This document shows positions 1-58,998 of a stretch of DNA of 58,998 nucleotides, piece after piece. Position 1 is the stretch's first letter; each line of letters opens with the position of its first letter. The notes beneath the pieces are model-generated. The model was not told the origin of the DNA, made no database searches, and worked only from the letters and a program-made list of their open reading frames with translations. Origin of the DNA: Thomasclavelia saccharogumia DSM 17460 (lineage in GTDB: Bacteria > Bacillota_I > Bacilli_A > Erysipelotrichales > Coprobacillaceae); NCBI RefSeq assembly GCF_000686665.1, contig NZ_JMLH01000013.1, positions 1 through 58,998 of the forward strand. Reading direction: 5' to 3'. Both the position numbers and the translations under genes were made by a program.

Positions 1-204
1 ACATCCGGCTTCATATCCTGTTAAAATATCCACCTCATTTTCTTCACTCATTCTTTCTTTAGCTGACTTAATAAATTTAAGAATATTCTTTACTTCAGCA
101 GCACATTTTGTCTGTGCAATAACTTCTCCTGTTGATGAATTGATTCCGCATAAACTGTACGTATTTTTATGGACATCCATCCCAATATAGATTATACTTT
201 TCAT
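1..204 (-). CDS. IS110-family transposase, N-terminal part (cut by window edge)
   Basis: The minus strand from ATG at 204 reads MKSIIYIGMDVHKNTYSLCG and stays open to the window edge, giving 68 residues. The GMDVHK motif near residue 9 matches the first catalytic Asp block of the RuvC-like (DEDD) domain of IS110/IS1111 transposases. These act as site-specific recombinases guided, in studied members, by an element-encoded bridge RNA. An AGGAGG ribosome site lies just upstream of the ATG. The C-terminal Ser domain is outside the window. The family call rests on the N-terminus only. Confidence 0.8.
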   Translation of the reverse strand, partial: MKSIIYIGMDVHKNTYSLCGINSSTGEVIAQTKCAAEVKNILKFIKSAKERMSEENEVDILTGYEAGC

Positions 205-313
205 AGTGACCTCCTATTGTCGTTATGGTATCGACTTTCATAATTTTGTTTTTTTTACAAATCTTATTATGAATCGTAATCCACGTTTTGACAACTTAGG
301 AGGTCACTTCATA
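1..313 (-). mobile_element. End of an IS110-family element abutting a truncated regulator
   Basis: The transposase start at 204 is followed by about 109 non-coding bases, and then by the premature end of the LytTR gene at 314. An 11-bp perfect inverted repeat, AGTGACCTCCT at 205-215 and AGGAGGTCACT at 298-308, lies within this strip. The exact element boundary is not visible; the loss of the regulator's C-terminus suggests it is close to 313. The other end of the element is outside the window. Confidence 0.55.
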
Positions 314-958
314 TTATCTTTTTCTCCTGCTAACCTCTATTATTACATTACTATGTCTTAATTTTATCTTCATCCCTCTCATAAAAGCTATCTTATCAAT
401 ATTTATAATTTGATTTTTATTTACCTGTACAAATTGTGTTGGTAATGTTTTAATAATCTCTTTGATTGGTATATATCCTAAATCATCATTTCCATTTTTT
501 TTATAAACATATAAATGTTTATTCATATATTCAAAAAATAATATTTCAGCAGAATCATAAAAATAAACATCATTTCTTTTTGTCGGAATAATTATTTGAT
601 TATTATTCATATAACCAAAAACTTCTTTTAAAATATTTTTAAGTTCTACTTCTAAGTGATTTTTTATTATATAACCTGCAATATTTATCCCGATTGCTTC
701 TATAATTCGATTATATGATTTAGCAAGAAAAACAATTATTATTTGATTGCTTTTCAATTTTCTAGCAACATTAATTCCATCTATTCCTGGTAAATCCATT
801 TCTAAAAACAATAAATCATAATTATTTTTCTTTTCTAAAAAAAGATGTGGATTTTCATATATATCAATATCAAACCCACTAACTTGACTATTTTCTATTA
901 TTAATTTTTTTATCTTATTACAAAAATGTTTATCACTATCTAAAATAGCTATTTTCAC
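314..958 (-). CDS. LytTR-family response regulator, C-terminus clipped, atypical receiver
   Basis: This 214-residue protein has a receiver domain (about 1-115) and a LytTR DNA-binding domain (about 120-214). The receiver keeps the acidic pocket (D7, D9) and a conserved Lys in the GYIIK stretch. At the phospho-acceptor position, within FLEMDLPGIDG, it has Glu (E53) instead of Asp, which could mimic phosphorylation or make the receiver non-canonical. The LytTR domain ends at VSRRKR, roughly ten residues earlier than usual, right where the IS110 element begins, so the 3' end was probably replaced by the insertion. An AAGGGTG ribosome site precedes the ATG. No sensor kinase is in the window. It may control the repeat-containing promoters at 3199-3274 and 5963-6038 (inference). 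Confidence 0.8.
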   Translation of the reverse strand: MKIAILDSDKHFCNKIKKLIIENSQVSGFDIDIYENPHLFLEKKNNYDLLFLEMDLPGIDGINVARKLKSNQIIIVFLAKSYNRIIEAIGINIAGYIIKNHLEVELKNILKEVFGYMNNNQIIIPTKRNDVYFYDSAEILFFEYMNKHLYVYKKNGNDDLGYIPIKEIIKTLPTQFVQVNKNQIINIDKIAFMRGMKIKLRHSNVIIEVSRRKR

Positions 959-1103
959 CCTTATCCCCTCCCCGTTTTATTCTATCAATAAATCTTATCT
1001 ATTTCAATTAATTTTATAATTCATGGCATTTTATTAATGAATTTTTAAAATAATCATATAAATAACTAGCATAGATTCATATTTTTATACCTTATTAAAG
1101 CAT

Positions 1104-1156
1104 AAAAAAGAGATTTTTATATTACTGTTAAAGTACAGTATTTTTAATCTCTTATC
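1104..1156 (-). terminator. Hairpin terminator after the lipoprotein gene
   Basis: The long arms AAGAGAT...TACTGT and ACAGTA...ATCTCTT pair around a short loop, and T runs follow on the minus strand. The site lies 45 bp past the stop of the lipoprotein gene. Confidence 0.65.
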
Positions 1157-1200
1157 TTTAATTATCAATTATTAAATATAAAATATCTTTTAGCTTAATT

Positions 1201-2169
1201 TTAATCTCTAAATGATAAAATCATCGCATTATTAATTTTACATTTTTCTCTTTTATCTTTATAAATTACTGTATCAATATTTTTAATGATGTTAAATTTA
1301 TGTATTTCTTTATCATATAAATAATAAATCGTATTATTATCTTCTGTAATATATATTATTGTTTCAAATTTAATATCATTTAATAAAATTTTTTGAATAT
1401 TTCTATTTAAATTTAACTTAAATAAATTTTGTTTATTATCAGCAAAAAAATAATTTTTATTATTTATAGCTACTGATTTTATAAATTCTTGTGTTTCATA
1501 TACCAATGAATGTTCTCCTTCATCGATACTAAATATATAATTTGTTGGTTCTATATAAGGAATATTGTTTTGTTGATTTGTAATATTTTCCAAATTTTTT
1601 GATAACGAATACCCAGATACAATAAATTCATTTGAACCTGGATTAAAATTAACGAGTGAAATATTAAAATCATTATCCCAGCCAATATCTTTTAATTCGT
1701 TATTTTCTAAGTCATAAATATATGGTGTAACCACAATATTATCTTTATTTTTTGAGGCTCCGGCAATAAAAATTTGCGAATCAAATGGTATAATATAATT
1801 TATTGCATAAAAACTATCAGTTAATTGCGTGATTTTTTTTGTCTTTACATTATAAGAAAATATTTGATCAAAATTACCACTATTATCTTTTGCTGTATAA
1901 TAAACAATATCATTCTTTTTATTATAAACTGTTAATGGATATTGAGATGTATAAGGTATTTCTGCTATCTTAATAACTTTTTCATCACTCAAATTAAATT
2001 GATAAATTTCACTCAGTAATTCATTATTTACATCAATAGTTAATGTAAAAGTAATATAATCATTATTTATTAATTCGGGCTCGCTAATATCTACCGGTTC
2101 ATTAGATTTACAACTAGTAAAAAAAACTAGATTTAGTATAAATATAAATATTACTTTGTTCTTTTTCAT
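1201..2169 (-). CDS. Putative lipoprotein, beta-propeller-like
   Basis: The 322-residue product begins with a charged N-terminus, a hydrophobic stretch and the lipobox FFTSC, so it is probably lipidated at about Cys20 and held on the outer membrane face. The rest is made of repeating strand-rich blocks with YIYDLENNELKDI and YNVKTKKITQLTD patterns, as in DUF5050/TolB-like propellers. No catalytic motif was seen. Its start lies 1 bp past the stop of the upstream gene at 2171, so the two are translated from one mRNA. Function is unknown; a role in ligand or glycan sensing is only a guess. Confidence 0.7.
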   Translation of the reverse strand: MKKNKVIFIFILNLVFFTSCKSNEPVDISEPELINNDYITFTLTIDVNNELLSEIYQFNLSDEKVIKIAEIPYTSQYPLTVYNKKNDIVYYTAKDNSGNFDQIFSYNVKTKKITQLTDSFYAINYIIPFDSQIFIAGASKNKDNIVVTPYIYDLENNELKDIGWDNDFNISLVNFNPGSNEFIVSGYSLSKNLENITNQQNNIPYIEPTNYIFSIDEGEHSLVYETQEFIKSVAINNKNYFFADNKQNLFKLNLNRNIQKILLNDIKFETIIYITEDNNTIYYLYDKEIHKFNIIKNIDTVIYKDKREKCKINNAMILSFRD

Positions 2170-2170
2170 A

Positions 2171-2911
2171 TTAGCGATGTCTATAGATTACTTTTTGAGG
2201 CATACTAAAAGAGGAACTCCATTTATATCCCCAAAATTCAACTCCTGTTTTCCAAATATCAAGTACAGCATTGGGCATTCCACCAGCATCTGTTTTTACC
2301 ATACTAACAATCTTTTCAGATCCATCGGCTGTATTTCCGGTCACACTAATAACTGTATTTACTGGACAATTATCATAAGCAAGTTTCGTAGCAACAGAAC
2401 CCTTATAGTTTTTTATATTTGATTGTCCATATTCATCATTAAATGTTGTTGCTCTTCCATGTCCATAAACCCATTCTCCTAATTGATATAAAGCATTATT
2501 GGCAGAACCCCATTTTGCAAATGGTCTTCCTAATGGTAAATCAGGAGTAAAATCCACAAATGGCATAATTTCCATATTTTCATTAAATGCATCATTTAGT
2601 CCAAAATAATCTGGTTCTGTTTTGTTCTCTAATAAAATCGTTTGAATTAATCCATCACTTGCATAAGTTATTTTCATTCCTTTTTGAGGTCTTGGTGTAC
2701 TATTGACAGGTTCTATTTCTATAGACTCCTCTATACTCCCTTTAATAATTTTATACTTATTGTCACTGATAAACTCAATCTCTGTATATGGTTCCATAAT
2801 TTCTGGAATTCTATCATTAGTATATATATTGTTATCTGCTTTTATACCATCAATATCAACTACACAGACTGCTATTAATATCAAAACAACAAATAATACT
2901 TTTTTTAGCAT
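2171..2911 (-). CDS. Secreted protein, possible double-psi beta-barrel
   Basis: I place the start at 2911 (MLKKVLFVVLILIAVC) because an AAGGAAG ribosome site lies just upstream; a longer in-frame start at 2983 lacks one. The 246-residue protein has a signal peptide ending near GIKADN, a variable region, and a C-terminal part of about 100 residues with YDNCPVNTVISVT and TDAGGMPNAVLDIW. This recalls double-psi beta-barrels of RlpA/3D type, but the match is by eye only. It is the first gene of a pair with the lipoprotein and sits about 290 bp downstream of a repeat-containing promoter. Confidence 0.6.
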   Translation of the reverse strand: MLKKVLFVVLILIAVCVVDIDGIKADNNIYTNDRIPEIMEPYTEIEFISDNKYKIIKGSIEESIEIEPVNSTPRPQKGMKITYASDGLIQTILLENKTEPDYFGLNDAFNENMEIMPFVDFTPDLPLGRPFAKWGSANNALYQLGEWVYGHGRATTFNDEYGQSNIKNYKGSVATKLAYDNCPVNTVISVTGNTADGSEKIVSMVKTDAGGMPNAVLDIWKTGVEFWGYKWSSSFSMPQKVIYRHR

Positions 2912-3198
2912 TTTAATTTTACTTCCTTTCCCTGTATATTTTTTATATTTACTAAATAATGATTTATCAAAACATGCAAACAATATTATAAATTATATGC
3001 TGATGCATTAATTTAATATTAACAAAGCAATAAAACTATAATGTTTTAATAATAATAAGAAAAATATATATTTTTCTAATAAATATCCTCAATCTACAAT
3101 TCAAAGAAATACAAAAAAATAATTCATAATAGATAAAATAGCATTAGTAATATTTTTATCACCTCTCTCACTATTTTCCCAGTTAACTGATATTTGAT

Positions 3199-3274
3199 AA
3201 TTCTATTATAGATGATTTAATTCAGTTTTTTATTTTTTTTGACTCAACGGCTTAATTAAAAGATCCATCGGTTA
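3199..3274 (-). promoter_or_regulatory. Promoter with LytTR-type direct repeat (site 1)
   Basis: Read on the minus strand, TAACCGATG (3274-3266), a 12-bp spacer and AAGCCGTTG (3253-3245) form a 21-bp-period direct repeat. Exactly 34 bp later comes TATAAT (3210-3205). No TTGACA-like box is seen 17 bp upstream of the -10, which suits an activator-dependent promoter. It would drive the secreted protein and lipoprotein genes through a leader of about 290 bases. Confidence 0.65.
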
Positions 3275-3390
3275 AAAAAGAGCTGTACTGAATAAATAAT
3301 TATTTTACAGTTTCATAAAAGGACAAAATAAATTTTGTCCACCTGGGTGATAGTGCCTTTTAAATGCCTATCATCCTTTTTGGTATTATA

Positions 3391-3606
3391 ATGATTTTAA
3401 GAGATATTCTCAAAGTAAAATACAGTTATGAGCATAAAAAGAAAGTAAACAATCAATCTGACCGATGGAATACAAGAGATGTGGTTATTGAAAAAGAAGG
3501 AATCGAATGAATACTGGAAGCGTTTTTAGGTAAAGAGAATCAAGGATACAGCTGTCAGTGTTCAAAATGCAATGAAACTATGACTAGGAAAAAACAATAT
3601 TTCTAA
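3391..3606 (+). pseudogene. Remnant of a transposase zinc-binding N-terminus (IS91-like)
   Basis: From ATG at 3391 the frame reads MILRDILKVKYSYEHKKKVN, meets an in-frame TGA at 3508-3510, and continues with ILEAFLG and GYSCQCSKCNETMT to a TAA at 3606. The ILRDIL start and the Cys-x-Cys-x2-Cys cluster resemble the zinc-binding N-terminal domain of IS91-type transposases. It is far too short for a working enzyme, and no other part of the element was found nearby. Confidence 0.4.
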
Positions 3607-3953
3607 CACTTTTTTAGTTAAATAAACTAATTTTTAAAATTAAATAACAAAATATTAGATTAAAAAAGAGACCTCTTTAATAACATGGTATTAACAATAT
3701 CTCACATTATTAGAAGTCTCTTTTAATTAAAATCTTAAGTTATTTTTGCAAATTTTAACTGATTCGAGAAGATATATACTCACTAGATTTTTAAGACTAA
3801 TTTTTATAAACTTAATAATCATCCTTCTTTTAAAATATTGTTTATTCTATAGCAACCTTTATCTTATAATTTATATATTTAAATTATTATAGATTATTAA
3901 TCTAACTTAATGATATTGTACTGAAGTATAAATATTTAAAGTAATAGTTTCCT
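3607..3953. other. AT-rich intergenic stretch with one hairpin
   Basis: Apart from the hairpin at 3664-3724, I see no reading frame or motif here. It separates the transposase remnant from the small membrane protein at 3954. Confidence 0.5.
3664..3724. terminator. Bidirectional hairpin terminator
   Basis: AAAAGAGACCTC and GAAGTCTCTTTT pair around an AT-rich loop, with A and T tracts on either side, so it could stop transcription in both directions. Confidence 0.5.
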
Positions 3954-4199
3954 TTATTTCATCTTTTGGTCTTTTTCTATTGATTTAAACTTTATAAAGA
4001 ATATTATAGAAAACACTATAAATCCTTGTATTAAAAATGTAGAAAAATTCTCACCAGCAAAACGAATACCACAAGCATTAATAGTTATAGATATTAAAAC
4101 AAAAATAAATCCAATTAACATAGATATAGCTGCATACAAAATATTGACTAATATTTTTGAAGTTGTTTTTTTATTAATATTCTCAACAATTTTTTTCAA
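3954..4199 (-). CDS. Small two-helix membrane protein
   Basis: The 81-residue product starts with TTG at 4199, chosen because a strong AAGGAGAGGGG ribosome site lies just upstream and no ATG fits. It has a Lys-rich N-terminus and two hydrophobic segments (about 18-42 and 53-70) ending in a charged tail. I do not recognise a family. It lies in the same orientation as the secreted-protein genes upstream and may belong to their cassette. Confidence 0.55.
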   Translation of the reverse strand: MKKIVENINKKTTSKILVNILYAAISMLIGFIFVLISITINACGIRFAGENFSTFLIQGFIVFSIIFFIKFKSIEKDQKMK

Positions 4200-4315
4200 A
4201 ATATACCCCTCTCCTTCATTTTAAAATTCACCTTATCATTTAATCTTTCAAACAAGTTTATTTTGTAAAGATACTATTGATTTTCAGTTCTCATATTATA
4301 TATTACACTATCACT

Positions 4316-4650
4316 TTACCACAAATAATCACTTATGTTAGGATAACCATTCTCTAAATTAATTCCATTATATATATAATCTATATTTTTAAAAATATGG
4401 TCATTTGATAAATATTCTTCAACTACTTTAAATTTTAATCTAATTATATCATTAGCCTGATATTGATTAGTTAAATTACCATTAAATTTCCATTCAGTAG
4501 AATAGTCTTTATTATCAAAAATAAAACTAGTACTACTATCACTCTCATATCTTGGAAATATATTATGTCTCCTATATTATAATCTTTCAAGTCATTTACA
4601 TACGTTTGAGTAGCTTAATCATAAAATTGATTTGACAAGTCTACAATACT
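4316..4650 (-). pseudogene. Broken secreted-protein fragment, possibly an OB-fold module
   Basis: One frame reads IVDLSNQFYD, then an in-frame TAA, then ATQTYVNDLKDYNIGDIIF and about 80 more residues ending in NISDYLW and TAA at 4316-4318. Apart from that one stop it looks coding, with a GNLTNQYQANDIIRLKF stretch similar to short OB-fold modules. It follows directly on the 4649 gene in a different frame, so it could be the frameshifted C-terminal part of that protein. No ribosome site was found for a separate start. Confidence 0.45.
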
Positions 4651-5299
4651 AAGTACCCTTACCATTAAAAGATTTAGGACTATTTATTTGATAATTAGAT
4701 CTAATAGTATAAACTTTTGTATTATCCTCTGTGATAATATATTCAACCATTTTCCCTTCAGTAGTTACTGCTTTTCTTACCCCAAATCTTAAAACGTAGT
4801 TGAAATCATATAATGTATAATAACATATCCATTTACTTGCATCATTTTCAACAAATCTTAATTGATATGTACCATATGGATTTGCAGAGTCATAACTTGC
4901 TAACTGTCCTTGAGTAATTGATTTATTAATAACATCTCTTTTTCCATCAGGTGTTGTAAGAATAACAGATATTTTATCAGACCAGTTTAACATGTCCGTT
5001 TTAGCATATGCATCAACAGCCATTCTAGACCAAGGAAGATCTACTGAAACTTTAGCTGCTGCTCCTGTATTTCCTTGATTAAAATAAATAGAACCAGTAT
5101 TTGAACAAACATAATTATCTCCAATTTCAATACTTGGGCTTCTAGAATAAAAAGCAGTTGATGCTTTTTTTAAAATATACCATAATGCAGTTTTTGCAAA
5201 CGATAAACCCGCTCCTGCTTCAACATTTGTTATAGTAACAGTACATAAACTCAATGATAAACAAATACATGTTATAAATCATAATAATTTCCTTTTCAT
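4649..5299 (-). pseudogene. Secreted protein gene with TGA inside the signal peptide
   Basis: A good ribosome site (AAAGGAATGTGAGG) precedes ATG at 5299. The frame reads MKRKLL, then TGA (5281-5279), then FITCICLSLSLCTVTITNV, and stays open for 200 more residues. The interrupted segment is a typical signal peptide, so the gene was intact until a recent change, most simply TGG to TGA. A TTG at 5254 could start a leaderless 201-residue product but has no ribosome site. The mature part (about 170 residues) is strand-rich with no known motif. UGA decoding as Trp is unlikely, since the long genes here end normally. Confidence 0.6.
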
Positions 5300-5692
5300 A
5301 TTAACCTCACATTCCTTTCTACTTGTAATTACAAGCTAATCATAATTATGAATAACACTATTTCTGCAACTTTAATTTTATATTTTTTCGAAGCTCACAA
5401 TAACTATAAATCTAATTTATCCAAGTATACTGGTTCTATCATTAAGGTCATAACTCTAATAAACCTACATCTCATAAATGTAATAAATTTTCAAAAGTCA
5501 GCTAAAGTCCCAAAAACTGTTATTTATTTTAATAAGATCATGTTCATTTAAATAACTTTCTTTACCTAGTTTTATTCTGTTTATCTTTTATCTTAAATTA
5601 ACAAGTCATATAATTACTTCAAACACTGCTTATCAAAACTCGTAAATCATTTAAAAATATTATATTTATACTCAACGAAGCGAATTTATTAA
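5300..5692. other. Intergenic stretch with a 14-bp palindrome
   Basis: CTTGTAATTACAAG (5322-5335) is a perfect palindrome about 23 bp upstream of the start at 5299, placed like an operator. The rest is AT-rich. A 67-codon plus-strand frame at 5348-5551 has no ribosome site or family resemblance, and I do not call it a gene. Confidence 0.45.
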
Positions 5693-5899
5693 CTATGTTT
5701 TTTCAATCAAAATTTCTTTAATTTTTTTTAAAACCAAAAGAATAATTGGAAAAATTAAAACTATATATATAAATACAAACAAACAAAGAAACATTACCTC
5801 AGATACCATATAATAGAAAAAATTAGCAATATAAAGATATAAATACGAAAGAAAAACTGCAATATCAAATAATATTACATATATAATTACCTTCCGCAT
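5693..5899 (-). CDS. Small membrane protein downstream of LytTR-type site 2
   Basis: This 68-residue protein starts MRKVIIYVILFDIAV after a GAAGGTG ribosome site. It is almost entirely hydrophobic, with two predicted membrane segments (about 3-28 and 35-58) and a Lys-rich end. No family was recognised. It lies about 70 bp downstream of the TATAAT of the promoter at 5963-6038, making it the first gene expected from that promoter. It could be an immunity-type or signalling membrane protein, but nothing in the sequence decides this. Confidence 0.6.
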   Translation of the reverse strand: MRKVIIYVILFDIAVFLSYLYLYIANFFYYMVSEVMFLCLFVFIYIVLIFPIILLVLKKIKEILIEKT

Positions 5900-5962
5900 T
5901 TTTTCACCTTCTTTACATATTTTACTTAACTATTATTGGAAAATTATAATGGTATTCTACTT

Positions 5963-6038
5963 ATCTTTATTATACATCAATTGTTTCTCATTATGATGCT
6001 TTTTAATCCAACGGTTAAATTTAAGGATTCATCGGTCA
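5963..6038 (-). promoter_or_regulatory. Promoter with LytTR-type direct repeat (site 2)
   Basis: Minus strand: TGACCGATG (6038-6030), 12 bp, TAACCGTTG (6017-6009), then exactly 34 bp to TATAAT (5974-5969). Element sequence, spacer length and distance to the -10 are the same as in site 1 at 3199-3274. No -35 hexamer is visible. The predicted transcript begins about 60 bp before the gene at 5899. Confidence 0.65.
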
Positions 6039-6072
6039 AAAAAAGCTATAAACCATGGTCTATAGCTTTTAA
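6039..6072. terminator. Terminator of the leu-ilv operon
   Basis: AAAGCTATA and TATAGCTTT pair around ACCATGGT, with flanking A and T tracts. It lies just past the ilvB stop and directly next to promoter site 2, so it insulates the two units. Confidence 0.8.
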
Positions 6073-6076
6073 AACA

Positions 6077-7756
6077 TTATTTATTTTTTAAATCAGTAGC
6101 ATCAAATGCCTCAGCAATTGGTCCCCCTGGTGCAACCATTGGGAATACCTTATCATCTTTATCAATTATACATTCAATTACAATTGGTCCATCATATTCC
6201 ATTGCTTCTTTAATAGCAGGAACTAATTCTTCTTTCGTTGTAACTTTAATTGCTTTGCATCCTAAACCTTCAGCAACTTTACAAAAATCAACTTTATCAG
6301 CTAAAATCGTATTTGAATAACGTTGACCATAGAATAATGTTTGCCATTGACGAACCATTCCTAACACTCGATTATTAATAACTACTTGAATTACTGGAAT
6401 ATTATAACGACTTAATGTTGCTAATTCATTCATATTCATTCTAAAGCAGCCATCACCAGCAATATTGAAAACTGTTTGATGAGGATTACCAAGTTTAGCG
6501 CCCATAGCAGCCCCTAAACCAAATCCCATCGTTCCCGCTCCACCTGATGAAACGAATTGACGAGGGCGTTTATAGCGATAATATTGAGCAGCCCACATTT
6601 GATGTTGTCCTACATCAGTACAAATGATAGCTTCACCATTTGTCAAATAATCTATTTGTTCAATAATATATGGTCCTGTTAACCCTTCACTATCATAGTT
6701 TAAAGGATATTGTTCTTTTAAATCACGAACTTCTTTTAACCACTGAGGATGATTTTGTCTTGTAAGTTTTGTATTTAATTCTGTTAATACACTCTTAGCA
6801 TCCCCAACAATTCCTAAATCAACAATTACATTTTTATTAATTTCAGCCGCATCAACATCAATATGAATAATTTTAGCATCTTTAGCAAAGCGTTTAGTAT
6901 CGCCAGTAACGCGATCAGAAAAGCGAGCACCAATAGCAATCAACAAATCACATCTACTAACTCCAAAATTAGAAGCTTTAGTACCATGCATCCCAATCAT
7001 TCCTGTATAACGAGGACGAGTATTATCATAAGCACCTTTACCCATTAATGAATCAGTAACTGGAGCATCAATTTTTTCCGCAAATTCTTTTAATTCATTA
7101 GATGCATCACTAGCAATGGCCCCACCACCAACAAAGATAAAAGGCTTTTCACTAGCTTCTATCATTTTTATTGCCTGATCTATCTCTTGTGATCCATATG
7201 TATATCGACGTGGTTCAATTACATCCGGTACACATGGCTCAAAATCAATTGTAGCTGCTGTAACATCTTTAGTAATATCAACTAATACTGGCCCTGGACG
7301 TCCTTCTTTAGCAATTTGAAAAGCTTTACGAATTGTTGGAGCTAATTCATTAATATCTTTAACAATAAAATTATGTTTAGTAATTGGCATTGTCACCCCA
7401 GCAATATCGATTTCCTGGAAACTATCGCGCCCTAACAGTGATACAGCTACGTTAGCAGTAATTGCCACAAGAGGAGTTGAATCCATATATGCTGTAGCAA
7501 TCCCTGTAACTAAATTAGTCGCCCCGGGTCCTGAAGTTGCCATACATACTCCAACTTTTCCTGTTGCTCTAGCATATCCATCAGCCGCATGTGCAGCCCC
7601 TTGTTCATGAGATGTTAAAATATGATGAATTTTATCTTGATATCTGTATAATGCATCATAAATATTTAAAATCGTCCCCCCTGGATAACCAAATACAGTA
7701 TCTACACCCTGTTCGATCAAACATTCTGCAACAATTTCCGAACCTGTTAACTTCAT
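6077..7756 (-). CDS. ilvB: Acetolactate synthase, large catalytic subunit
   Basis: This 559-residue ThDP enzyme makes acetolactate (or acetohydroxybutyrate) from pyruvate, the first shared step of Val/Leu and Ile synthesis. The catalytic Glu is E51 in [12 protein letters not shown]. The FAD/central domain spans about 190-330, and the ThDP-Mg motif runs from GDGCF (about 434) to VINN. Length is normal. It is the last gene of the operon, 20 bp after ilvD, while its small subunit ilvN is the second gene, so the two subunits are encoded 5.7 kb apart. Regulation is by the T-box upstream of leuA and, by family knowledge, by feedback through IlvN. Confidence 0.95.
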
Positions 7757-7776
7757 AGCAATTCCCTCCTTATCAT

Positions 7777-9453
7777 TTATTTTTCTTCTTTAGCTTCAAG
7801 AATTGCTCCACGATCAGCAGAAGTTACCATTGACGCATATCTTACTAGATATCCTGTTGTAATTCTTGGTTTTCTTGGCTGCCATTTAGCTTTACGTTTA
7901 GCCAATTCTTCATCACTTACTTCAACATTCATTGAATGTTCTAAAATATTAATATTGATAATATCGCCTTCTTCAACTAATGCAATCGGTCCACCTGAAG
8001 CTGCTTCTGGAGAAACATGTCCAATCGAAGCTCCTCTAGTAGCTCCAGAAAAACGACCATCAGTAATCAAAGCAACATCTTTATCTAATCCCATTCCTGC
8101 AATTTCACTTGTAGGTGATAACATCTCACGCATTCCTGGTCCTCCTTTTGGACCTTCATAACGAATTACAACAACATCACCCTTAACGATCTTACCAGCT
8201 CTAATTGCCGCGATAGCATCGTCTTCACTATCAAAAACACGGGCTGGTCCACTATGAACCATCATTTCCTGAGCTACTGCTGATTGCTTTACTACAGCTC
8301 CATTAGGCGCTAAATTACCTTTTAAGACCGCAATTCCTCCAAATGGCGCATATGGTTTCTCAACTGGACGAATAATTTCAGGATTCAAGTTTACACATCC
8401 TTTAATATTTTCACCAACTGTTTTACCAGTTACCGTCATAATATCAGTATATAATAAACCAAGTTTATTAATTTCATTCATTACCGCATAGACACCACCA
8501 GCATCATTTAAATCTTCCATAAATGTGTCTCCAGCTGGAGCTAAATGACATAAGTTCGGTGTTTTTTTACTAATCTCATTGGCAATTTCTAAATTTAATT
8601 CAACTCCAGCTTCATGAGCTATAGCTGGTAAATGAAGCATTGAGTTAGTTGAACATCCTAACGCCATATCAATAGTTAATGCATTATGAAAAGCTTTTTC
8701 ATTCATAATATCACGTGGTCTAATATTCTTTTTAATACACTCCATGATCTGCATTCCGGCATGCTTAGCCAACCTAATCCTTTCACTATATACAGCGGGA
8801 ATCGTACCATTTCCCTTAAGACCCATTCCTAAAACTTCAGTTAAGCAGTTCATTGAATTAGCGGTATACATTCCTGAACATGATCCACAAGTTGGACAAG
8901 CTTTTTGCTCAATTTCATGAAGTTTTTCTTCAGTTATCATACCAGCATTAAACTGACCAACAGCTTCAAATAATGAAGATAGGCATGTTTTATTCCCATC
9001 TACTTTACGCCCTGCTAACATTGGTCCTCCTGATACAAAAACAGTTGGAATATTTAAACGAGCTGCTGCCATTAATAAACCAGGTACGTTTTTATCACAA
9101 TTAGGAATCATAACTAAACCATCAAATTGATGTGCTGTTGCTAGTGCTTCTGTACTATCAGCAATTAATTCTCGAGTAACTAATGAATATTTCATTCCTG
9201 TGTGATTCATTGCAATTCCATCACATACGGCAATAGCTGGTACCTCAACTGGCACCCCACCAGCTAAATAAATTCCTTTTTTTACAGCATCTGCAATTTT
9301 ATCAAGATTCATATGCCCTGGAACAATTTCATTATATGAATTTACAACCCCTATCAATGGTCGTTCTAATTCTTCATCAGTATATCCTAAGGCATTAAAT
9401 AATGATCGATGTGGCGCTCTTTCAGTTCCGCTTTTTACATTATCACTACGCAT
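7777..9453 (-). CDS. ilvD: Dihydroxy-acid dehydratase
   Basis: The 558-residue enzyme dehydrates dihydroxy-isovalerate and dihydroxy-methylvalerate to the 2-keto acids of the Val and Ile pathways. Cluster-ligand cysteines are visible at C119 ([10 protein letters not shown]) and in [15 protein letters not shown] (C185, C188, C191). The C-terminal part has the GRFSGATRG motif. Length matches the IlvD/Edd family, and the position between leuB and ilvB supports IlvD over a sugar-acid dehydratase. The Fe-S cluster makes it oxygen-sensitive in studied members. Confidence 0.95.
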
Positions 9454-9466
9454 CTTATTTCCCCCT

Positions 9467-10555
9467 TTATTTTTTTAAATTAGCAACTATTAAGTCACCC
9501 ATTTCTTTAGTTCCTACTTTTGTTTTATTTTCTGACATGATATCGGCAGTCCGATATCCTTGTTTTAAGACTTTTTCAATTGCTTCTTCTATATCTTTAG
9601 CTTCTTGATCTAAATCAAATGAATAGCGAAGCATCATTGCCGCCGATAAAATCGTCGCAATCGGATTAGCAATATTTTTACCAGCAATATCTGGAGCACT
9701 ACCATGACTTGGTTCATACATCCCAAATTTATCTTCTCTTAAAGAAGCACTTGATAACATCCCGATCGATCCTGTCACCATACTTGCTTCATCACTTAAA
9801 ATATCGCCAAACATATTTTCTGTCAAAATAACATCAAATTGTTTAGGATCTTTAACTAACTGCATTGCACAGTTATCTACTAACATATGTTCTAAAGTTA
9901 CTTCAGGATAGTCATTAGCTACTTCACTTACAACTTTGCGCCATAATCTTGAAGTATCAATAACATTTGCTTTATCAACACTAGTAACTTTTTTATTACG
10001 TTTCATCGCAATATCAAATGCTCGCTTAGCAATTCTTTTAATTTCTGTTTCACTATAACTCATCGCATCACGAGCAACTAATTCACCATTTTCTTCTTTA
10101 GTTGAACGCTTTCCAAAATATAATCCCCCTGTAAGTTCGCGCATGATCATCATGTCAAACCCACCTTCAGTTAATTCTTCTTTTAATGGGCATGCTCCTT
10201 TTAATTCATCATATAAAACAGCTGGTCTTAAATTTGCAAATAACCCTAGCTCTTTACGAATTTTTAATAACCCAGCTTCAGGGCGAAGACTAGGTTCTAA
10301 TTTATACCAGGGTGAAGTAGTTGTATCACCACCAATTGATCCTAATAAAACACTATCACTATTTTTGGCAACTTCTAATGCCTCATCAGTTAAGGGGACA
10401 CCATGTACATCAATTGATGCCCCACCCATTAAAATTTGCGTATAGTTAAATTTATGATTATATTTATTAGCAACAGCATCTAAAACCTTCATCGCTTCAC
10501 CAACGATTTCTGGTCCAATTCCATCACCTTTAATTACTGCAATATTTTTTTCCAT
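9467..10555 (-). CDS. leuB: 3-isopropylmalate dehydrogenase
   Basis: This 362-residue NAD-dependent beta-decarboxylating dehydrogenase converts 3-isopropylmalate to 2-ketoisocaproate. Family signatures visible are GDGIGPEI near the N-terminus, the substrate Arg cluster around [22 protein letters not shown], and [13 protein letters not shown] followed by [13 protein letters not shown]. It starts 5 bp after the stop of leuD and is followed 13 bp later by ilvD, inside the single operon. Confidence 0.95.
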
Positions 10556-10560
10556 GATTC

Positions 10561-11040
10561 TTACCCCTTTTTACTATTTACATAATTGACTAAGCCATCA
10601 ACTTCAATCATTTTTTGTAAGAATTCTGGAAACGGCTGACTTTGATAAGTTTGCCCTTTTGTAACATTAGTGATTAAACCCGATGAAAAATCAACAGTTA
10701 CTTCATCACCTTGATCAATACCCGCTACTGCTTCAGGACATTCCATGATTGGAAAGCCAATATTGATTGAATTACGATAAAAGATACGTGCAAAACTTTC
10801 CGCAATTACACATTTAGTTCCTGCTGTCTTCAAACATAATGGTGCATGTTCTCGAGAAGAACCACATCCAAAGTTCTTTCCCGCAACAATAATATCACCA
10901 TCTTCAACTGTTTTAGCAAAGTCAGGATCTATATCCACCATTGCATGACTAGCTAACTCTTTAGCATCAAACGAATTTAAATAACGAGCAGGAATAATTA
11001 CATCTGTATCTACGTTATCACCATATTTATATATTTTCAT
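10561..11040 (-). CDS. leuD: 3-isopropylmalate dehydratase, small subunit
   Basis: The 159-residue protein is the swivel domain of isopropylmalate isomerase and works with LeuC. It contains [15 protein letters not shown] and the conserved [14 protein letters not shown] loop. The short length is that of the bacterial/archaeal LeuD type paired with a 420-residue LeuC. Its ATG overlaps the leuC stop codon by one base (TAATG), so the two subunits are translationally coupled. Confidence 0.94.
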
Positions 11041-12314
11041 TACTCTTCACCTACTTTTTCAGGATTTGCGATATATCCAGCAATAGCACTAGCTGCTGCT
11101 ACTTCTGGAGAAGCTAAATAAATCAATGCTTCAGTATCACCCATACGCCCAACAAAATTACGATTAGTCGTTGAAACACATTTTTCACCTTTGGCCATTA
11201 CACCCATATGACCACCCATACAAGGACCACAGCTTGGTGTATTAAAAGCACATCCAGCTTCAACAAAAATCTCTGCTAAACCTTCCTGGATGCATTGAAT
11301 AAAGATTTTTTGTGTTGCTGGAACGACCATTACTCGAACGTTTTTAGCAACTTTTTTTCCTTTAAGAATTGCTGCTGCTTTACGTAAATCAGATAAACGA
11401 CCATTAGTACAAGAACCAATCACTACTTGATCGATCATAATTTTATCCATTGCTTCAATTTCATCGATCGTATGACCATTTCCTGGAAGATGCGGGAATG
11501 CCACAGTTGGTCTTACTTCACTTAAATTTATTTCGATCACTTCATCATAATCAGCATCTTCATCAGCTTCATAAATTGTATATTCTTTAGTAGAATGATT
11601 TTTCATATAATCAATTGTTAAAGCATCAACTGGAAAAATTCCATTTTTAGCTCCAGCTTCAATTGCCATATTACAAATCGTAAAACGATCATCCATAGTT
11701 AAATATTGAATTCCTTCGCCTACAAATTCCATACTTTTATAACGAGCCCCGTCAACTCCAATTTTCGTAATGATATGTAAAATAATATCTTTTCCACTTA
11801 TATATTGCGAAGGTTTTCCAGTTAAAACAAATTTAATTGCACTAGGAACTTTGAACCAAAGTTCTCCAGTTGCCATTCCGGTTGCGATATCAGTAGTACC
11901 GACTCCAGTAGAAAAAGCTCCTAAAGCACCATAAGTACATGTATGAGAATCCGCTCCAATGATACATTCTCCAGCTACAACGATCCCTTTTTCTGGTAAA
12001 ATCGCATGTTCAACACCACATTTACCTTGTTCCATATGATGAGTTAAACATTGCTTATTAGAAAAATCTAAAATTGCTTTAGAATTTTCTGCTGATTTAA
12101 TATCTTTATTTGGCGTAAAATGATCTGGCACTAATACAACTTTATCTTTATCAAAAACCTTGTCTGCCATTTGATAAAAAATTGGTAACGCCATTGGTCC
12201 GGTAATGTCATTAGCCATGACAACATCAAGTTTTGCCTCGATCAATTGTCCAGCTGCAACTTCATCTAAACCAGCATGTTTTGCTAAAATTTTTTGTGTC
12301 ATAGTCATTGCCAT
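11040..12314 (-). CDS. leuC: 3-isopropylmalate dehydratase, large subunit
   Basis: This 424-residue aconitase-family subunit carries the [4Fe-4S] cluster for 2- to 3-isopropylmalate isomerisation. Cluster cysteines are seen in GSCTNGR (about 300) and [11 protein letters not shown] (about 360), and the substrate region has [15 protein letters not shown]. The shorter length marks the LeuC2-like branch also used by homoaconitases, but the gene context with leuA, leuB and leuD makes isopropylmalate the likely substrate. An 88-bp gap with two stem-loops separates it from ilvC upstream. Confidence 0.94.
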
Positions 12315-12346
12315 GATTATAATCCCCCTTATCTTGACCTTTGTAG

Positions 12347-12401
12347 GTTGTAATTAGGGAGTAGTTTACTCCCTAGTTACAACACACAAAAGTGTGTGTT
12401 G
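12347..12401 (-). promoter_or_regulatory. Two base-sharing stem-loops between ilvC and leuC
   Basis: Stem A pairs CAACACAC (12380-12387) with GTGTGTTG (12394-12401). Stem B pairs two 17-base arms (12347-12363 and 12367-12383) with one mismatch and a 3-base loop. They share 12380-12383, so both cannot form fully at once. No T tract follows, so a simple terminator is unlikely. mRNA processing, differential stability or partial attenuation are possible. Confidence 0.6.
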
Positions 12402-12402
12402 A

Positions 12403-13949
<1,547 letters not shown>

Positions 13950-13968
13950 GTCATTGGCTCCCTTCTTC

Positions 13969-15645
13969 TTATTTCATTGCCTTAGTTAAGCGATTCATTC
14001 CTGATACAATTGCTTTTATTGTTGCCGTTGTAATATTTGGATGAATCCCTACACCATATTCTTGACAAGCACTTCCCTTAGCCCTTAAATAAACATAAGC
14101 TGCCGCTTTTGAACTTGATCCTGAAGTTAAAGCATGCTCACTATAATCTAATAAATGCGAATGTAATTCTGGAAGTGAATTCAAGGCGTTTTTCACAGCA
14201 TCAATTGGTCCATTTCCATAACCCGTTAAAGTTACAACTTCACCATGTGCTTCAATCGTAATTTCTGCCCGTCTTTCATATTCAGTTTCATCTTCACTTA
14301 TATCAACCAGCTTTTGTTTAATAAAGCGATAAGGTTCTTCGTTATCTACATACTCTTCAATAAATGTATCATAAACTCTTTCTGGAGAAACTTCTCCTTC
14401 TTCTTCACTTATATCTTGAATTATTTTTGCAAAATCCACTTGTAATCCTTTTGGTAAATGGAATCCGTACATACTTTCCATCACATAAGCAACGCCACCT
14501 TTACCTGATTGTGAATTAATTCGCACAATTGGTTCATATTGGCGCCCAACATCACTTGGATCAATAGGTAAATAAGGCACTTCCCAAATACCATCATTTC
14601 TTTCCTGCATCGCATGCATTCCTTTATTGATTGCATCTTGATGACTACCAGAAAAAGCCGTAAAAACTAACTTTCCGACATACGGATGACGTGGTGGAAC
14701 TTCCATCTTAGTAACTTTTTCATATACATGTTTTATATTATTAATATTACTTACCTCAAGTTTTGGGTCAACTCCTTGAGTAAACATATTTAAAGCAACA
14801 TTGACAATATCAACATTTCCAGTTCTTTCACCATTTCCAAAAATAGTTCCTTCAACACGATCAGCACCAGCCATAATACCAAGTTCTGTTGCTGCAACAC
14901 CACATCCACGATCATTATGCGTGTGTAATGAAAGAATTACTCGTTCACGATCTTTAAAATGTGTTGACATCCATTCAATTTGGTCAGCATAAACATTTGG
15001 CGTTGACATTTCTACTGTCGATGGCAAATTAATAATCACTTTCTTATCTTTTGATGCTCCCCATTCATCCATTACAGCTTCACACACTTCTAAAGCATAG
15101 TCTAATTCTGTTCCTGTAAAGCTTTCTGGTGAATATTCAAGAATCACTTCTCCATCAAATTCTTTACTTAAATCTTTAACTAATTTAACACCATCAATTG
15201 CAATTTGTTTAATTTCTTCTTTCCCCTTATTAAATACCACATCTCTTTGTAATACTGAAGTAGAATTATAAACATGTACGATTGCTCTTTTTAATCCTTT
15301 TAACGATTCAAATGTCTTTCTGATCAAATGTTCCCTTGCCTGAGTCAAGACTTGTACTGTGACATCATCAGGAATTAAATTTTCATCAATTAAAATTCTT
15401 AAAAAATCATATTCTATTTGACTAGAAGAAGGAAAACCAACTTCTATTTCTTTAAATCCCATATCAACTAAGAGTTGAAACATTTCCACTTTTTCTTCTA
15501 TTTTCATCGGTGTGATCAAGGCTTGATTACCATCACGTAAATCAACAGAAACCCATGTTGGCGCTTTTTCAATTTGTTTATCAGGCCAAGTACGTTCTTT
15601 AAAGCTGATTGGTTCAAATCTCTTATACTTTTGATAATTCATCAT
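13969..15645 (-). CDS. leuA: 2-isopropylmalate synthase (long LeuA type)
   Basis: The start at 15645 (MMNYQKYKRF) is chosen because GAGGAGG lies 9 bp upstream; an earlier in-frame ATG at 15663 overlaps that ribosome site. The 558-residue enzyme condenses acetyl-CoA with 2-ketoisovalerate, the first committed leucine step. The catalytic DLRDGNQAL motif (D35, R37, D38) and metal-binding HTHNDRG are seen in the TIM barrel. The C-terminal LeuA dimer domain (about 430-558) binds leucine for feedback control in the family. Its length and WVSVDLRDGNQ sequence mark the actinobacterial/clostridial-type LeuA. It is the first gene of the T-box-controlled operon. Confidence 0.95.
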   Translation of the reverse strand: MMNYQKYKRFEPISFKERTWPDKQIEKAPTWVSVDLRDGNQALITPMKIEEKVEMFQLLVDMGFKEIEVGFPSSSQIEYDFLRILIDENLIPDDVTVQVLTQAREHLIRKTFESLKGLKRAIVHVYNSTSVLQRDVVFNKGKEEIKQIAIDGVKLVKDLSKEFDGEVILEYSPESFTGTELDYALEVCEAVMDEWGASKDKKVIINLPSTVEMSTPNVYADQIEWMSTHFKDRERVILSLHTHNDRGCGVAATELGIMAGADRVEGTIFGNGERTGNVDIVNVALNMFTQGVDPKLEVSNINNIKHVYEKVTKMEVPPRHPYVGKLVFTAFSGSHQDAINKGMHAMQERNDGIWEVPYLPIDPSDVGRQYEPIVRINSQSGKGGVAYVMESMYGFHLPKGLQVDFAKIIQDISEEEGEVSPERVYDTFIEEYVDNEEPYRFIKQKLVDISEDETEYERRAEITIEAHGEVVTLTGYGNGPIDAVKNALNSLPELHSHLLDYSEHALTSGSSSKAAAYVYLRAKGSACQEYGVGIHPNITTATIKAIVSGMNRLTKAMK

Positions 15646-15659
15646 TTTATTTTTCCTCC

Positions 15660-15978
15660 TCATTTATTTTAAATACTTATAAAAAAACCTTCGCACTCAA
15701 AATGACTCCTGTCACTTTGAGGACGAAGGTATAGTAACCCCGTGGTTCCACCTCAATTCATTAATACCTCACGATATTAATCTCACTAAGTACGCTATTA
15801 TATAGTTAGTTCATACTCTTGCTAGATAACGGTTGCATTCCGTAGCCACCTACTTGATTCAGCGCTCCACTCAAGGATGAGTTCAATAAACCTTCAACAG
15901 CTCTTTCCACCAGCCAGAACTTCTCTACGCTTGAAAAATTTATCTACTAGTTCCTATCAAAGTATTTAAGTTATGTTA
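15660..15978 (-). ncRNA. T-box leader (Leu, CUC specifier) of the leu-ilv operon
   Basis: On the minus strand the leader has a stem I region with GAACTCATCC, giving specifier CTC (15881-15879) for leucine, and the T-box core GGTGGAACCACGGGG near 15752-15738. A strong terminator follows, with CCTTCG...GTGAC and GTCA...CGAAGG arms ending in a run of seven T (about 15730-15673). Uncharged tRNA-Leu would favour the antiterminator and switch on the operon. The acceptor-pairing bases read UGGA, which would match a tRNA ending UCCA; this is odd for leucine. Confidence 0.9.
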
Positions 15979-15984
15979 CTGAAT

Positions 15985-16013
15985 ATGATAGCCCGATATT
16001 TTGTCGAAGTCAA
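15985..16013 (-). promoter_or_regulatory. Promoter of the leu-ilv operon
   Basis: TTGACT (16013-16008), a 17-bp spacer and TATCAT (15990-15985) precede the T-box leader, predicting a start near 15978. It is a good vegetative (SigA-type) promoter. Confidence 0.7.
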
Positions 16014-16037
16014 CCTTTTTTCATAAATTTTAAAGAC

Positions 16038-16064
16038 AATTAATTATCACTGTGATAATTAATT
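16038..16064. repeat. 27-bp perfect palindrome
   Basis: The 13-base arms AATTAATTATCAC and GTGATAATTAATT flank a single central base. It lies between the stop at 16084 and the leu-ilv -35 box, 24 bp upstream of the latter. It has no T tract, so it may be an operator or a weak terminator of the preceding gene. Confidence 0.55.
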
Positions 16065-16083
16065 ATTTCACAAAACCATCAAC

Positions 16084-16722
16084 CTAAAAAACCTTGGAAA
16101 TATCAGCGTTTATTTGTTTATCTCTAATTATATCATCAGAATTCAAAATAACTTTAGACGCATACTTTGCATCAACAATATAATCATCTAATAAACCTTT
16201 TTCATATTTATTTTTTAAATCAAAATACATTGTATAATCAAATGTATAGGTTTTAATAATTTCATTATTTGGATAAACCAGCATAAAAACTAATTCATTA
16301 TGATTATTAACCAAAAACAAACGATACGTTGCCTTACTCGTTATTGTACTTCTTATCTTATTTTTCATAATTTCGACAATTCGATCATCTAAATTATGTT
16401 CTTTTATAATAATTTTTTCTTTAAGTTCATTTAGTTCTTTGACAAATCTTATTTGATATTTATTTACATCCATTTTTGATATTTTTTTTGATCCATCATG
16501 AGATAAAATAACTGCATATTTCAACTTATCATCATAATATACACACTCATATACTATTTTTTGATAATGACCACAATAACTGCAACGATATAAAAATAGT
16601 TCATCATTAAATATTAATTCCTTTGCTCTCAAATTATCGCTTTTAATAATCGGGAACAGTTTCTTCGTTCCTTTTTCCAAACAGTGAATACACGTAATTT
16701 CTAATTCAACTTCATCATTCAT
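16084..16722 (-). CDS. CpXC-like zinc-binding protein
   Basis: The 212-residue protein begins with two Cys pairs, C11/C14 (ITCIHC) and C47/C50 (YRCSYC), spaced as in the CpXC domain, a predicted zinc-binding module common in gut Firmicutes. The remainder is charged, with no membrane segment and no recognised catalytic site, so it is probably cytoplasmic. It stands alone between the leu-ilv promoter and the divergent CapA-like gene. Function is unknown. Confidence 0.7.
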   Translation of the reverse strand: MNDEVELEITCIHCLEKGTKKLFPIIKSDNLRAKELIFNDELFLYRCSYCGHYQKIVYECVYYDDKLKYAVILSHDGSKKISKMDVNKYQIRFVKELNELKEKIIIKEHNLDDRIVEIMKNKIRSTITSKATYRLFLVNNHNELVFMLVYPNNEIIKTYTFDYTMYFDLKNKYEKGLLDDYIVDAKYASKVILNSDDIIRDKQINADISKVF

Positions 16723-16862
16723 AATTTCAACTCCTCGATAACATTTTACTAAATTAAAAATACTAAAATAGCTAATTTATCTTAAGAAATCATTTAGTTT
16801 TTATAAAAATAATTAAGTATACGTTTTATCCTTATATGTTAAAATATATAGTGGTGATAAAA

Positions 16863-18053
16863 ATGCGTAGATTGAAATGGCCCTTTAAAATAATTCTATT
16901 TATTATTTTATTTACAATTATTAATACTAGCTGGAATTATTATTCTACAAACAAAAAAACATCTGATAAAATTCCAGCCAAATCAACAACTACAGTTACA
17001 GCATCCTTTATTGGAGACTTATTATATGAACAGCCTTATTATGACTGGCTTGGTTCCAATTATGAAAATAAGGGTTATTATGATTTAGTAAAACCTTACT
17101 TTTTAAATGATGATCTAACTCTCGCTAATATGGAGGTGCCAATCGGAGGAAGTGAATTAGGTATTTCTGGCAAAGGTTATAGTTTTAATGCACCTATACA
17201 AATTGGTCAAGAAGTTATTGATATGGGTGTTGATGCCCTTAATCTTGCTAACAATCATGCTAATGATGCCGGAATTGAAGGACGCAATAATACAATCAAT
17301 TTTTTTAATAAACATAATATTTTAACTACTGGGGTATATTCATCTGTTGAAGATCGACAAAAAATCAAAACAAAAAAAATTAACAATATTACATTCAGTT
17401 TTCTTGGTTACACTTATAAAACTAATAAACTAGATTATCAAAATCAAAATTTAATTGGTTATTATCGTAATCTTGATACGATGAAACTAGATGATGAGCA
17501 TAAAGATATTATTAAAAATGAAGTTAAACAAGCTAAACAAATTAGTGATGTAGTAATCGTTAGTATGCATTGGGGCAATGAATTTACTTACACTGTCAAC
17601 GATGAACAAAAAGAACTAGCTAATTATTTAAATGAGTTGGGCGTTGATATAATTATTGGTCATCACTCGCATTGTATCCAGCCAATCGAATGGTTGGAAA
17701 ACAACGATCATAAAACCCTTGTTGCATACTCATTAGGCTCTTTTGTCTCAGCAGATAATCAAGTTACTCGAGCTACAAATGAATTTGCCAATGCATATAA
17801 CATTTCTATGATCTTGCAAACAGAGTTTGAAAAAAAAGAGCATAAAACTTCAATAAAAAAAGTTACTTATACCCCAATCATTAATTACTATGATCAAAAC
17901 TTTGAAAATTTTAAACTTGTTCCTTTAAATCTCTATGATGAAGAACTAGAAACAAGTCATGATCGTTATTCAAAAGGATTGAACAAAGATTTTATTATTA
18001 ATAGTTTTAACAATGTAATTGATCAACAATTTAATATTAATTATATCAAATAA
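16863..18053 (+). CDS. CapA-family metallophosphatase-like membrane protein
   Basis: The start at 16863 (MRRLKWPFKIILF) has a GTGGTGAT ribosome site; an earlier ATG at 16836 does not. The 396-residue protein has one N-terminal membrane anchor and an extracytoplasmic CapA/PgsA fold with GDLLYE, NMEVPIGG, NLANNHANDAG, MHWGNE and GHHSHCIQPIE, the usual metal-site blocks. CapA proteins belong to poly-gamma-glutamate synthesis, but no capB or capC is nearby, and many stand-alone CapA homologues have other or unknown envelope roles. Confidence 0.85.
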   Translation: MRRLKWPFKIILFIILFTIINTSWNYYSTNKKTSDKIPAKSTTTVTASFIGDLLYEQPYYDWLGSNYENKGYYDLVKPYFLNDDLTLANMEVPIGGSELGISGKGYSFNAPIQIGQEVIDMGVDALNLANNHANDAGIEGRNNTINFFNKHNILTTGVYSSVEDRQKIKTKKINNITFSFLGYTYKTNKLDYQNQNLIGYYRNLDTMKLDDEHKDIIKNEVKQAKQISDVVIVSMHWGNEFTYTVNDEQKELANYLNELGVDIIIGHHSHCIQPIEWLENNDHKTLVAYSLGSFVSADNQVTRATNEFANAYNISMILQTEFEKKEHKTSIKKVTYTPIINYYDQNFENFKLVPLNLYDEELETSHDRYSKGLNKDFIINSFNNVIDQQFNINYIK

Positions 18054-18088
18054 AAATATAGACCAAATTTAGGTCTATATTTTTATTT
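18054..18088. terminator. Bidirectional terminator between capA-like gene and ddl
   Basis: AAATATAGACC and GGTCTATATTT pair around AAATTTA, with A and T runs outside. It serves both convergent genes. Confidence 0.8.
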
Positions 18089-19123
18089 TTGAACTGCTAA
18101 TTCAATTAAACGATCCAACAATTCACTATAACTAATACCAAAATCATCCATTAATTGAGGATACATCGATATTTTGGTAAAACCAGGCATAGTATTAATT
18201 TCATTTAAATAAATTTTATTTGTTTTCTTATCCAAAAAGAAATCAACGCGACTTAATCCATGACCATCAATTGCTTTAAAAGCTTTGATTGCATATGCTC
18301 GAATTTGTTCTTGAATACTTTGATCAACTAGAGCTGGAATACAAGTCTTGCTTTCTTCATCCTCATATTTTGATTCAAAAGTATAAAACTCACCATGGGG
18401 CATAATTTGACCCACTCGAGAAACGATCACATCATCGTTTCCTAAAACTGCTGTTTCTAACTCGATACAATCAACACACTCTTCTACCACAATATGACGA
18501 TCATATTTTGCTGCTTCATTCAATCGATCCATTAATTCCTCTTGACTATCGCAACGATAGCAGCCAACACTTGAACCAGAACGGCTAGCTTTAATAAAAC
18601 AAGGCATTCCTAGTTTTTTAACGATATAATTTTCAACATCATCAATTTCATCAAAATTATTATCTACTGCTACTAATTTATTGTCATAACGTTTTTTTAT
18701 ATAAATTGATTTAACTTGAGGAATCCCTACTGTATCCAGAATTTTTTTAGTATATATTTTATCCATTGCAACACTAGAACTAAATACTCGGCAGCCAACA
18801 TATGCTACTTTTGCTAGTTCAAATAATCCCTGAATCGTTCCATCTTCCCCATATAATCCATGCAATACAGGAAAAGCTACATCTTGTTTTCGTAATAAAC
18901 CATAGATATCATCAACCGGCTGACTATTCTCTAACCAGTTATCTTTCGCTAAATCCTGCTGATCAGCTTTTAAATAATACCAGCTTCCATCTAAATCGAT
19001 ACCTACTAATGTAAGATCATATTTTTCTTTATCAAGATTATTTAAAACTGATGTACATGACATTCTAGATACTATATGTTCACTAGATTGTCCACCACAT
19101 AAAACCAACAATTTCTTTTTCAC
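18083..19123 (-). CDS. ddl: D-alanine--D-alanine ligase
   Basis: This 346-residue ATP-grasp enzyme joins two D-Ala for the peptidoglycan stem. Visible features are HGLYGEDGTIQGLFEL, the ATP-grasp KASRSGSSVG loop, FYTFESKYEDEESK (the Lys-Tyr pair typical of D-Ala specificity rather than VanA-type D-Lac) and EINTMPGFTKISMYP. It overlaps murF by 4 bases, so the enzymes making and attaching D-Ala-D-Ala are translationally coupled. Confidence 0.94.
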   Translation of the reverse strand: MKKKLLVLCGGQSSEHIVSRMSCTSVLNNLDKEKYDLTLVGIDLDGSWYYLKADQQDLAKDNWLENSQPVDDIYGLLRKQDVAFPVLHGLYGEDGTIQGLFELAKVAYVGCRVFSSSVAMDKIYTKKILDTVGIPQVKSIYIKKRYDNKLVAVDNNFDEIDDVENYIVKKLGMPCFIKASRSGSSVGCYRCDSQEELMDRLNEAAKYDRHIVVEECVDCIELETAVLGNDDVIVSRVGQIMPHGEFYTFESKYEDEESKTCIPALVDQSIQEQIRAYAIKAFKAIDGHGLSRVDFFLDKKTNKIYLNEINTMPGFTKISMYPQLMDDFGISYSELLDRLIELAVQK

Positions 19124-20472
19124 GATAATTTCTCCTCTATTTGCGTAACGACATCTTTAAGTTTCATTCCATTTGATCCCTTTAATAAAACTACATCATT
19201 ACTACATAAATTATTTCTTAAATAATTTATCACTTCTTCATTATCTTTACAACAATAAATATTCATCATTCCTGCATCTTTTGCTCCAGCTGCAATAAAC
19301 CGTGCCTCTTTACCTACTACTACAAGCAGATCGATATTTTTAATAGCCACATGTTTACCAACACTACGATGAAGCTGTTCACTAAACTCTCCAAGTTCCA
19401 GCATATCCGCTAAAACAGCAATCTTTCTTCTTGAATAAGTTGCTAAAACATCTAAACTTGATTTCATTGAATCTTCACTAGCATTATATGTTCCATCAAT
19501 CAAAGTAATGTTATTTTTTAACTCAATAATATCCATTCTTTTCTTTGTTAATTGAAATTCATTGATTCCCTGAATGCACTTTTCCATACTTATATCTAAT
19601 TTAATTCCGATTGCAATAGCTATTAAAGCATTTAAAACAAAATGATTACCTGGTACCGGAACATTTACTTTATATATTTCATTTAAATAATTTAATTCAA
19701 AAGTACTATGATCATCTTTTAAAACAACATTTTGCGCCCTAAAATCACTGTCACTATCAATCCCCACTTTAACAAGTTCCAAATTATCTAATTCGACTGT
19801 TGAAAGCAGATCATTATCATTATTAATAATTAGAGAACTACCATCTTTCATTCCCACAGTTATTTCTAATTTAGCTTTTAAAATATTTTCACGACTGCCA
19901 AGTTCTCCAATATGTGCCGTTCCAATATTAGTAATCGCACTAATATCCGGTAAAGCAATCAATGACAATTCTTCCATTTCTTTTAAATGATTCATGCCCA
20001 TTTCCAAAACTAGTACTTCTTCATCTTTATGTCTTAAAATCGTCAATGGCAATCCAATATTATTATTGTAATTCCCCTCAGTTTTTAAAGTTTTATATTC
20101 CTTTTTGACAACGCTATAAACCATATCCCGAGTACTTGTTTTACCAACACTGCCAGTAACACCAACGACCTTGACATTACGATTCTTTCTTAAATATCGT
20201 GCCATATCCTGCAAAGCCTTTAATGTATCTTCGACCTTGATGACTACTTTATCATCAGACTTAATATCACGATCACTGATTATTGCGCTAGCGCCATTTG
20301 CAAACGCACTTTCAATAAAATCATGCCCATCAAAGCGCTCGCCAATTAATGGGATATACATCATCCCAGCTTTAATTTTGCGACTGTCTTGACTAAATCC
20401 TATAATTTCTAAATTTTCATCACCACTTAATAAAATTCCATTTGTGGCATTAATTATTTCCCTTACATTCAT
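19120..20472 (-). CDS. murF: UDP-MurNAc-tripeptide:D-Ala-D-Ala ligase
   Basis: The 450-residue Mur ligase adds D-Ala-D-Ala to the UDP-MurNAc-tripeptide in the cytoplasm. It has an N-terminal Mur ligase domain, the P-loop GVTGSVGKTSTRDMV (about 105-119), LEMGMNHLKEMEEL and ITNIGTAHIGELGS, and a C-terminal domain with DGTYNASEDSMKSSL. Length is normal. It follows the zinc-ribbon membrane-protein gene by 9 bp and overlaps ddl, indicating one operon. Confidence 0.94.
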   Translation of the reverse strand: MNVREIINATNGILLSGDENLEIIGFSQDSRKIKAGMMYIPLIGERFDGHDFIESAFANGASAIISDRDIKSDDKVVIKVEDTLKALQDMARYLRKNRNVKVVGVTGSVGKTSTRDMVYSVVKKEYKTLKTEGNYNNNIGLPLTILRHKDEEVLVLEMGMNHLKEMEELSLIALPDISAITNIGTAHIGELGSRENILKAKLEITVGMKDGSSLIINNDNDLLSTVELDNLELVKVGIDSDSDFRAQNVVLKDDHSTFELNYLNEIYKVNVPVPGNHFVLNALIAIAIGIKLDISMEKCIQGINEFQLTKKRMDIIELKNNITLIDGTYNASEDSMKSSLDVLATYSRRKIAVLADMLELGEFSEQLHRSVGKHVAIKNIDLLVVVGKEARFIAAGAKDAGMMNIYCCKDNEEVINYLRNNLCSNDVVLLKGSNGMKLKDVVTQIEEKLS

Positions 20473-20481
20473 TTTTTCACC

Positions 20482-21618
20482 CTAAATCTCTTCACCAGCT
20501 ATTTCTGGTATATCACTTTCTAATATCTGTCTCTTTCCATCTAATCCAACTACTTCATAACCAATATTTCCCTCTTGGTAAATTGATGTTAAAACTAGAA
20601 GTTTATCGCCTACTACCTCAAATGTCAATTTTCCAATGCTTTCGATCGTATAAAGTTTTTTTACCTTCTTACCTTCAAGCGTCATCGTATAAATCACATT
20701 ACCATCATGAACAACTAAATGGTCATCAACGATATTAACTAGCTGCAAATTATTATTTTCATAAACATCACTATGATTTCCATCTAGATCACATTTAATT
20801 AAACCTTTATCATTTATATAATATAAATACTCACCATCATAAGTATATGTGTTAGTATTACTTGCTAGAGCTCTACGATCACTACCATCAAATGTAATTG
20901 AGATTAATTCTGAATTTTCATTTATATAAAAAATTCGTTCTCTTTTTTCATCAATGATCAAACTATATGAAACTTCATCATTTATTTTTTTATCTTCATT
21001 AGTTGATAAATCAAAGCAATAAACAGATTCATTATCACTATCTTTTTGATAATATATTTTTTCACCTAAATTTTGAACATAATAAACATTAGTTAATAAA
21101 ACATCATCATTTTTACTTTCCTTATCAACTCGATGATAATCATTATTTTCATCAAGATAATAATAATATTTACCGTCATCTTTAAAATCTGTTAAAGCAA
21201 AATCATATACATGTTCGCGATTATTCAACTGCTTATCATAAACAATCAATTCTTGATTCATTACAATATAAACCTTATCTTTATTAACATAACTTACTGC
21301 CAATCCATTATTATTAGTAGCTTGAGCATATTGACTTGTTTCTTCATCAATCGTTAAAACAGCATCTTCATATGCCTGTTCATCAACACCCTGCTGATCC
21401 GCTAATTCGATTGGATTGGCATTCAAATACCCATTGATTGCAACACTAATAATCAACAACACAACAAAAACTGTCCAGATAATCGGATTTTTCCAATAAT
21501 TTTTCTCTTCATTAATTTGGTCATGATCATTATTTTGGACTGTGTCACATATTGGACAACGATCCTCATCCACCAATAAAGGAGCTCCACATTTCTTACA
21601 TCTTTTATTTTCTTCCAT
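20482..21618 (-). CDS. Zinc-ribbon membrane protein with propeller-like repeats
   Basis: The 378-residue protein starts with a zinc ribbon (CKKCGAPL...CPICD), followed by one membrane helix (about 49-66, IIWTVFVVLLIISVAING). An outer domain of about 280 residues is made of repeating YYYLDENN, IFYINENSEL and YLYYINDKG blocks, as in DUF5050 propellers. It is just upstream of murF in the same operon, which hints at a wall-related or signalling role, but this is inference. It is paralogous to the next gene upstream (21699-22982). Confidence 0.75.
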   Translation of the reverse strand: MEENKRCKKCGAPLLVDEDRCPICDTVQNNDHDQINEEKNYWKNPIIWTVFVVLLIISVAINGYLNANPIELADQQGVDEQAYEDAVLTIDEETSQYAQATNNNGLAVSYVNKDKVYIVMNQELIVYDKQLNNREHVYDFALTDFKDDGKYYYYLDENNDYHRVDKESKNDDVLLTNVYYVQNLGEKIYYQKDSDNESVYCFDLSTNEDKKINDEVSYSLIIDEKRERIFYINENSELISITFDGSDRRALASNTNTYTYDGEYLYYINDKGLIKCDLDGNHSDVYENNNLQLVNIVDDHLVVHDGNVIYTMTLEGKKVKKLYTIESIGKLTFEVVGDKLLVLTSIYQEGNIGYEVVGLDGKRQILESDIPEIAGEEI

Positions 21619-21663
21619 TTCATCACCTGCTTTTTAATGTTTTTATTTTATCATATTACTAGA

Positions 21664-21710
21664 TCAAAAAAAAGTAGACTTAATTGTTTAGATTAAGTCT
21701 ATTCAAAAAG
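21664..21710 (-). terminator. Terminator after the 427-residue zinc-ribbon gene
   Basis: TAGACTTAAT and ATTAAGTCTA arms flank a short loop, followed on the minus strand by a run of eight T. The two zinc-ribbon genes are thus partly uncoupled. Confidence 0.8.
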
Positions 21711-22982
21711 CTTACTCATATTATAACCATCACTTATATACCAGTTATATTCATCATCATTACTTCTGTAAATTATCTTGTCACCAGCTACATTAAATTC
21801 ATAAATATCACTATCAATTAAATATATTTCCTCATCATCAAAATTATGATAGTATAAATCATTTTCCATATCAGTATATACAATTCCATTATTTGTAACA
21901 ATAAAATTATAAATATCACTTTCATCAAGATAACTTATAGAATCATCTATTTTCGTATCATAGGCTTCGATACCATTAATATTACTATAATAGATAACTC
22001 CATCATCAACATAAAAATTACCTATTGCATAAAGATCATATTCATTTTTGAATCGTCCCTCTAAATCGATTGCCCTAATAGCTCCATCTACTTCAAAATA
22101 AATAAGTTCTGTTTTAAAATCAAATGCTAAATAATAAATATCATGGCTGTCTATTAACCGGCTTTCACCATTTTCATATAAATATAACTTCATTTCATTG
22201 GTATACAAAAAACGATGATTTTTTATTGGTAAAATATTTTCATCATAAAATAATTCCTCAATATTCCCACTATTTATATCGTAACGTTTATATATACCAA
22301 AATTATCATAGTAAATGTAATTATCTTCAATATAAATATTTCCACTCAAACTATCTGAGATAAAATCAATATTTTCTATTTTTTCAAAAGATCGGTCCGC
22401 CTTCTTTAGATCATAATCACAACCTAAATAAAGTTCATCATTATCTAAAAACACTACACTTCCCTGCTGAAAATTACCTGCCATCATCAAATCATTATTA
22501 TTACCATTAATACTCATTTCTTTTATATCAACCATTTCAACATTAGCTTCATCACTAACAAACAAATTAAAAAGTGCTCCCCATAAAAATATTATTCCTA
22601 AGACTATTGCAATTAAATTCTTTTTTTCTCGATCCCGTTTAACTGTTTTTTTGTGATTTCTAGTTAATTTATCTCTCGCTTCTTCAAAGCGTTTCTTTAT
22701 ATCATTATCACTTTCTTGATAATCATACATCTCCTGACTTTGATAAACATGAGTCGTTGCTGTATGTTTTGAATAATCTAGATCATCTTTAAGATAATAT
22801 TTTTTATTAATGTCATCTTTTTTTAAATATTTAGTTGGATTCCCACAATTAGGACAATTACTTTGACCATAATGAATTATTGTTGTACAAACACTGCAGC
22901 GATTTATCTTTCCCTGATGATATCCACACAGCGGGCAAACCAGCATATTTTTTATTTCATTACCACAGTTGTCACATTTCAT
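21699..22982 (-). CDS. Double zinc-ribbon membrane protein with propeller-like domain
   Basis: This 427-residue protein has four CxxC pairs within its first 47 residues (CDNCG, CPLCG, CSVC, CPNCG), forming two zinc ribbons. A charged linker is followed by one membrane helix (about 124-143) and an outer domain rich in aromatic and acidic residues with IYYSNINGIEAYDTK-type repeats. It shares this plan with the adjacent 378-residue protein, suggesting duplication. No enzymatic motif was seen. Confidence 0.72.
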   Translation of the reverse strand: MKCDNCGNEIKNMLVCPLCGYHQGKINRCSVCTTIIHYGQSNCPNCGNPTKYLKKDDINKKYYLKDDLDYSKHTATTHVYQSQEMYDYQESDNDIKKRFEEARDKLTRNHKKTVKRDREKKNLIAIVLGIIFLWGALFNLFVSDEANVEMVDIKEMSINGNNNDLMMAGNFQQGSVVFLDNDELYLGCDYDLKKADRSFEKIENIDFISDSLSGNIYIEDNYIYYDNFGIYKRYDINSGNIEELFYDENILPIKNHRFLYTNEMKLYLYENGESRLIDSHDIYYLAFDFKTELIYFEVDGAIRAIDLEGRFKNEYDLYAIGNFYVDDGVIYYSNINGIEAYDTKIDDSISYLDESDIYNFIVTNNGIVYTDMENDLYYHNFDDEEIYLIDSDIYEFNVAGDKIIYRSNDDEYNWYISDGYNMSKLFE

Positions 22983-23035
22983 AAAATCACTTCCCCTAAA
23001 ATAATTGTATCATCCAGCTTTCAAATGTCCAACAT

Positions 23036-23066
23036 AAAAAGCACTAAATAATTAGTACTTTTTAAA
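23036..23066. terminator. Terminator after the AEC transporter gene
   Basis: AAAAAGCACTAA and TTAGTACTTTTT pair with one mismatch around a four-base loop. It ends the 23062 gene on the minus strand. Confidence 0.7.
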
Positions 23067-23982
23067 CAACTAAATTAATGATAATACATAATAACGGAAT
23101 TGTAATTAATGATAAAGCTGTTGATAAAAAAACTATTTCAACTGCTAGTTTGGCATCACCCGCATATTTTTCTGCTAATATTGCAGTTGTCGTACCAGCC
23201 GGCATCCCTGCCAGCACAGTAGATACAGCGGTAACTAATGGTGGTATATCAACCAAAACACATCCTAAAAGAACTAATAACGGAATAAAAATCAAACGAA
23301 TAAAACTATAATAGAAAGTTAATTTGTTGATGACTTCTTTGATGCTGATTTCCGCTAAAATTCCTCCTATTACAATCATCGACAACGCCATATTACAGTT
23401 GCTCAACGCTTTAATTGTAATATCTAAATAATTTGGCAGCTGCACTTGACTTATCATTATGATCAAGCCAATAAATACAGCAATAATACAAGGATGCGTA
23501 ATAACTTTTTTTATTACATCTTTACCTTTAGCACTAGTAAAACAAGCAACACCACCAGACCACATCACAATTCTTTGGGGAATAAGATAAATTGAAGCAA
23601 ATAACAAACCATTTGACCCATATAGACCTTGAATTAAAGGTGAGCCCATAAATCCCGCATTAGAACAAATCGTTCCATACTGCAAAACACTTTGCTGGCT
23701 AGGTAATGCTTTAACAAAAAAATATTTTCCCAAAAAAGAACATACTAATTGAATTACAATTGAAACAATTAAAACCATTAAACCACTTCTAATAATTTCT
23801 CCATCCATTTTAATCATAAAAGAATATATAATATTAGCAGGTAAAATAACGTATATAACTAAATCTGTCAAACTTTTTCGGTTTGCACTAGATATAATAT
23901 TTAATTTTCTTAAAACATATCCTACGATCATCAAAAAAAAGATTTCTATTTGTAAATCTATCAAATTATTAAAATCAACCAC
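23062..23982 (-). CDS. AEC-family (auxin efflux carrier type) transporter
   Basis: The 306-residue protein has about ten hydrophobic segments and the halves seen in bacterial AEC permeases, including YVLRKLNIIS near the N-terminus and AGMPAGTTTAILAEKYAGDAKLA near the end. Bacterial members export or import malate, malonate or other small organic acids. The substrate cannot be told from sequence, and the neighbours give no clue. Confidence 0.85.
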   Translation of the reverse strand: MVDFNNLIDLQIEIFFLMIVGYVLRKLNIISSANRKSLTDLVIYVILPANIIYSFMIKMDGEIIRSGLMVLIVSIVIQLVCSFLGKYFFVKALPSQQSVLQYGTICSNAGFMGSPLIQGLYGSNGLLFASIYLIPQRIVMWSGGVACFTSAKGKDVIKKVITHPCIIAVFIGLIIMISQVQLPNYLDITIKALSNCNMALSMIVIGGILAEISIKEVINKLTFYYSFIRLIFIPLLVLLGCVLVDIPPLVTAVSTVLAGMPAGTTTAILAEKYAGDAKLAVEIVFLSTALSLITIPLLCIIINLVV

Positions 23983-24064
23983 AATACCACCTCTTTGGCC
24001 CTAATCATAAACCAAAATAAAAAATATGTCATCTAAAAAATGCAAATATTGTTATAATGGAGAT

Positions 24065-24322
24065 ATGAAAAATTATGTTTATATCATTAAATGTGCTGAT
24101 AATACATATTATACCGGCTGGACAACTAATATAGAAAAAAGAATTATTGTTCATAACAGTGGTAAAGGAGCCAAATATACCAAATCACGCCGTCCTGTAA
24201 ATCTAGTATATTTTGAAGAACTAGAAAATAAGAGCCTTGCTTTAAAGCGTGAACATGCAATCAAACAATTAACGAGAAAACAAAAGGAGGATCTAATTAA
24301 GTTAGCAAAGGCTAATAAATAG
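24065..24322 (+). CDS. GIY-YIG nuclease-domain protein (YhbQ/YazA-like)
   Basis: The 85-residue protein is a single GIY-YIG domain: MKNYVYIIKCADNTYYTGWT, then KRIIVHNSGKGAKYTKSRRP. This matches small stand-alone UPF0213-type proteins of unknown or weak nuclease activity. I place the start at 24065 because the family begins there and a TATAAT lies at 24053-24058, which would make the mRNA nearly leaderless. An alternative ATG at 24026 gives 98 residues but has no ribosome site. Confidence 0.85.
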   Translation: MKNYVYIIKCADNTYYTGWTTNIEKRIIVHNSGKGAKYTKSRRPVNLVYFEELENKSLALKREHAIKQLTRKQKEDLIKLAKANK

Positions 24323-24373
24323 TTTCAAATCGATAAATAAAATGCTATACTAAATGTAGAAAGAAGGTTAAGT

Positions 24374-25246
24374 ATGAAATTAAACAGAAATGATCTCTGC
24401 TGGTGCGGCAGTCAAAAAAAATACAAGAAATGTCATCTTCAATTAGATGAAAAACTAGAACAATTAAAACATCAAGGCAAAAAAATCCCAACTCATAAAA
24501 TGATAAAAAACGAAGAACAAATCAAAGGAATAAAAAAAGCTGCTGTTGTCAATTCAGGGTTATTAGATTACATTGAAGAAAACATCAAAGCAGGCATGGC
24601 TACAGAAGAAATAGACATCATGGCAAAAGAATACACTGAAAAACACAATGCTGTATGTGCTGATTATCATTATTGCGGTTATCCCAAACATATATGCGTA
24701 TCCATCAATGATGTAGTTTGTCATGGTATCCCTTGTAAGGAAGAAATTTTACAAGAGGGTGATATTGTAAACGTTGATGCTACAACTATGGTAGATGGCT
24801 ATTATGCTGATGCTTCGAGAATGTTTATAATTGGTAAAACATCTAAAGAAGCTGAAAAATTAGTCAAAGATACTAAAAAAGCTTTAGAACTAGGAATTCA
24901 ATCCATTATCCCTTATCAAAGCTGTATCGGTGATATTGGTAAAGCTATTGAAACCTTCGCTAATGCTAATGGATATAGTGTTGTCAGAGAGTTTTGTGGT
25001 CATGGAGTAGGATTAGCCATTCATGAAGATCCCTATGTGTTTCATTTTGAACCAAATGAATCAACCGTGACGATTGTACCAGGTATGGTTTTTACGATTG
25101 AACCAATGTTGAATCTCGGTAATCGCGATGTTTTTGTCGACGCTGATGATGAATGGACTGTATATACTGAAGATGGCAGTCTTTCTGCACAATGGGAACA
25201 TACTCTTTTAGTAACTGAAACAGGTGTAGAAATTTTATCCAAATAA
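24374..25246 (+). CDS. map: Methionine aminopeptidase with N-terminal SEC-C finger
   Basis: The 290-residue type I enzyme removes N-terminal Met from new proteins. An N-terminal SEC-C zinc motif (C9, C11, C20, H21 in LCWCGSQKKYKKCH) precedes the catalytic domain, where all five metal ligands are present: D135, D146, H210, E243 and E275. SEC-C-bearing Map proteins are common in Firmicutes, and the finger is thought to aid ribosome binding. A GAAGG ribosome site precedes the ATG. Confidence 0.94.
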   Translation: MKLNRNDLCWCGSQKKYKKCHLQLDEKLEQLKHQGKKIPTHKMIKNEEQIKGIKKAAVVNSGLLDYIEENIKAGMATEEIDIMAKEYTEKHNAVCADYHYCGYPKHICVSINDVVCHGIPCKEEILQEGDIVNVDATTMVDGYYADASRMFIIGKTSKEAEKLVKDTKKALELGIQSIIPYQSCIGDIGKAIETFANANGYSVVREFCGHGVGLAIHEDPYVFHFEPNESTVTIVPGMVFTIEPMLNLGNRDVFVDADDEWTVYTEDGSLSAQWEHTLLVTETGVEILSK

Positions 25247-25270
25247 AAACATCCTCTTGGATGTTTTTAT
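25247..25270. terminator. Bidirectional terminator between map and phosphoesterase gene
   Basis: AAAACATCC and GGATGTTTT form a stem around TCTT, with T and A tracts on either side of two convergent genes. Confidence 0.8.
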
Positions 25271-26352
25271 TTAACATTAATAATTACATACTCACTTGGT
25301 GCCCCAGTTTTAATTGGATAGCGCCATCCTGCCATTCCTGAAGAAGTAATCGCTGTAAAATCATGAATAGTTCTTTGTCCTCGAATCAAAGTATCACTAG
25401 TAAGAGATTGAACTATCCCCATCGGAAATAACTGACCACCATGAGTATGTCCTGATAATTGTAAATCAATACCTAAAGCAGCATTTTCATCTAAATCAAG
25501 GGGCTGATGATCTAAAATAATCGTATAATTATTACGCTTATCTTCAGGAATCATCGCTAATAACTCTGAGGTTGCTAATCGCGGGTTATTTCCCCAAAAG
25601 CTTGCATCTTTACGCCCAATAATATTTATTTTATCTAGAGTTATTACTTCGTCTTCTAATACCGTAATCCCATTTTTTTCTAGGTTTTCTTTAATTTCTT
25701 CTGGTCCAAATGCCACGTCATCAAAATTACGAGAACCATTATCGTGATTTCCATACACATAATATATACCTAACTTATTTTTTATTGTTGATAAAGCTTT
25801 ACTAGCATCAACCATATCATCTAATGGCGTGTTTTCATCAAATATATCCCCAGTTAAAACCACTAAATCAGCATTTAATTCACTCATTTCATCACAATAT
25901 TTTTGTAATTGTAAAACATCTAGAGAAGTTGACATATGTAAATCAGCAATCTCAATAATTTTTAGATCATCAATCTTATCACTTGATAGATCATAAGTAG
26001 TAGCTACAACATGCTTAATATTATAATATCCATATCCTAGACATAAAACTGTTACTAATACTCCCAAAATTCCCGTTATAAAAGTAAATCGATAAATATT
26101 AAATCTTTGCAGCCAAATATTCAAAAATTCTAATATTAGTGTAATAACTAATAAATGATAATAAATCACGCCATATAATTCAAGCGTATTCATTGCCGGG
26201 ATAGAAACTATTGTAATGATTATGGCTAATATAATGATATAAAATCGGTTAGTATGAATATTTAAAACCGAACGCATAAAACGATTAATAAAAAATGTAA
26301 AATAAATAACTCCTGGAATAATAGCAATTAGACCCATATATCGATACATCAA
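25267..26352 (-). CDS. Membrane metallophosphoesterase (YaeI/YkuE-like)
   Basis: The 361-residue protein has about four N-terminal membrane segments (to about residue 110) and then a calcineurin-like phosphoesterase domain. The metal-site motifs are IADLHMS, VLTGDIFDE, YGNHDNG and SGHTHGGQLFP. Relatives such as YkuE and YaeI act at the membrane, some on lipid substrates. No operon partner is visible. Confidence 0.88.
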   Translation of the reverse strand: MMYRYMGLIAIIPGVIYFTFFINRFMRSVLNIHTNRFYIIILAIIITIVSIPAMNTLELYGVIYYHLLVITLILEFLNIWLQRFNIYRFTFITGILGVLVTVLCLGYGYYNIKHVVATTYDLSSDKIDDLKIIEIADLHMSTSLDVLQLQKYCDEMSELNADLVVLTGDIFDENTPLDDMVDASKALSTIKNKLGIYYVYGNHDNGSRNFDDVAFGPEEIKENLEKNGITVLEDEVITLDKINIIGRKDASFWGNNPRLATSELLAMIPEDKRNNYTIILDHQPLDLDENAALGIDLQLSGHTHGGQLFPMGIVQSLTSDTLIRGQRTIHDFTAITSSGMAGWRYPIKTGAPSEYVIINVK

Positions 26353-26523
26353 ATTCCCCCTTTATTTATATTATCTATAATTAGATTTATTATACATTTT
26401 ATCAAAACCAATAACTATTATTTTTATATTATAACTCATATTTATCAATTATATTTTAATAGTTTTCCTAAGTTTTAAAAGTATTAAACTCAAAAAAAGA
26501 TTATTTAATTATTATATATGTTT

Positions 26524-26551
26524 TAAAATTTTGTATGAATACAAAATTTTA
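26524..26551. repeat. 28-bp inverted repeat upstream of the DUF3298-like gene
   Basis: TAAAATTTTGTAT and ATACAAAATTTTA arms flank two bases. It lies 60 bp before the start at 26611 and lacks a T tract, so an operator is more likely than a terminator. Confidence 0.5.
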
Positions 26552-26610
26552 GCAAAAACTATATTGATAGCTTTGCTATTAATATTTATCAGTTTGAAAT
26601 GAGAGATATG

Positions 26611-27264
26611 ATGAAAAAATACTTATTACTTTTTATATTTATTATTAGTACCATGTTTCTTAACAATGTTCATGCAAATACTAATGATGCCACTTTAGTA
26701 TTACTAAAGGAAGAAAATCTTGAAACTGCAGGAACTATTATCACTGCTAAAATACCTCATATTATCAATGTAAAAGATGAAAAAGTTAAAAATGATATTA
26801 ATACTTTAATTAATCAAACCATTGATAATTTTTTAAACGAATCAAAAAAGAATGATGAAAATTCTGATTCGAAATATAAAGTAATAGTTGATATCACTTA
26901 TCAAAATTACTACAGTGATGATAAAATAATATCTTTTTCTATTGATTTTACACAAAGTATGGCTGATAGTTACTTACAAAAAAAATTTTTTACTATCGAT
27001 CTTATAACTGGTGAAATATATCAAATAGAACATTTTTTAGGTAAAAATTATCAAAATATTATTTTAAACGCTGTTAAACAGCAAGTTGCTGCAAACAAAG
27101 AAAAATATCCTAATCTAGCATATTTCGATGAAGCTATAAACAATTTAAAAATTACATCTGACCAAGCTTTCTATATCAACAAGAATAATCAGATCGTTGT
27201 TGTCTTCAATCAATATGAAATAGCACCAGGATATATGTCACTTCCTGAATTTATAATCAAATAA
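26611..27264 (+). CDS. Secreted DUF4163/DUF3298-type protein (RsiV/PdaC-like)
   Basis: I choose ATG at 26611, since GAGAG lies five bases upstream; in-frame ATGs at 26599 and 26608 are worse placed. The 217-residue protein has a signal peptide (MKKYLLLFIFIISTMFLNNVHA). Then comes a strand-helix domain with INTLINQTIDNFL and a C-terminal part with FFTIDLITGEIYQIEHFLG and FNQYEIAPGYMSLPEFII. This is the DUF4163-DUF3298 pattern found in the outer part of anti-sigma RsiV and in the deacetylase PdaC. No catalytic deacetylase domain is present, so it is probably a binding or sensing module. Confidence 0.75.
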   Translation: MKKYLLLFIFIISTMFLNNVHANTNDATLVLLKEENLETAGTIITAKIPHIINVKDEKVKNDINTLINQTIDNFLNESKKNDENSDSKYKVIVDITYQNYYSDDKIISFSIDFTQSMADSYLQKKFFTIDLITGEIYQIEHFLGKNYQNIILNAVKQQVAANKEKYPNLAYFDEAINNLKITSDQAFYINKNNQIVVVFNQYEIAPGYMSLPEFIIK

Positions 27265-27273
27265 CTGATAAAT

Positions 27274-27305
27274 ATAAATCCTCCCTAAGAAGGAGGATTT
27301 ATTAT
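27274..27305. terminator. Terminator between DUF3298-like gene and citrate synthase
   Basis: AAATCCTCC and GGAGGATTT arms around CTAAGAA, between two convergent genes. Confidence 0.8.
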
Positions 27306-27342
27306 AAAGAGTATCATACATTATTATAATACTTAAATAGTA

Positions 27343-28695
27343 TTATCTTTCATCCATTGGTATAAATTCTTTTTCTTCCATAATACTTTTATATGCGGGA
27401 CGAATAATCTTATCAACATTGATCAACTCTTCAATTCGATGTGCTGACCAGCCTACGATTCTTGCAATCGCAAAAATTGGTGTATAAAGTTCCACTGGAA
27501 TACCTAACATACTATAAACAAAACCACTATAAAAATCTACGTTAGCACTTACCCCTTTATAAATATGCCTTTTTTTAGCAATTACTTCAGGAGCTAATTT
27601 TTCAATCATCGTATATAATGCATAATCATCTTCATGATGCTTTTCTTTTGCTAATTGATTTACAAAACTTTTAAAAACCTGAGCTCGTGGATCAGATAAT
27701 GAATAAACAGCATGTCCCATACCGTAGATCAATCCTTGATGATCAAACACTTCTTTATCTAATATTTTTCCTAAATATTCTTTAACTTCATTTTCATCCT
27801 TTAAATCATGGACATTCTCTTTAATATTTTTTATCATTTCCATGACCTTAATATTAGCTCCACCATGTTTAGGTCCTTTTAGAGATGATAGAGCAGCCGC
27901 AAAAACAGAATAAGTATCGCTACCTGCCGAAGTTACGACTCTTGTCGTAAATGTTGAATTATTTCCACCGCCATGTTCCATATGAAGAACTAGAGCAACA
28001 TCTAAAACTTGGGCTTCTAATTGTGTATACTTTTTATCAGGCCGTAACATCATCAAAATATTTTCTGCTGTTGATAAATTTTCATTAGGATGATGAATAT
28101 ACATACTATCACCTAACTCATAATGGTTATATGCATGATATCCATAAACTGCTAAACATGGTAAAACTGCAATTATATTAATACATTGTCTCAAAACATT
28201 ACTTAAAGACTGATCAGAAATATGTTCATCATAAGCAGCTAATGTTAATACACTTTTTGTTATAGAATTCATAATATCTTGACTTGGCGCCTTCATAATA
28301 ACATCTCTTGTAAAATTAGTTGGCAACTCATTAGATAATGCTAGTATTTCTTTAAAATCATTTAACTCCTTTTGATTCGGTAATAATCCAAACAGCAATA
28401 AATATGCAACTTCTTCAAAACCAAATCTTCGAAAAGAAAAATCTTTAACTAAATCAATCACATCATATCCACGATACCATAATCGTCCATCAACAGGCAC
28501 TTTTTGACCATCAACCATTTTAAAAGATTCAATTTTAGAAATGTTAGTTAATCCCGTCAAAACCCCATTTCCATTTTGATCCCTCAAACCTCTTTTTACT
28601 CCGTGATCTATAAATAACTGAAAATCAATATTATCAGTTTCCAAAACCATCTCATTATATTTATTTAAATGCTCTAAATATTCATCTTTGTTCAT
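27343..28695 (-). CDS. Citrate synthase
   Basis: The start at 28695 (MNKDEYLEHLNKYNEM) follows AAAGGAGG; an upstream in-frame ATG at 28716 overlaps that site. The 450-residue enzyme condenses acetyl-CoA and oxaloacetate. Recognisable family blocks are RGYDVIDLV, HMEHGGGNNSTFTTRVVTSAGSD, LKGPKHGGAN and GMGHAVYSLSDPRA, which hold the substrate and catalytic His residues. No aconitase or isocitrate dehydrogenase is adjacent, so the role may be glutamate precursor supply rather than a full cycle. Confidence 0.93.
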   Translation of the reverse strand: MNKDEYLEHLNKYNEMVLETDNIDFQLFIDHGVKRGLRDQNGNGVLTGLTNISKIESFKMVDGQKVPVDGRLWYRGYDVIDLVKDFSFRRFGFEEVAYLLLFGLLPNQKELNDFKEILALSNELPTNFTRDVIMKAPSQDIMNSITKSVLTLAAYDEHISDQSLSNVLRQCINIIAVLPCLAVYGYHAYNHYELGDSMYIHHPNENLSTAENILMMLRPDKKYTQLEAQVLDVALVLHMEHGGGNNSTFTTRVVTSAGSDTYSVFAAALSSLKGPKHGGANIKVMEMIKNIKENVHDLKDENEVKEYLGKILDKEVFDHQGLIYGMGHAVYSLSDPRAQVFKSFVNQLAKEKHHEDDYALYTMIEKLAPEVIAKKRHIYKGVSANVDFYSGFVYSMLGIPVELYTPIFAIARIVGWSAHRIEELINVDKIIRPAYKSIMEEKEFIPMDER

Positions 28696-28780
28696 AAAAT
28701 TCCTCCTTTCATACAAATATTGAATATGTATTAGATAATATCATACTTTTTTGAATTCAAAATGAATAATAGTATATATT

Positions 28781-29942
28781 ATATCAGCTTTGAAGAGTAA
28801 ATTTTTTAGTTTAAGCAATTTTATGATTAATATCTTAAATGTTTATGACTGTTATATTTTTTCTGCTTTTTTGGGCAAAAAGACCCTGTTAATTTTTTAC
28901 TTTTTAAGGTCCTCATGGTACAATATCTATAGAGATATTCTACTTAGATGTAATGGTTGCGCTATTTCCCTTACATCACTTACACTTAGGGCTTGTGTCC
29001 TAAGTGCTTCTTTTATTCTTAGCGCTATTTTATGTATCGTTTCAAATATCCCCCTGTTCCTTTCATAGTGCTCCATTAACTGTATGATCATATGGGTCAT
29101 CAACAACAGTATAAAATGTCCCTTTACTGCATTTTCATCATAACTGTAGACATGTCCCAAATTATACCCTTTGTTTTTTAAATCATTGAATCCCCTGTTT
29201 TCTATCTTCCATCTCTTTCTTCCTGTTTTGATCATTTTTTCTATACTGTTTTCATTGATTTTAAAATTCGTTGCGTACCAATATGTCTTCCCTTTTGTCC
29301 TGAGTCTTATCATATACAATTTCATTTTCTATTGGTTCAAAATCCAATGGTATGACTATGTTATCTCTTTCTATAACAGCTAAAAACATCATTGTATAAT
29401 GTCTTGTCCTGTTATGATGTTCTTTTTTATGCTTCCCTCTATCTTTTGAGCCTTCCTTGAAAACAGTTCTACTCCATCTACGATGACATGATAATATTCG
29501 TTATTTATTTTGAATCCGTCAAAAAACTTTTTATTCATGAGATGTCTGACCATTTCATACAGGATATTTCTTAACTGATTGATCTCTACTTCTTTGAGAT
29601 AATTATTTATCGTATCTCCATGTGGTATTTCTTCTAATTCTTTTCCAAAAAAGAAGTTTGAATGATTTGATGACATTATCATTGTTAAGTTCTCTATTGA
29701 TTTCCTTCATGCTTTTCAACTGACAACAGTAGCTTATGATTCTCGTAAAAAGTATTTCTTCCTGCTTATAGGTGATATAACTTTGATGTCTTGGATCATC
29801 AATCAGTGATAACTGCTTATTGAAATCAGGAAAATAATGTCTAATGATTTTGATAAGTTCTTTAAAACTTCCAAAACTGCTTTCTGAAATTCTTTTTTCT
29901 TTCTTTTTAGCCAGAAAAAAATTTACTTGTCGTTGCTGATAT
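28781..29942 (-). mobile_element. Degenerate insertion sequence with terminal inverted repeats
   Basis: Near-matching ends are visible: 28781 reads ATATCAGC...GTAAATTTTTT, and the complement of the right end at 29942 reads ATATCAGC...GTAAATTTTTTT, about 28 bp each. They bound a DDE-type transposase gene broken by several frameshifts, giving an element of about 1.16 kb. Flanks are AT repeats, so the target duplication cannot be read. It sits between citrate synthase and the surface esterase. Confidence 0.65.
28927..29930 (-). pseudogene. IS4-superfamily-like DDE transposase, frameshifted
   Basis: Pieces in different frames line up into one protein. First is KKEKRISESSFGSFKELIK to about 29690, then FFFGKELEEIPHGDTINNYL and VIVDGVELFSRKAQ (29682-29389). 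A frameshifted bridge reads IPLDFEPIENE (about 29345), and the last piece is KTYWYATNFKINEN with GRKRWKIENRGFNDLKNKG (29325-28927). The DG-E-LF and RWKIENRGF blocks resemble the second and third acidic motifs of IS4-like transposases. At least three frameshifts or stops make it inactive. Confidence 0.7.
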
Positions 29943-29951
29943 TATATAAAC

Positions 29952-29981
29952 AAAAATCCTTCTTGATAGAAGGATTTTTAA
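29952..29981 (-). terminator. Terminator after the surface esterase gene
   Basis: AAAAATCCTTC and GAAGGATTTTT pair around TTGATA just past the stop at 29978. Confidence 0.75.
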
Positions 29982-31438
29982 TAATTTTCTTTTCTACTTA
30001 TAAATACATAACCTGCTGCCATTAACATAACAGTACCATAAACACCTATTAAAGATGTATCCCCAGTTTGTGGTGCACTAGGCTGCACCGGATTTTCTAC
30101 TTGTTCAACATCAACCGTTTCTTTTACAGAAATTTGTTTTGCAATCCAATCAAATACAGAAATTCCACATTCATCACATTTAGATGCATTATTATCAAAA
30201 TATGTCCAAGACCAATGACCATCATATTGATAAGGATTTTCATTCTCATCAAAATATAAACCTGATGTATCCACAACGTGTTCAGTTACAGAAACATGTA
30301 AATTACTTGCATTCATTGCTCTCAAGCGTTCAATAGTTGGAATTTCATGATCTACAGGTGGTACTGTAGTATCATCTAATGAATAAATAAAGAACATTGG
30401 TAAATCTTTAACAGCTTCTAATTGTTCATCTGAAATAACTTTATCTGGAACCGCTTCACAGATTGGCACGATTGCATCATATTCATTTGGATAAGCCATA
30501 GCCATCAAAAATGTCATATATCCACCATTTGAACATCCTGCAATAACAACTTTATTAGCCCCAACTTCTTCTTTATAAGCATTAATTAGCTCATGTAATG
30601 ATTCTTGATAATATGATGTCCCGTCAGCTATAATATTTCCATTATTGAAATTACTCTTTGTACCATCTTTATCCATCCAATATGTTGGACACTGAGGGAC
30701 TAACACATGTGCTCCTCCAACAGTATTTTGAAATTCTTCACCGGCTAAAGCAGTCACTTTATTCGCTAAAAGTGTGACATATGGATCGGTATTTGTAGTT
30801 CCTCCCTCACCAATTCCATGTAACCATACTACTAATGTATCAGATGCTTCTGCAGGTGAATATGATGCATATTTATAACTAACACCATCACTTGCCTGAT
30901 AAGCAGCTTGTTTAAACATATCTGCAGCTGTTGATTTTTTAGTATATTCTTTATCAATATTAAATGATGTTACGACTTTACCATTTGAAGTAAGCGCATT
31001 ATCTTGAGCTAATTCAATTGTAAAATAATATGGATTAGCATAATTATTATACAAATCAGGAATTGTAAATACTAAAGGTGAAGCAACAGTTGGACTAACT
31101 GCTAAATCTAATGTTACATATTTTGATGATTCATCTACTTCATTTCCACTAGCATCACTTAAATATGCTTCTTCGACAATACGTTCTTCATCTTTTTGTG
31201 CTAGAGGTATCGCTGTTTCTTGAGTTGTTTCGACAACTTTGAAAGTATTTGTAGAAACTTCATCTATTTCATGATCCAATGAAACAATAATTTGTTTAGT
31301 GGCACATCCCCAATCATACCCCTCAACATAAATACTATATGTACCTTTGATTTCAACCTCTTCATCAGCATTAACGATAGAAATTGTTGAAATGAACATA
31401 AAAGCACATATAAAACAACTTAAAATTTTCTTTATCAT
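29978..31438 (-). CDS. Wall-anchored alpha/beta-hydrolase (esterase/predicted peptidase)
   Basis: This 486-residue protein has a signal peptide (1-24, ending VNADE), an N-terminal strand-rich domain, and an alpha/beta-hydrolase domain from about 165. Motifs are the oxyanion VWLHGIGEGG, the nucleophile AGCSNGG (Ser about 301), YSLDDTTVPP (Asp about 355) and GHWSWTYF (His about 408). It resembles COG4099 esterases/peptidases that act on plant-polymer or xylan esters in gut bacteria. The C-terminus has SAPQTGD, a membrane span and RKE, a sortase signal with Ala in place of Leu. AGGAGG precedes the start. An AraC regulator lies upstream in the same direction. Confidence 0.85.
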   Translation of the reverse strand: MIKKILSCFICAFMFISTISIVNADEEVEIKGTYSIYVEGYDWGCATKQIIVSLDHEIDEVSTNTFKVVETTQETAIPLAQKDEERIVEEAYLSDASGNEVDESSKYVTLDLAVSPTVASPLVFTIPDLYNNYANPYYFTIELAQDNALTSNGKVVTSFNIDKEYTKKSTAADMFKQAAYQASDGVSYKYASYSPAEASDTLVVWLHGIGEGGTTNTDPYVTLLANKVTALAGEEFQNTVGGAHVLVPQCPTYWMDKDGTKSNFNNGNIIADGTSYYQESLHELINAYKEEVGANKVVIAGCSNGGYMTFLMAMAYPNEYDAIVPICEAVPDKVISDEQLEAVKDLPMFFIYSLDDTTVPPVDHEIPTIERLRAMNASNLHVSVTEHVVDTSGLYFDENENPYQYDGHWSWTYFDNNASKCDECGISVFDWIAKQISVKETVDVEQVENPVQPSAPQTGDTSLIGVYGTVMLMAAGYVFISRKENY

Positions 31439-31467
31439 TTCTCTTCCTCCTTATTTTTCGGTGCTAT

Positions 31468-31500
31468 TTTAACATTTAAGAACCCTAAATAAATGTTAAA
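31468..31500. promoter_or_regulatory. Inverted repeat between araC-type gene and esterase
   Basis: TTTAACATTTA (31468-31478) and TAAATGTTAAA (31490-31500) form 11-base arms around an 11-base loop, about 30 bp upstream of the esterase start. It could be an operator for the neighbouring AraC protein. Confidence 0.4.
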
Positions 31501-31517
31501 TCTTCACCTAATTGAGG

Positions 31518-32348
31518 TTATTTTCTCATCTTATCTCTATATTTAGCGGGTGTACAATTATATTTTTTTTTGAAAATTTGAGTAAATGATTTTAAATTAG
31601 GAAAGCCATGAAGATATGAAATTTCAATAATTGAATATTCAGAAAACAAAAGATCTTTACGAGCGTTTTTTAAACGTACTGAATTGATATATTCTTTAAC
31701 AGTCATATTTAAACTTATTTTAAAATACTTTGATAAATATCCCGAAGATATATGAAAATGATCTGCAATTTGACCAATTGATAAATCTTCATTATAATGC
31801 TCATCAATATATTTTGTTATTCTAATAATTCTTTTGTCATGCTCTGATTGAATCATAAAAGGATAGTCTTTGCGTTTACATAAAGCTTGAGCAAAAAGAA
31901 TATAGAGAAGATGTAAAATATAACTTTTTATCTCTATATCTTTAAACTTATTTTCATTTTCATAAGCAAGAATTATATGATAAATATCTTTTAAAACCTC
32001 ATGTTGTGTTTGAAAATCTGGTTGCATAAAATAATAATTATCGATTTCACTAAAATTTTGTTTAATAAAATCATAATTAATTTGTAATGCATATCCTTTA
32101 TATATTTCTGTCTCCTCTGTATGCGCCATACCATGAATTTCTTGCGTATTAACAATATAAAAGGTCCCCTCTTTAACAATAATTTCTCTTGTATCTATAT
32201 GCAGTTTCAACTCCCCTAATATCGGCATTAAAATTTCAATACTATTATGCCAATGTTTTGCAGTCTTAGTAAGATGATCTTCAAAATATAAATCGATTAG
32301 TTTAATTGGTAAATCATAATCAAGCTCTATTTTCTCATACTGTATCAT
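31518..32348 (-). CDS. AraC-family transcriptional regulator
   Basis: The start at 32348 (MIQYEKIELDYDLP) has a TAGGAGA ribosome site; a longer frame to 32450 does not. The 276-residue protein has an N-terminal cupin sensor domain (KHWHNSIEILMPILGEL, then EGTFYIVNTQEIHG) and two C-terminal helix-turn-helix motifs (IGQIADHFHISSGYLSKYFK and IIEISYLHGFPNLKSFTQIF). Such proteins usually respond to sugars or glycosides. It is directly upstream of the surface esterase in the same direction, the most likely target. Confidence 0.9.
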   Translation of the reverse strand: MIQYEKIELDYDLPIKLIDLYFEDHLTKTAKHWHNSIEILMPILGELKLHIDTREIIVKEGTFYIVNTQEIHGMAHTEETEIYKGYALQINYDFIKQNFSEIDNYYFMQPDFQTQHEVLKDIYHIILAYENENKFKDIEIKSYILHLLYILFAQALCKRKDYPFMIQSEHDKRIIRITKYIDEHYNEDLSIGQIADHFHISSGYLSKYFKISLNMTVKEYINSVRLKNARKDLLFSEYSIIEISYLHGFPNLKSFTQIFKKKYNCTPAKYRDKMRK

Positions 32349-32444
32349 ATTATCTCCTACTTTATTTTTATATTTCTTATTAAAAATATAACACAAAAAT
32401 ATATGATCAATCCAAACTTTTTTAATATTCAAGAAAAATAATAA

Positions 32445-32508
32445 GAGCACAGGATAATCTATGCTCTTAAATAAATGAGCACAGGATAATCTATGCTCTT
32501 AAATAAAT
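32445..32508 (-). repeat. Perfect 32-bp tandem duplication of a terminator hairpin
   Basis: The units 32445-32476 and 32477-32508 are identical. Each contains GAGCA and TGCTC arms around a loop and ends with TTAAATAAAT. The pair lies 4 bp past the stop of the giant activase gene, so its terminator hairpin has been duplicated. Confidence 0.85.
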
Positions 32509-32512
32509 AATT

Positions 32513-35500
32513 TTATTGATTTTCATTATTTTTCATATTTTTAAATGCTGTTGACAACATTAATTTAATTCGATTTAACTGATTAACTTCACTTGCCCCT
32601 GGATCATAATCAATTGCAACAATATTACTTTCAGGATAAGCCTTACGTAAAGCTTTGATTGCACCTTTACCAGTAACATGATTTGGTAAACAAGCAAACG
32701 GCTGCATACAGACAATATTTGGCGCTCCTGATTCTATTAATTCAATCATTTCACCAGTCAAAAACCAGCCTTCACCTGTTTGATTCCCAATTGATACGAT
32801 CGTACTTGCTTTATCAGCTAAGTGTTTGATTGCAGTTGGAGGATCAAAACGTTTAGATTTCTTTAATGCTTTAATCATATCATGACGTAATAGATCAACA
32901 AACTTCATTGCAAGATTGCAAAGTCTAACTGCATTTTTAGATGCATGAAAATGTTTATTTTCAAAATCTGTACTATAAAAACAATATTGGAAGAAATCAA
33001 TTAGATCTGGCATTACAGCTTCGCCACCTTCACGTTCAATAATTTCAACAATTTCATTATTTGCAGTAGGGTGGAATTTAACTAAAATCTCACCAACTAA
33101 ACCAACTCGTGGTTTTTTTATGTCTAATATTGGTAATTCATCAAATTCTTTAACGATTTGATAAACATTTTTTCTAAAAGTAGAAATATTACCATTTTTT
33201 ACATTTTCCTGACAACGTGTTACCCAAGATTCATATAATTCATTAGCACTATTAGCAACTGCCTCATATGGTCGAACACGATATAAAATTCTCATAAATA
33301 AATCACCATACATTGCTCCAATAATAACCTTTTTGGCTAATGGTAATGTTATTTTGAAGCCTGGATTATTTTCAAGTCCCTGTAAATTAGCTGAAATCAC
33401 TGGTACTTGCGGCATTCCTGCATCCTGCAAAGCTTTTCTAATAAAGGCGATATAGTTAGTTGCTCGACATCCCCCACCTGTTTGTGAAATGATTACAGCT
33501 GTTTTATCCAAATCATACTTACCGCTCAATAATGCTTCCATAATTTGTCCCGTTACTAAAATACTTGGATAGCAGGCATCATTATTTACATACTTCAATC
33601 CTGCATCAACTGCTCCTTTATCGACCGAAGGCAAAACTACTAAATTATATCCAGATTCTTGCATTGCTGTTTCAATAAATTGAAAGTGTATAGGTGACAT
33701 TTGTGGGCATAAAATTGTATACCCTGATTCTTTCATTTCTTTTGTAAATGGAACTTTTAATGGTTGATATTTAGGATAAATTTGTCTTTTATTTTTAGCT
33801 TGTTTTTCAATTGTTGCCTTAAGTGAACGAATTCTAATTCTAATTGCCCCTAAATTGCTACCTTCATCTATTTTTATTAATGTATATATTTTATGACGAG
33901 CTTTTAAAATATCTGCTACTTGATCGCTTGTTACAGCATCCAAACCACATCCAAATGAAGTAAGCTGAATCAACTCAAGATTAGGCTGAGTTGCAACAAA
34001 TGATGCTGCCCGATATAGTCTTGAATGATAAGTCCATTGATCCACTACCCGCAACTGATCTAGATCCTTATCTAAATGACAAATACTATCTTCTGTTAAT
34101 ACCGCCATTCCTTCAGCAGTAATCAAATCAGCTAATCCATGATTAATTTCTGGATCAACATGATATGGTCTTCCTGATAAAACAATTCCTGTTAAATTAT
34201 TTTCTTTGATATATTTTAAAACTGTCTCTCCTTGTTCTTGGATATCTTTACGACATTTTGCTAATTCATCATATGCTGCATTAATTGCTGCCTTTAATTC
34301 TTTATCATCAATACAAAATGCTTTTAATTCATTTTTTAAGTTATTAAATAATGTTTTTGGATTACTCAAATCCATAAATGGATTACGGAATATTACTGAA
34401 CTATCAGCTAAGTTATCAACATTATTTCGAATAACTTCTGGATATGATGTTACAACAGGGCAGTTATAATGATTATTAGCATTATCAAACTCTTTTCGTT
34501 CATAAGCTAAACTAGGATAAAAAATATATTTTACGCCTTTTTCAATTAATGCTTCAATATGACCATGAGCTAATTTTGCTGGATAGCAAACACTTTCAGA
34601 AGGAATCGATTCAATTCCTTTTTCATATATTGCTTTACTAGAACGTGGTGATAAAACCACACTAAATCCTAATTTAGTGAAAAAAGTATGCCAGAAAGGA
34701 TAATTTTCATACATATTTAAAACACGAGGAATACCAACTTTTCCTCTAATTGCCTGTTCTTTATTTAAAGAACGATAATTAAAGACACGACGATATTTAT
34801 AATCAAACAGATTTGGTAATTTCTTTGTAGATACTGGTATATTAGCACCTCGTTCACAACGATTCCCACTAATATATTCACTATTATCATTAAATGTAGA
34901 TACTGTTAACATACAGTGATTTGTACATTTTTGACAATATCTTATTTCACTATGACAGCAAAATTGCTCTAATTCTTCCTTAGTAAGTAGTGTCGTTGGT
35001 TGCCCATGATAACTTTCACGAGCTAGCCGGGCAATTCCAAACGCCCCCATTAAACCAGCAATATCAGGACGAATTGCATTAACTCCAGCTTCTTTTTCAA
35101 AAGCTCTTAAAACTGCTTCATTATAAAATGTTCCTCCTTGAACTAAAATACTATCTCCTAAATCATCTTTACTTCTAAGCTTAATAACTTTATATAAAGC
35201 ATTTTTTATTACAGAATATGATAATCCAGCACTAATATCTTCTACTTTAGCCCCCTCTTTTTGAGCTTGTTTTACTTTAGAATTCATAAAAACAGTACAA
35301 CGGCTTCCAAGATCGATTGGCGCTTTAGAATTCAATGCTAAAGAAGCAAACTCACTTACTTCATAACCTAATGATTTTGCAAATGTTTCAATAAAAGATC
35401 CACATCCACTTGAACATGCTTCATTTAATAAAATATCTTGAATGATTCCATCTTTGATTTTAATGGCTTTCATATCTTGACCGCCAATATCTAAGATAAA

Positions 35501-36751
35501 GCTAACATCTTTTTTAAAATATGTAGCAGCTTTGTAGTGAGCCATAGTTTCAACTTCACTCATATCAATTTTCATCGCTGCTTTAATCAAAGCCTCACCA
35601 TATCCTGTTACACCACTATACACTAATTTTACCTGCGGTGGTAAAAGATCATATATTTCTTTTATAATCTTAACAACAACATTTAATGGATTTCCTTCAT
35701 TAGAATCATAAAATGAATATAATAATGAATCGTTATCATCGATCAATACTGCTTTAGTTGTTGTTGATCCAACATCAAGTCCTAAATATACATTACCAAT
35801 ATAACTTTTAAGATCATTTTTTCTAACCTTATCAATATAATGACGATGTCTAAATTCATTCCTATCATCATCATCTACAAATAATGCTGGTAATGTATTT
35901 TCATTAGCTAACATACTATCATCAATATTTTCTAATTTATTAATCAGTGTTTCAATATCCGTTATACTTGTTTCTTCCTTGGCTAATAGCGTTGCTCCCA
36001 TCGCAACAAATAATTGTGAATTATCAGGAAAAATGATATCTTCATCTTTAAGATTTAAAGTTTCTATAAAACGCTGTCTTAGTTGATCCAAGAAAAATAA
36101 TGGTCCACCTAAAAACGCAACTTTACCCCTAATTGGTTTCCCACAAGCCAAACCACTAATCGTTTGATTAACTACAGCTTGAAAAATAGAAATAGCGATA
36201 TCTTCTTTGTTGGCACCTTCATTGATCAAAGGCTGTACATCTGTTTTGGCAAACACTCCACAACGTGAAGCGATTGGATAAATCATCTGATAATTTTTTG
36301 CTAATTCATTAAGTCCCTTAGCATCAGTTTGTAATAATGATGCCATCTGATCAATAAAAGCTCCTGTCCCGCCTGCACAAGTACCATTCATTCTTTGCTC
36401 TAAAGAACCTTGGAAATAAGTAATCTTAGCATCTTCTCCACCTAACTCAATAGCTACATCGCATTCAGGTATATATGTTTCGATTGTTTTCGTACATGCT
36501 ATTACTTCTTGAACAAATTTAATATCTAAATATTCAGAAAGTGATAATCCTCCAGATCCGGTCATTACAGCAGTTATTTTAAGATTACCAAATTTTGTTA
36601 ATACTTCATTTATTAATGTTTTAATTGTAGCCTGTATATCTGAATAATGACGCTCATATTTTGAATAAATACATTTATCATTTTGATCTGTAATATAAAT
36701 TTTTATCGTAGTTGACCCAACGTCAATTCCCATGTAATAATTCTTTTCCAT
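32513..36751 (-). CDS. Giant 2-hydroxyacyl-CoA dehydratase activase-type protein
   Basis: The 1,412-residue protein joins four modules. Two BadF/BadG-type ASKHA ATPase domains (about 1-260, GIDVGSTTIKI; about 325-590, GLDVGSTTTKAVLID) each carry cluster-type Cys (GTCAGGTGAFI with SRCGVF; ACSSGCGSFI with SRCTVF). A DUF2229 region (about 670-900) and a C-terminal HgdB-like region (about 1000-1380, NNDACYPSILVTGQ) follow. Activases of this class drive ATP-dependent electron transfer to radical dehydratases. The substrate of these fused proteins is unknown, and no separate dehydratase genes are here. It follows a MarR gene by 9 bp. Confidence 0.88.
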   Translation of the reverse strand: MEKNYYMGIDVGSTTIKIYITDQNDKCIYSKYERHYSDIQATIKTLINEVLTKFGNLKITAVMTGSGGLSLSEYLDIKFVQEVIACTKTIETYIPECDVAIELGGEDAKITYFQGSLEQRMNGTCAGGTGAFIDQMASLLQTDAKGLNELAKNYQMIYPIASRCGVFAKTDVQPLINEGANKEDIAISIFQAVVNQTISGLACGKPIRGKVAFLGGPLFFLDQLRQRFIETLNLKDEDIIFPDNSQLFVAMGATLLAKEETSITDIETLINKLENIDDSMLANENTLPALFVDDDDRNEFRHRHYIDKVRKNDLKSYIGNVYLGLDVGSTTTKAVLIDDNDSLLYSFYDSNEGNPLNVVVKIIKEIYDLLPPQVKLVYSGVTGYGEALIKAAMKIDMSEVETMAHYKAATYFKKDVSFILDIGGQDMKAIKIKDGIIQDILLNEACSSGCGSFIETFAKSLGYEVSEFASLALNSKAPIDLGSRCTVFMNSKVKQAQKEGAKVEDISAGLSYSVIKNALYKVIKLRSKDDLGDSILVQGGTFYNEAVLRAFEKEAGVNAIRPDIAGLMGAFGIARLARESYHGQPTTLLTKEELEQFCCHSEIRYCQKCTNHCMLTVSTFNDNSEYISGNRCERGANIPVSTKKLPNLFDYKYRRVFNYRSLNKEQAIRGKVGIPRVLNMYENYPFWHTFFTKLGFSVVLSPRSSKAIYEKGIESIPSESVCYPAKLAHGHIEALIEKGVKYIFYPSLAYERKEFDNANNHYNCPVVTSYPEVIRNNVDNLADSSVIFRNPFMDLSNPKTLFNNLKNELKAFCIDDKELKAAINAAYDELAKCRKDIQEQGETVLKYIKENNLTGIVLSGRPYHVDPEINHGLADLITAEGMAVLTEDSICHLDKDLDQLRVVDQWTYHSRLYRAASFVATQPNLELIQLTSFGCGLDAVTSDQVADILKARHKIYTLIKIDEGSNLGAIRIRIRSLKATIEKQAKNKRQIYPKYQPLKVPFTKEMKESGYTILCPQMSPIHFQFIETAMQESGYNLVVLPSVDKGAVDAGLKYVNNDACYPSILVTGQIMEALLSGKYDLDKTAVIISQTGGGCRATNYIAFIRKALQDAGMPQVPVISANLQGLENNPGFKITLPLAKKVIIGAMYGDLFMRILYRVRPYEAVANSANELYESWVTRCQENVKNGNISTFRKNVYQIVKEFDELPILDIKKPRVGLVGEILVKFHPTANNEIVEIIEREGGEAVMPDLIDFFQYCFYSTDFENKHFHASKNAVRLCNLAMKFVDLLRHDMIKALKKSKRFDPPTAIKHLADKASTIVSIGNQTGEGWFLTGEMIELIESGAPNIVCMQPFACLPNHVTGKGAIKALRKAYPESNIVAIDYDPGASEVNQLNRIKLMLSTAFKNMKNNENQ

Positions 36752-36760
36752 TTTGTTCTC

Positions 36761-37195
36761 CTACTCTAAATTCTTTTTTATCTTACTCATTAATCTTATT
36801 AAATCATTGATTTCCTGTTCATCTAAATCTTTAACTAATATTTTCTCAAGCTTTTGAATATGTGCTTCTAAAGTATTGCTAAATTCATAAGCTTTATTAG
36901 TTAATACAATTTGTTTTAATCTAGCATCATAACCAACGTTGACTCTTTCAATATATCCATTACTTTCCAAACATTGTAACAATCTTGTTGCACTTGAACG
37001 TCGAATATTAAATGTAAGTTCAATATCTTTTTGAAAAATATCTTTATTTTGATGTTCACAAAGATATCCTAGAACTAATCCTTGTGGACCAGTTAAATTG
37101 TTATGTTCTTTACTAAAGCCGATCTCATTTAAACAACGACTGATCATATTTGCTAAAATTCTTATTTCCATTCCAATATGTTTTTCATCCATCAT
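36761..37195 (-). CDS. MarR-family regulator
   Basis: The 144-residue protein has the winged-helix core FQKDIELTFNIRRSSATRLLQCLESNGYIERVNVGYDARLKQIVLT, with flanking dimer helices, as in MarR/SlyA proteins. A GGAG ribosome site precedes ATG at 37195. It is the first gene of a two-gene operon with the giant activase. A palindrome just downstream of its -10 box suggests autoregulation. The ligand is unknown; a fatty-acid or acyl-CoA signal would fit the partner but is a guess. Confidence 0.9.
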   Translation of the reverse strand: MMDEKHIGMEIRILANMISRCLNEIGFSKEHNNLTGPQGLVLGYLCEHQNKDIFQKDIELTFNIRRSSATRLLQCLESNGYIERVNVGYDARLKQIVLTNKAYEFSNTLEAHIQKLEKILVKDLDEQEINDLIRLMSKIKKNLE

Positions 37196-37209
37196 TTTTC
37201 TCCAACTTT

Positions 37210-37251
37210 GTTAGTTTGCTAACATTATATACTAATGTCGAAAGATGTCAA
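37210..37251 (-). promoter_or_regulatory. Promoter and palindromic operator of the marR-activase operon
   Basis: TTGACA (37251-37246), 16 bp, TATAAT (37229-37224) make a near-consensus promoter. Directly after the -10 comes GTTAG-CAAA-CTAAC (37223-37210), a perfect palindrome placed where bound repressor would block transcription. Confidence 0.7.
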
Positions 37252-37346
37252 CTTTTATGCTTTCATAATATGAAGAAAATTACAAATGTTTTAAATAATA
37301 TTAAATTACAAAAAATTCAAATCTTTTAAATTGATTTGAATTCATT

Positions 37347-37857
37347 TTAATCATTATTTGAAATTTTATAAAAATATCGACATAGACTTATCACAACTGC
37401 ACTTTTCATCAACTCAGTATTTACCCATAGAGCTAAATCATAAAAACTTCGATCTGAAAAGGCCATTTAGTATATTGCTTTGATTGCAATTGTTCAAGAG
37501 TCAAACCAGATATTTTTTTATCCACTAATCATGTAAATAAACAATTTCTTCAATACTCTACTTTATGCTTCCTGACCGCTGAACGTCTTCCATATTTAAT
37601 TCACCCTCACCAAATGAATGATCCAGAACCTTCCGCCACCAATAAATAGTATGCCATATCATCCAGGCTACACTAGCTGATTCATGATATTTATCATTTT
37701 GCGGATGGTCCACCTGCCATTTACCATCTAAAAATCGAATCTATAGACCATTTTGTTCTTTACACCATAAAGTTTCATCATCCATTAAATCTTTAACATG
37801 ATCTAAAAATGATTTCCAGCTAATATCTAATTGAAATAAAATGTTTTCTACTCGCAT
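37347..37857 (-). pseudogene. DinB-family protein, broken
   Basis: From ATG at 37857 the frame reads MRVENILFQLDISWKSFLDH, has a TAG, and goes on with KYHESASVAWMIWHTIYWWR and VLDHSFGEGEL, the core of DinB-like four-helix metalloproteins. A second stop (TAG) follows GSIK, and later pieces (SIEEIVYLHD, ALWVNTELMKSAVV) need a frame change to reach the TAA at 37347. It is clearly non-functional. It explains most of the long gap between the MarR and O-antigen-ligase-like genes. Confidence 0.75.
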
Positions 37858-37867
37858 CCTTTTCTCC

Positions 37868-39250
37868 CTAATCATTACTAAACTTTTCTAATAACTCATT
37901 TTTATTTTCTATTATACTTTGATATGTAAATAAATATCCTAAAAAGCACCAGGCTAATGTTGCCGATAAAGAATATATATAGAACACTCCATAATCAGAC
38001 AATCCCCCTATAAATTCACTTAAAACAATCATTACAAACATCTGAATAATGAAATATATTTCTTTACCATGACTTTTTTTCAACACATTAAAACACATTA
38101 AAACACATTTAATAAAAAATATTACAAACAAAATAAATCCTATTAAACCTGTCGTTACTAACGCCTCAAGAAAAACATTATGACTATGAACAACCTGAAC
38201 TGCCCAATATTCAATAACATCTGTCTCCCGGCTTCCAATTTTTTTAAAATTATTAGCCCCAATACCAATCAAAGGCTCATCACGCCATATTTCTAATGCC
38301 GTTTTAGTCAATGAAATACGTCCGTTAGAAACCTCATCAATTATTGTCAACCCTTTATTAAAATCATCAACATTACCAGATATTAATAAATGCACTGCTT
38401 CTTTGATTTTATCCGTTTGAAAACGACTTGTCTCTTTTGAAGCAATTCCTTGCATCTGTGGGACAATTTCTACAAGCTGTTGTCCAAATAAACTTGCTGA
38501 TACAATTACTGCTACTAAACCAGATACTAGCATTAATCTTTTAAACAAAGTATACGGTCTTCGTCGAATTAAAAAATAATAGCCGACCATGATAATTATA
38601 ACAACTAAAATTATTAATGCTACACGACATTTTGTCAAAAGAATATAAACAATTTGTATGCCAATATTGATTAGATACCAAAATTTACCTCGAAATTTCT
38701 CTCTTACAGCAATTAGTGCCAATACAATTGTAATACACGCTAAAAAAGCTGCTGGATTACAATTAAAATAAATACCGAACAAACGACTTCCAACCATTCC
38801 TAGAGTCCAGCCATTAGCTAAGCTCGAATAATGAACTATATACATGCCAATTGAAATTATCGATGCTGATCCAACTAAAATATTGACAAGAGGAATGATT
38901 GCTTTTACCTCATCAAAAATATCATTTTTCGTCATTGATCGAGGATTATTAAAAACTAAAAAATATATAACTAACTGCATGATTGCAATTACATATGAAT
39001 TTAAATCGCTATAACTATTTTTCAGTGTTGCAATCAACAATACAATTCCTTGAATCATCATCAAGATACTGTAATTATTTTTTATTCCAAATTCTTTTTT
39101 ATAAATATCATGAATAATAATTATAATTGCCCACAATAATAATGGTAAAAACAAATAATTAATTTCAATACCAAAATAACCTAAAGCTAAAGTATTGATA
39201 AACATATATATAATAAAACATAATTTATAGTATTTGTGATTAAAAACCAT
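37868..39250 (-). CDS. O-antigen ligase (Wzy_C)-family membrane protein
   Basis: The 460-residue protein has about 12 hydrophobic segments and the family's large outer loop with IWRDEPLIGIGANNFKKIG and VVHSHNVFLEALVTTGLIG, where the conserved Arg and His lie. In Gram-positives, such proteins polymerise or ligate cell-surface glycans. It stands near the LCP gene, which attaches glycopolymers to peptidoglycan. A paralogue is at 57479-58645. Confidence 0.85.
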   Translation of the reverse strand: MVFNHKYYKLCFIIYMFINTLALGYFGIEINYLFLPLLLWAIIIIIHDIYKKEFGIKNNYSILMMIQGIVLLIATLKNSYSDLNSYVIAIMQLVIYFLVFNNPRSMTKNDIFDEVKAIIPLVNILVGSASIISIGMYIVHYSSLANGWTLGMVGSRLFGIYFNCNPAAFLACITIVLALIAVREKFRGKFWYLINIGIQIVYILLTKCRVALIILVVIIIMVGYYFLIRRRPYTLFKRLMLVSGLVAVIVSASLFGQQLVEIVPQMQGIASKETSRFQTDKIKEAVHLLISGNVDDFNKGLTIIDEVSNGRISLTKTALEIWRDEPLIGIGANNFKKIGSRETDVIEYWAVQVVHSHNVFLEALVTTGLIGFILFVIFFIKCVLMCFNVLKKSHGKEIYFIIQMFVMIVLSEFIGGLSDYGVFYIYSLSATLAWCFLGYLFTYQSIIENKNELLEKFSND

Positions 39251-39305
39251 TTTCTTCTATCTCCAATTTATTAATCTTATTATACCATTATTATAAAAAA
39301 ATAAA

Positions 39306-39345
39306 ATAAAAAGGAGCTCGAATATTTAAGCTCCTAATGTGTTAA
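39306..39345 (-). terminator. Terminator overlapping the LCP stop
   Basis: AGGAGCT and AGCTCCT arms with a T run on the minus strand, beginning within the last codons of the LCP gene. Confidence 0.75.
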
Positions 39346-40818
39346 TCCTTTTAATTCACTATCCTTGATTTCTTTACCTTCTTCTACTTTATTAATCAAT
39401 TCACGAACTCTTTCGATATGACTTTCAAAAGGCTTCATGACATCAGATTTAGTTCCATACATTGAATACGTCTCATAACAGTCATAGTATTCACCTTCAA
39501 TTTGAACATTTATAATATTCCAGTCAGCCATATCATTAAGCTGCATATTCAATAATGAGCGAATTTCATCACTTGACATATCAGTTTCAAAAGTACCTTC
39601 AAGAGCACTTAATACATTATCAAAATTAGTAATGATCTTTGGTGATAAAGCCTTATCCATCAAAGCTTTTAAAACTTTTTGTTGGTTTCGTCCTCTTGCA
39701 AAATCACCTAATTTCAAATGTTTACGCTCTCTTACAAAACATAGCGCTTTATCTCCATCCATTTCATTTATTCCTTCAGTAATATGATAGTTACCATGTA
39801 ATGTGATAAAATCTTCATCCGATTCCACCGTTATACCCCCTAGAGCATCAACTATATTAGTCATTCCACTAAAATTTGTTCGGACAAAATAATTAATATT
39901 CATATCTAACAGATCTTGAATTGTATTAATTGTTTCGCTTGTTCCATAATTACCAGTATGTGTCAGTTTGTCCAATTTTCCATTTGAATGTAACTCTATT
40001 TCACAATCACGAGGAATACTTGTCATTAAGATTTGCTTAGTTTTAGGGTTGACAGTAACGATTAGATTAACATCGCTACGAGATACAGTTTTTAAGCTAC
40101 CATAAACATCAATTCCAGTAACATAAACTGAAAACGGCTTTTCTGTTACATCAGTTTTCTTTGTAGTTACTTCTAATTTAGCATCATAGGTATATGAAGT
40201 GATAACTTTAGTTTCATCATTAAAAGCTTCATGATTAACTTGTAACATACTTCGATATTGCTCACCAGCAACGATACAGTCGACTTCTCCACTATATAAA
40301 GCATCCGCTAATTCTATATAATTATCATACTTTTGATATTCTTGTTCACCTATTTCATCTTCCATATCGGCTAGAGCAGTTGTTAGAGTTGTTGAATCTT
40401 TTTCATAAGTTACACCAAACTTTTTTCCACTTAAAGTTTTTTTAGTAATATCACTATCTTTTAAAGCAATTACAGAAATTACATATTGTTGTCCTACAGC
40501 ATCACTTACTTTATTGATAAATCTATCACCCCGTGAAATCATCGTACAGCCAATTACTAAAGTGATACTAATTAATAAACTAATAACTTTCGTAATCACG
40601 CTTCTTTTACTTATAGAATCTTTTTTTTCTCCACTGTAAATAATTCCAAAAAAAGCGCACAATAATATCAATAATCCACCAATAATTCCAATTAAATATT
40701 TCATTGGAATTAAATTAAGTTTAAAGATAAAATAAACAACGATTATTGAAATAATTAACTGAATACCTAAAATAAAATACTTTGATGTTAAAAATCTTAA
40801 AAACTTATTATTTCTCAT
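39334..40818 (-). CDS. LytR-CpsA-Psr (LCP) glycopolymer transferase
   Basis: The 494-residue protein has three N-terminal membrane helices (to about 115) and an outer region of about 110 residues. An LCP domain follows, starting at YVTGIDVYGSL, with SDVNLIVTVNPKTKQILMTSIPRD, VRTNFSGMTNIVDALGGI and GDFARGRNQQKVLKALMDK; these hold the Arg and Asp residues that bind the lipid pyrophosphate. LCP enzymes attach teichoic acids or capsule to peptidoglycan. A terminator separates it from srtB upstream. Confidence 0.92.
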   Translation of the reverse strand: MRNNKFLRFLTSKYFILGIQLIISIIVVYFIFKLNLIPMKYLIGIIGGLLILLCAFFGIIYSGEKKDSISKRSVITKVISLLISITLVIGCTMISRGDRFINKVSDAVGQQYVISVIALKDSDITKKTLSGKKFGVTYEKDSTTLTTALADMEDEIGEQEYQKYDNYIELADALYSGEVDCIVAGEQYRSMLQVNHEAFNDETKVITSYTYDAKLEVTTKKTDVTEKPFSVYVTGIDVYGSLKTVSRSDVNLIVTVNPKTKQILMTSIPRDCEIELHSNGKLDKLTHTGNYGTSETINTIQDLLDMNINYFVRTNFSGMTNIVDALGGITVESDEDFITLHGNYHITEGINEMDGDKALCFVRERKHLKLGDFARGRNQQKVLKALMDKALSPKIITNFDNVLSALEGTFETDMSSDEIRSLLNMQLNDMADWNIINVQIEGEYYDCYETYSMYGTKSDVMKPFESHIERVRELINKVEEGKEIKDSELKGLTH

Positions 40819-40963
40819 TTATCTACCTCAACTCCTTATTAGTTTACCCTATGATACCTAAAATATCCAAATTCGTCAAATAATAACAAAATATTCCATA
40901 TTTAGCTGAAATTTTTAATTACAGATTGTTTTTACTATCTCATTTTTTATAAAGTTTTCAAAC

Positions 40964-40996
40964 TAAAAAGCATAGACGTAATCCGTCTATGCTCTT
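40964..40996 (-). terminator. Terminator after the sortase gene
   Basis: AGCATAGACG and CGTCTATGCT pair around TAATC, followed by a T run on the minus strand at the sortase stop. Confidence 0.8.
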
Positions 40997-41801
40997 ACTC
41001 ATCCATCTGTTCAACTGTAGGATCAATTCCTGCTTTATCTAATACAGCATGAACAACATTTCTTTCCCCACTTTCACTACCTTGTGAAGTACAAGTTGAT
41101 AAAGTAATTACTGGATTTGATAAAGATTGATCAAAATCAACATTAATACTGCTTGTTTTTAACATTTCCTGATAAAAGGACTGAATATCAGTTACCGAAG
41201 TATTATATAGAACACTTTTTTCAGGAATAATATGTGCTGCCACTACCTTATATCTGCTTACCGTACCATCTGGTAAATAAATATAAATATATGGATGTTC
41301 ATTTGCAAAATCTTGATCAGTATATGATTTAATATTATTAAACATCGAACCATTTTTCATATTATGACCATAAATAACTGTGTTTAAATCCACAAATGGA
41401 TTTTCATTTTCACTTGCGATAAAAATGGAACCAGCTCTAAACTCTTTTTTATCAATATCACTATGAATATAAGTATCATTAGTCTCTCCTTGTAAAATTG
41501 GATAACTAACTTTTGTATCTGGGATATCGATCCACCCTTTAACATCAGGATTTCTTTTTAAAAGAGCATCAAAATCAATTTTTTTATATGATCCTTGTTC
41601 TGTTGTTTCTTCTGTTACATATGTCTCTTCGATTTTTTTATTACTATCATCCATCTGTTTATATTCTAGTAAAATTGATGCTAGATTATAAGCACTATAA
41701 CAAAAAACACAAACACATATTAATAAAACAATTTTTCTAATTAAATCCTTAACTCCGGTTGGCTTTATTCTCTCAATAAAACTCTTTTTTTCTTTACTCA
41801 T
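40995..41801 (-). CDS. srtB: Class B sortase
   Basis: The 268-residue protein has an N-terminal membrane anchor (about 21-45) and a sortase domain with the catalytic triad His146 (VIYGHNMKNGSMF), Cys237 (ITLSTCTSQG) and Arg247 (GERNVVHA). The GHNMKNGSMF block is typical of class B. Its ATG overlaps the ychF stop by one base, so it is co-translated with a GTPase gene. Class B enzymes often serve one or few substrates. The window's two sorting signals (29978 and 44925 genes) are possible clients, though class A is the usual partner for LPxTG-like tails. Confidence 0.9.
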   Translation of the reverse strand: MSKEKKSFIERIKPTGVKDLIRKIVLLICVCVFCYSAYNLASILLEYKQMDDSNKKIEETYVTEETTEQGSYKKIDFDALLKRNPDVKGWIDIPDTKVSYPILQGETNDTYIHSDIDKKEFRAGSIFIASENENPFVDLNTVIYGHNMKNGSMFNNIKSYTDQDFANEHPYIYIYLPDGTVSRYKVVAAHIIPEKSVLYNTSVTDIQSFYQEMLKTSSINVDFDQSLSNPVITLSTCTSQGSESGERNVVHAVLDKAGIDPTVEQMDE

Positions 41802-42901
41802 TATACATTAAACTTAAACAACATGATATCACCATCTTGACCAACATATTGTTTTCCTTCCTGTCGAATCTTACCAGCTTCTTTTAATGCATGTTCACTG
41901 CCATATTCAACCAAATCTTCAAAACTATAAGTTTCTGCTTTTATAAATCCTCTTTGAAAATCACTATGAATGATTCCTGCCATCTCTGGAGCACACATTC
42001 CTTCTTTAAAAGTCCATGCTCTTACTTCTTGTACACCTGCTGTAAAAAATGTTCTTAAACCTAATAACTTATAAGCTTCTTTAATTAGTTTATCTAAGCC
42101 GCTTTCTTCTATTCCTAAATCTTGTAAAAACAGATCTTTATCTTCCTTCTCCATTCCTACTAATTCACTTTCAATCTTAGCACAGATTGGTACAACATCA
42201 GCACCTTCACTAGATGCAAATTCAACTACTTTATTGTAGTGAGGATTACTTGTTGGATCCTCTAAATCTTCTTCTCCTAGATTCGCTACATAGATAATCG
42301 GTTTCATCGTAAGCAAAGTATATTGTTTTACAATTGCCATTTCTTCTTTTGAAAAATCAATTGTTCTAGCTGATTTATTTGCTTCAAGCGCTGCTTTTAA
42401 TTTTTCTAAAATCGCAATTTCAATTTTTGCATCTTTATCTCCTGACTGTGCCTTTTTACCTAAACGGCCAATTCTTCTTTCAACCGTTTCCAAATCTGCA
42501 AAAATAAGTTCTAAATTAATAGTTTCAATATCTCTGATAGGATCCACATCACCATCTACATGGGTTACATCTTTATCCCTAAAACATCTTACTACCTCGC
42601 AGATAGCGTCAGTTTCTCTGATATTCCCTAAAAACTTATTTCCTAAGCCTTCACCTCTACTAGCCCCTTTTACAAGACCAGCAATATCTGTAAATCCAAA
42701 TGTTGTGGGAACCGTTTTTTTAGGATTGATCATTTCTGTTAATTTATCTAATCGATAATCTGGTACCTCAACTACTCCTACATTAGGATCAATTGTTGCA
42801 AACGGATAATTTGCAGCTTCTACTTGTGCATTTGTTATTGCATTAAATAATGTAGATTTACCAACATTGGGTAATCCAACAATTCCTGCTGTTAATGCCA
42901 T
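41801..42901 (-). CDS. ychF: Ribosome-associated ATPase/GTPase YchF
   Basis: The 366-residue OBG-family protein has the P-loop GLPNVGKST (G9-T17), the switch DIAGLVKGASRGEGLGNKFL and a C-terminal TGS domain (about 280-366). The NLGEED in place of NKxD fits YchF/OLA1, which prefers ATP. It is near-universal and binds ribosomes. Here it overlaps srtB by one base. Confidence 0.95.
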   Translation of the reverse strand: MALTAGIVGLPNVGKSTLFNAITNAQVEAANYPFATIDPNVGVVEVPDYRLDKLTEMINPKKTVPTTFGFTDIAGLVKGASRGEGLGNKFLGNIRETDAICEVVRCFRDKDVTHVDGDVDPIRDIETINLELIFADLETVERRIGRLGKKAQSGDKDAKIEIAILEKLKAALEANKSARTIDFSKEEMAIVKQYTLLTMKPIIYVANLGEEDLEDPTSNPHYNKVVEFASSEGADVVPICAKIESELVGMEKEDKDLFLQDLGIEESGLDKLIKEAYKLLGLRTFFTAGVQEVRAWTFKEGMCAPEMAGIIHSDFQRGFIKAETYSFEDLVEYGSEHALKEAGKIRQEGKQYVGQDGDIMLFKFNV

Positions 42902-43056
42902 CTATATCACTCCATTCATATGCCCTTATATTCTACTTAATCTATTGTGAAAAAGCAAGTTTGTTTATTTTATTATAAAATTTCATCATCTTTCCTGCAA
43001 TGTCTAAAAATAACTTATTGTAATTATTTTCTTTTTATTTTCTATTTTTTAATATA

Positions 43057-43089
43057 TACTTGATATAACGATCACTGTTATATCAAGTA
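43057..43089. repeat. Inverted repeat upstream of the smr gene
   Basis: TACTTGATATAAC (43057-43069) and GTTATATCAAGTA (43077-43089) form 13-base perfect arms around seven bases, 16 bp before the ATG at 43106. A TATACT at 43055-43060 overlaps its left edge. It could be an operator or a 5' mRNA hairpin. Confidence 0.5.
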
Positions 43090-43105
43090 AGAAAAGAGGA
43101 AAATA

Positions 43106-43333
43106 ATGTTTGATCAAATTGATATTCACGGCTGCACAATTAATGAAGCCAAAATTAAATTAGATAATTATTTAAACAGTCTTAATCCTTTGATCGATGA
43201 AGTTACAGTCATTCATGGCTATTCAAGTAAGATTTTACAACACTATGTAAGAAAACAATATAATCATAAAAAAATACTTCGTAAAATTCTAACTATGAAT
43301 GCCGGCGCAACTATTTTAATTTTAAAAAGATAA
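43106..43333 (+). CDS. Stand-alone Smr-domain protein
   Basis: The 75-residue protein is one Smr domain: IDIHGCTINEAKIKLDNYL at the start, then VTVIHGYSSKILQHYVRKQY. The DxHG and the HGY (usual HGxGxG) blocks are present, the latter lacking its second Gly pattern. Smr domains in MutS2 and stand-alone forms cleave nucleic acid, in some cases mRNA at stalled ribosomes. It is followed 9 bp later by the PAP2 gene. Confidence 0.8.
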   Translation: MFDQIDIHGCTINEAKIKLDNYLNSLNPLIDEVTVIHGYSSKILQHYVRKQYNHKKILRKILTMNAGATILILKR

Positions 43334-43342
43334 GGAGTTATC

Positions 43343-43816
43343 ATGGAACTATTTTATCAAAATATGCTACAACAAATTCGTAATCACCCAATTTTAGAAA
43401 ATACAATTATTAGCTTTACTAAATATATACCGATCATTACTTTTATCATTTATCCTAGTATTTTAATTTATTTATTTATAACAAAAAACACACTATTATT
43501 TACAACGATAATAAAACCTTTAGCCTCTTTTGTTATTGTTACTATTTTTAGAAAGATCATAAATCGTAAACGCCCTTATGAAGCTATGAATATCGAGCCC
43601 CTATTAACACATAAAGCTGGTGAATCTTTTCCTAGTCGTCATACTGTTAGTGCATTTGCTATTGCTTTAGCCTGTTTAAATGTATATCTGCCTTTAGGCA
43701 TCATAATGCTTATTTTAGCCTTTATCGTTAGTTTTTCTAGAATCTTATGTGGGGTTCATTATATAAGCGATGTAATTTGTGCAATTTTAATTGCCATTTT
43801 TGTAGCTATTTTATAA
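43343..43816 (+). CDS. PAP2-family membrane phosphatase
   Basis: The 157-residue protein has about five membrane segments and the complete type 2 phosphatidic-acid phosphatase signature: KIINRKRPYEAM, SFPSRHTVSAF and SRILCGVHYISDV. In bacteria these enzymes act on undecaprenyl pyrophosphate or phosphatidyl-glycerophosphate. Lipid carrier recycling fits the many envelope genes here, but the substrate is not proven by sequence. Confidence 0.9.
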   Translation: MELFYQNMLQQIRNHPILENTIISFTKYIPIITFIIYPSILIYLFITKNTLLFTTIIKPLASFVIVTIFRKIINRKRPYEAMNIEPLLTHKAGESFPSRHTVSAFAIALACLNVYLPLGIIMLILAFIVSFSRILCGVHYISDVICAILIAIFVAIL

Positions 43817-43865
43817 TAATATGAGGTACAATAGAACTATAGCGAGGTAAAGCGAGGTAATATAA

Positions 43866-44867
43866 ATGAAAAATAATTTAAATGTTTGGCAAGAATTATA
43901 TACAGTTATCCAAGAGTGGAACAAAATAAAACCATGGACGTATATTGGGAGTAATGACTGGATCAAAATAAGTTTTGAAAATGAAGATAGTTTTTACTGC
44001 TCCATTATGGGACAGATGAATGACTGTATTGGGATTTCAATCTACACAGGTGATGAGGGTTATAGTGATTTAACATCTATTACTGTTGAAGCTGTCGACA
44101 AATCGGTAACAAAATATCTAATGTACGATCAAACGTGTTTAACTTTTTATATGGGAGATCGCGAAGAAGTTCCTACTCAACAAAAAAAGATTATTAAAGA
44201 ATTAGGATTAAAATTTCGCGGACGTGGTAATTGGCCATATTTTATATCTTATAAGAAAAGATATTTCCCATATCACATCAGTGATGAACAAGCACAGACT
44301 TTCATTAAAGTAATCAAAAAGTTGATTGAAATTGTAACAGTCTATATAAATCATGAAATTGACGTTAAATTTAATGAGGAAGAAATTATTAATGCTTATC
44401 AAAGTAATGGACAATGGTTCTATGAACCTTTATGTTTACCAGAAGCATTTGATAAATTTACTCCAATTGAAATAGATGATGAAGATATTTTACAACAAAT
44501 CCATTCGGCATCTGACAACAATCATGGTCTTATTATGGATTTAACATATTTGAATATTTCCATCTCTGATAAGAATTATCCACGTCCAATAAATTCGTTA
44601 TTATTTATTGTTCTTGATGAAGAATCACAAATGATTCTTGGAACTCATTTGCTTGAACCTGAAGATGATGAAATTAATTTAATCTTATCATTTTTAGTAG
44701 ACTATATTTTAAAAACCGGAAAGCCTAGTCGTCTTTTTGTTCGAAATCCAATTGTTTGGGCTGCAGTGGTAGATATTTGTGAAAAAATCGATATTGAATT
44801 AATTGTAACTTCATTACAAATGATTGATTCGATCACAGAAGATATGGTTACTGCTTTGAACAGATAA
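43866..44867 (+). CDS. DUF7309/DUF6930-like protein
   Basis: The 333-residue protein starts with WQELYTVIQEWNKIKPW and has a middle part with GLKFRGRGNWPYFISYKKRY. Its C-terminal domain runs about 210-333 and includes HLLEPEDDEINLILSFLVDYILKTGKPSRLFVRN. This layout matches uncharacterised Firmicutes proteins listed under DUF7309 and DUF6930. There is no signal peptide or membrane segment, so it is cytoplasmic. A GCGAGGTAA-type ribosome site precedes it. Function is unknown. Confidence 0.7.
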   Translation: MKNNLNVWQELYTVIQEWNKIKPWTYIGSNDWIKISFENEDSFYCSIMGQMNDCIGISIYTGDEGYSDLTSITVEAVDKSVTKYLMYDQTCLTFYMGDREEVPTQQKKIIKELGLKFRGRGNWPYFISYKKRYFPYHISDEQAQTFIKVIKKLIEIVTVYINHEIDVKFNEEEIINAYQSNGQWFYEPLCLPEAFDKFTPIEIDDEDILQQIHSASDNNHGLIMDLTYLNISISDKNYPRPINSLLFIVLDEESQMILGTHLLEPEDDEINLILSFLVDYILKTGKPSRLFVRNPIVWAAVVDICEKIDIELIVTSLQMIDSITEDMVTALNR

Positions 44868-44894
44868 AACAATAAATCAAATTAGTTCAAGATT

Positions 44895-44929
44895 GAAAAA
44901 GCATGAAATTAAATTCATGCTTTTTTATT
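44895..44929. terminator. Bidirectional terminator between two convergent genes
   Basis: AAAAAGCATGAA and TTCATGCTTTTT arms with a six-base loop, placed between the stops at 44867 and 44925. Confidence 0.85.
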
Positions 44930-47900
44930 TATGCGCTCTTCTTTTCTTGTTTGCAACTAATATCATTAAAGCTACTGTTAATCCTGCTAATGAATATCCT
45001 AAGCTCGCACTATCTCCAGTCTTGATACTTGCCATTGTATCTCCGGCTTTTACTGCATTATTTTCTGGATTTGTTACTAATAATCCAGCTAAGGCACTTT
45101 CCATTTCTTCTACGGCTGTAGCCACTTCTTCTTCGGTTGCATTTTCATTTGCTAATGTTGCTTGTGCATTTGCCAATGCTTCTTCTACCACTTGCCATGA
45201 TACCATACTGTAGTTAGCTTCATTTAAACTTTGAGCTCTACTTATTAAGCTGTTTAGTAAGTCCTTGCTTGGTTTTAATCTTAAATCTAAGTATGCTCTT
45301 ACAATTGCATCATATGCTTCATTTACTTCATCCTGCATTGCATTTTCATCTGCCAATACATTGTTTGCATTTTCTAATCCTGGTGCAAATGCATTCCATG
45401 TAACTTCTGTATACATATTTACATCTAAATCACTTATACCATTTACAAATGCCTGTAATTCTGCTTTATCACCTTTAATAAATTCTAACATTTGAATTGC
45501 ATTAGCTAAACGAGCAAATGCGTTATCAACTTGTGCTTGACTAGCACTATTATTAGCTAAAACTTCTTGAGCCTGGGCTAAAGCTGCATTAAATTTGGTT
45601 GCTACTACTGGTACAACTTTTTCTAATTGTTCTTCACTTACATTATTTGCAACTTCTACAGCGATTTCTAATGCTGTTTTATCAACAGTTTTAGGAATCA
45701 ATACCTTAATAGCATCATTTAGTGCAGCTACCGCTTCATCAATTTCTGATTGTGTACTTGCTGCTTCCAACAATATATTAGCATTAGCTAAAATTGTTAT
45801 GAAATTATCTTTTTCAACACCATCTTGATAGTTATTCAAATCAATTGTTTTTGCTGCTTCAATCGTTTCAATTAAAAGTGCTTTATTTATTTCCTCATTA
45901 ATACCAACTATTCGTATTTCGGCTGCACTTCCAAACTCTCCTGAAGTTTCTATTGGAACAATTCTTACATTTGTTGCTTTTACTTTATCAAAAACAGCTA
46001 CTTTCCAATCATTTGATTTATCCCACTCTCCTTGGTGAACTTTTTCATAAGTCTCTCCATTATCATTACTAATGTAGATTTCATATTTCAAAAACTTTCC
46101 ATTATCGCCACTTCGTCGTGGTAAATAACGTACTCCACATACTGTTTCTTCATTAGCTAGTTGAATTTCAATCCAGCGATCTTTTATATCAACTATCCCG
46201 CCACTGTAATTTGTATGCCAAATACTACTTATATTATTATCTAACACATTCGCTGCCGGCCCTTCACTTCCACTTGTCGAATGCTGACTTTTAGCAATTG
46301 CTTTTTGTCCTTCTGTTGAAAGTATCTTACAATTACTCATACTTGTTACTTTAACTGTATAAGTTGTAGAATTAGCCTGCATTTCTGATTTCACAACAAT
46401 TTTAACGTTTTTCTCCATCAATGCACTATCTAATTTTACTATATAAGTATCCCCATTCTCTACTTTATTGCCATCAACATATACTATAGCTTTTGAACTA
46501 GATGATACTGGTTTAATGCCAATTTGTCCAGCTTGTGCTCCAATATCCACAGAATAATCATAGACTGTCTTATCAAATTCTTTATCTAATTTGCCACTAG
46601 TTACCTCTAAATCTTTCAAACTGCTATCTTTATCAAGCGTACTTGTATCAACTGCATTTTCTTCAGTTACGATCCAGACTGGATTACCAGCTAAAACCTT
46701 TTCTTCTATAATACCATTATAAAAATTAACAGTTACTTTTTTATCATTTAAAAGTTTTACACTTACGTTTGAAACTACGTCTTCAAAAGGAGTAATAGTA
46801 ATTAAATCATCTGTTACATCAACTGCTGCATTATAAGCTTCAAAAGTTCCATCGGCTTTTTCTACAACATATGCTTTTGTTAAAGCTACTTCACCCATCG
46901 CTTTAAACACTTCGTGAACATCGTTATCGCAGGCAGCTCCTTGAACAACGCTTCCTCCCATAGCAGTGTAGCCTGGTACCCATGTATTTTTTGGTGCTTT
47001 CCACCAATAACTGATCATTGGTACATATTCTTCGCCAATTGTTTTTCTAATATGTTTTCCTACGATCTTATCATCGATAGATGCTTCTTCATCTTTCACA
47101 AAATAATTTGTATCTCTTTGAGGATCAGCGATAAATGCCCAGTTTAATATCCCATCATAGCCCATCAACTGTGCACATGACCCCATGGCATTCATACCCC
47201 GTTCTAAATATTCTACATTTCCAGTTAATTCATAAAGATTAAATAAACCATATATATTCCATGCACTCCAGCCATGAGGTGAATTCATCATATTTGGTGC
47301 TGTAGATGTTAATCCCATTTCTACATCATATTGTGCTTCCCAAAATCTTAATGTTCCACCATTCATTCTTGAGTCTGGAATAATACTTTGTTGATGTGAT
47401 GTATGACGATCCATATATTTTTCTGCTGCTTCAGCATATTTTTGTCTCTCTTTACTACCAGCTGGGAACATAAGAGCAAATTCACTCAATTGCGTAATAG
47501 AGCATGAATTAGCGCCATCTTCAAAAGTCGCTTGCCCTTCAGTATCAAAATTTCCATCAACCCGCACTAACTTATCCATTGCCTTTGTAAGAGAAGCCAT
47601 ATGTAAATCATAACGTTCTCTATAATATTCTCTATCACTTTCACTAAGAGTATTATCTTCCATTAAGTCTTTTTCAACATGAACTAATTCCATAATTGAT
47701 TTAGCCGGATAAATAACTGAGGTATAATCAGTGCTGCCATTATAATAACCACCATCTGCTTTTTGTTTTGTCATTAAATAATCTGCCAATCCCTCAGCTT
47801 TTTTCAATGATTCAATATTTCCAGAACTTTGATATTGATCTACAAATATTCCCAATGTTGTTGAATGATTTTGAATTCGATTTTGCCATGAAGTTGGTAA

Positions 47901-50900
47901 ACCAGTATCAGCATCATACATTAAAGGATATATTTCTTCAAATTTTTCATCAATCTGATTATCCCATACTGCATCTGGAAAATATTTTTTAGCTATATAA
48001 GCCGAATACATTCCATAATAAGATTCACCATGTGAAGTACCTTTTTGCGGTGCTTCTACAGCTGCTTCTCTTGCTTTTTTTATATACCATGACCAATCTT
48101 TACGAATGCTCAAATTCATTTCTGCTATATAACCCTCAGCATTTTCAGCTGTTATTTTATAAACACCTTCTAAGTTATCAGTAGCTTCAAAAACAGTTTT
48201 ATAATTACCATCAGATTCCTTTTCAATATCTAATTTTGAAATATTACCTTCTGGATCTTCTATCGTCAGTTTATTATTTTTGATTGCTGATTTTGATAAA
48301 ATCGTAATTTGACTTTGTTCTCCTTGTGCTAAGGTATACCGATCAGCATCAAACATTGGTAAATCAGTATTTTTGGCTATTACTTCTTTTACATCTTCAA
48401 TTGCATTTAACGTTGTTACAGGCTTCAAATAAATATTCCATGTTTTCTCTTCACCAGGTGCTAATTTATCTAAATCCTGAGGATGTCTTTCAGGAAGTTT
48501 ACCAGATTGAAGAACATCTAAAGATGCTGAATAAATACGATGAGCACCACTTTGATAATCTAAAGTATAAGAAGCAACAGGATTATCAGTTGCAATTGTC
48601 ATTAATCTACCTGATGGTGTTGATAAATATCCCCAGGCATGTGTTTTTTCACATCTTAGCAAAGTAGGGAATAATTGATCATTGTAATCTGGATATTTTT
48701 CAAGATATGTATTAAATCCTAGCTGAATACTTGCCTGATCTATTTTAGATTCTTTATCTAAATTGTTTTTTATCGCAGCACTAACTACCATTTGATCAAG
48801 TTCATTTACACTATAACCTATTGTAAATGTTAGATTCTTCCCATTATTTTTATAAGTCCCAGTGTAAATCATATTTCCTTGATCATCTTCATCAACAGAC
48901 GAAAGAATAACTTTTTCGCCATTAAGAGTCCAAACAAAACCACTATACTGATCTTGACGAACTGGAATATTATACATTTCATTAGCAATTTTAGTTTTTA
49001 ATTCAGAAATCTCACCACCACTATGATTAATTATCCAATTATCTGTTTTAATTGTCTCATCTATATTTACTGGTGCTTCATCAGATACTGTAATCACACT
49101 AACATTCATATTTGACCAAGTAGGATCGTATCCTTTTGTAACAGTAGCCCGTATTTTTACTTCATCATTTAATTGAGATGTTTTATATTGAATTCTAGCT
49201 ACTTGATAATTGGTTGTATCAGGTATAGTACTTGAGCTTCCAAAAGAACTACTATATTGTACAGTATCATTTACCAAAACTTCTAATTTTACATCAGCAG
49301 CCCATGCTCCAGCATAAAAATTTATATATTTCATTTCTTTACTTCCAGGAAGTTTAAATTCTATTCCACTTCCTTCACCTTGAAACACATAAGCTTTATG
49401 ACCATTATTTTCTTCTACAGGACTTATCCCGTCATTATATGAAAAAGCTGTTTTTGTTTTTTCGCTAATTGGTATTCCTTGAGCTTTCCCAATCAAAGTA
49501 ACATCACTTATCAAATGAGTTTCTACATCTTTACGATTATACTCACTTAATACAGAATCATTAAGATATAACCAGTCAATATTTCCTTCTTCGCTAAGAT
49601 TTACTGCTGAAGGTGCAGTTTTCATTATACCACCAATAATACTACCATCATCTTCTATGCGACGAGTTCCCAATGTAATACCGCCAATGTTCATATTACC
49701 CCAGTTATTATCGTATGTATGATTTACTTTTATAATAACTTTTACTGTATCATCAACACTATCAGTATGATAATCAATTTTCAAAGTTTGATATTTAGCA
49801 GGACTTCCTGGTGTAGTATCATTACTTCCAAAAATTTCTGTATAAGCTTCTTCACCATTGATTTCTACAGTGACTTTAATATCCGCTGCCCATGCCCCTG
49901 TATAAACATCTAAACATCTGTTTTCAACACTTCCTGGAACTTTAAAAGAAAAACCATTATTTGTTCCTGTAAATACCAGTCCTTTTTTATTTGTTTCAGG
50001 AGACATTAAATCAGACATTCCATCACTATAAACAAAATTTGTCTCTACATTAGTGGTAACATAATCGCAATTACCAATTAAAGTCATTTCTGTAATTCCT
50101 GCATCTAAGACATTTTTGCGATTAAAACTGCCAAATTGTGCTGAATCCATATGAATCCAATCAATATCTCCCTGCTTTGATAAATTCACATATTCTGGTG
50201 CTTTTATCAATTCACCTTGTACTAATCCTTCACTTAAAGAAGATCCATAATCCTGTTCTTTATCTGATAAAGCGATTCCCTGAATACTTTGGTTACCATA
50301 CGTAGTATCAAATACTTCTATTGTCTTGATCACTACTTTTACTTCATCTGATTCACTGTCTGTATAATAAGAAAATTGCGTTAAATAACTTTCAGCGCCA
50401 CTCGTTGTCGCTGTTTTACCATGAATATTAGAATATTGTATTTTATCATTGATATAAACAGTCAATTCGACTTGTGATGCCCATGATCCAGTAAATACCG
50501 ATACATATCTTTTTTCAAGACTGGCTGGCAAAATAAAAGATGTCATTCCTCCTAGACCATTGATAACCTGTCCTTTATGATTATCACTGGACGAACCGGA
50601 ATAAACAAAATTTGTATCCGTATCATTCATAATTTGAGCAAGATTACCTTCTAATTTAACATCTCTAATCTGATTTATAGCTGATCCTGCCCATTGAGAT
50701 TGTGTTTTTACATTACAATGAATCCAGCCAAGATTTCCATTTTCTTCTAAATTAGCAGTAGCTGGAGCTCGTTTTATTGTTCCCTCCACATAATCAGATT
50801 GCTCAAGATTTGTTTTTCCAACTGCTGCAACTGGTAATTTAAAAGTCTGTAATCCTGTAACTGTCATTACCATTACTAATAAACAAACTCCTATTTTTTT

Positions 50901-50918
50901 CCAAATCTTTCTTCCCAT
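44925..50918 (-). CDS. Very large multi-domain surface glycan-active protein
   Basis: The start at 50918 (MGRKIWKKIGVCLLV) follows AAAGGAGG; an earlier frame to 51014 has none. The 1,997-residue protein has a signal peptide and three related modules of about 190 residues (each starting like IKAPEYVNLSKQGDIDW; about 40-620). A DUF5695-like part follows (about 625-1375), including a helical toroid from about 940. Then come a cadherin-like strand domain (about 1430-1530), an F5/8 type C (CBM32-like) domain (about 1540-1670) and four FIVAR repeats (about 1678-1950). The tail is SIKTGD, a membrane span and KKRR. It probably binds and cleaves host or dietary glycans. The enzymatic activity is not established. 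Confidence 0.85.
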   Translation of the reverse strand: MGRKIWKKIGVCLLVMVMTVTGLQTFKLPVAAVGKTNLEQSDYVEGTIKRAPATANLEENGNLGWIHCNVKTQSQWAGSAINQIRDVKLEGNLAQIMNDTDTNFVYSGSSSDNHKGQVINGLGGMTSFILPASLEKRYVSVFTGSWASQVELTVYINDKIQYSNIHGKTATTSGAESYLTQFSYYTDSESDEVKVVIKTIEVFDTTYGNQSIQGIALSDKEQDYGSSLSEGLVQGELIKAPEYVNLSKQGDIDWIHMDSAQFGSFNRKNVLDAGITEMTLIGNCDYVTTNVETNFVYSDGMSDLMSPETNKKGLVFTGTNNGFSFKVPGSVENRCLDVYTGAWAADIKVTVEINGEEAYTEIFGSNDTTPGSPAKYQTLKIDYHTDSVDDTVKVIIKVNHTYDNNWGNMNIGGITLGTRRIEDDGSIIGGIMKTAPSAVNLSEEGNIDWLYLNDSVLSEYNRKDVETHLISDVTLIGKAQGIPISEKTKTAFSYNDGISPVEENNGHKAYVFQGEGSGIEFKLPGSKEMKYINFYAGAWAADVKLEVLVNDTVQYSSSFGSSSTIPDTTNYQVARIQYKTSQLNDEVKIRATVTKGYDPTWSNMNVSVITVSDEAPVNIDETIKTDNWIINHSGGEISELKTKIANEMYNIPVRQDQYSGFVWTLNGEKVILSSVDEDDQGNMIYTGTYKNNGKNLTFTIGYSVNELDQMVVSAAIKNNLDKESKIDQASIQLGFNTYLEKYPDYNDQLFPTLLRCEKTHAWGYLSTPSGRLMTIATDNPVASYTLDYQSGAHRIYSASLDVLQSGKLPERHPQDLDKLAPGEEKTWNIYLKPVTTLNAIEDVKEVIAKNTDLPMFDADRYTLAQGEQSQITILSKSAIKNNKLTIEDPEGNISKLDIEKESDGNYKTVFEATDNLEGVYKITAENAEGYIAEMNLSIRKDWSWYIKKAREAAVEAPQKGTSHGESYYGMYSAYIAKKYFPDAVWDNQIDEKFEEIYPLMYDADTGLPTSWQNRIQNHSTTLGIFVDQYQSSGNIESLKKAEGLADYLMTKQKADGGYYNGSTDYTSVIYPAKSIMELVHVEKDLMEDNTLSESDREYYRERYDLHMASLTKAMDKLVRVDGNFDTEGQATFEDGANSCSITQLSEFALMFPAGSKERQKYAEAAEKYMDRHTSHQQSIIPDSRMNGGTLRFWEAQYDVEMGLTSTAPNMMNSPHGWSAWNIYGLFNLYELTGNVEYLERGMNAMGSCAQLMGYDGILNWAFIADPQRDTNYFVKDEEASIDDKIVGKHIRKTIGEEYVPMISYWWKAPKNTWVPGYTAMGGSVVQGAACDNDVHEVFKAMGEVALTKAYVVEKADGTFEAYNAAVDVTDDLITITPFEDVVSNVSVKLLNDKKVTVNFYNGIIEEKVLAGNPVWIVTEENAVDTSTLDKDSSLKDLEVTSGKLDKEFDKTVYDYSVDIGAQAGQIGIKPVSSSSKAIVYVDGNKVENGDTYIVKLDSALMEKNVKIVVKSEMQANSTTYTVKVTSMSNCKILSTEGQKAIAKSQHSTSGSEGPAANVLDNNISSIWHTNYSGGIVDIKDRWIEIQLANEETVCGVRYLPRRSGDNGKFLKYEIYISNDNGETYEKVHQGEWDKSNDWKVAVFDKVKATNVRIVPIETSGEFGSAAEIRIVGINEEINKALLIETIEAAKTIDLNNYQDGVEKDNFITILANANILLEAASTQSEIDEAVAALNDAIKVLIPKTVDKTALEIAVEVANNVSEEQLEKVVPVVATKFNAALAQAQEVLANNSASQAQVDNAFARLANAIQMLEFIKGDKAELQAFVNGISDLDVNMYTEVTWNAFAPGLENANNVLADENAMQDEVNEAYDAIVRAYLDLRLKPSKDLLNSLISRAQSLNEANYSMVSWQVVEEALANAQATLANENATEEEVATAVEEMESALAGLLVTNPENNAVKAGDTMASIKTGDSASLGYSLAGLTVALMILVANKKRRAHK

Positions 50919-51022
50919 AAATATCCTCCTTTTATTCGTATTAACTTTATTGTATTTTCCCTGATTTATTGCCTTTTTATCTGTTGTTTTCCCTCCTTTA
51001 TACAAACACTTCATCTTTAATC

Positions 51023-51051
51023 ATGATATCATTTGTAAGCGCTTACGTCAA
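51023..51051 (-). promoter_or_regulatory. Promoter with cre (CcpA) site for the giant surface protein
   Basis: TTGACG (51051-51046), 17 bp, TATCAT (51028-51023). The spacer holds the perfect palindrome GTAAGCGCTTAC (51035-51046), which matches the CcpA cre consensus except at one end base. Binding there would block RNA polymerase, so glucose repression is predicted. Confidence 0.8.
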
Positions 51052-51059
51052 TTCTTAAA

Positions 51060-51098
51060 AAAACAACAAATAATGTTTAACACTATTTGTTATTTATA
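51060..51098 (-). terminator. Terminator after cstA
   Basis: AACAAATA and TATTTGTT arms around a ten-base loop, with a T run on the minus strand. Confidence 0.65.
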
Positions 51099-51113
51099 AA
51101 CTTTTAAAAATAA

Positions 51114-52826
51114 TTAAACTACTTTCTTTGTTTCAAATAATTTTTTAAAATCAAAGAACGCTACTAAAACTCCTAAAGCAATTAACAAAATTGCAAAAAT
51201 CAATTGCAATCCTGATGTTAAAAAATCAATCGTTCCGGTAGTCATCCATGTATTAATAATATTATATACTGAAATACCTAATGAACTTAATGTAACAACT
51301 AACATTATACACATTGGAATATATAACATAAAGCCTTTACGACCAGTAACCTTTAAAAATACTGATAACGAAATTAATACCATTGCTGCTAATAATTGGT
51401 TTGCAGAACCAAATAATGGCCAAATATTATTGTAACCACCAAGTGACAATAAATAGCCACAGAAAAGTGTTAAAATCGTAGCAAAATACTTATTTGTAAG
51501 TAATTTATTTATACTTGAAGCTTCTTGTGAATTTGAAACTTCAAATAATTCTTGAAATGACAAACGTCCAATTCTTGCAACCGCATCTAATGATGTAAGT
51601 GCTAAAGCTGATACAAACATTGTCATAATGCAAATACCCCATTCTTGAGGTAACCCAAGTTTTGAAACAAAAGCTGTGACTCCTACTGAAAATTTAGTAA
51701 AAGGTGTTGCTCCTTCAGCAGTAACCAATGAAGCTAATTGATCTGTTAATACTCCATCACTTACTAATTGAGTCAAAGATCCAACAACCACTACTACCAA
51801 AATAGCAAGTAATGATTCTAATAACATTGAACCATAACCTACTTGTAACATATCTTTTTCATTCTTTATTTGTTTACTGCTTGTTTCAGATGATACTAAT
51901 GAGTGAAAACCAGAAACTGCTCCACATGCTATTGTAATAAATAATGTTGGAAATAAATAACTACCTGATTCACTCTTAAATCCTGTAAATGCAGGAAGTG
52001 AAATAGTTGGATTATAAAAAATAACGCCAATTACTGCAGCAGCAATCATCCCTACAAATAAAAATGTAGTTAAATAATCTCGTGGTTGTTTTAATAACCA
52101 CATTGGTGTAACTGATGCAAAGAAAATATAAATAAAGACAATATAGATCCATGTATTTTTACTTAAATAAATTGGACATGCAATTCCACCAATCAACATT
52201 AAAATAATTAATCCAATTCCAATCAATGCTTGTACTTTACCACTTACATGATATTTCTTCAAAAAGAATCCAAAAACAATTGCCACAACGATATATAACA
52301 TTGAAATTGATGCTGCAGCAGCATTAGGTTGTAATTTTGAACCATCAACTGCCGAAAAACCATTAAACGTTCCAGCTACCATATCTGCAAAAGCAGCGAT
52401 AACTAATAATGTAAATAACCAGCAAAACAAAAAGAATAATTTCTTACCTGTTTTTCCAATATATTCTTCAATTATTCCACCCATTGACTTTCCATTAGAC
52501 TTAACAGATGCATATAATGCTCCAAAATCCTGAACAGCACCAAAGAAAATTCCCCCAACAAGAATCCATAATACAGTTGGTACCCAACCAAACATTAATG
52601 CCATGACTGGTCCTGTTACAGGTCCCGCTCCAGCAATCGATGAAAATTGATGAGCAAATACTTCCCACTTACTACTAGGAACAAAGTCTACCCCATCATC
52701 ATTTTTTACAGCTGGTGTTTTTGCTTTTGAATCTACACCCCAAGTTCTTTCAAGATAACGTCCATATCCAAAATAGGCTGCTAATAACGCTACCATAGAA
52801 ATTAATAATAATAATAATCCATTCAT
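51114..52826 (-). CDS. cstA: CstA-family carbon starvation transporter
   Basis: ATG at 52826 (MNGLLLLLISMVALLAAYFG) follows GGGGGA. The 570-residue protein has about 16 membrane segments and the CstA hallmark region FVPSSKWEVFAHQFSSIAGAGPVTGPVMALMFGW. Studied relatives import pyruvate or peptides during starvation. It is shorter than E. coli CstA (about 700), as in other Firmicutes. No LytST-type sensor is adjacent. Confidence 0.93.
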   Translation of the reverse strand: MNGLLLLLISMVALLAAYFGYGRYLERTWGVDSKAKTPAVKNDDGVDFVPSSKWEVFAHQFSSIAGAGPVTGPVMALMFGWVPTVLWILVGGIFFGAVQDFGALYASVKSNGKSMGGIIEEYIGKTGKKLFFLFCWLFTLLVIAAFADMVAGTFNGFSAVDGSKLQPNAAAASISMLYIVVAIVFGFFLKKYHVSGKVQALIGIGLIILMLIGGIACPIYLSKNTWIYIVFIYIFFASVTPMWLLKQPRDYLTTFLFVGMIAAAVIGVIFYNPTISLPAFTGFKSESGSYLFPTLFITIACGAVSGFHSLVSSETSSKQIKNEKDMLQVGYGSMLLESLLAILVVVVVGSLTQLVSDGVLTDQLASLVTAEGATPFTKFSVGVTAFVSKLGLPQEWGICIMTMFVSALALTSLDAVARIGRLSFQELFEVSNSQEASSINKLLTNKYFATILTLFCGYLLSLGGYNNIWPLFGSANQLLAAMVLISLSVFLKVTGRKGFMLYIPMCIMLVVTLSSLGISVYNIINTWMTTGTIDFLTSGLQLIFAILLIALGVLVAFFDFKKLFETKKVV

Positions 52827-52931
52827 CAATATTCCCCCTTCATACTATTTTATAACATTTATTAGAATACGCTCATAATTTTTGTTTGTCAACATAATAA
52901 TTTATTACTAAAATATATTATTTTCGAACTT

Positions 52932-52964
52932 AAAAAGTGATAAAATAGACATCTTATCACTTTC
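52932..52964. terminator. Terminator after the ABC exporter genes
   Basis: AAAGTGATAA and TTATCACTTT arms around a ten-base loop, overlapping the end of the downstream exporter gene. Confidence 0.7.
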
Positions 52965-54705
52965 CTAAATTAAATTGACTATTATATAAATTATAATAAT
53001 ATTCCTTTTTTCTCAATAACTCTTGATGTGTTCCTTGTTCTAAAATTCTTCCTTTATCCATAACTAAAATAATATCTGCATTTTTTATCGTTGATAAACG
53101 ATGCGCAACAATAAAAGTTGTTCTTCCTTCCATCATGATATCAAAAGCTTCCTGAATCTGTAATTCAGTTCTAGTATCAATCGAACTCGTAGCCTCATCA
53201 AGTATTAACATCGGTGGTTTTGTCAACATGATTCGAGCAATGCAAATTAATTGCTTTTGCCCTTGAGAAAGATTACCCCCATTTTCATCAATTATTGTGT
53301 CATAACCATCTGGTAAATTCATAATAAACTTATGCACTCGAGCCTTTTTAGCTGCAACAATAATTTCATCATCAGTAGCATCATTTTTACCATAAGTTAT
53401 GTTTGCTTTTATACTTCCCTTAAAAATCCATGATTCCTGTAATACCATCCCATATAATTTTCGAAAATAGTCTCTTTCCATATCCATCGTATTTATACCA
53501 TCAATACTAATCGAACCACTATTTAAATCATAAAAACGCATTAATAAATTTATCAATGTTGTCTTACCACAACCTGTCTTCCCTACAATAGCAATCGTCT
53601 GTCCCGGTTTAGCTTCTAAATTTAGATTTTCAATCAATGTTACATTTGGATCATAACTAAAAAAGACATTTTTTAAAGTTACATTACCTTGAACACTATT
53701 TATTACTTGAGGATCAGTTACAGGAGTTTCTATTGTCTCATCCAACAAACTAAATACTCTTTGACTAGCGGCCAAAGCTGTTTGCATCTCTGTCATAACT
53801 GAAGAAATCTCATTAAATGGTTTAGTATATTGGTTAGCATATGTTAAAAAGCTTGATAATAAACCAACACTAAAATGGCCATTTAAAACACTTATCGCTC
53901 CAAACACCCCAACTGCTCCATATACTAGACTATTTACGAAACGTGTCGTTGGGTTGATCAATGCCCCATAAAACTGTGACTTAACACCACTAATATGCAT
54001 CCGCTGATTTATTTCTTTAAATCTTTCTTCATTTGTTTTCTCGTAATTAAAAGCTTTGATAATTCGCTGATTCCCTATCATTTCTTCAATATAACCATTC
54101 ATTTCACCCCGAAGTTCTAATTGTTCTTTAAAATATATGTGTGTCCTTTTTACAATTAATGAAGCTACTAATAATGACAGTGGGGTTAAAATGATTACGA
54201 CAGAGGCAATCGAGATATTAATTAAACACATGATTATGATCGTACCAATAATCGTCGCAATACCAGTAAATAAACTAGTAAAACTTTGTAACAGTCCAGT
54301 TCCAATTAAATCGATATCATTGATTACTCGCCCCATAATATCACCATGGGGATGACTGTCAATATATTTTAAAGGCAATAAGTGAATTTTTTCAAATACA
54401 CGATCTCGAAGATCATTTGTAATACTATATGTAATCTTATTTGTCAACTGCCCTAAAACCCATTGCACTAAAGCTCCAGCTACGATTACAATTACAATAA
54501 TCATTAATTGCTTTAATAAAGCATCAAAATCCACCTGATTTATTCCTATTAATAAATCGATTGCCCAACCTAATAATACAGGTGTAATCAATGATAAACA
54601 GACACTAAAAAATGATAAAACAAGAATTCCTAGCAAAATCAAACGATATGGCTGGCAATATGTTAATAATCTTTTAATTGTTTTTTTATCCACGATTACC
54701 ACCAT
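52957..54705 (-). CDS. ABC exporter half-transporter (second subunit)
   Basis: The start is set at ATG 54705 (MVVIVDKKTIKRLL); GTG at 54693 is an alternative, and longer frames run into the upstream gene. The 582-residue protein has six membrane helices and an ATPase domain with Walker A GKTGCGKTTL, signature LSQGQKQL and Walker B MLILDEATSSID. It overlaps the preceding half-transporter by 20 bases, so the two most likely form a heterodimer like LmrCD/BmrCD, exporting drugs, lipids or peptides. The canonical catalytic Glu after Walker B (DEATSS) is intact here. Confidence 0.9.
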   Translation of the reverse strand: MVVIVDKKTIKRLLTYCQPYRLILLGILVLSFFSVCLSLITPVLLGWAIDLLIGINQVDFDALLKQLMIIVIVIVAGALVQWVLGQLTNKITYSITNDLRDRVFEKIHLLPLKYIDSHPHGDIMGRVINDIDLIGTGLLQSFTSLFTGIATIIGTIIIMCLINISIASVVIILTPLSLLVASLIVKRTHIYFKEQLELRGEMNGYIEEMIGNQRIIKAFNYEKTNEERFKEINQRMHISGVKSQFYGALINPTTRFVNSLVYGAVGVFGAISVLNGHFSVGLLSSFLTYANQYTKPFNEISSVMTEMQTALAASQRVFSLLDETIETPVTDPQVINSVQGNVTLKNVFFSYDPNVTLIENLNLEAKPGQTIAIVGKTGCGKTTLINLLMRFYDLNSGSISIDGINTMDMERDYFRKLYGMVLQESWIFKGSIKANITYGKNDATDDEIIVAAKKARVHKFIMNLPDGYDTIIDENGGNLSQGQKQLICIARIMLTKPPMLILDEATSSIDTRTELQIQEAFDIMMEGRTTFIVAHRLSTIKNADIILVMDKGRILEQGTHQELLRKKEYYYNLYNSQFNLGK

Positions 54706-56404
54706 CCCTACTATGTTGCGAATCATAAATTTCTTGATATATTTTACAATTTTGCAATAGCTTTTCATGATTGTCGAAACCAACCAACTCTCCATGATAT
54801 AAAACAATTATTTTATCAGCCTGTTCTACTGAGGCGGTTCGTTGCGAAATAATTATTTTTGTCATATCCAATTTTTTTAACTCTTGTCGCAATTTAAAAT
54901 CAGTAGCATAATCAAGAGCACTTGAGCTATCATCTAAAATTAAAATTTGCGGATTTTTGACCAAAGCTCGAGCGATAGTCAATCGCTGTTTTTGTCCTCC
55001 CGAGAGATTTTTTCCTCCTTGTTCAATCATTGTATCTAAACCATCAATTTTATCTTCAATCATCTCTTTACCCTGAGCAATCGTTAAAGCACGAACCAAT
55101 TCATCATCTGTTGCTTCATGATTTCCTAAACGAAGATTATCTCTTATCGTTCCAGAAATCAAAGCAGCATATTGTGGTACAAAACCAATAAAACTACGTA
55201 ATGCTTGAAGGTCATAGTCTTTTATCGATCTTCCATTAAGTAAAATTTCTCCCTTAGAAGGATCATAAAAACGTGCCATTAAATTCACCAATGAACTTTT
55301 ACCAGCTCCTGTTCCACCAATAATTCCAATTGTTTCTCCAGCTTTAATGGTAAAGTTCAAACTATTTAAAACATTCTTTTTATCATAAGCAAAACTTACA
55401 TTTTTGAACTCAATACAATTATCATTCTTTATCCAGCTTTTTTCTTGACCGTCACTACTAACTTCTGGTTTAGTTTCAAGAACTTCAAAAATTCTAGTAT
55501 AGCTAGCTCCGGCTTTATTATAAATTGATAATACGTTTGCAAAAACGATCAGTGCTAATAATATTGAATTCATATAATTTACCAGTGCAATAATTTCACC
55601 TTGTGATAAACCACCAATATTTACTTCAACACCACCAAAATATACTATTAATACAATTGCAATATTAACAATCAAATATGTAAAAGGATTTAATAAAGCC
55701 TGAATCCTTCCTACTTTTACTTGAATGTCTTTTTGACTTTTAGTTTCAAAATTAAATTTGTGAATTTCTTTATTTTGGCAGGTAAACGCACGAATAACTC
55801 TTATTCCTTCTAGATTTTCTCTAACTATTAAGCTTATTTGGTCTAATTTTTGTTGGACACGGTTAAAATATGGCATTGAAATTATAGTTATCATCAACAT
55901 TACTATTGCCAAAATAACTGCTCCCACAATAAAAATAGAAGCTAATGGACCGCTGATTAAAAAAGCTAAAACTAATGAACCAATCATAATAAATGGAGCA
56001 CGTGACGTTAATCTTATTGTCATTGCTATCGCTAACTGTATCTGGACAACATCATTGACTAAACGAGTCACTAAAGTCGGCGCATTTAATTTATCAAGGT
56101 TATGATGATCATAACAATTTACCTGATGATACATATCTTCACGTAATTTAGTGCCCACACTTTGAGATGTGACTGATGCATAATATTGACATACTAATGC
56201 AAATAAATAACCAGCCACAGCCAATCCTACCAAGATTAGACCTCTTATTAAAATATAATTTTTATCATTATTTTTAATTCCAACATCAATAATATCTGCC
56301 ATTACTAAAGGCACCATTAATTCCAGTGCTGCTTCAGCAATCTTAAAAACAAATCCAATAATAGCTGGAAGTCGATATTCTTTTACATATCTCATTAATT
56401 TCAT
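54686..56404 (-). CDS. ABC exporter half-transporter (first subunit)
   Basis: The 572-residue protein has six membrane helices and an ATPase domain with Walker A GGTGAGKSSL, signature LSGGQKQR and Walker B ILILDDSSSALD. The residue after the Walker B Asp is Asp (DDSSSA) instead of the catalytic Glu, which marks the degenerate ATP site typical of one half of heterodimeric exporters. Its partner follows with an overlap. The substrate is unknown. Confidence 0.9.
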   Translation of the reverse strand: MKLMRYVKEYRLPAIIGFVFKIAEAALELMVPLVMADIIDVGIKNNDKNYILIRGLILVGLAVAGYLFALVCQYYASVTSQSVGTKLREDMYHQVNCYDHHNLDKLNAPTLVTRLVNDVVQIQLAIAMTIRLTSRAPFIMIGSLVLAFLISGPLASIFIVGAVILAIVMLMITIISMPYFNRVQQKLDQISLIVRENLEGIRVIRAFTCQNKEIHKFNFETKSQKDIQVKVGRIQALLNPFTYLIVNIAIVLIVYFGGVEVNIGGLSQGEIIALVNYMNSILLALIVFANVLSIYNKAGASYTRIFEVLETKPEVSSDGQEKSWIKNDNCIEFKNVSFAYDKKNVLNSLNFTIKAGETIGIIGGTGAGKSSLVNLMARFYDPSKGEILLNGRSIKDYDLQALRSFIGFVPQYAALISGTIRDNLRLGNHEATDDELVRALTIAQGKEMIEDKIDGLDTMIEQGGKNLSGGQKQRLTIARALVKNPQILILDDSSSALDYATDFKLRQELKKLDMTKIIISQRTASVEQADKIIVLYHGELVGFDNHEKLLQNCKIYQEIYDSQHSRDGGNRG

Positions 56405-56478
56405 TATCTAACCCCCTAATCTTGATTTATTATACCCCATCTCTTCATAAATACAAAAAAATTATAATATATCTAATA

Positions 56479-57414
56479 TTAAATACAAACATAAATATAG
56501 CGTCCAAATTTTACATACTCAGTCTTTTTTCTGATACAGCCATCAATAATTAAAAAACCAGCTTGATTAATTTCCTGACTCATATCTTCATAAGTTACAA
56601 TAACCATCTTATCACAGATTTTTCGGGCAGATTGAATCAGTTTACATTGTTCTTCATACGTGATCGGAGTATATAAGTTATAAGGAATATCCATTATAGC
56701 TACATCATAATGTTTATTTAAATCATGTATGCTTACTTTGTTTATTAAATATTCGTCATATCCAAAATATTTTAAATTTTTTCTTGCCAGCCAAGATATT
56801 TCCCGAGAAATATCAAAACCTTCAATATCTAAACCTAAAGCTAATCCCTCTAGAACTACAGTCCCCATACCACAACACGGATCAACGATTCTCACCTGAT
56901 CTTGATTGCCAGCAGCAATATTAACTAACGTTCTCGCTAAACGAATATCTAGTGAATTCGAAAAAGTATTTGGCTTATCATCATGTTTTTTCCATGAGGG
57001 AACACCATGATGATAATAACCACATATCCAGCTGCTTGCCAATTTTGTAATTGCAATCGTATGATCAGGTTTGGACATATTGACACTACCTTCAATTGCC
57101 CATGAGATATCTTTACATTTTTGTAAACTTTCTTGATAATCAACATGTGTGATTTGATTTTTCAAATAAATCACTTTAAAATTTTGATATTCCTTATGTA
57201 AATTTTTTATTTGTTTAATAAGTTGATCAAAATCATTATTAATCTGCCAAATATCGATTTTAGCTTTCACAAAGACACTTTTATCAACACTATAGTTTAA
57301 ATTACTCAAATAATATTTACTTTTGAATTTATCTTTAAATAAAGCTCTAAACTCTAGAGCACATAACTCTTTATCCTCAGGAGGATAATTAAAAACATAT
57401 AAATACTTTTTCAT
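56479..57414 (-). CDS. TRM11-like RNA methyltransferase
   Basis: The 311-residue protein has an N-terminal part starting MKKYLYVFNYPPEDKELCAL and a C-terminal Rossmann methyltransferase domain. Motif I is DPCCGMGTVVLEGL (about 178) and motif IV is MDIPYNLY, a D-x-PY variant of the N6/N2-methyl RNA class. This is the layout of small bacterial relatives of TRM11 (tRNA guanine-N2 methylation). The exact RNA target is unknown. Confidence 0.82.
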   Translation of the reverse strand: MKKYLYVFNYPPEDKELCALEFRALFKDKFKSKYYLSNLNYSVDKSVFVKAKIDIWQINNDFDQLIKQIKNLHKEYQNFKVIYLKNQITHVDYQESLQKCKDISWAIEGSVNMSKPDHTIAITKLASSWICGYYHHGVPSWKKHDDKPNTFSNSLDIRLARTLVNIAAGNQDQVRIVDPCCGMGTVVLEGLALGLDIEGFDISREISWLARKNLKYFGYDEYLINKVSIHDLNKHYDVAIMDIPYNLYTPITYEEQCKLIQSARKICDKMVIVTYEDMSQEINQAGFLIIDGCIRKKTEYVKFGRYIYVCI

Positions 57415-57478
57415 ATAACTCCTCTTATTTGTATCGATCCTTTAATTATGATATAGTAACAGTACTTGGAGGTCAACT

Positions 57479-58645
57479 ATGCAATTTATTCATTCATTAA
57501 AAGAACGTTTTTCTAAGGAACAGTTGATGATCATTGCTACTGCCCTTAGCCTATCTACACCTTTTTATATTTGTGTTCCATTTTTATTACTTGAAACATT
57601 GTATTTATTGTACACTAAAAAAATCACTAATGCTTTTAAAAGCACTCCAAAATCTAAGTATTTGATTATTTTTATGTCATTATCTTTAATTGTTTCTTTG
57701 TTTTATCAAAATTGGATCGGTATAGGTTGTATTGCATTAATTTTTATTTCTGTTTCATTGATGCTCTATTATCGAAAATATATTAATGTTGAAGTATTTG
57801 AATTTATTTTAGATATGCTAATAGCCTTATCTATTTTATGGGCTATCTATGGTTTATACGAACAAACGCAGATCTTACAGCGCCTTGGCTATGATCATTT
57901 TACATTAAAGGTTTTTAGTCGGCGTGAAAATCGACTTAATTCTGTTTTTTTCAATGCTAATTATTATGCTATGATGATTGAATTTATTATTATGATGATT
58001 GGTTATAAGTTTTTTGGAACAAAAAACATAAAAAAACAAATATATTATTTTATTGTTGCAGGAATAAATCTTTTCTTATTATACATGACTGGTTGCCGAA
58101 CTGCATTTATTGCCACAGCAGTAGCTGTATTAGTTTTTTTGATAATTAATAAGAATTATCGAATTTGTATGCTGATTGCTGTTATTTGTATTATAGGTTG
58201 TATTTACTTTGCTATTAATCCACAACAATTTCCAAGAGTTGAAAAATTAATTGATAATTTTACTGTAAGAAAAAAAATATGGCATGCTGCTATTGAAGGA
58301 ATTAAAGCACATCCATTATTTGGTCAAGGACCAATGACTTATATGATGATTTTTGAAAAGTATAATGGTCATGCTACTCAACATGCACATAGCGTTTATC
58401 TTGATCCTGTATTATCATTTGGAATCATTGGGATTACTACTCTTATTCCCTATGTAGTTGATAATTGTAAAAGATTATTTGAAGTATATAAAAAAAGACT
58501 TAATCTTCGTTATGTTGCTTTAGTGATTGCCTGTATTGTAGTTATTTTATTACATGGTCTTTTAGATTATACAATCTTTTGGGTTCATACTGGCTTGTTA
58601 TTTTTAATGATTGCTTCATCATTTGAAATGTTCAATCATAATTAA
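57479..58645 (+). CDS. O-antigen ligase (Wzy_C)-family membrane protein, second copy
   Basis: The 388-residue protein has about ten membrane segments and the ligase loop with AIEGIKAHPLFGQGPMTYM and THQ-type ending ATQHAHSVYLDPVLSFG. A GGAGG ribosome site precedes the ATG. It is shorter than and distant from the copy at 37868-39250. The role is probably surface glycan polymerisation or transfer; no glycosyltransferases lie next to it. Confidence 0.85.
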   Translation: MQFIHSLKERFSKEQLMIIATALSLSTPFYICVPFLLLETLYLLYTKKITNAFKSTPKSKYLIIFMSLSLIVSLFYQNWIGIGCIALIFISVSLMLYYRKYINVEVFEFILDMLIALSILWAIYGLYEQTQILQRLGYDHFTLKVFSRRENRLNSVFFNANYYAMMIEFIIMMIGYKFFGTKNIKKQIYYFIVAGINLFLLYMTGCRTAFIATAVAVLVFLIINKNYRICMLIAVICIIGCIYFAINPQQFPRVEKLIDNFTVRKKIWHAAIEGIKAHPLFGQGPMTYMMIFEKYNGHATQHAHSVYLDPVLSFGIIGITTLIPYVVDNCKRLFEVYKKRLNLRYVALVIACIVVILLHGLLDYTIFWVHTGLLFLMIASSFEMFNHN

Positions 58646-58998
58646 AAAGAAGTTGTAAGATTTCAATCTACTAATTTAACGATATTTATGAATTAGAAAT
58701 CTTGAAATATTGGTAATCGAAAATAACTAAGAGTTTTAAAAATTTTAATCATCGATTAAGATGGGGTAAAAATCGCTCCATCTTTTTTACTGTTATTCAT
58801 ATAAAATACACCTCCTGACCTAAACATATAACAGCCGGAAGAAATATTCAAAGTAACAGTTATGGGAAAATAAGTTTATGTATAAATCGTCATATTGTTG
58901 ACTGAAATACGCTGCATAAACATGGTGTGATATTCGTAAAAGTAATTCAGTATAAAATCAAAGTCATAAAAATCAGATACTCTAAAAACACTCAAAAA
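58646..58998. other. Non-coding right edge
   Basis: After the stop at 58645 there is an AT-rich leader and a terminator hairpin (58758-58790). A short minus-strand frame with a GGAGGTG site (MNNSKKDGAIF, 58812 downward) overlaps the hairpin. From 58820 a plus-strand frame is open for about 33 codons, then has TGA and more open sequence to the edge. I cannot support a gene here. Confidence 0.4.
58758..58790 (+). terminator. Terminator after the second O-antigen-ligase-like gene
   Basis: AAGATGG and CCATCTT arms around a 13-base loop, followed by a T run. Confidence 0.75.

What the first reader, a model, noticed from the sequence alone, without database searches (positions are those of the whole stretch)
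314..958. Response regulator with Glu at the phospho-acceptor site, clipped by IS110
E53 replaces the expected Asp in FLEMDLPG, which may make the regulator active without a kinase. The DNA-binding domain stops at VSRRKR, exactly where the IS110 element begins, losing roughly the last ten residues. A partly damaged but perhaps constitutive activator would explain decay of its target genes.
Basis: partly seen in the sequence, partly recalled or inferred. Interest (0 to 1): 0.55.

Follow-up and report, generated by a model that had tools for sequence, protein, structure and literature searches.

The report
Kinase-less quorum-sensing regulator, clipped by transposon
A gut bacterium's gene switch, descended from a quorum-sensing system, seems to have lost its sensor and its normal on-off site long ago while its DNA docking sites were kept, and in this strain a jumping gene has cut off its tail.

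Summary
Window 314-958(-) is a receiver+LytTR response regulator with Glu53 in place of the acceptor Asp, cut by an IS110-family element. It loses 14 residues (215-228), not about ten; they lie beyond the element's right end on contig C29.

The interpretation needs re-casting. Glu53 is not damage. Two relatives (T. cocleata, MAG S24_Bin3) have intact 228-aa proteins with Glu53 and with the second metal-binding Asp also lost (N8; S8 here). Three other congeners have the Asp form at the same position beside ilvB; two of them show a complete agr quorum-sensing locus (agrA-agrC-agrB-agrD), the third is cut off after the start of agrC. The Glu form has no agrC, agrB or agrD beside it. It is most likely an AgrA orthologue turned kinase-less pseudo-receiver.

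Its probable DNA sites survive: an 11-bp direct repeat with 21-bp period, 30 bp upstream of TATAAT. In nine genomes all eight matches with two or fewer mismatches lie in or near this locus, including the agrC-agrB gap of two Asp-type species.

Constitutive activity is inferred, not shown. The clipped window allele is probably impaired; the nearest sister species lost most of the gene independently by deletion.

The parts
317..958 (-). Truncated AgrA-type pseudo-response regulator, 214 codons (receiver 3-110, LytTR 131-213 by Pfam); D7, S8, E53, A79, K99; GTG start
   Evidence: Pfam; alignment; pocket residues
314..316 (-). TAA stop supplied by the IS element
1..316 (-). Left part of an IS110-family (IS1111-like) element: left end and start of the DEDD transposase (1-204); the rest lies off the contig, right end at G000:C29:1-298
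6005..6036 (-). Box pair A: two 11-bp direct repeats, 21-bp period, probable regulator site
5969..5974 (-). TATAAT, 30 bp downstream of box pair A
5693..5899 (-). 68-aa membrane-protein-like ORF (by eye) directly behind promoter A; no Pfam match
4649..5254 (-). 201-aa ORF (TTG start as listed), no Pfam match; its equivalent is fused to the regulator remnant by deletion in sister G007
3954..4199 (-). 81-aa ORF in a 425-bp block 95% identical in DNA to the T. cocleata bacteriocin-like island
3241..3272 (-). Box pair B, probable regulator site
3205..3210 (-). TATAAT, 30 bp downstream of box pair B
2171..2911 (-). 246-aa protein with signal-peptide-like start (by eye), next sizeable gene behind promoter B (start at 2911 chosen by eye); no Pfam match at E<=0.01
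1201..2169 (-). 322-aa lipoprotein-like ORF (by eye); weak Kelch matches below cut-off
6077..7756 (-). ilvB (acetolactate synthase large subunit, named by recognition), positional anchor shared with Asp-type agr loci

Best explanation
The regulator is an AgrA orthologue that has become a kinase-less pseudo-receiver. In an ancestor of the window species, MAG S24_Bin3 and T. cocleata, the agr locus beside ilvB lost AgrC, AgrB and AgrD, while agrA was kept with Asp53->Glu and Asp8->Asn/Ser (shown by comparison; order of events not resolved). Its LytTR domain most likely still binds the ancestral direct-repeat sites, now in front of local genes, and activates them without phosphorylation, Glu53 acting as a weak phospho-mimic or the fold resting in the active state (inferred). 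In the window strain an IS1111/IS110-type element has inserted after codon 214 and removed the last 14 residues from the frame. With the GTG start and the loss of the Thr79 switch residue this allele is probably weak or dead (inferred).
For: Glu53 with N8 in two intact 228-aa relatives. Same strand and same side of ilvB as three Asp-type genes, G002, G004, G008. In G002 and G004 the gene is followed by a kinase (GHKL by Pfam in G002; 73% identical in G004), an AgrB over Pfam's cut-off and an AgrD-like 34-aa ORF; G008 shows only the kinase's first 49 residues at a contig end. Glu-type genomes: no match to that AgrC at E<=0.001 in G001 and G003, only 27-28% matches elsewhere in G000 and G007; no AgrB on the regulator's contigs; no AgrD core in 6 stretches around the Glu-clade loci, found in 3 of 3 Asp-type stretches. 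Tree of 25 chosen regulators: Glu clade 100/100, sister to the ilvB-linked Asp clade at 87/83. Box pairs: 19 hits at <=3 mismatches in 9 genomes; all 8 with <=2 lie in or within 9 kb of this locus, including the agrC-agrB gap of G002 and G004; reversed-pattern control 2 hits. TATAAT at +30 in 7 of 7 Glu-clade sites. Purifying selection: G003 vs G001 dN/dS 0.25 (bootstrap 0.17-0.37).
Against: No expression or binding data. dN/dS of the Glu clade (0.25-0.35) is 3-7 times that of the Asp clade (0.05-0.08, where dS is saturated), and RR dN relative to ilvB is 3.9-6.8 against 2.4-2.9: constraint is relaxed. Sister-group support 87/83 is moderate. G005's agr locus (regulator 31% identical) carries no matching box pair at <=3 mismatches. 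The box pattern was built from Glu-clade sites, so only the G002, G004 and G001:C44:2764 hits are independent. Asp->Glu alone is often not sufficient for constitutive activity (PMC4395418, passages). All nine genomes of the genus have some AgrB, so other agr circuits exist. G003 is 89% complete, so absences there are weaker.
Confidence: 0.66

Rival explanations
1. The window gene is simply a dying pseudogene with no current function; Glu53 and the truncation are both stages of decay after the quorum-sensing system was lost.
For: IS truncation, GTG start, T79->A in the window; independent ~4.6-kb deletion removing codons 1 to ~160 in sister G007; raised dN/dS; G007 box A has a 20-bp instead of 21-bp period.
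Against: Intact reading frames and dN/dS well below 1 in both domains across the Glu clade; D7, E53, K99, VNKNQIINIDKI and EVSRRKR identical in all three; box pairs intact in three species. For the window allele itself this rival is quite likely; for the Glu family it is not.
Confidence: 0.25
2. The Glu-type protein is an antagonist or repressor on the shared box pairs, not an activator, in the way PlnD opposes PlnC.
For: PlnC and PlnD bind the same repeats with opposite effect (PMC2714321, abstract and passages seen); nothing here measures the sign of regulation.
Against: The site sits upstream of the -10 with a layout like that of the pln promoters. No other relative above 33% identity was found in the own genome, so no obvious partner on the same boxes is known.
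Confidence: 0.15
3. The protein is regulated by another signal (small molecule, partner protein, other modification) instead of being constitutive.
For: Such control is known for other pseudo-receivers (PMC12632262, passages seen). The receiver remains under purifying selection, dN/dS 0.21-0.38, which a purely constitutive form would need less.
Against: No conserved partner gene was recognised beside it in the three species, though this was not searched for systematically.
Confidence: 0.2
4. The Glu clade descends from a paralogue (like G004:C12 or G008:C328), not from the ilvB-linked agrA, so no quorum-sensing locus was lost here.
For: Sister support only 87/83; two Asp-type paralogues fall close; synteny is shared on the ilvB side only.
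Against: Same position and strand beside ilvB, higher identity (44-47% against 39-40%), and box pairs shared with the ilvB-linked agrC-agrB gap.
Confidence: 0.1

Closest known systems
AgrA of agr quorum-sensing systems (receiver + LytTR)
   Same: Domain order, direct repeats upstream of the promoter, orthologous position in Asp-type congeners with agrC, agrB and an agrD-like ORF
   Different: Acceptor Asp and second acid replaced; no AgrC, AgrB or AgrD beside it
Aspartate-less receivers / pseudo-receivers (PMC4395418, PMC12632262; passages seen)
   Same: Glu at the D position is the commonest change and Asn at DD2 is common, as here; Lys kept
   Different: Here an Asp-type orthologue with its kinase, and DNA sites shared by both forms, can be named within one genus
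PlnC/PlnD type bacteriocin regulators (PMC2714321; passages seen)
   Same: Tandem repeats with 21-bp period directly upstream of the promoter (9-bp repeats + 12-bp spacer there); bacteriocin-like exporter genes in the T. cocleata island
   Different: Those work with a kinase and an inducing peptide
S. aureus agrA 3'-end frameshift (Traber and Novick 2006, cited in PMC8768832; passages seen)
   Same: Change at the extreme C-terminus of an AgrA; reported as delayed activation, not a true null
   Different: There a frameshift at the last residue (I238); here 14 residues lost, starting within the LytTR profile (match ends at position 89 of 98)
IS1111/IS110 elements with seekRNA/bridge RNA (PMC11187229; passages seen)
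   Same: DEDD transposase, subterminal inverted repeats, long non-coding stretch behind the transposase, no target duplication beyond an ambiguous AGA
   Different: Guide RNA not shown here; the right-end RNA did not fold better than shuffles

Membership tests
LytTR response regulator (AgrA/AlgR type) | Receiver domain followed by LytTR domain | tested here: met
   Both Pfam models over cut-off
LytTR response regulator (AgrA/AlgR type) | Complete LytTR domain | tested here: not met
   Window allele stops at profile position 89 of 98; the G002 relative reaches 97 of 98
Aspartate-less receiver / pseudo-receiver | No Asp at the acceptor position in a reliable alignment | tested here: met
   E53 in 3 of 3 Glu-clade proteins, D in 4 of 4 others; 30 D, 5 E, 3 N among 38 aligned homologues (sample biased to near relatives)
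Aspartate-less receiver / pseudo-receiver | Activity independent of acceptor phosphorylation | not testable with these tools
   Needs binding or reporter assay
agr quorum-sensing system | AgrA with adjacent AgrC kinase, AgrB and AgrD | tested here: not met
   Absent beside the Glu-type gene; present in G002 and G004
agr quorum-sensing system | AgrA-type direct repeats at target promoters | tested here: met
   Box pairs with 21-bp period; binding itself untested
IS110/IS1111 family | DEDD transposase | tested here: met
   Window fragment only 15.5 bits, below the 29 cut-off; PF02371 59.5 bits, over cut-off, beside a copy of the same right end on C8
IS110/IS1111 family | Subterminal inverted repeats and non-coding stretch downstream of the transposase (IS1111 type) | tested here: met
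   GAAGTGACC... / ...GGTCACTTC ends and no ORF of 60 aa or more over C29:1-298

The most novel reading that the evidence does not exclude
Within one genus a peptide quorum-sensing system was converted into a signal-blind local regulator: the signal, exporter-protease and kinase genes were lost, the receiver took a phospho-mimic Glu and lost a metal ligand, and its ancestral agrB-promoter boxes were re-used in front of bacteriocin-like and secreted-protein genes. This would be a traceable natural case of how a pseudo-receiver arises from a working two-component system.
Probability: 0.45. Interest if true: 0.6.

Novelty: new variant of a known kind. Interest (0 to 1): 0.45.

Why it matters
What activates and inactivates bacterial pseudo-receivers is called a major unknown in PMC12632262 (passages seen). 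Here Asp-type and Glu-type orthologues exist in species of one genus at one chromosomal position with recognisably the same DNA sites, so the steps can be tested by swapping alleles and promoters in harmless laboratory hosts. For the window strain itself the gene is probably a weakened relic.

Tried and rejected
Structure prediction of the full-length relative and of the truncated window protein (3-row alignments) failed: mean pLDDT 33.7 and 36.0, so no fold search was made and nothing is concluded from them. Searches of solved structures: the full-length profile matched 83 sequences, the alignments shown being of receivers only; the LytTR part gave nothing below E 0.07. So whether DNA-contact residues survive the truncation could not be tested. 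A generic LytTR consensus recalled from memory found, at the threshold used, no pair in the window (first 8 kb), G001 or G002 and one in the G004 stretch; the box pair was found instead by comparing promoter regions. The idea that Glu53 is new damage was dropped. The idea that target-gene decay follows from this regulator was dropped: the HlyD-like export gene of the T. cocleata island has no match at E<=0.001 in 5 of the 6 genomes searched, including the two Asp-type ones, so it may be an acquisition in T. cocleata as well as a loss here. Folding of the IS right-end RNA was no better than shuffles (z -0.56). G006 and G005 regions around ilvB were fetched but not analysed. The tree used 25 rows chosen by me from the 38. 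Literature: in the PMC library held (open licences only), no paper with three of the terms pseudo-receiver, quorum sensing, AgrA, 'histidine kinase loss'; orphan AgrA terms gave 20 papers, 10 listed, none on a kinase-less Glu AgrA by title and abstract start; Thomasclavelia with quorum sensing gave 5 listings, none on agr by title and abstract start. These searches do not prove absence from print. Papers: passages seen for PMC4395418, PMC12632262, PMC8768832, PMC11187229, PMC4227749, PMC2714321; Traber and Novick 2006 known only through its citation in PMC8768832.

Full report
WHAT IS THERE. The window is an entire contig (G000:C12) of a genome whose nearest named species hit is Thomasclavelia cocleata DSM 1551; that the genus is Thomasclavelia is inferred from this. 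The window's first base lies inside an IS110-family element. On the minus strand, 958 to 314, runs a 214-codon gene with a receiver and a LytTR DNA-binding domain, both over Pfam's cut-offs. In an alignment of seven congeneric proteins without internal gaps residue 53 is Glu in the window, in MAG S24_Bin3 (L028) and in T. cocleata (L029), and Asp in the four others. The other pocket residues are D7, S8, A79, K99 in the window, D7, N8, T79, K99 in the two Glu-type relatives, and D7, D8, T79, K99 in the four Asp-type proteins. So the second acidic metal ligand is gone in the whole Glu clade, and the window has lost the Thr switch residue too. In 38 aligned homologues from the loci I had fetched (a sample biased to near relatives) the acceptor is Asp in 30, Glu in 5 and Asn in 3.

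THE CLIPPING. The six relatives are 227-228 aa; T. cocleata ends ...VSRRKRREVFELMIRAINRI. The window reads ...VSRRKR and then the stop TAA, which belongs to the element: the same bases stand at the left end of copies on C50 and in G003, G002 and G007. The missing 14 codons and the sequence beyond them are on contig C29, immediately behind the element's right end. The sister genome G007 has the uninterrupted site. So the truncation is a simple insertion and not a deletion; an AGA triplet is shared by both junctions. The Pfam LytTR match stops at position 89 of 98. Whether such a protein still binds DNA I could not test: both structure predictions failed. A precedent is the S. aureus agrA 3'-end frameshift, described as delaying agr activation and not as a true null (PMC8768832, passages seen).

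WHERE THE GENE COMES FROM. In G002 and G004 genes recognised as leuB-ilvD-ilvB are followed on the same strand by an Asp-type regulator, a 419-aa kinase and an AgrB-family protein. Pfam names the G002 kinase GHKL and the next protein AgrB; the G004 kinase is 73% identical, and in both genomes the AgrB match is over its cut-off. Both have a 34-aa AgrD-like ORF overlapping the end of agrB. G008 shows ilvB, the regulator and the first 49 residues of the kinase at a contig end. These are agr quorum-sensing loci. G005 has a comparable set away from its ilvB, with a more distant regulator, 31% identical. In the Glu-type species the regulator lies on the same side of ilvB and on the same strand (window; T. 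cocleata; in G003 ilvB and the regulator are on different contigs), but other genes come behind it. No AgrB lies on its contigs, no match to the G002 kinase was found in G001, G003 and G006 and only 27-28% matches at other loci in G000 and G007, and the AgrD core motif, present in 3 of 3 Asp-type stretches, is missing from the 6 Glu-clade stretches scanned, G007's included (the looser part of that pattern, N-aromatic-S/C-P, matched three times there, none of them followed by GG as in AgrD). All nine genomes do have some AgrB, so other agr circuits remain. A tree of 25 chosen regulators puts the Glu clade together (100/100), the ilvB-linked Asp clade together (100/100), and the two as sisters with moderate support (87/83).

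THE DNA SITES. Comparing promoter regions showed a shared block: two 11-bp direct repeats, roughly ACC[GA][TA]T[GC][GA]ATC, with starts 21 bp apart, and TATAAT exactly 30 bp downstream in 7 of 7 Glu-clade sites, G007 included; it is 31 bp in the G002 and G004 sites, counted by eye. This is the layout of LytTR regulator sites such as PlnC/PlnD (9-bp repeats, 12-bp spacer, directly upstream of the promoter; PMC2714321, passages seen). A scan of nine genomes with up to three mismatches gave 19 hits. All eight with two or fewer mismatches lie in or near this locus: two in the window (3241-3272 and 6005-6036), three in T. cocleata (one of them 8.5 kb beyond the regulator), one in G003 beside ilvB, and one each in G002 and G004, these last two in the short gap between agrC and agrB. 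The eleven hits with three mismatches lie elsewhere. The reversed pattern gave two hits, both in G005. The pattern was built from Glu-clade sites, so the G002, G004 and G001:C44:2764 hits are the independent ones. G005's own agrC-agrB gap gave none, so 2 of the 3 agrC-agrB gaps assembled for this regulator group carry the pair. The simplest reading is that the Glu-type protein has kept the DNA specificity of the ancestral AgrA; binding is not shown.

SELECTION. Pairwise dN/dS in the Glu clade is 0.25 to 0.35, below 1 in both domains (largest bootstrap upper bound 0.63); in the Asp clade it is 0.05 to 0.08, with saturated dS. Relative to ilvB, the regulator's dN is 3.9-6.8 times in the Glu clade and 2.4-2.9 times in the Asp clade. 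The Glu form has therefore been maintained but under weaker constraint. In G007, the nearest sister by ilvB (99%), a deletion of about 4.6 kb of window-equivalent sequence has removed codons 1 to about 160, and its box pair A has a 20-bp instead of a 21-bp period. So two independent inactivating or damaging events hit this gene in the branch of the window species.

HOW IT PROBABLY WORKS. Inferred: the Glu-type protein binds the box pairs without phosphorylation and turns on small local operons. In T. cocleata these lie around an ABC exporter, a HlyD-like protein and small peptides, and a secreted protease-like protein with a lipoprotein (the Pfam match is below cut-off). In the window they are a 68-aa membrane-protein-like peptide and a secreted protein with a lipoprotein, named by eye and without Pfam matches over cut-off. 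Glu is the commonest replacement at the D position of aspartate-less receivers (26%) and can mimic phosphorylation, although often not alone (PMC4395418, passages seen); Asn at DD2 is also typical (PMC12632262, passages seen). The sign of regulation and constitutivity are not shown. The window allele, clipped, with GTG start and T79->A, is probably weak or dead.

VERDICT. The family is a pseudo-receiver derived from AgrA, a new variant of a known kind.

Noticed in passing
window 1-316; L044 (G000:C29) 1-310: The IS element's right flanks in four copies read CAGAAGGGAAG, CAGAAAGGAGAAATTATG, CAGAAAGGATGATT and CAGAAAGGGGAAAAGG: it seems to insert at ribosome-binding-site-like AAAGAAAGG. A fifth, diverged copy in G002 has the unlike flank AGGTGTACAAAG. 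The right-end non-coding stretch holds TCCTTTCTTTG, the complement of that target, as a seekRNA guide would; the regulator's AAAAAGAAGGG codons look like a near-match.
   Followed up: partly
L051 (G007:C126) about 9450-9850: Sister genome: a deletion fuses the equivalent of the window's 201-aa ORF to codon ~160 of the regulator, leaving a remnant with the intact 3' end.
   Followed up: yes
L029 2-1875; reverse complement of L100 (bases 9001-20000) at 1702-3843: In T. cocleata the bacteriocin-type ABC exporter next to the Glu-type regulator appears as two ORFs (445 and 257 aa), so it may itself be broken or frame-shifted.
   Followed up: no
L100 897-2795 (G001:C44): A third T. cocleata box pair, 8.5 kb beyond the regulator, stands upstream of a 354-aa secreted papain-like-protease-like ORF (Pfam below cut-off) and a small lipoprotein.
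   Followed up: partly
L048 3553-3657(-); L049 3976-4080(-); L050 8516-8623(+): AgrD-like ORFs of 34-35 aa with the core NNYSPGG / DNYSPGG and no cysteine in that core, in all three Asp-type agr loci with agrB on the same contig; a serine-type peptide signal, if real, would be uncommon (recalled, not tested).
   Followed up: partly
L006 (G000:C107) 547-1104: Another LytTR regulator remnant in the same genome with 7 stop codons.
   Followed up: no
L025, L026: Two other LytTR regulators in the wider family also carry Glu at the aligned acceptor position, so Glu replacement may have arisen more than once.
   Followed up: no
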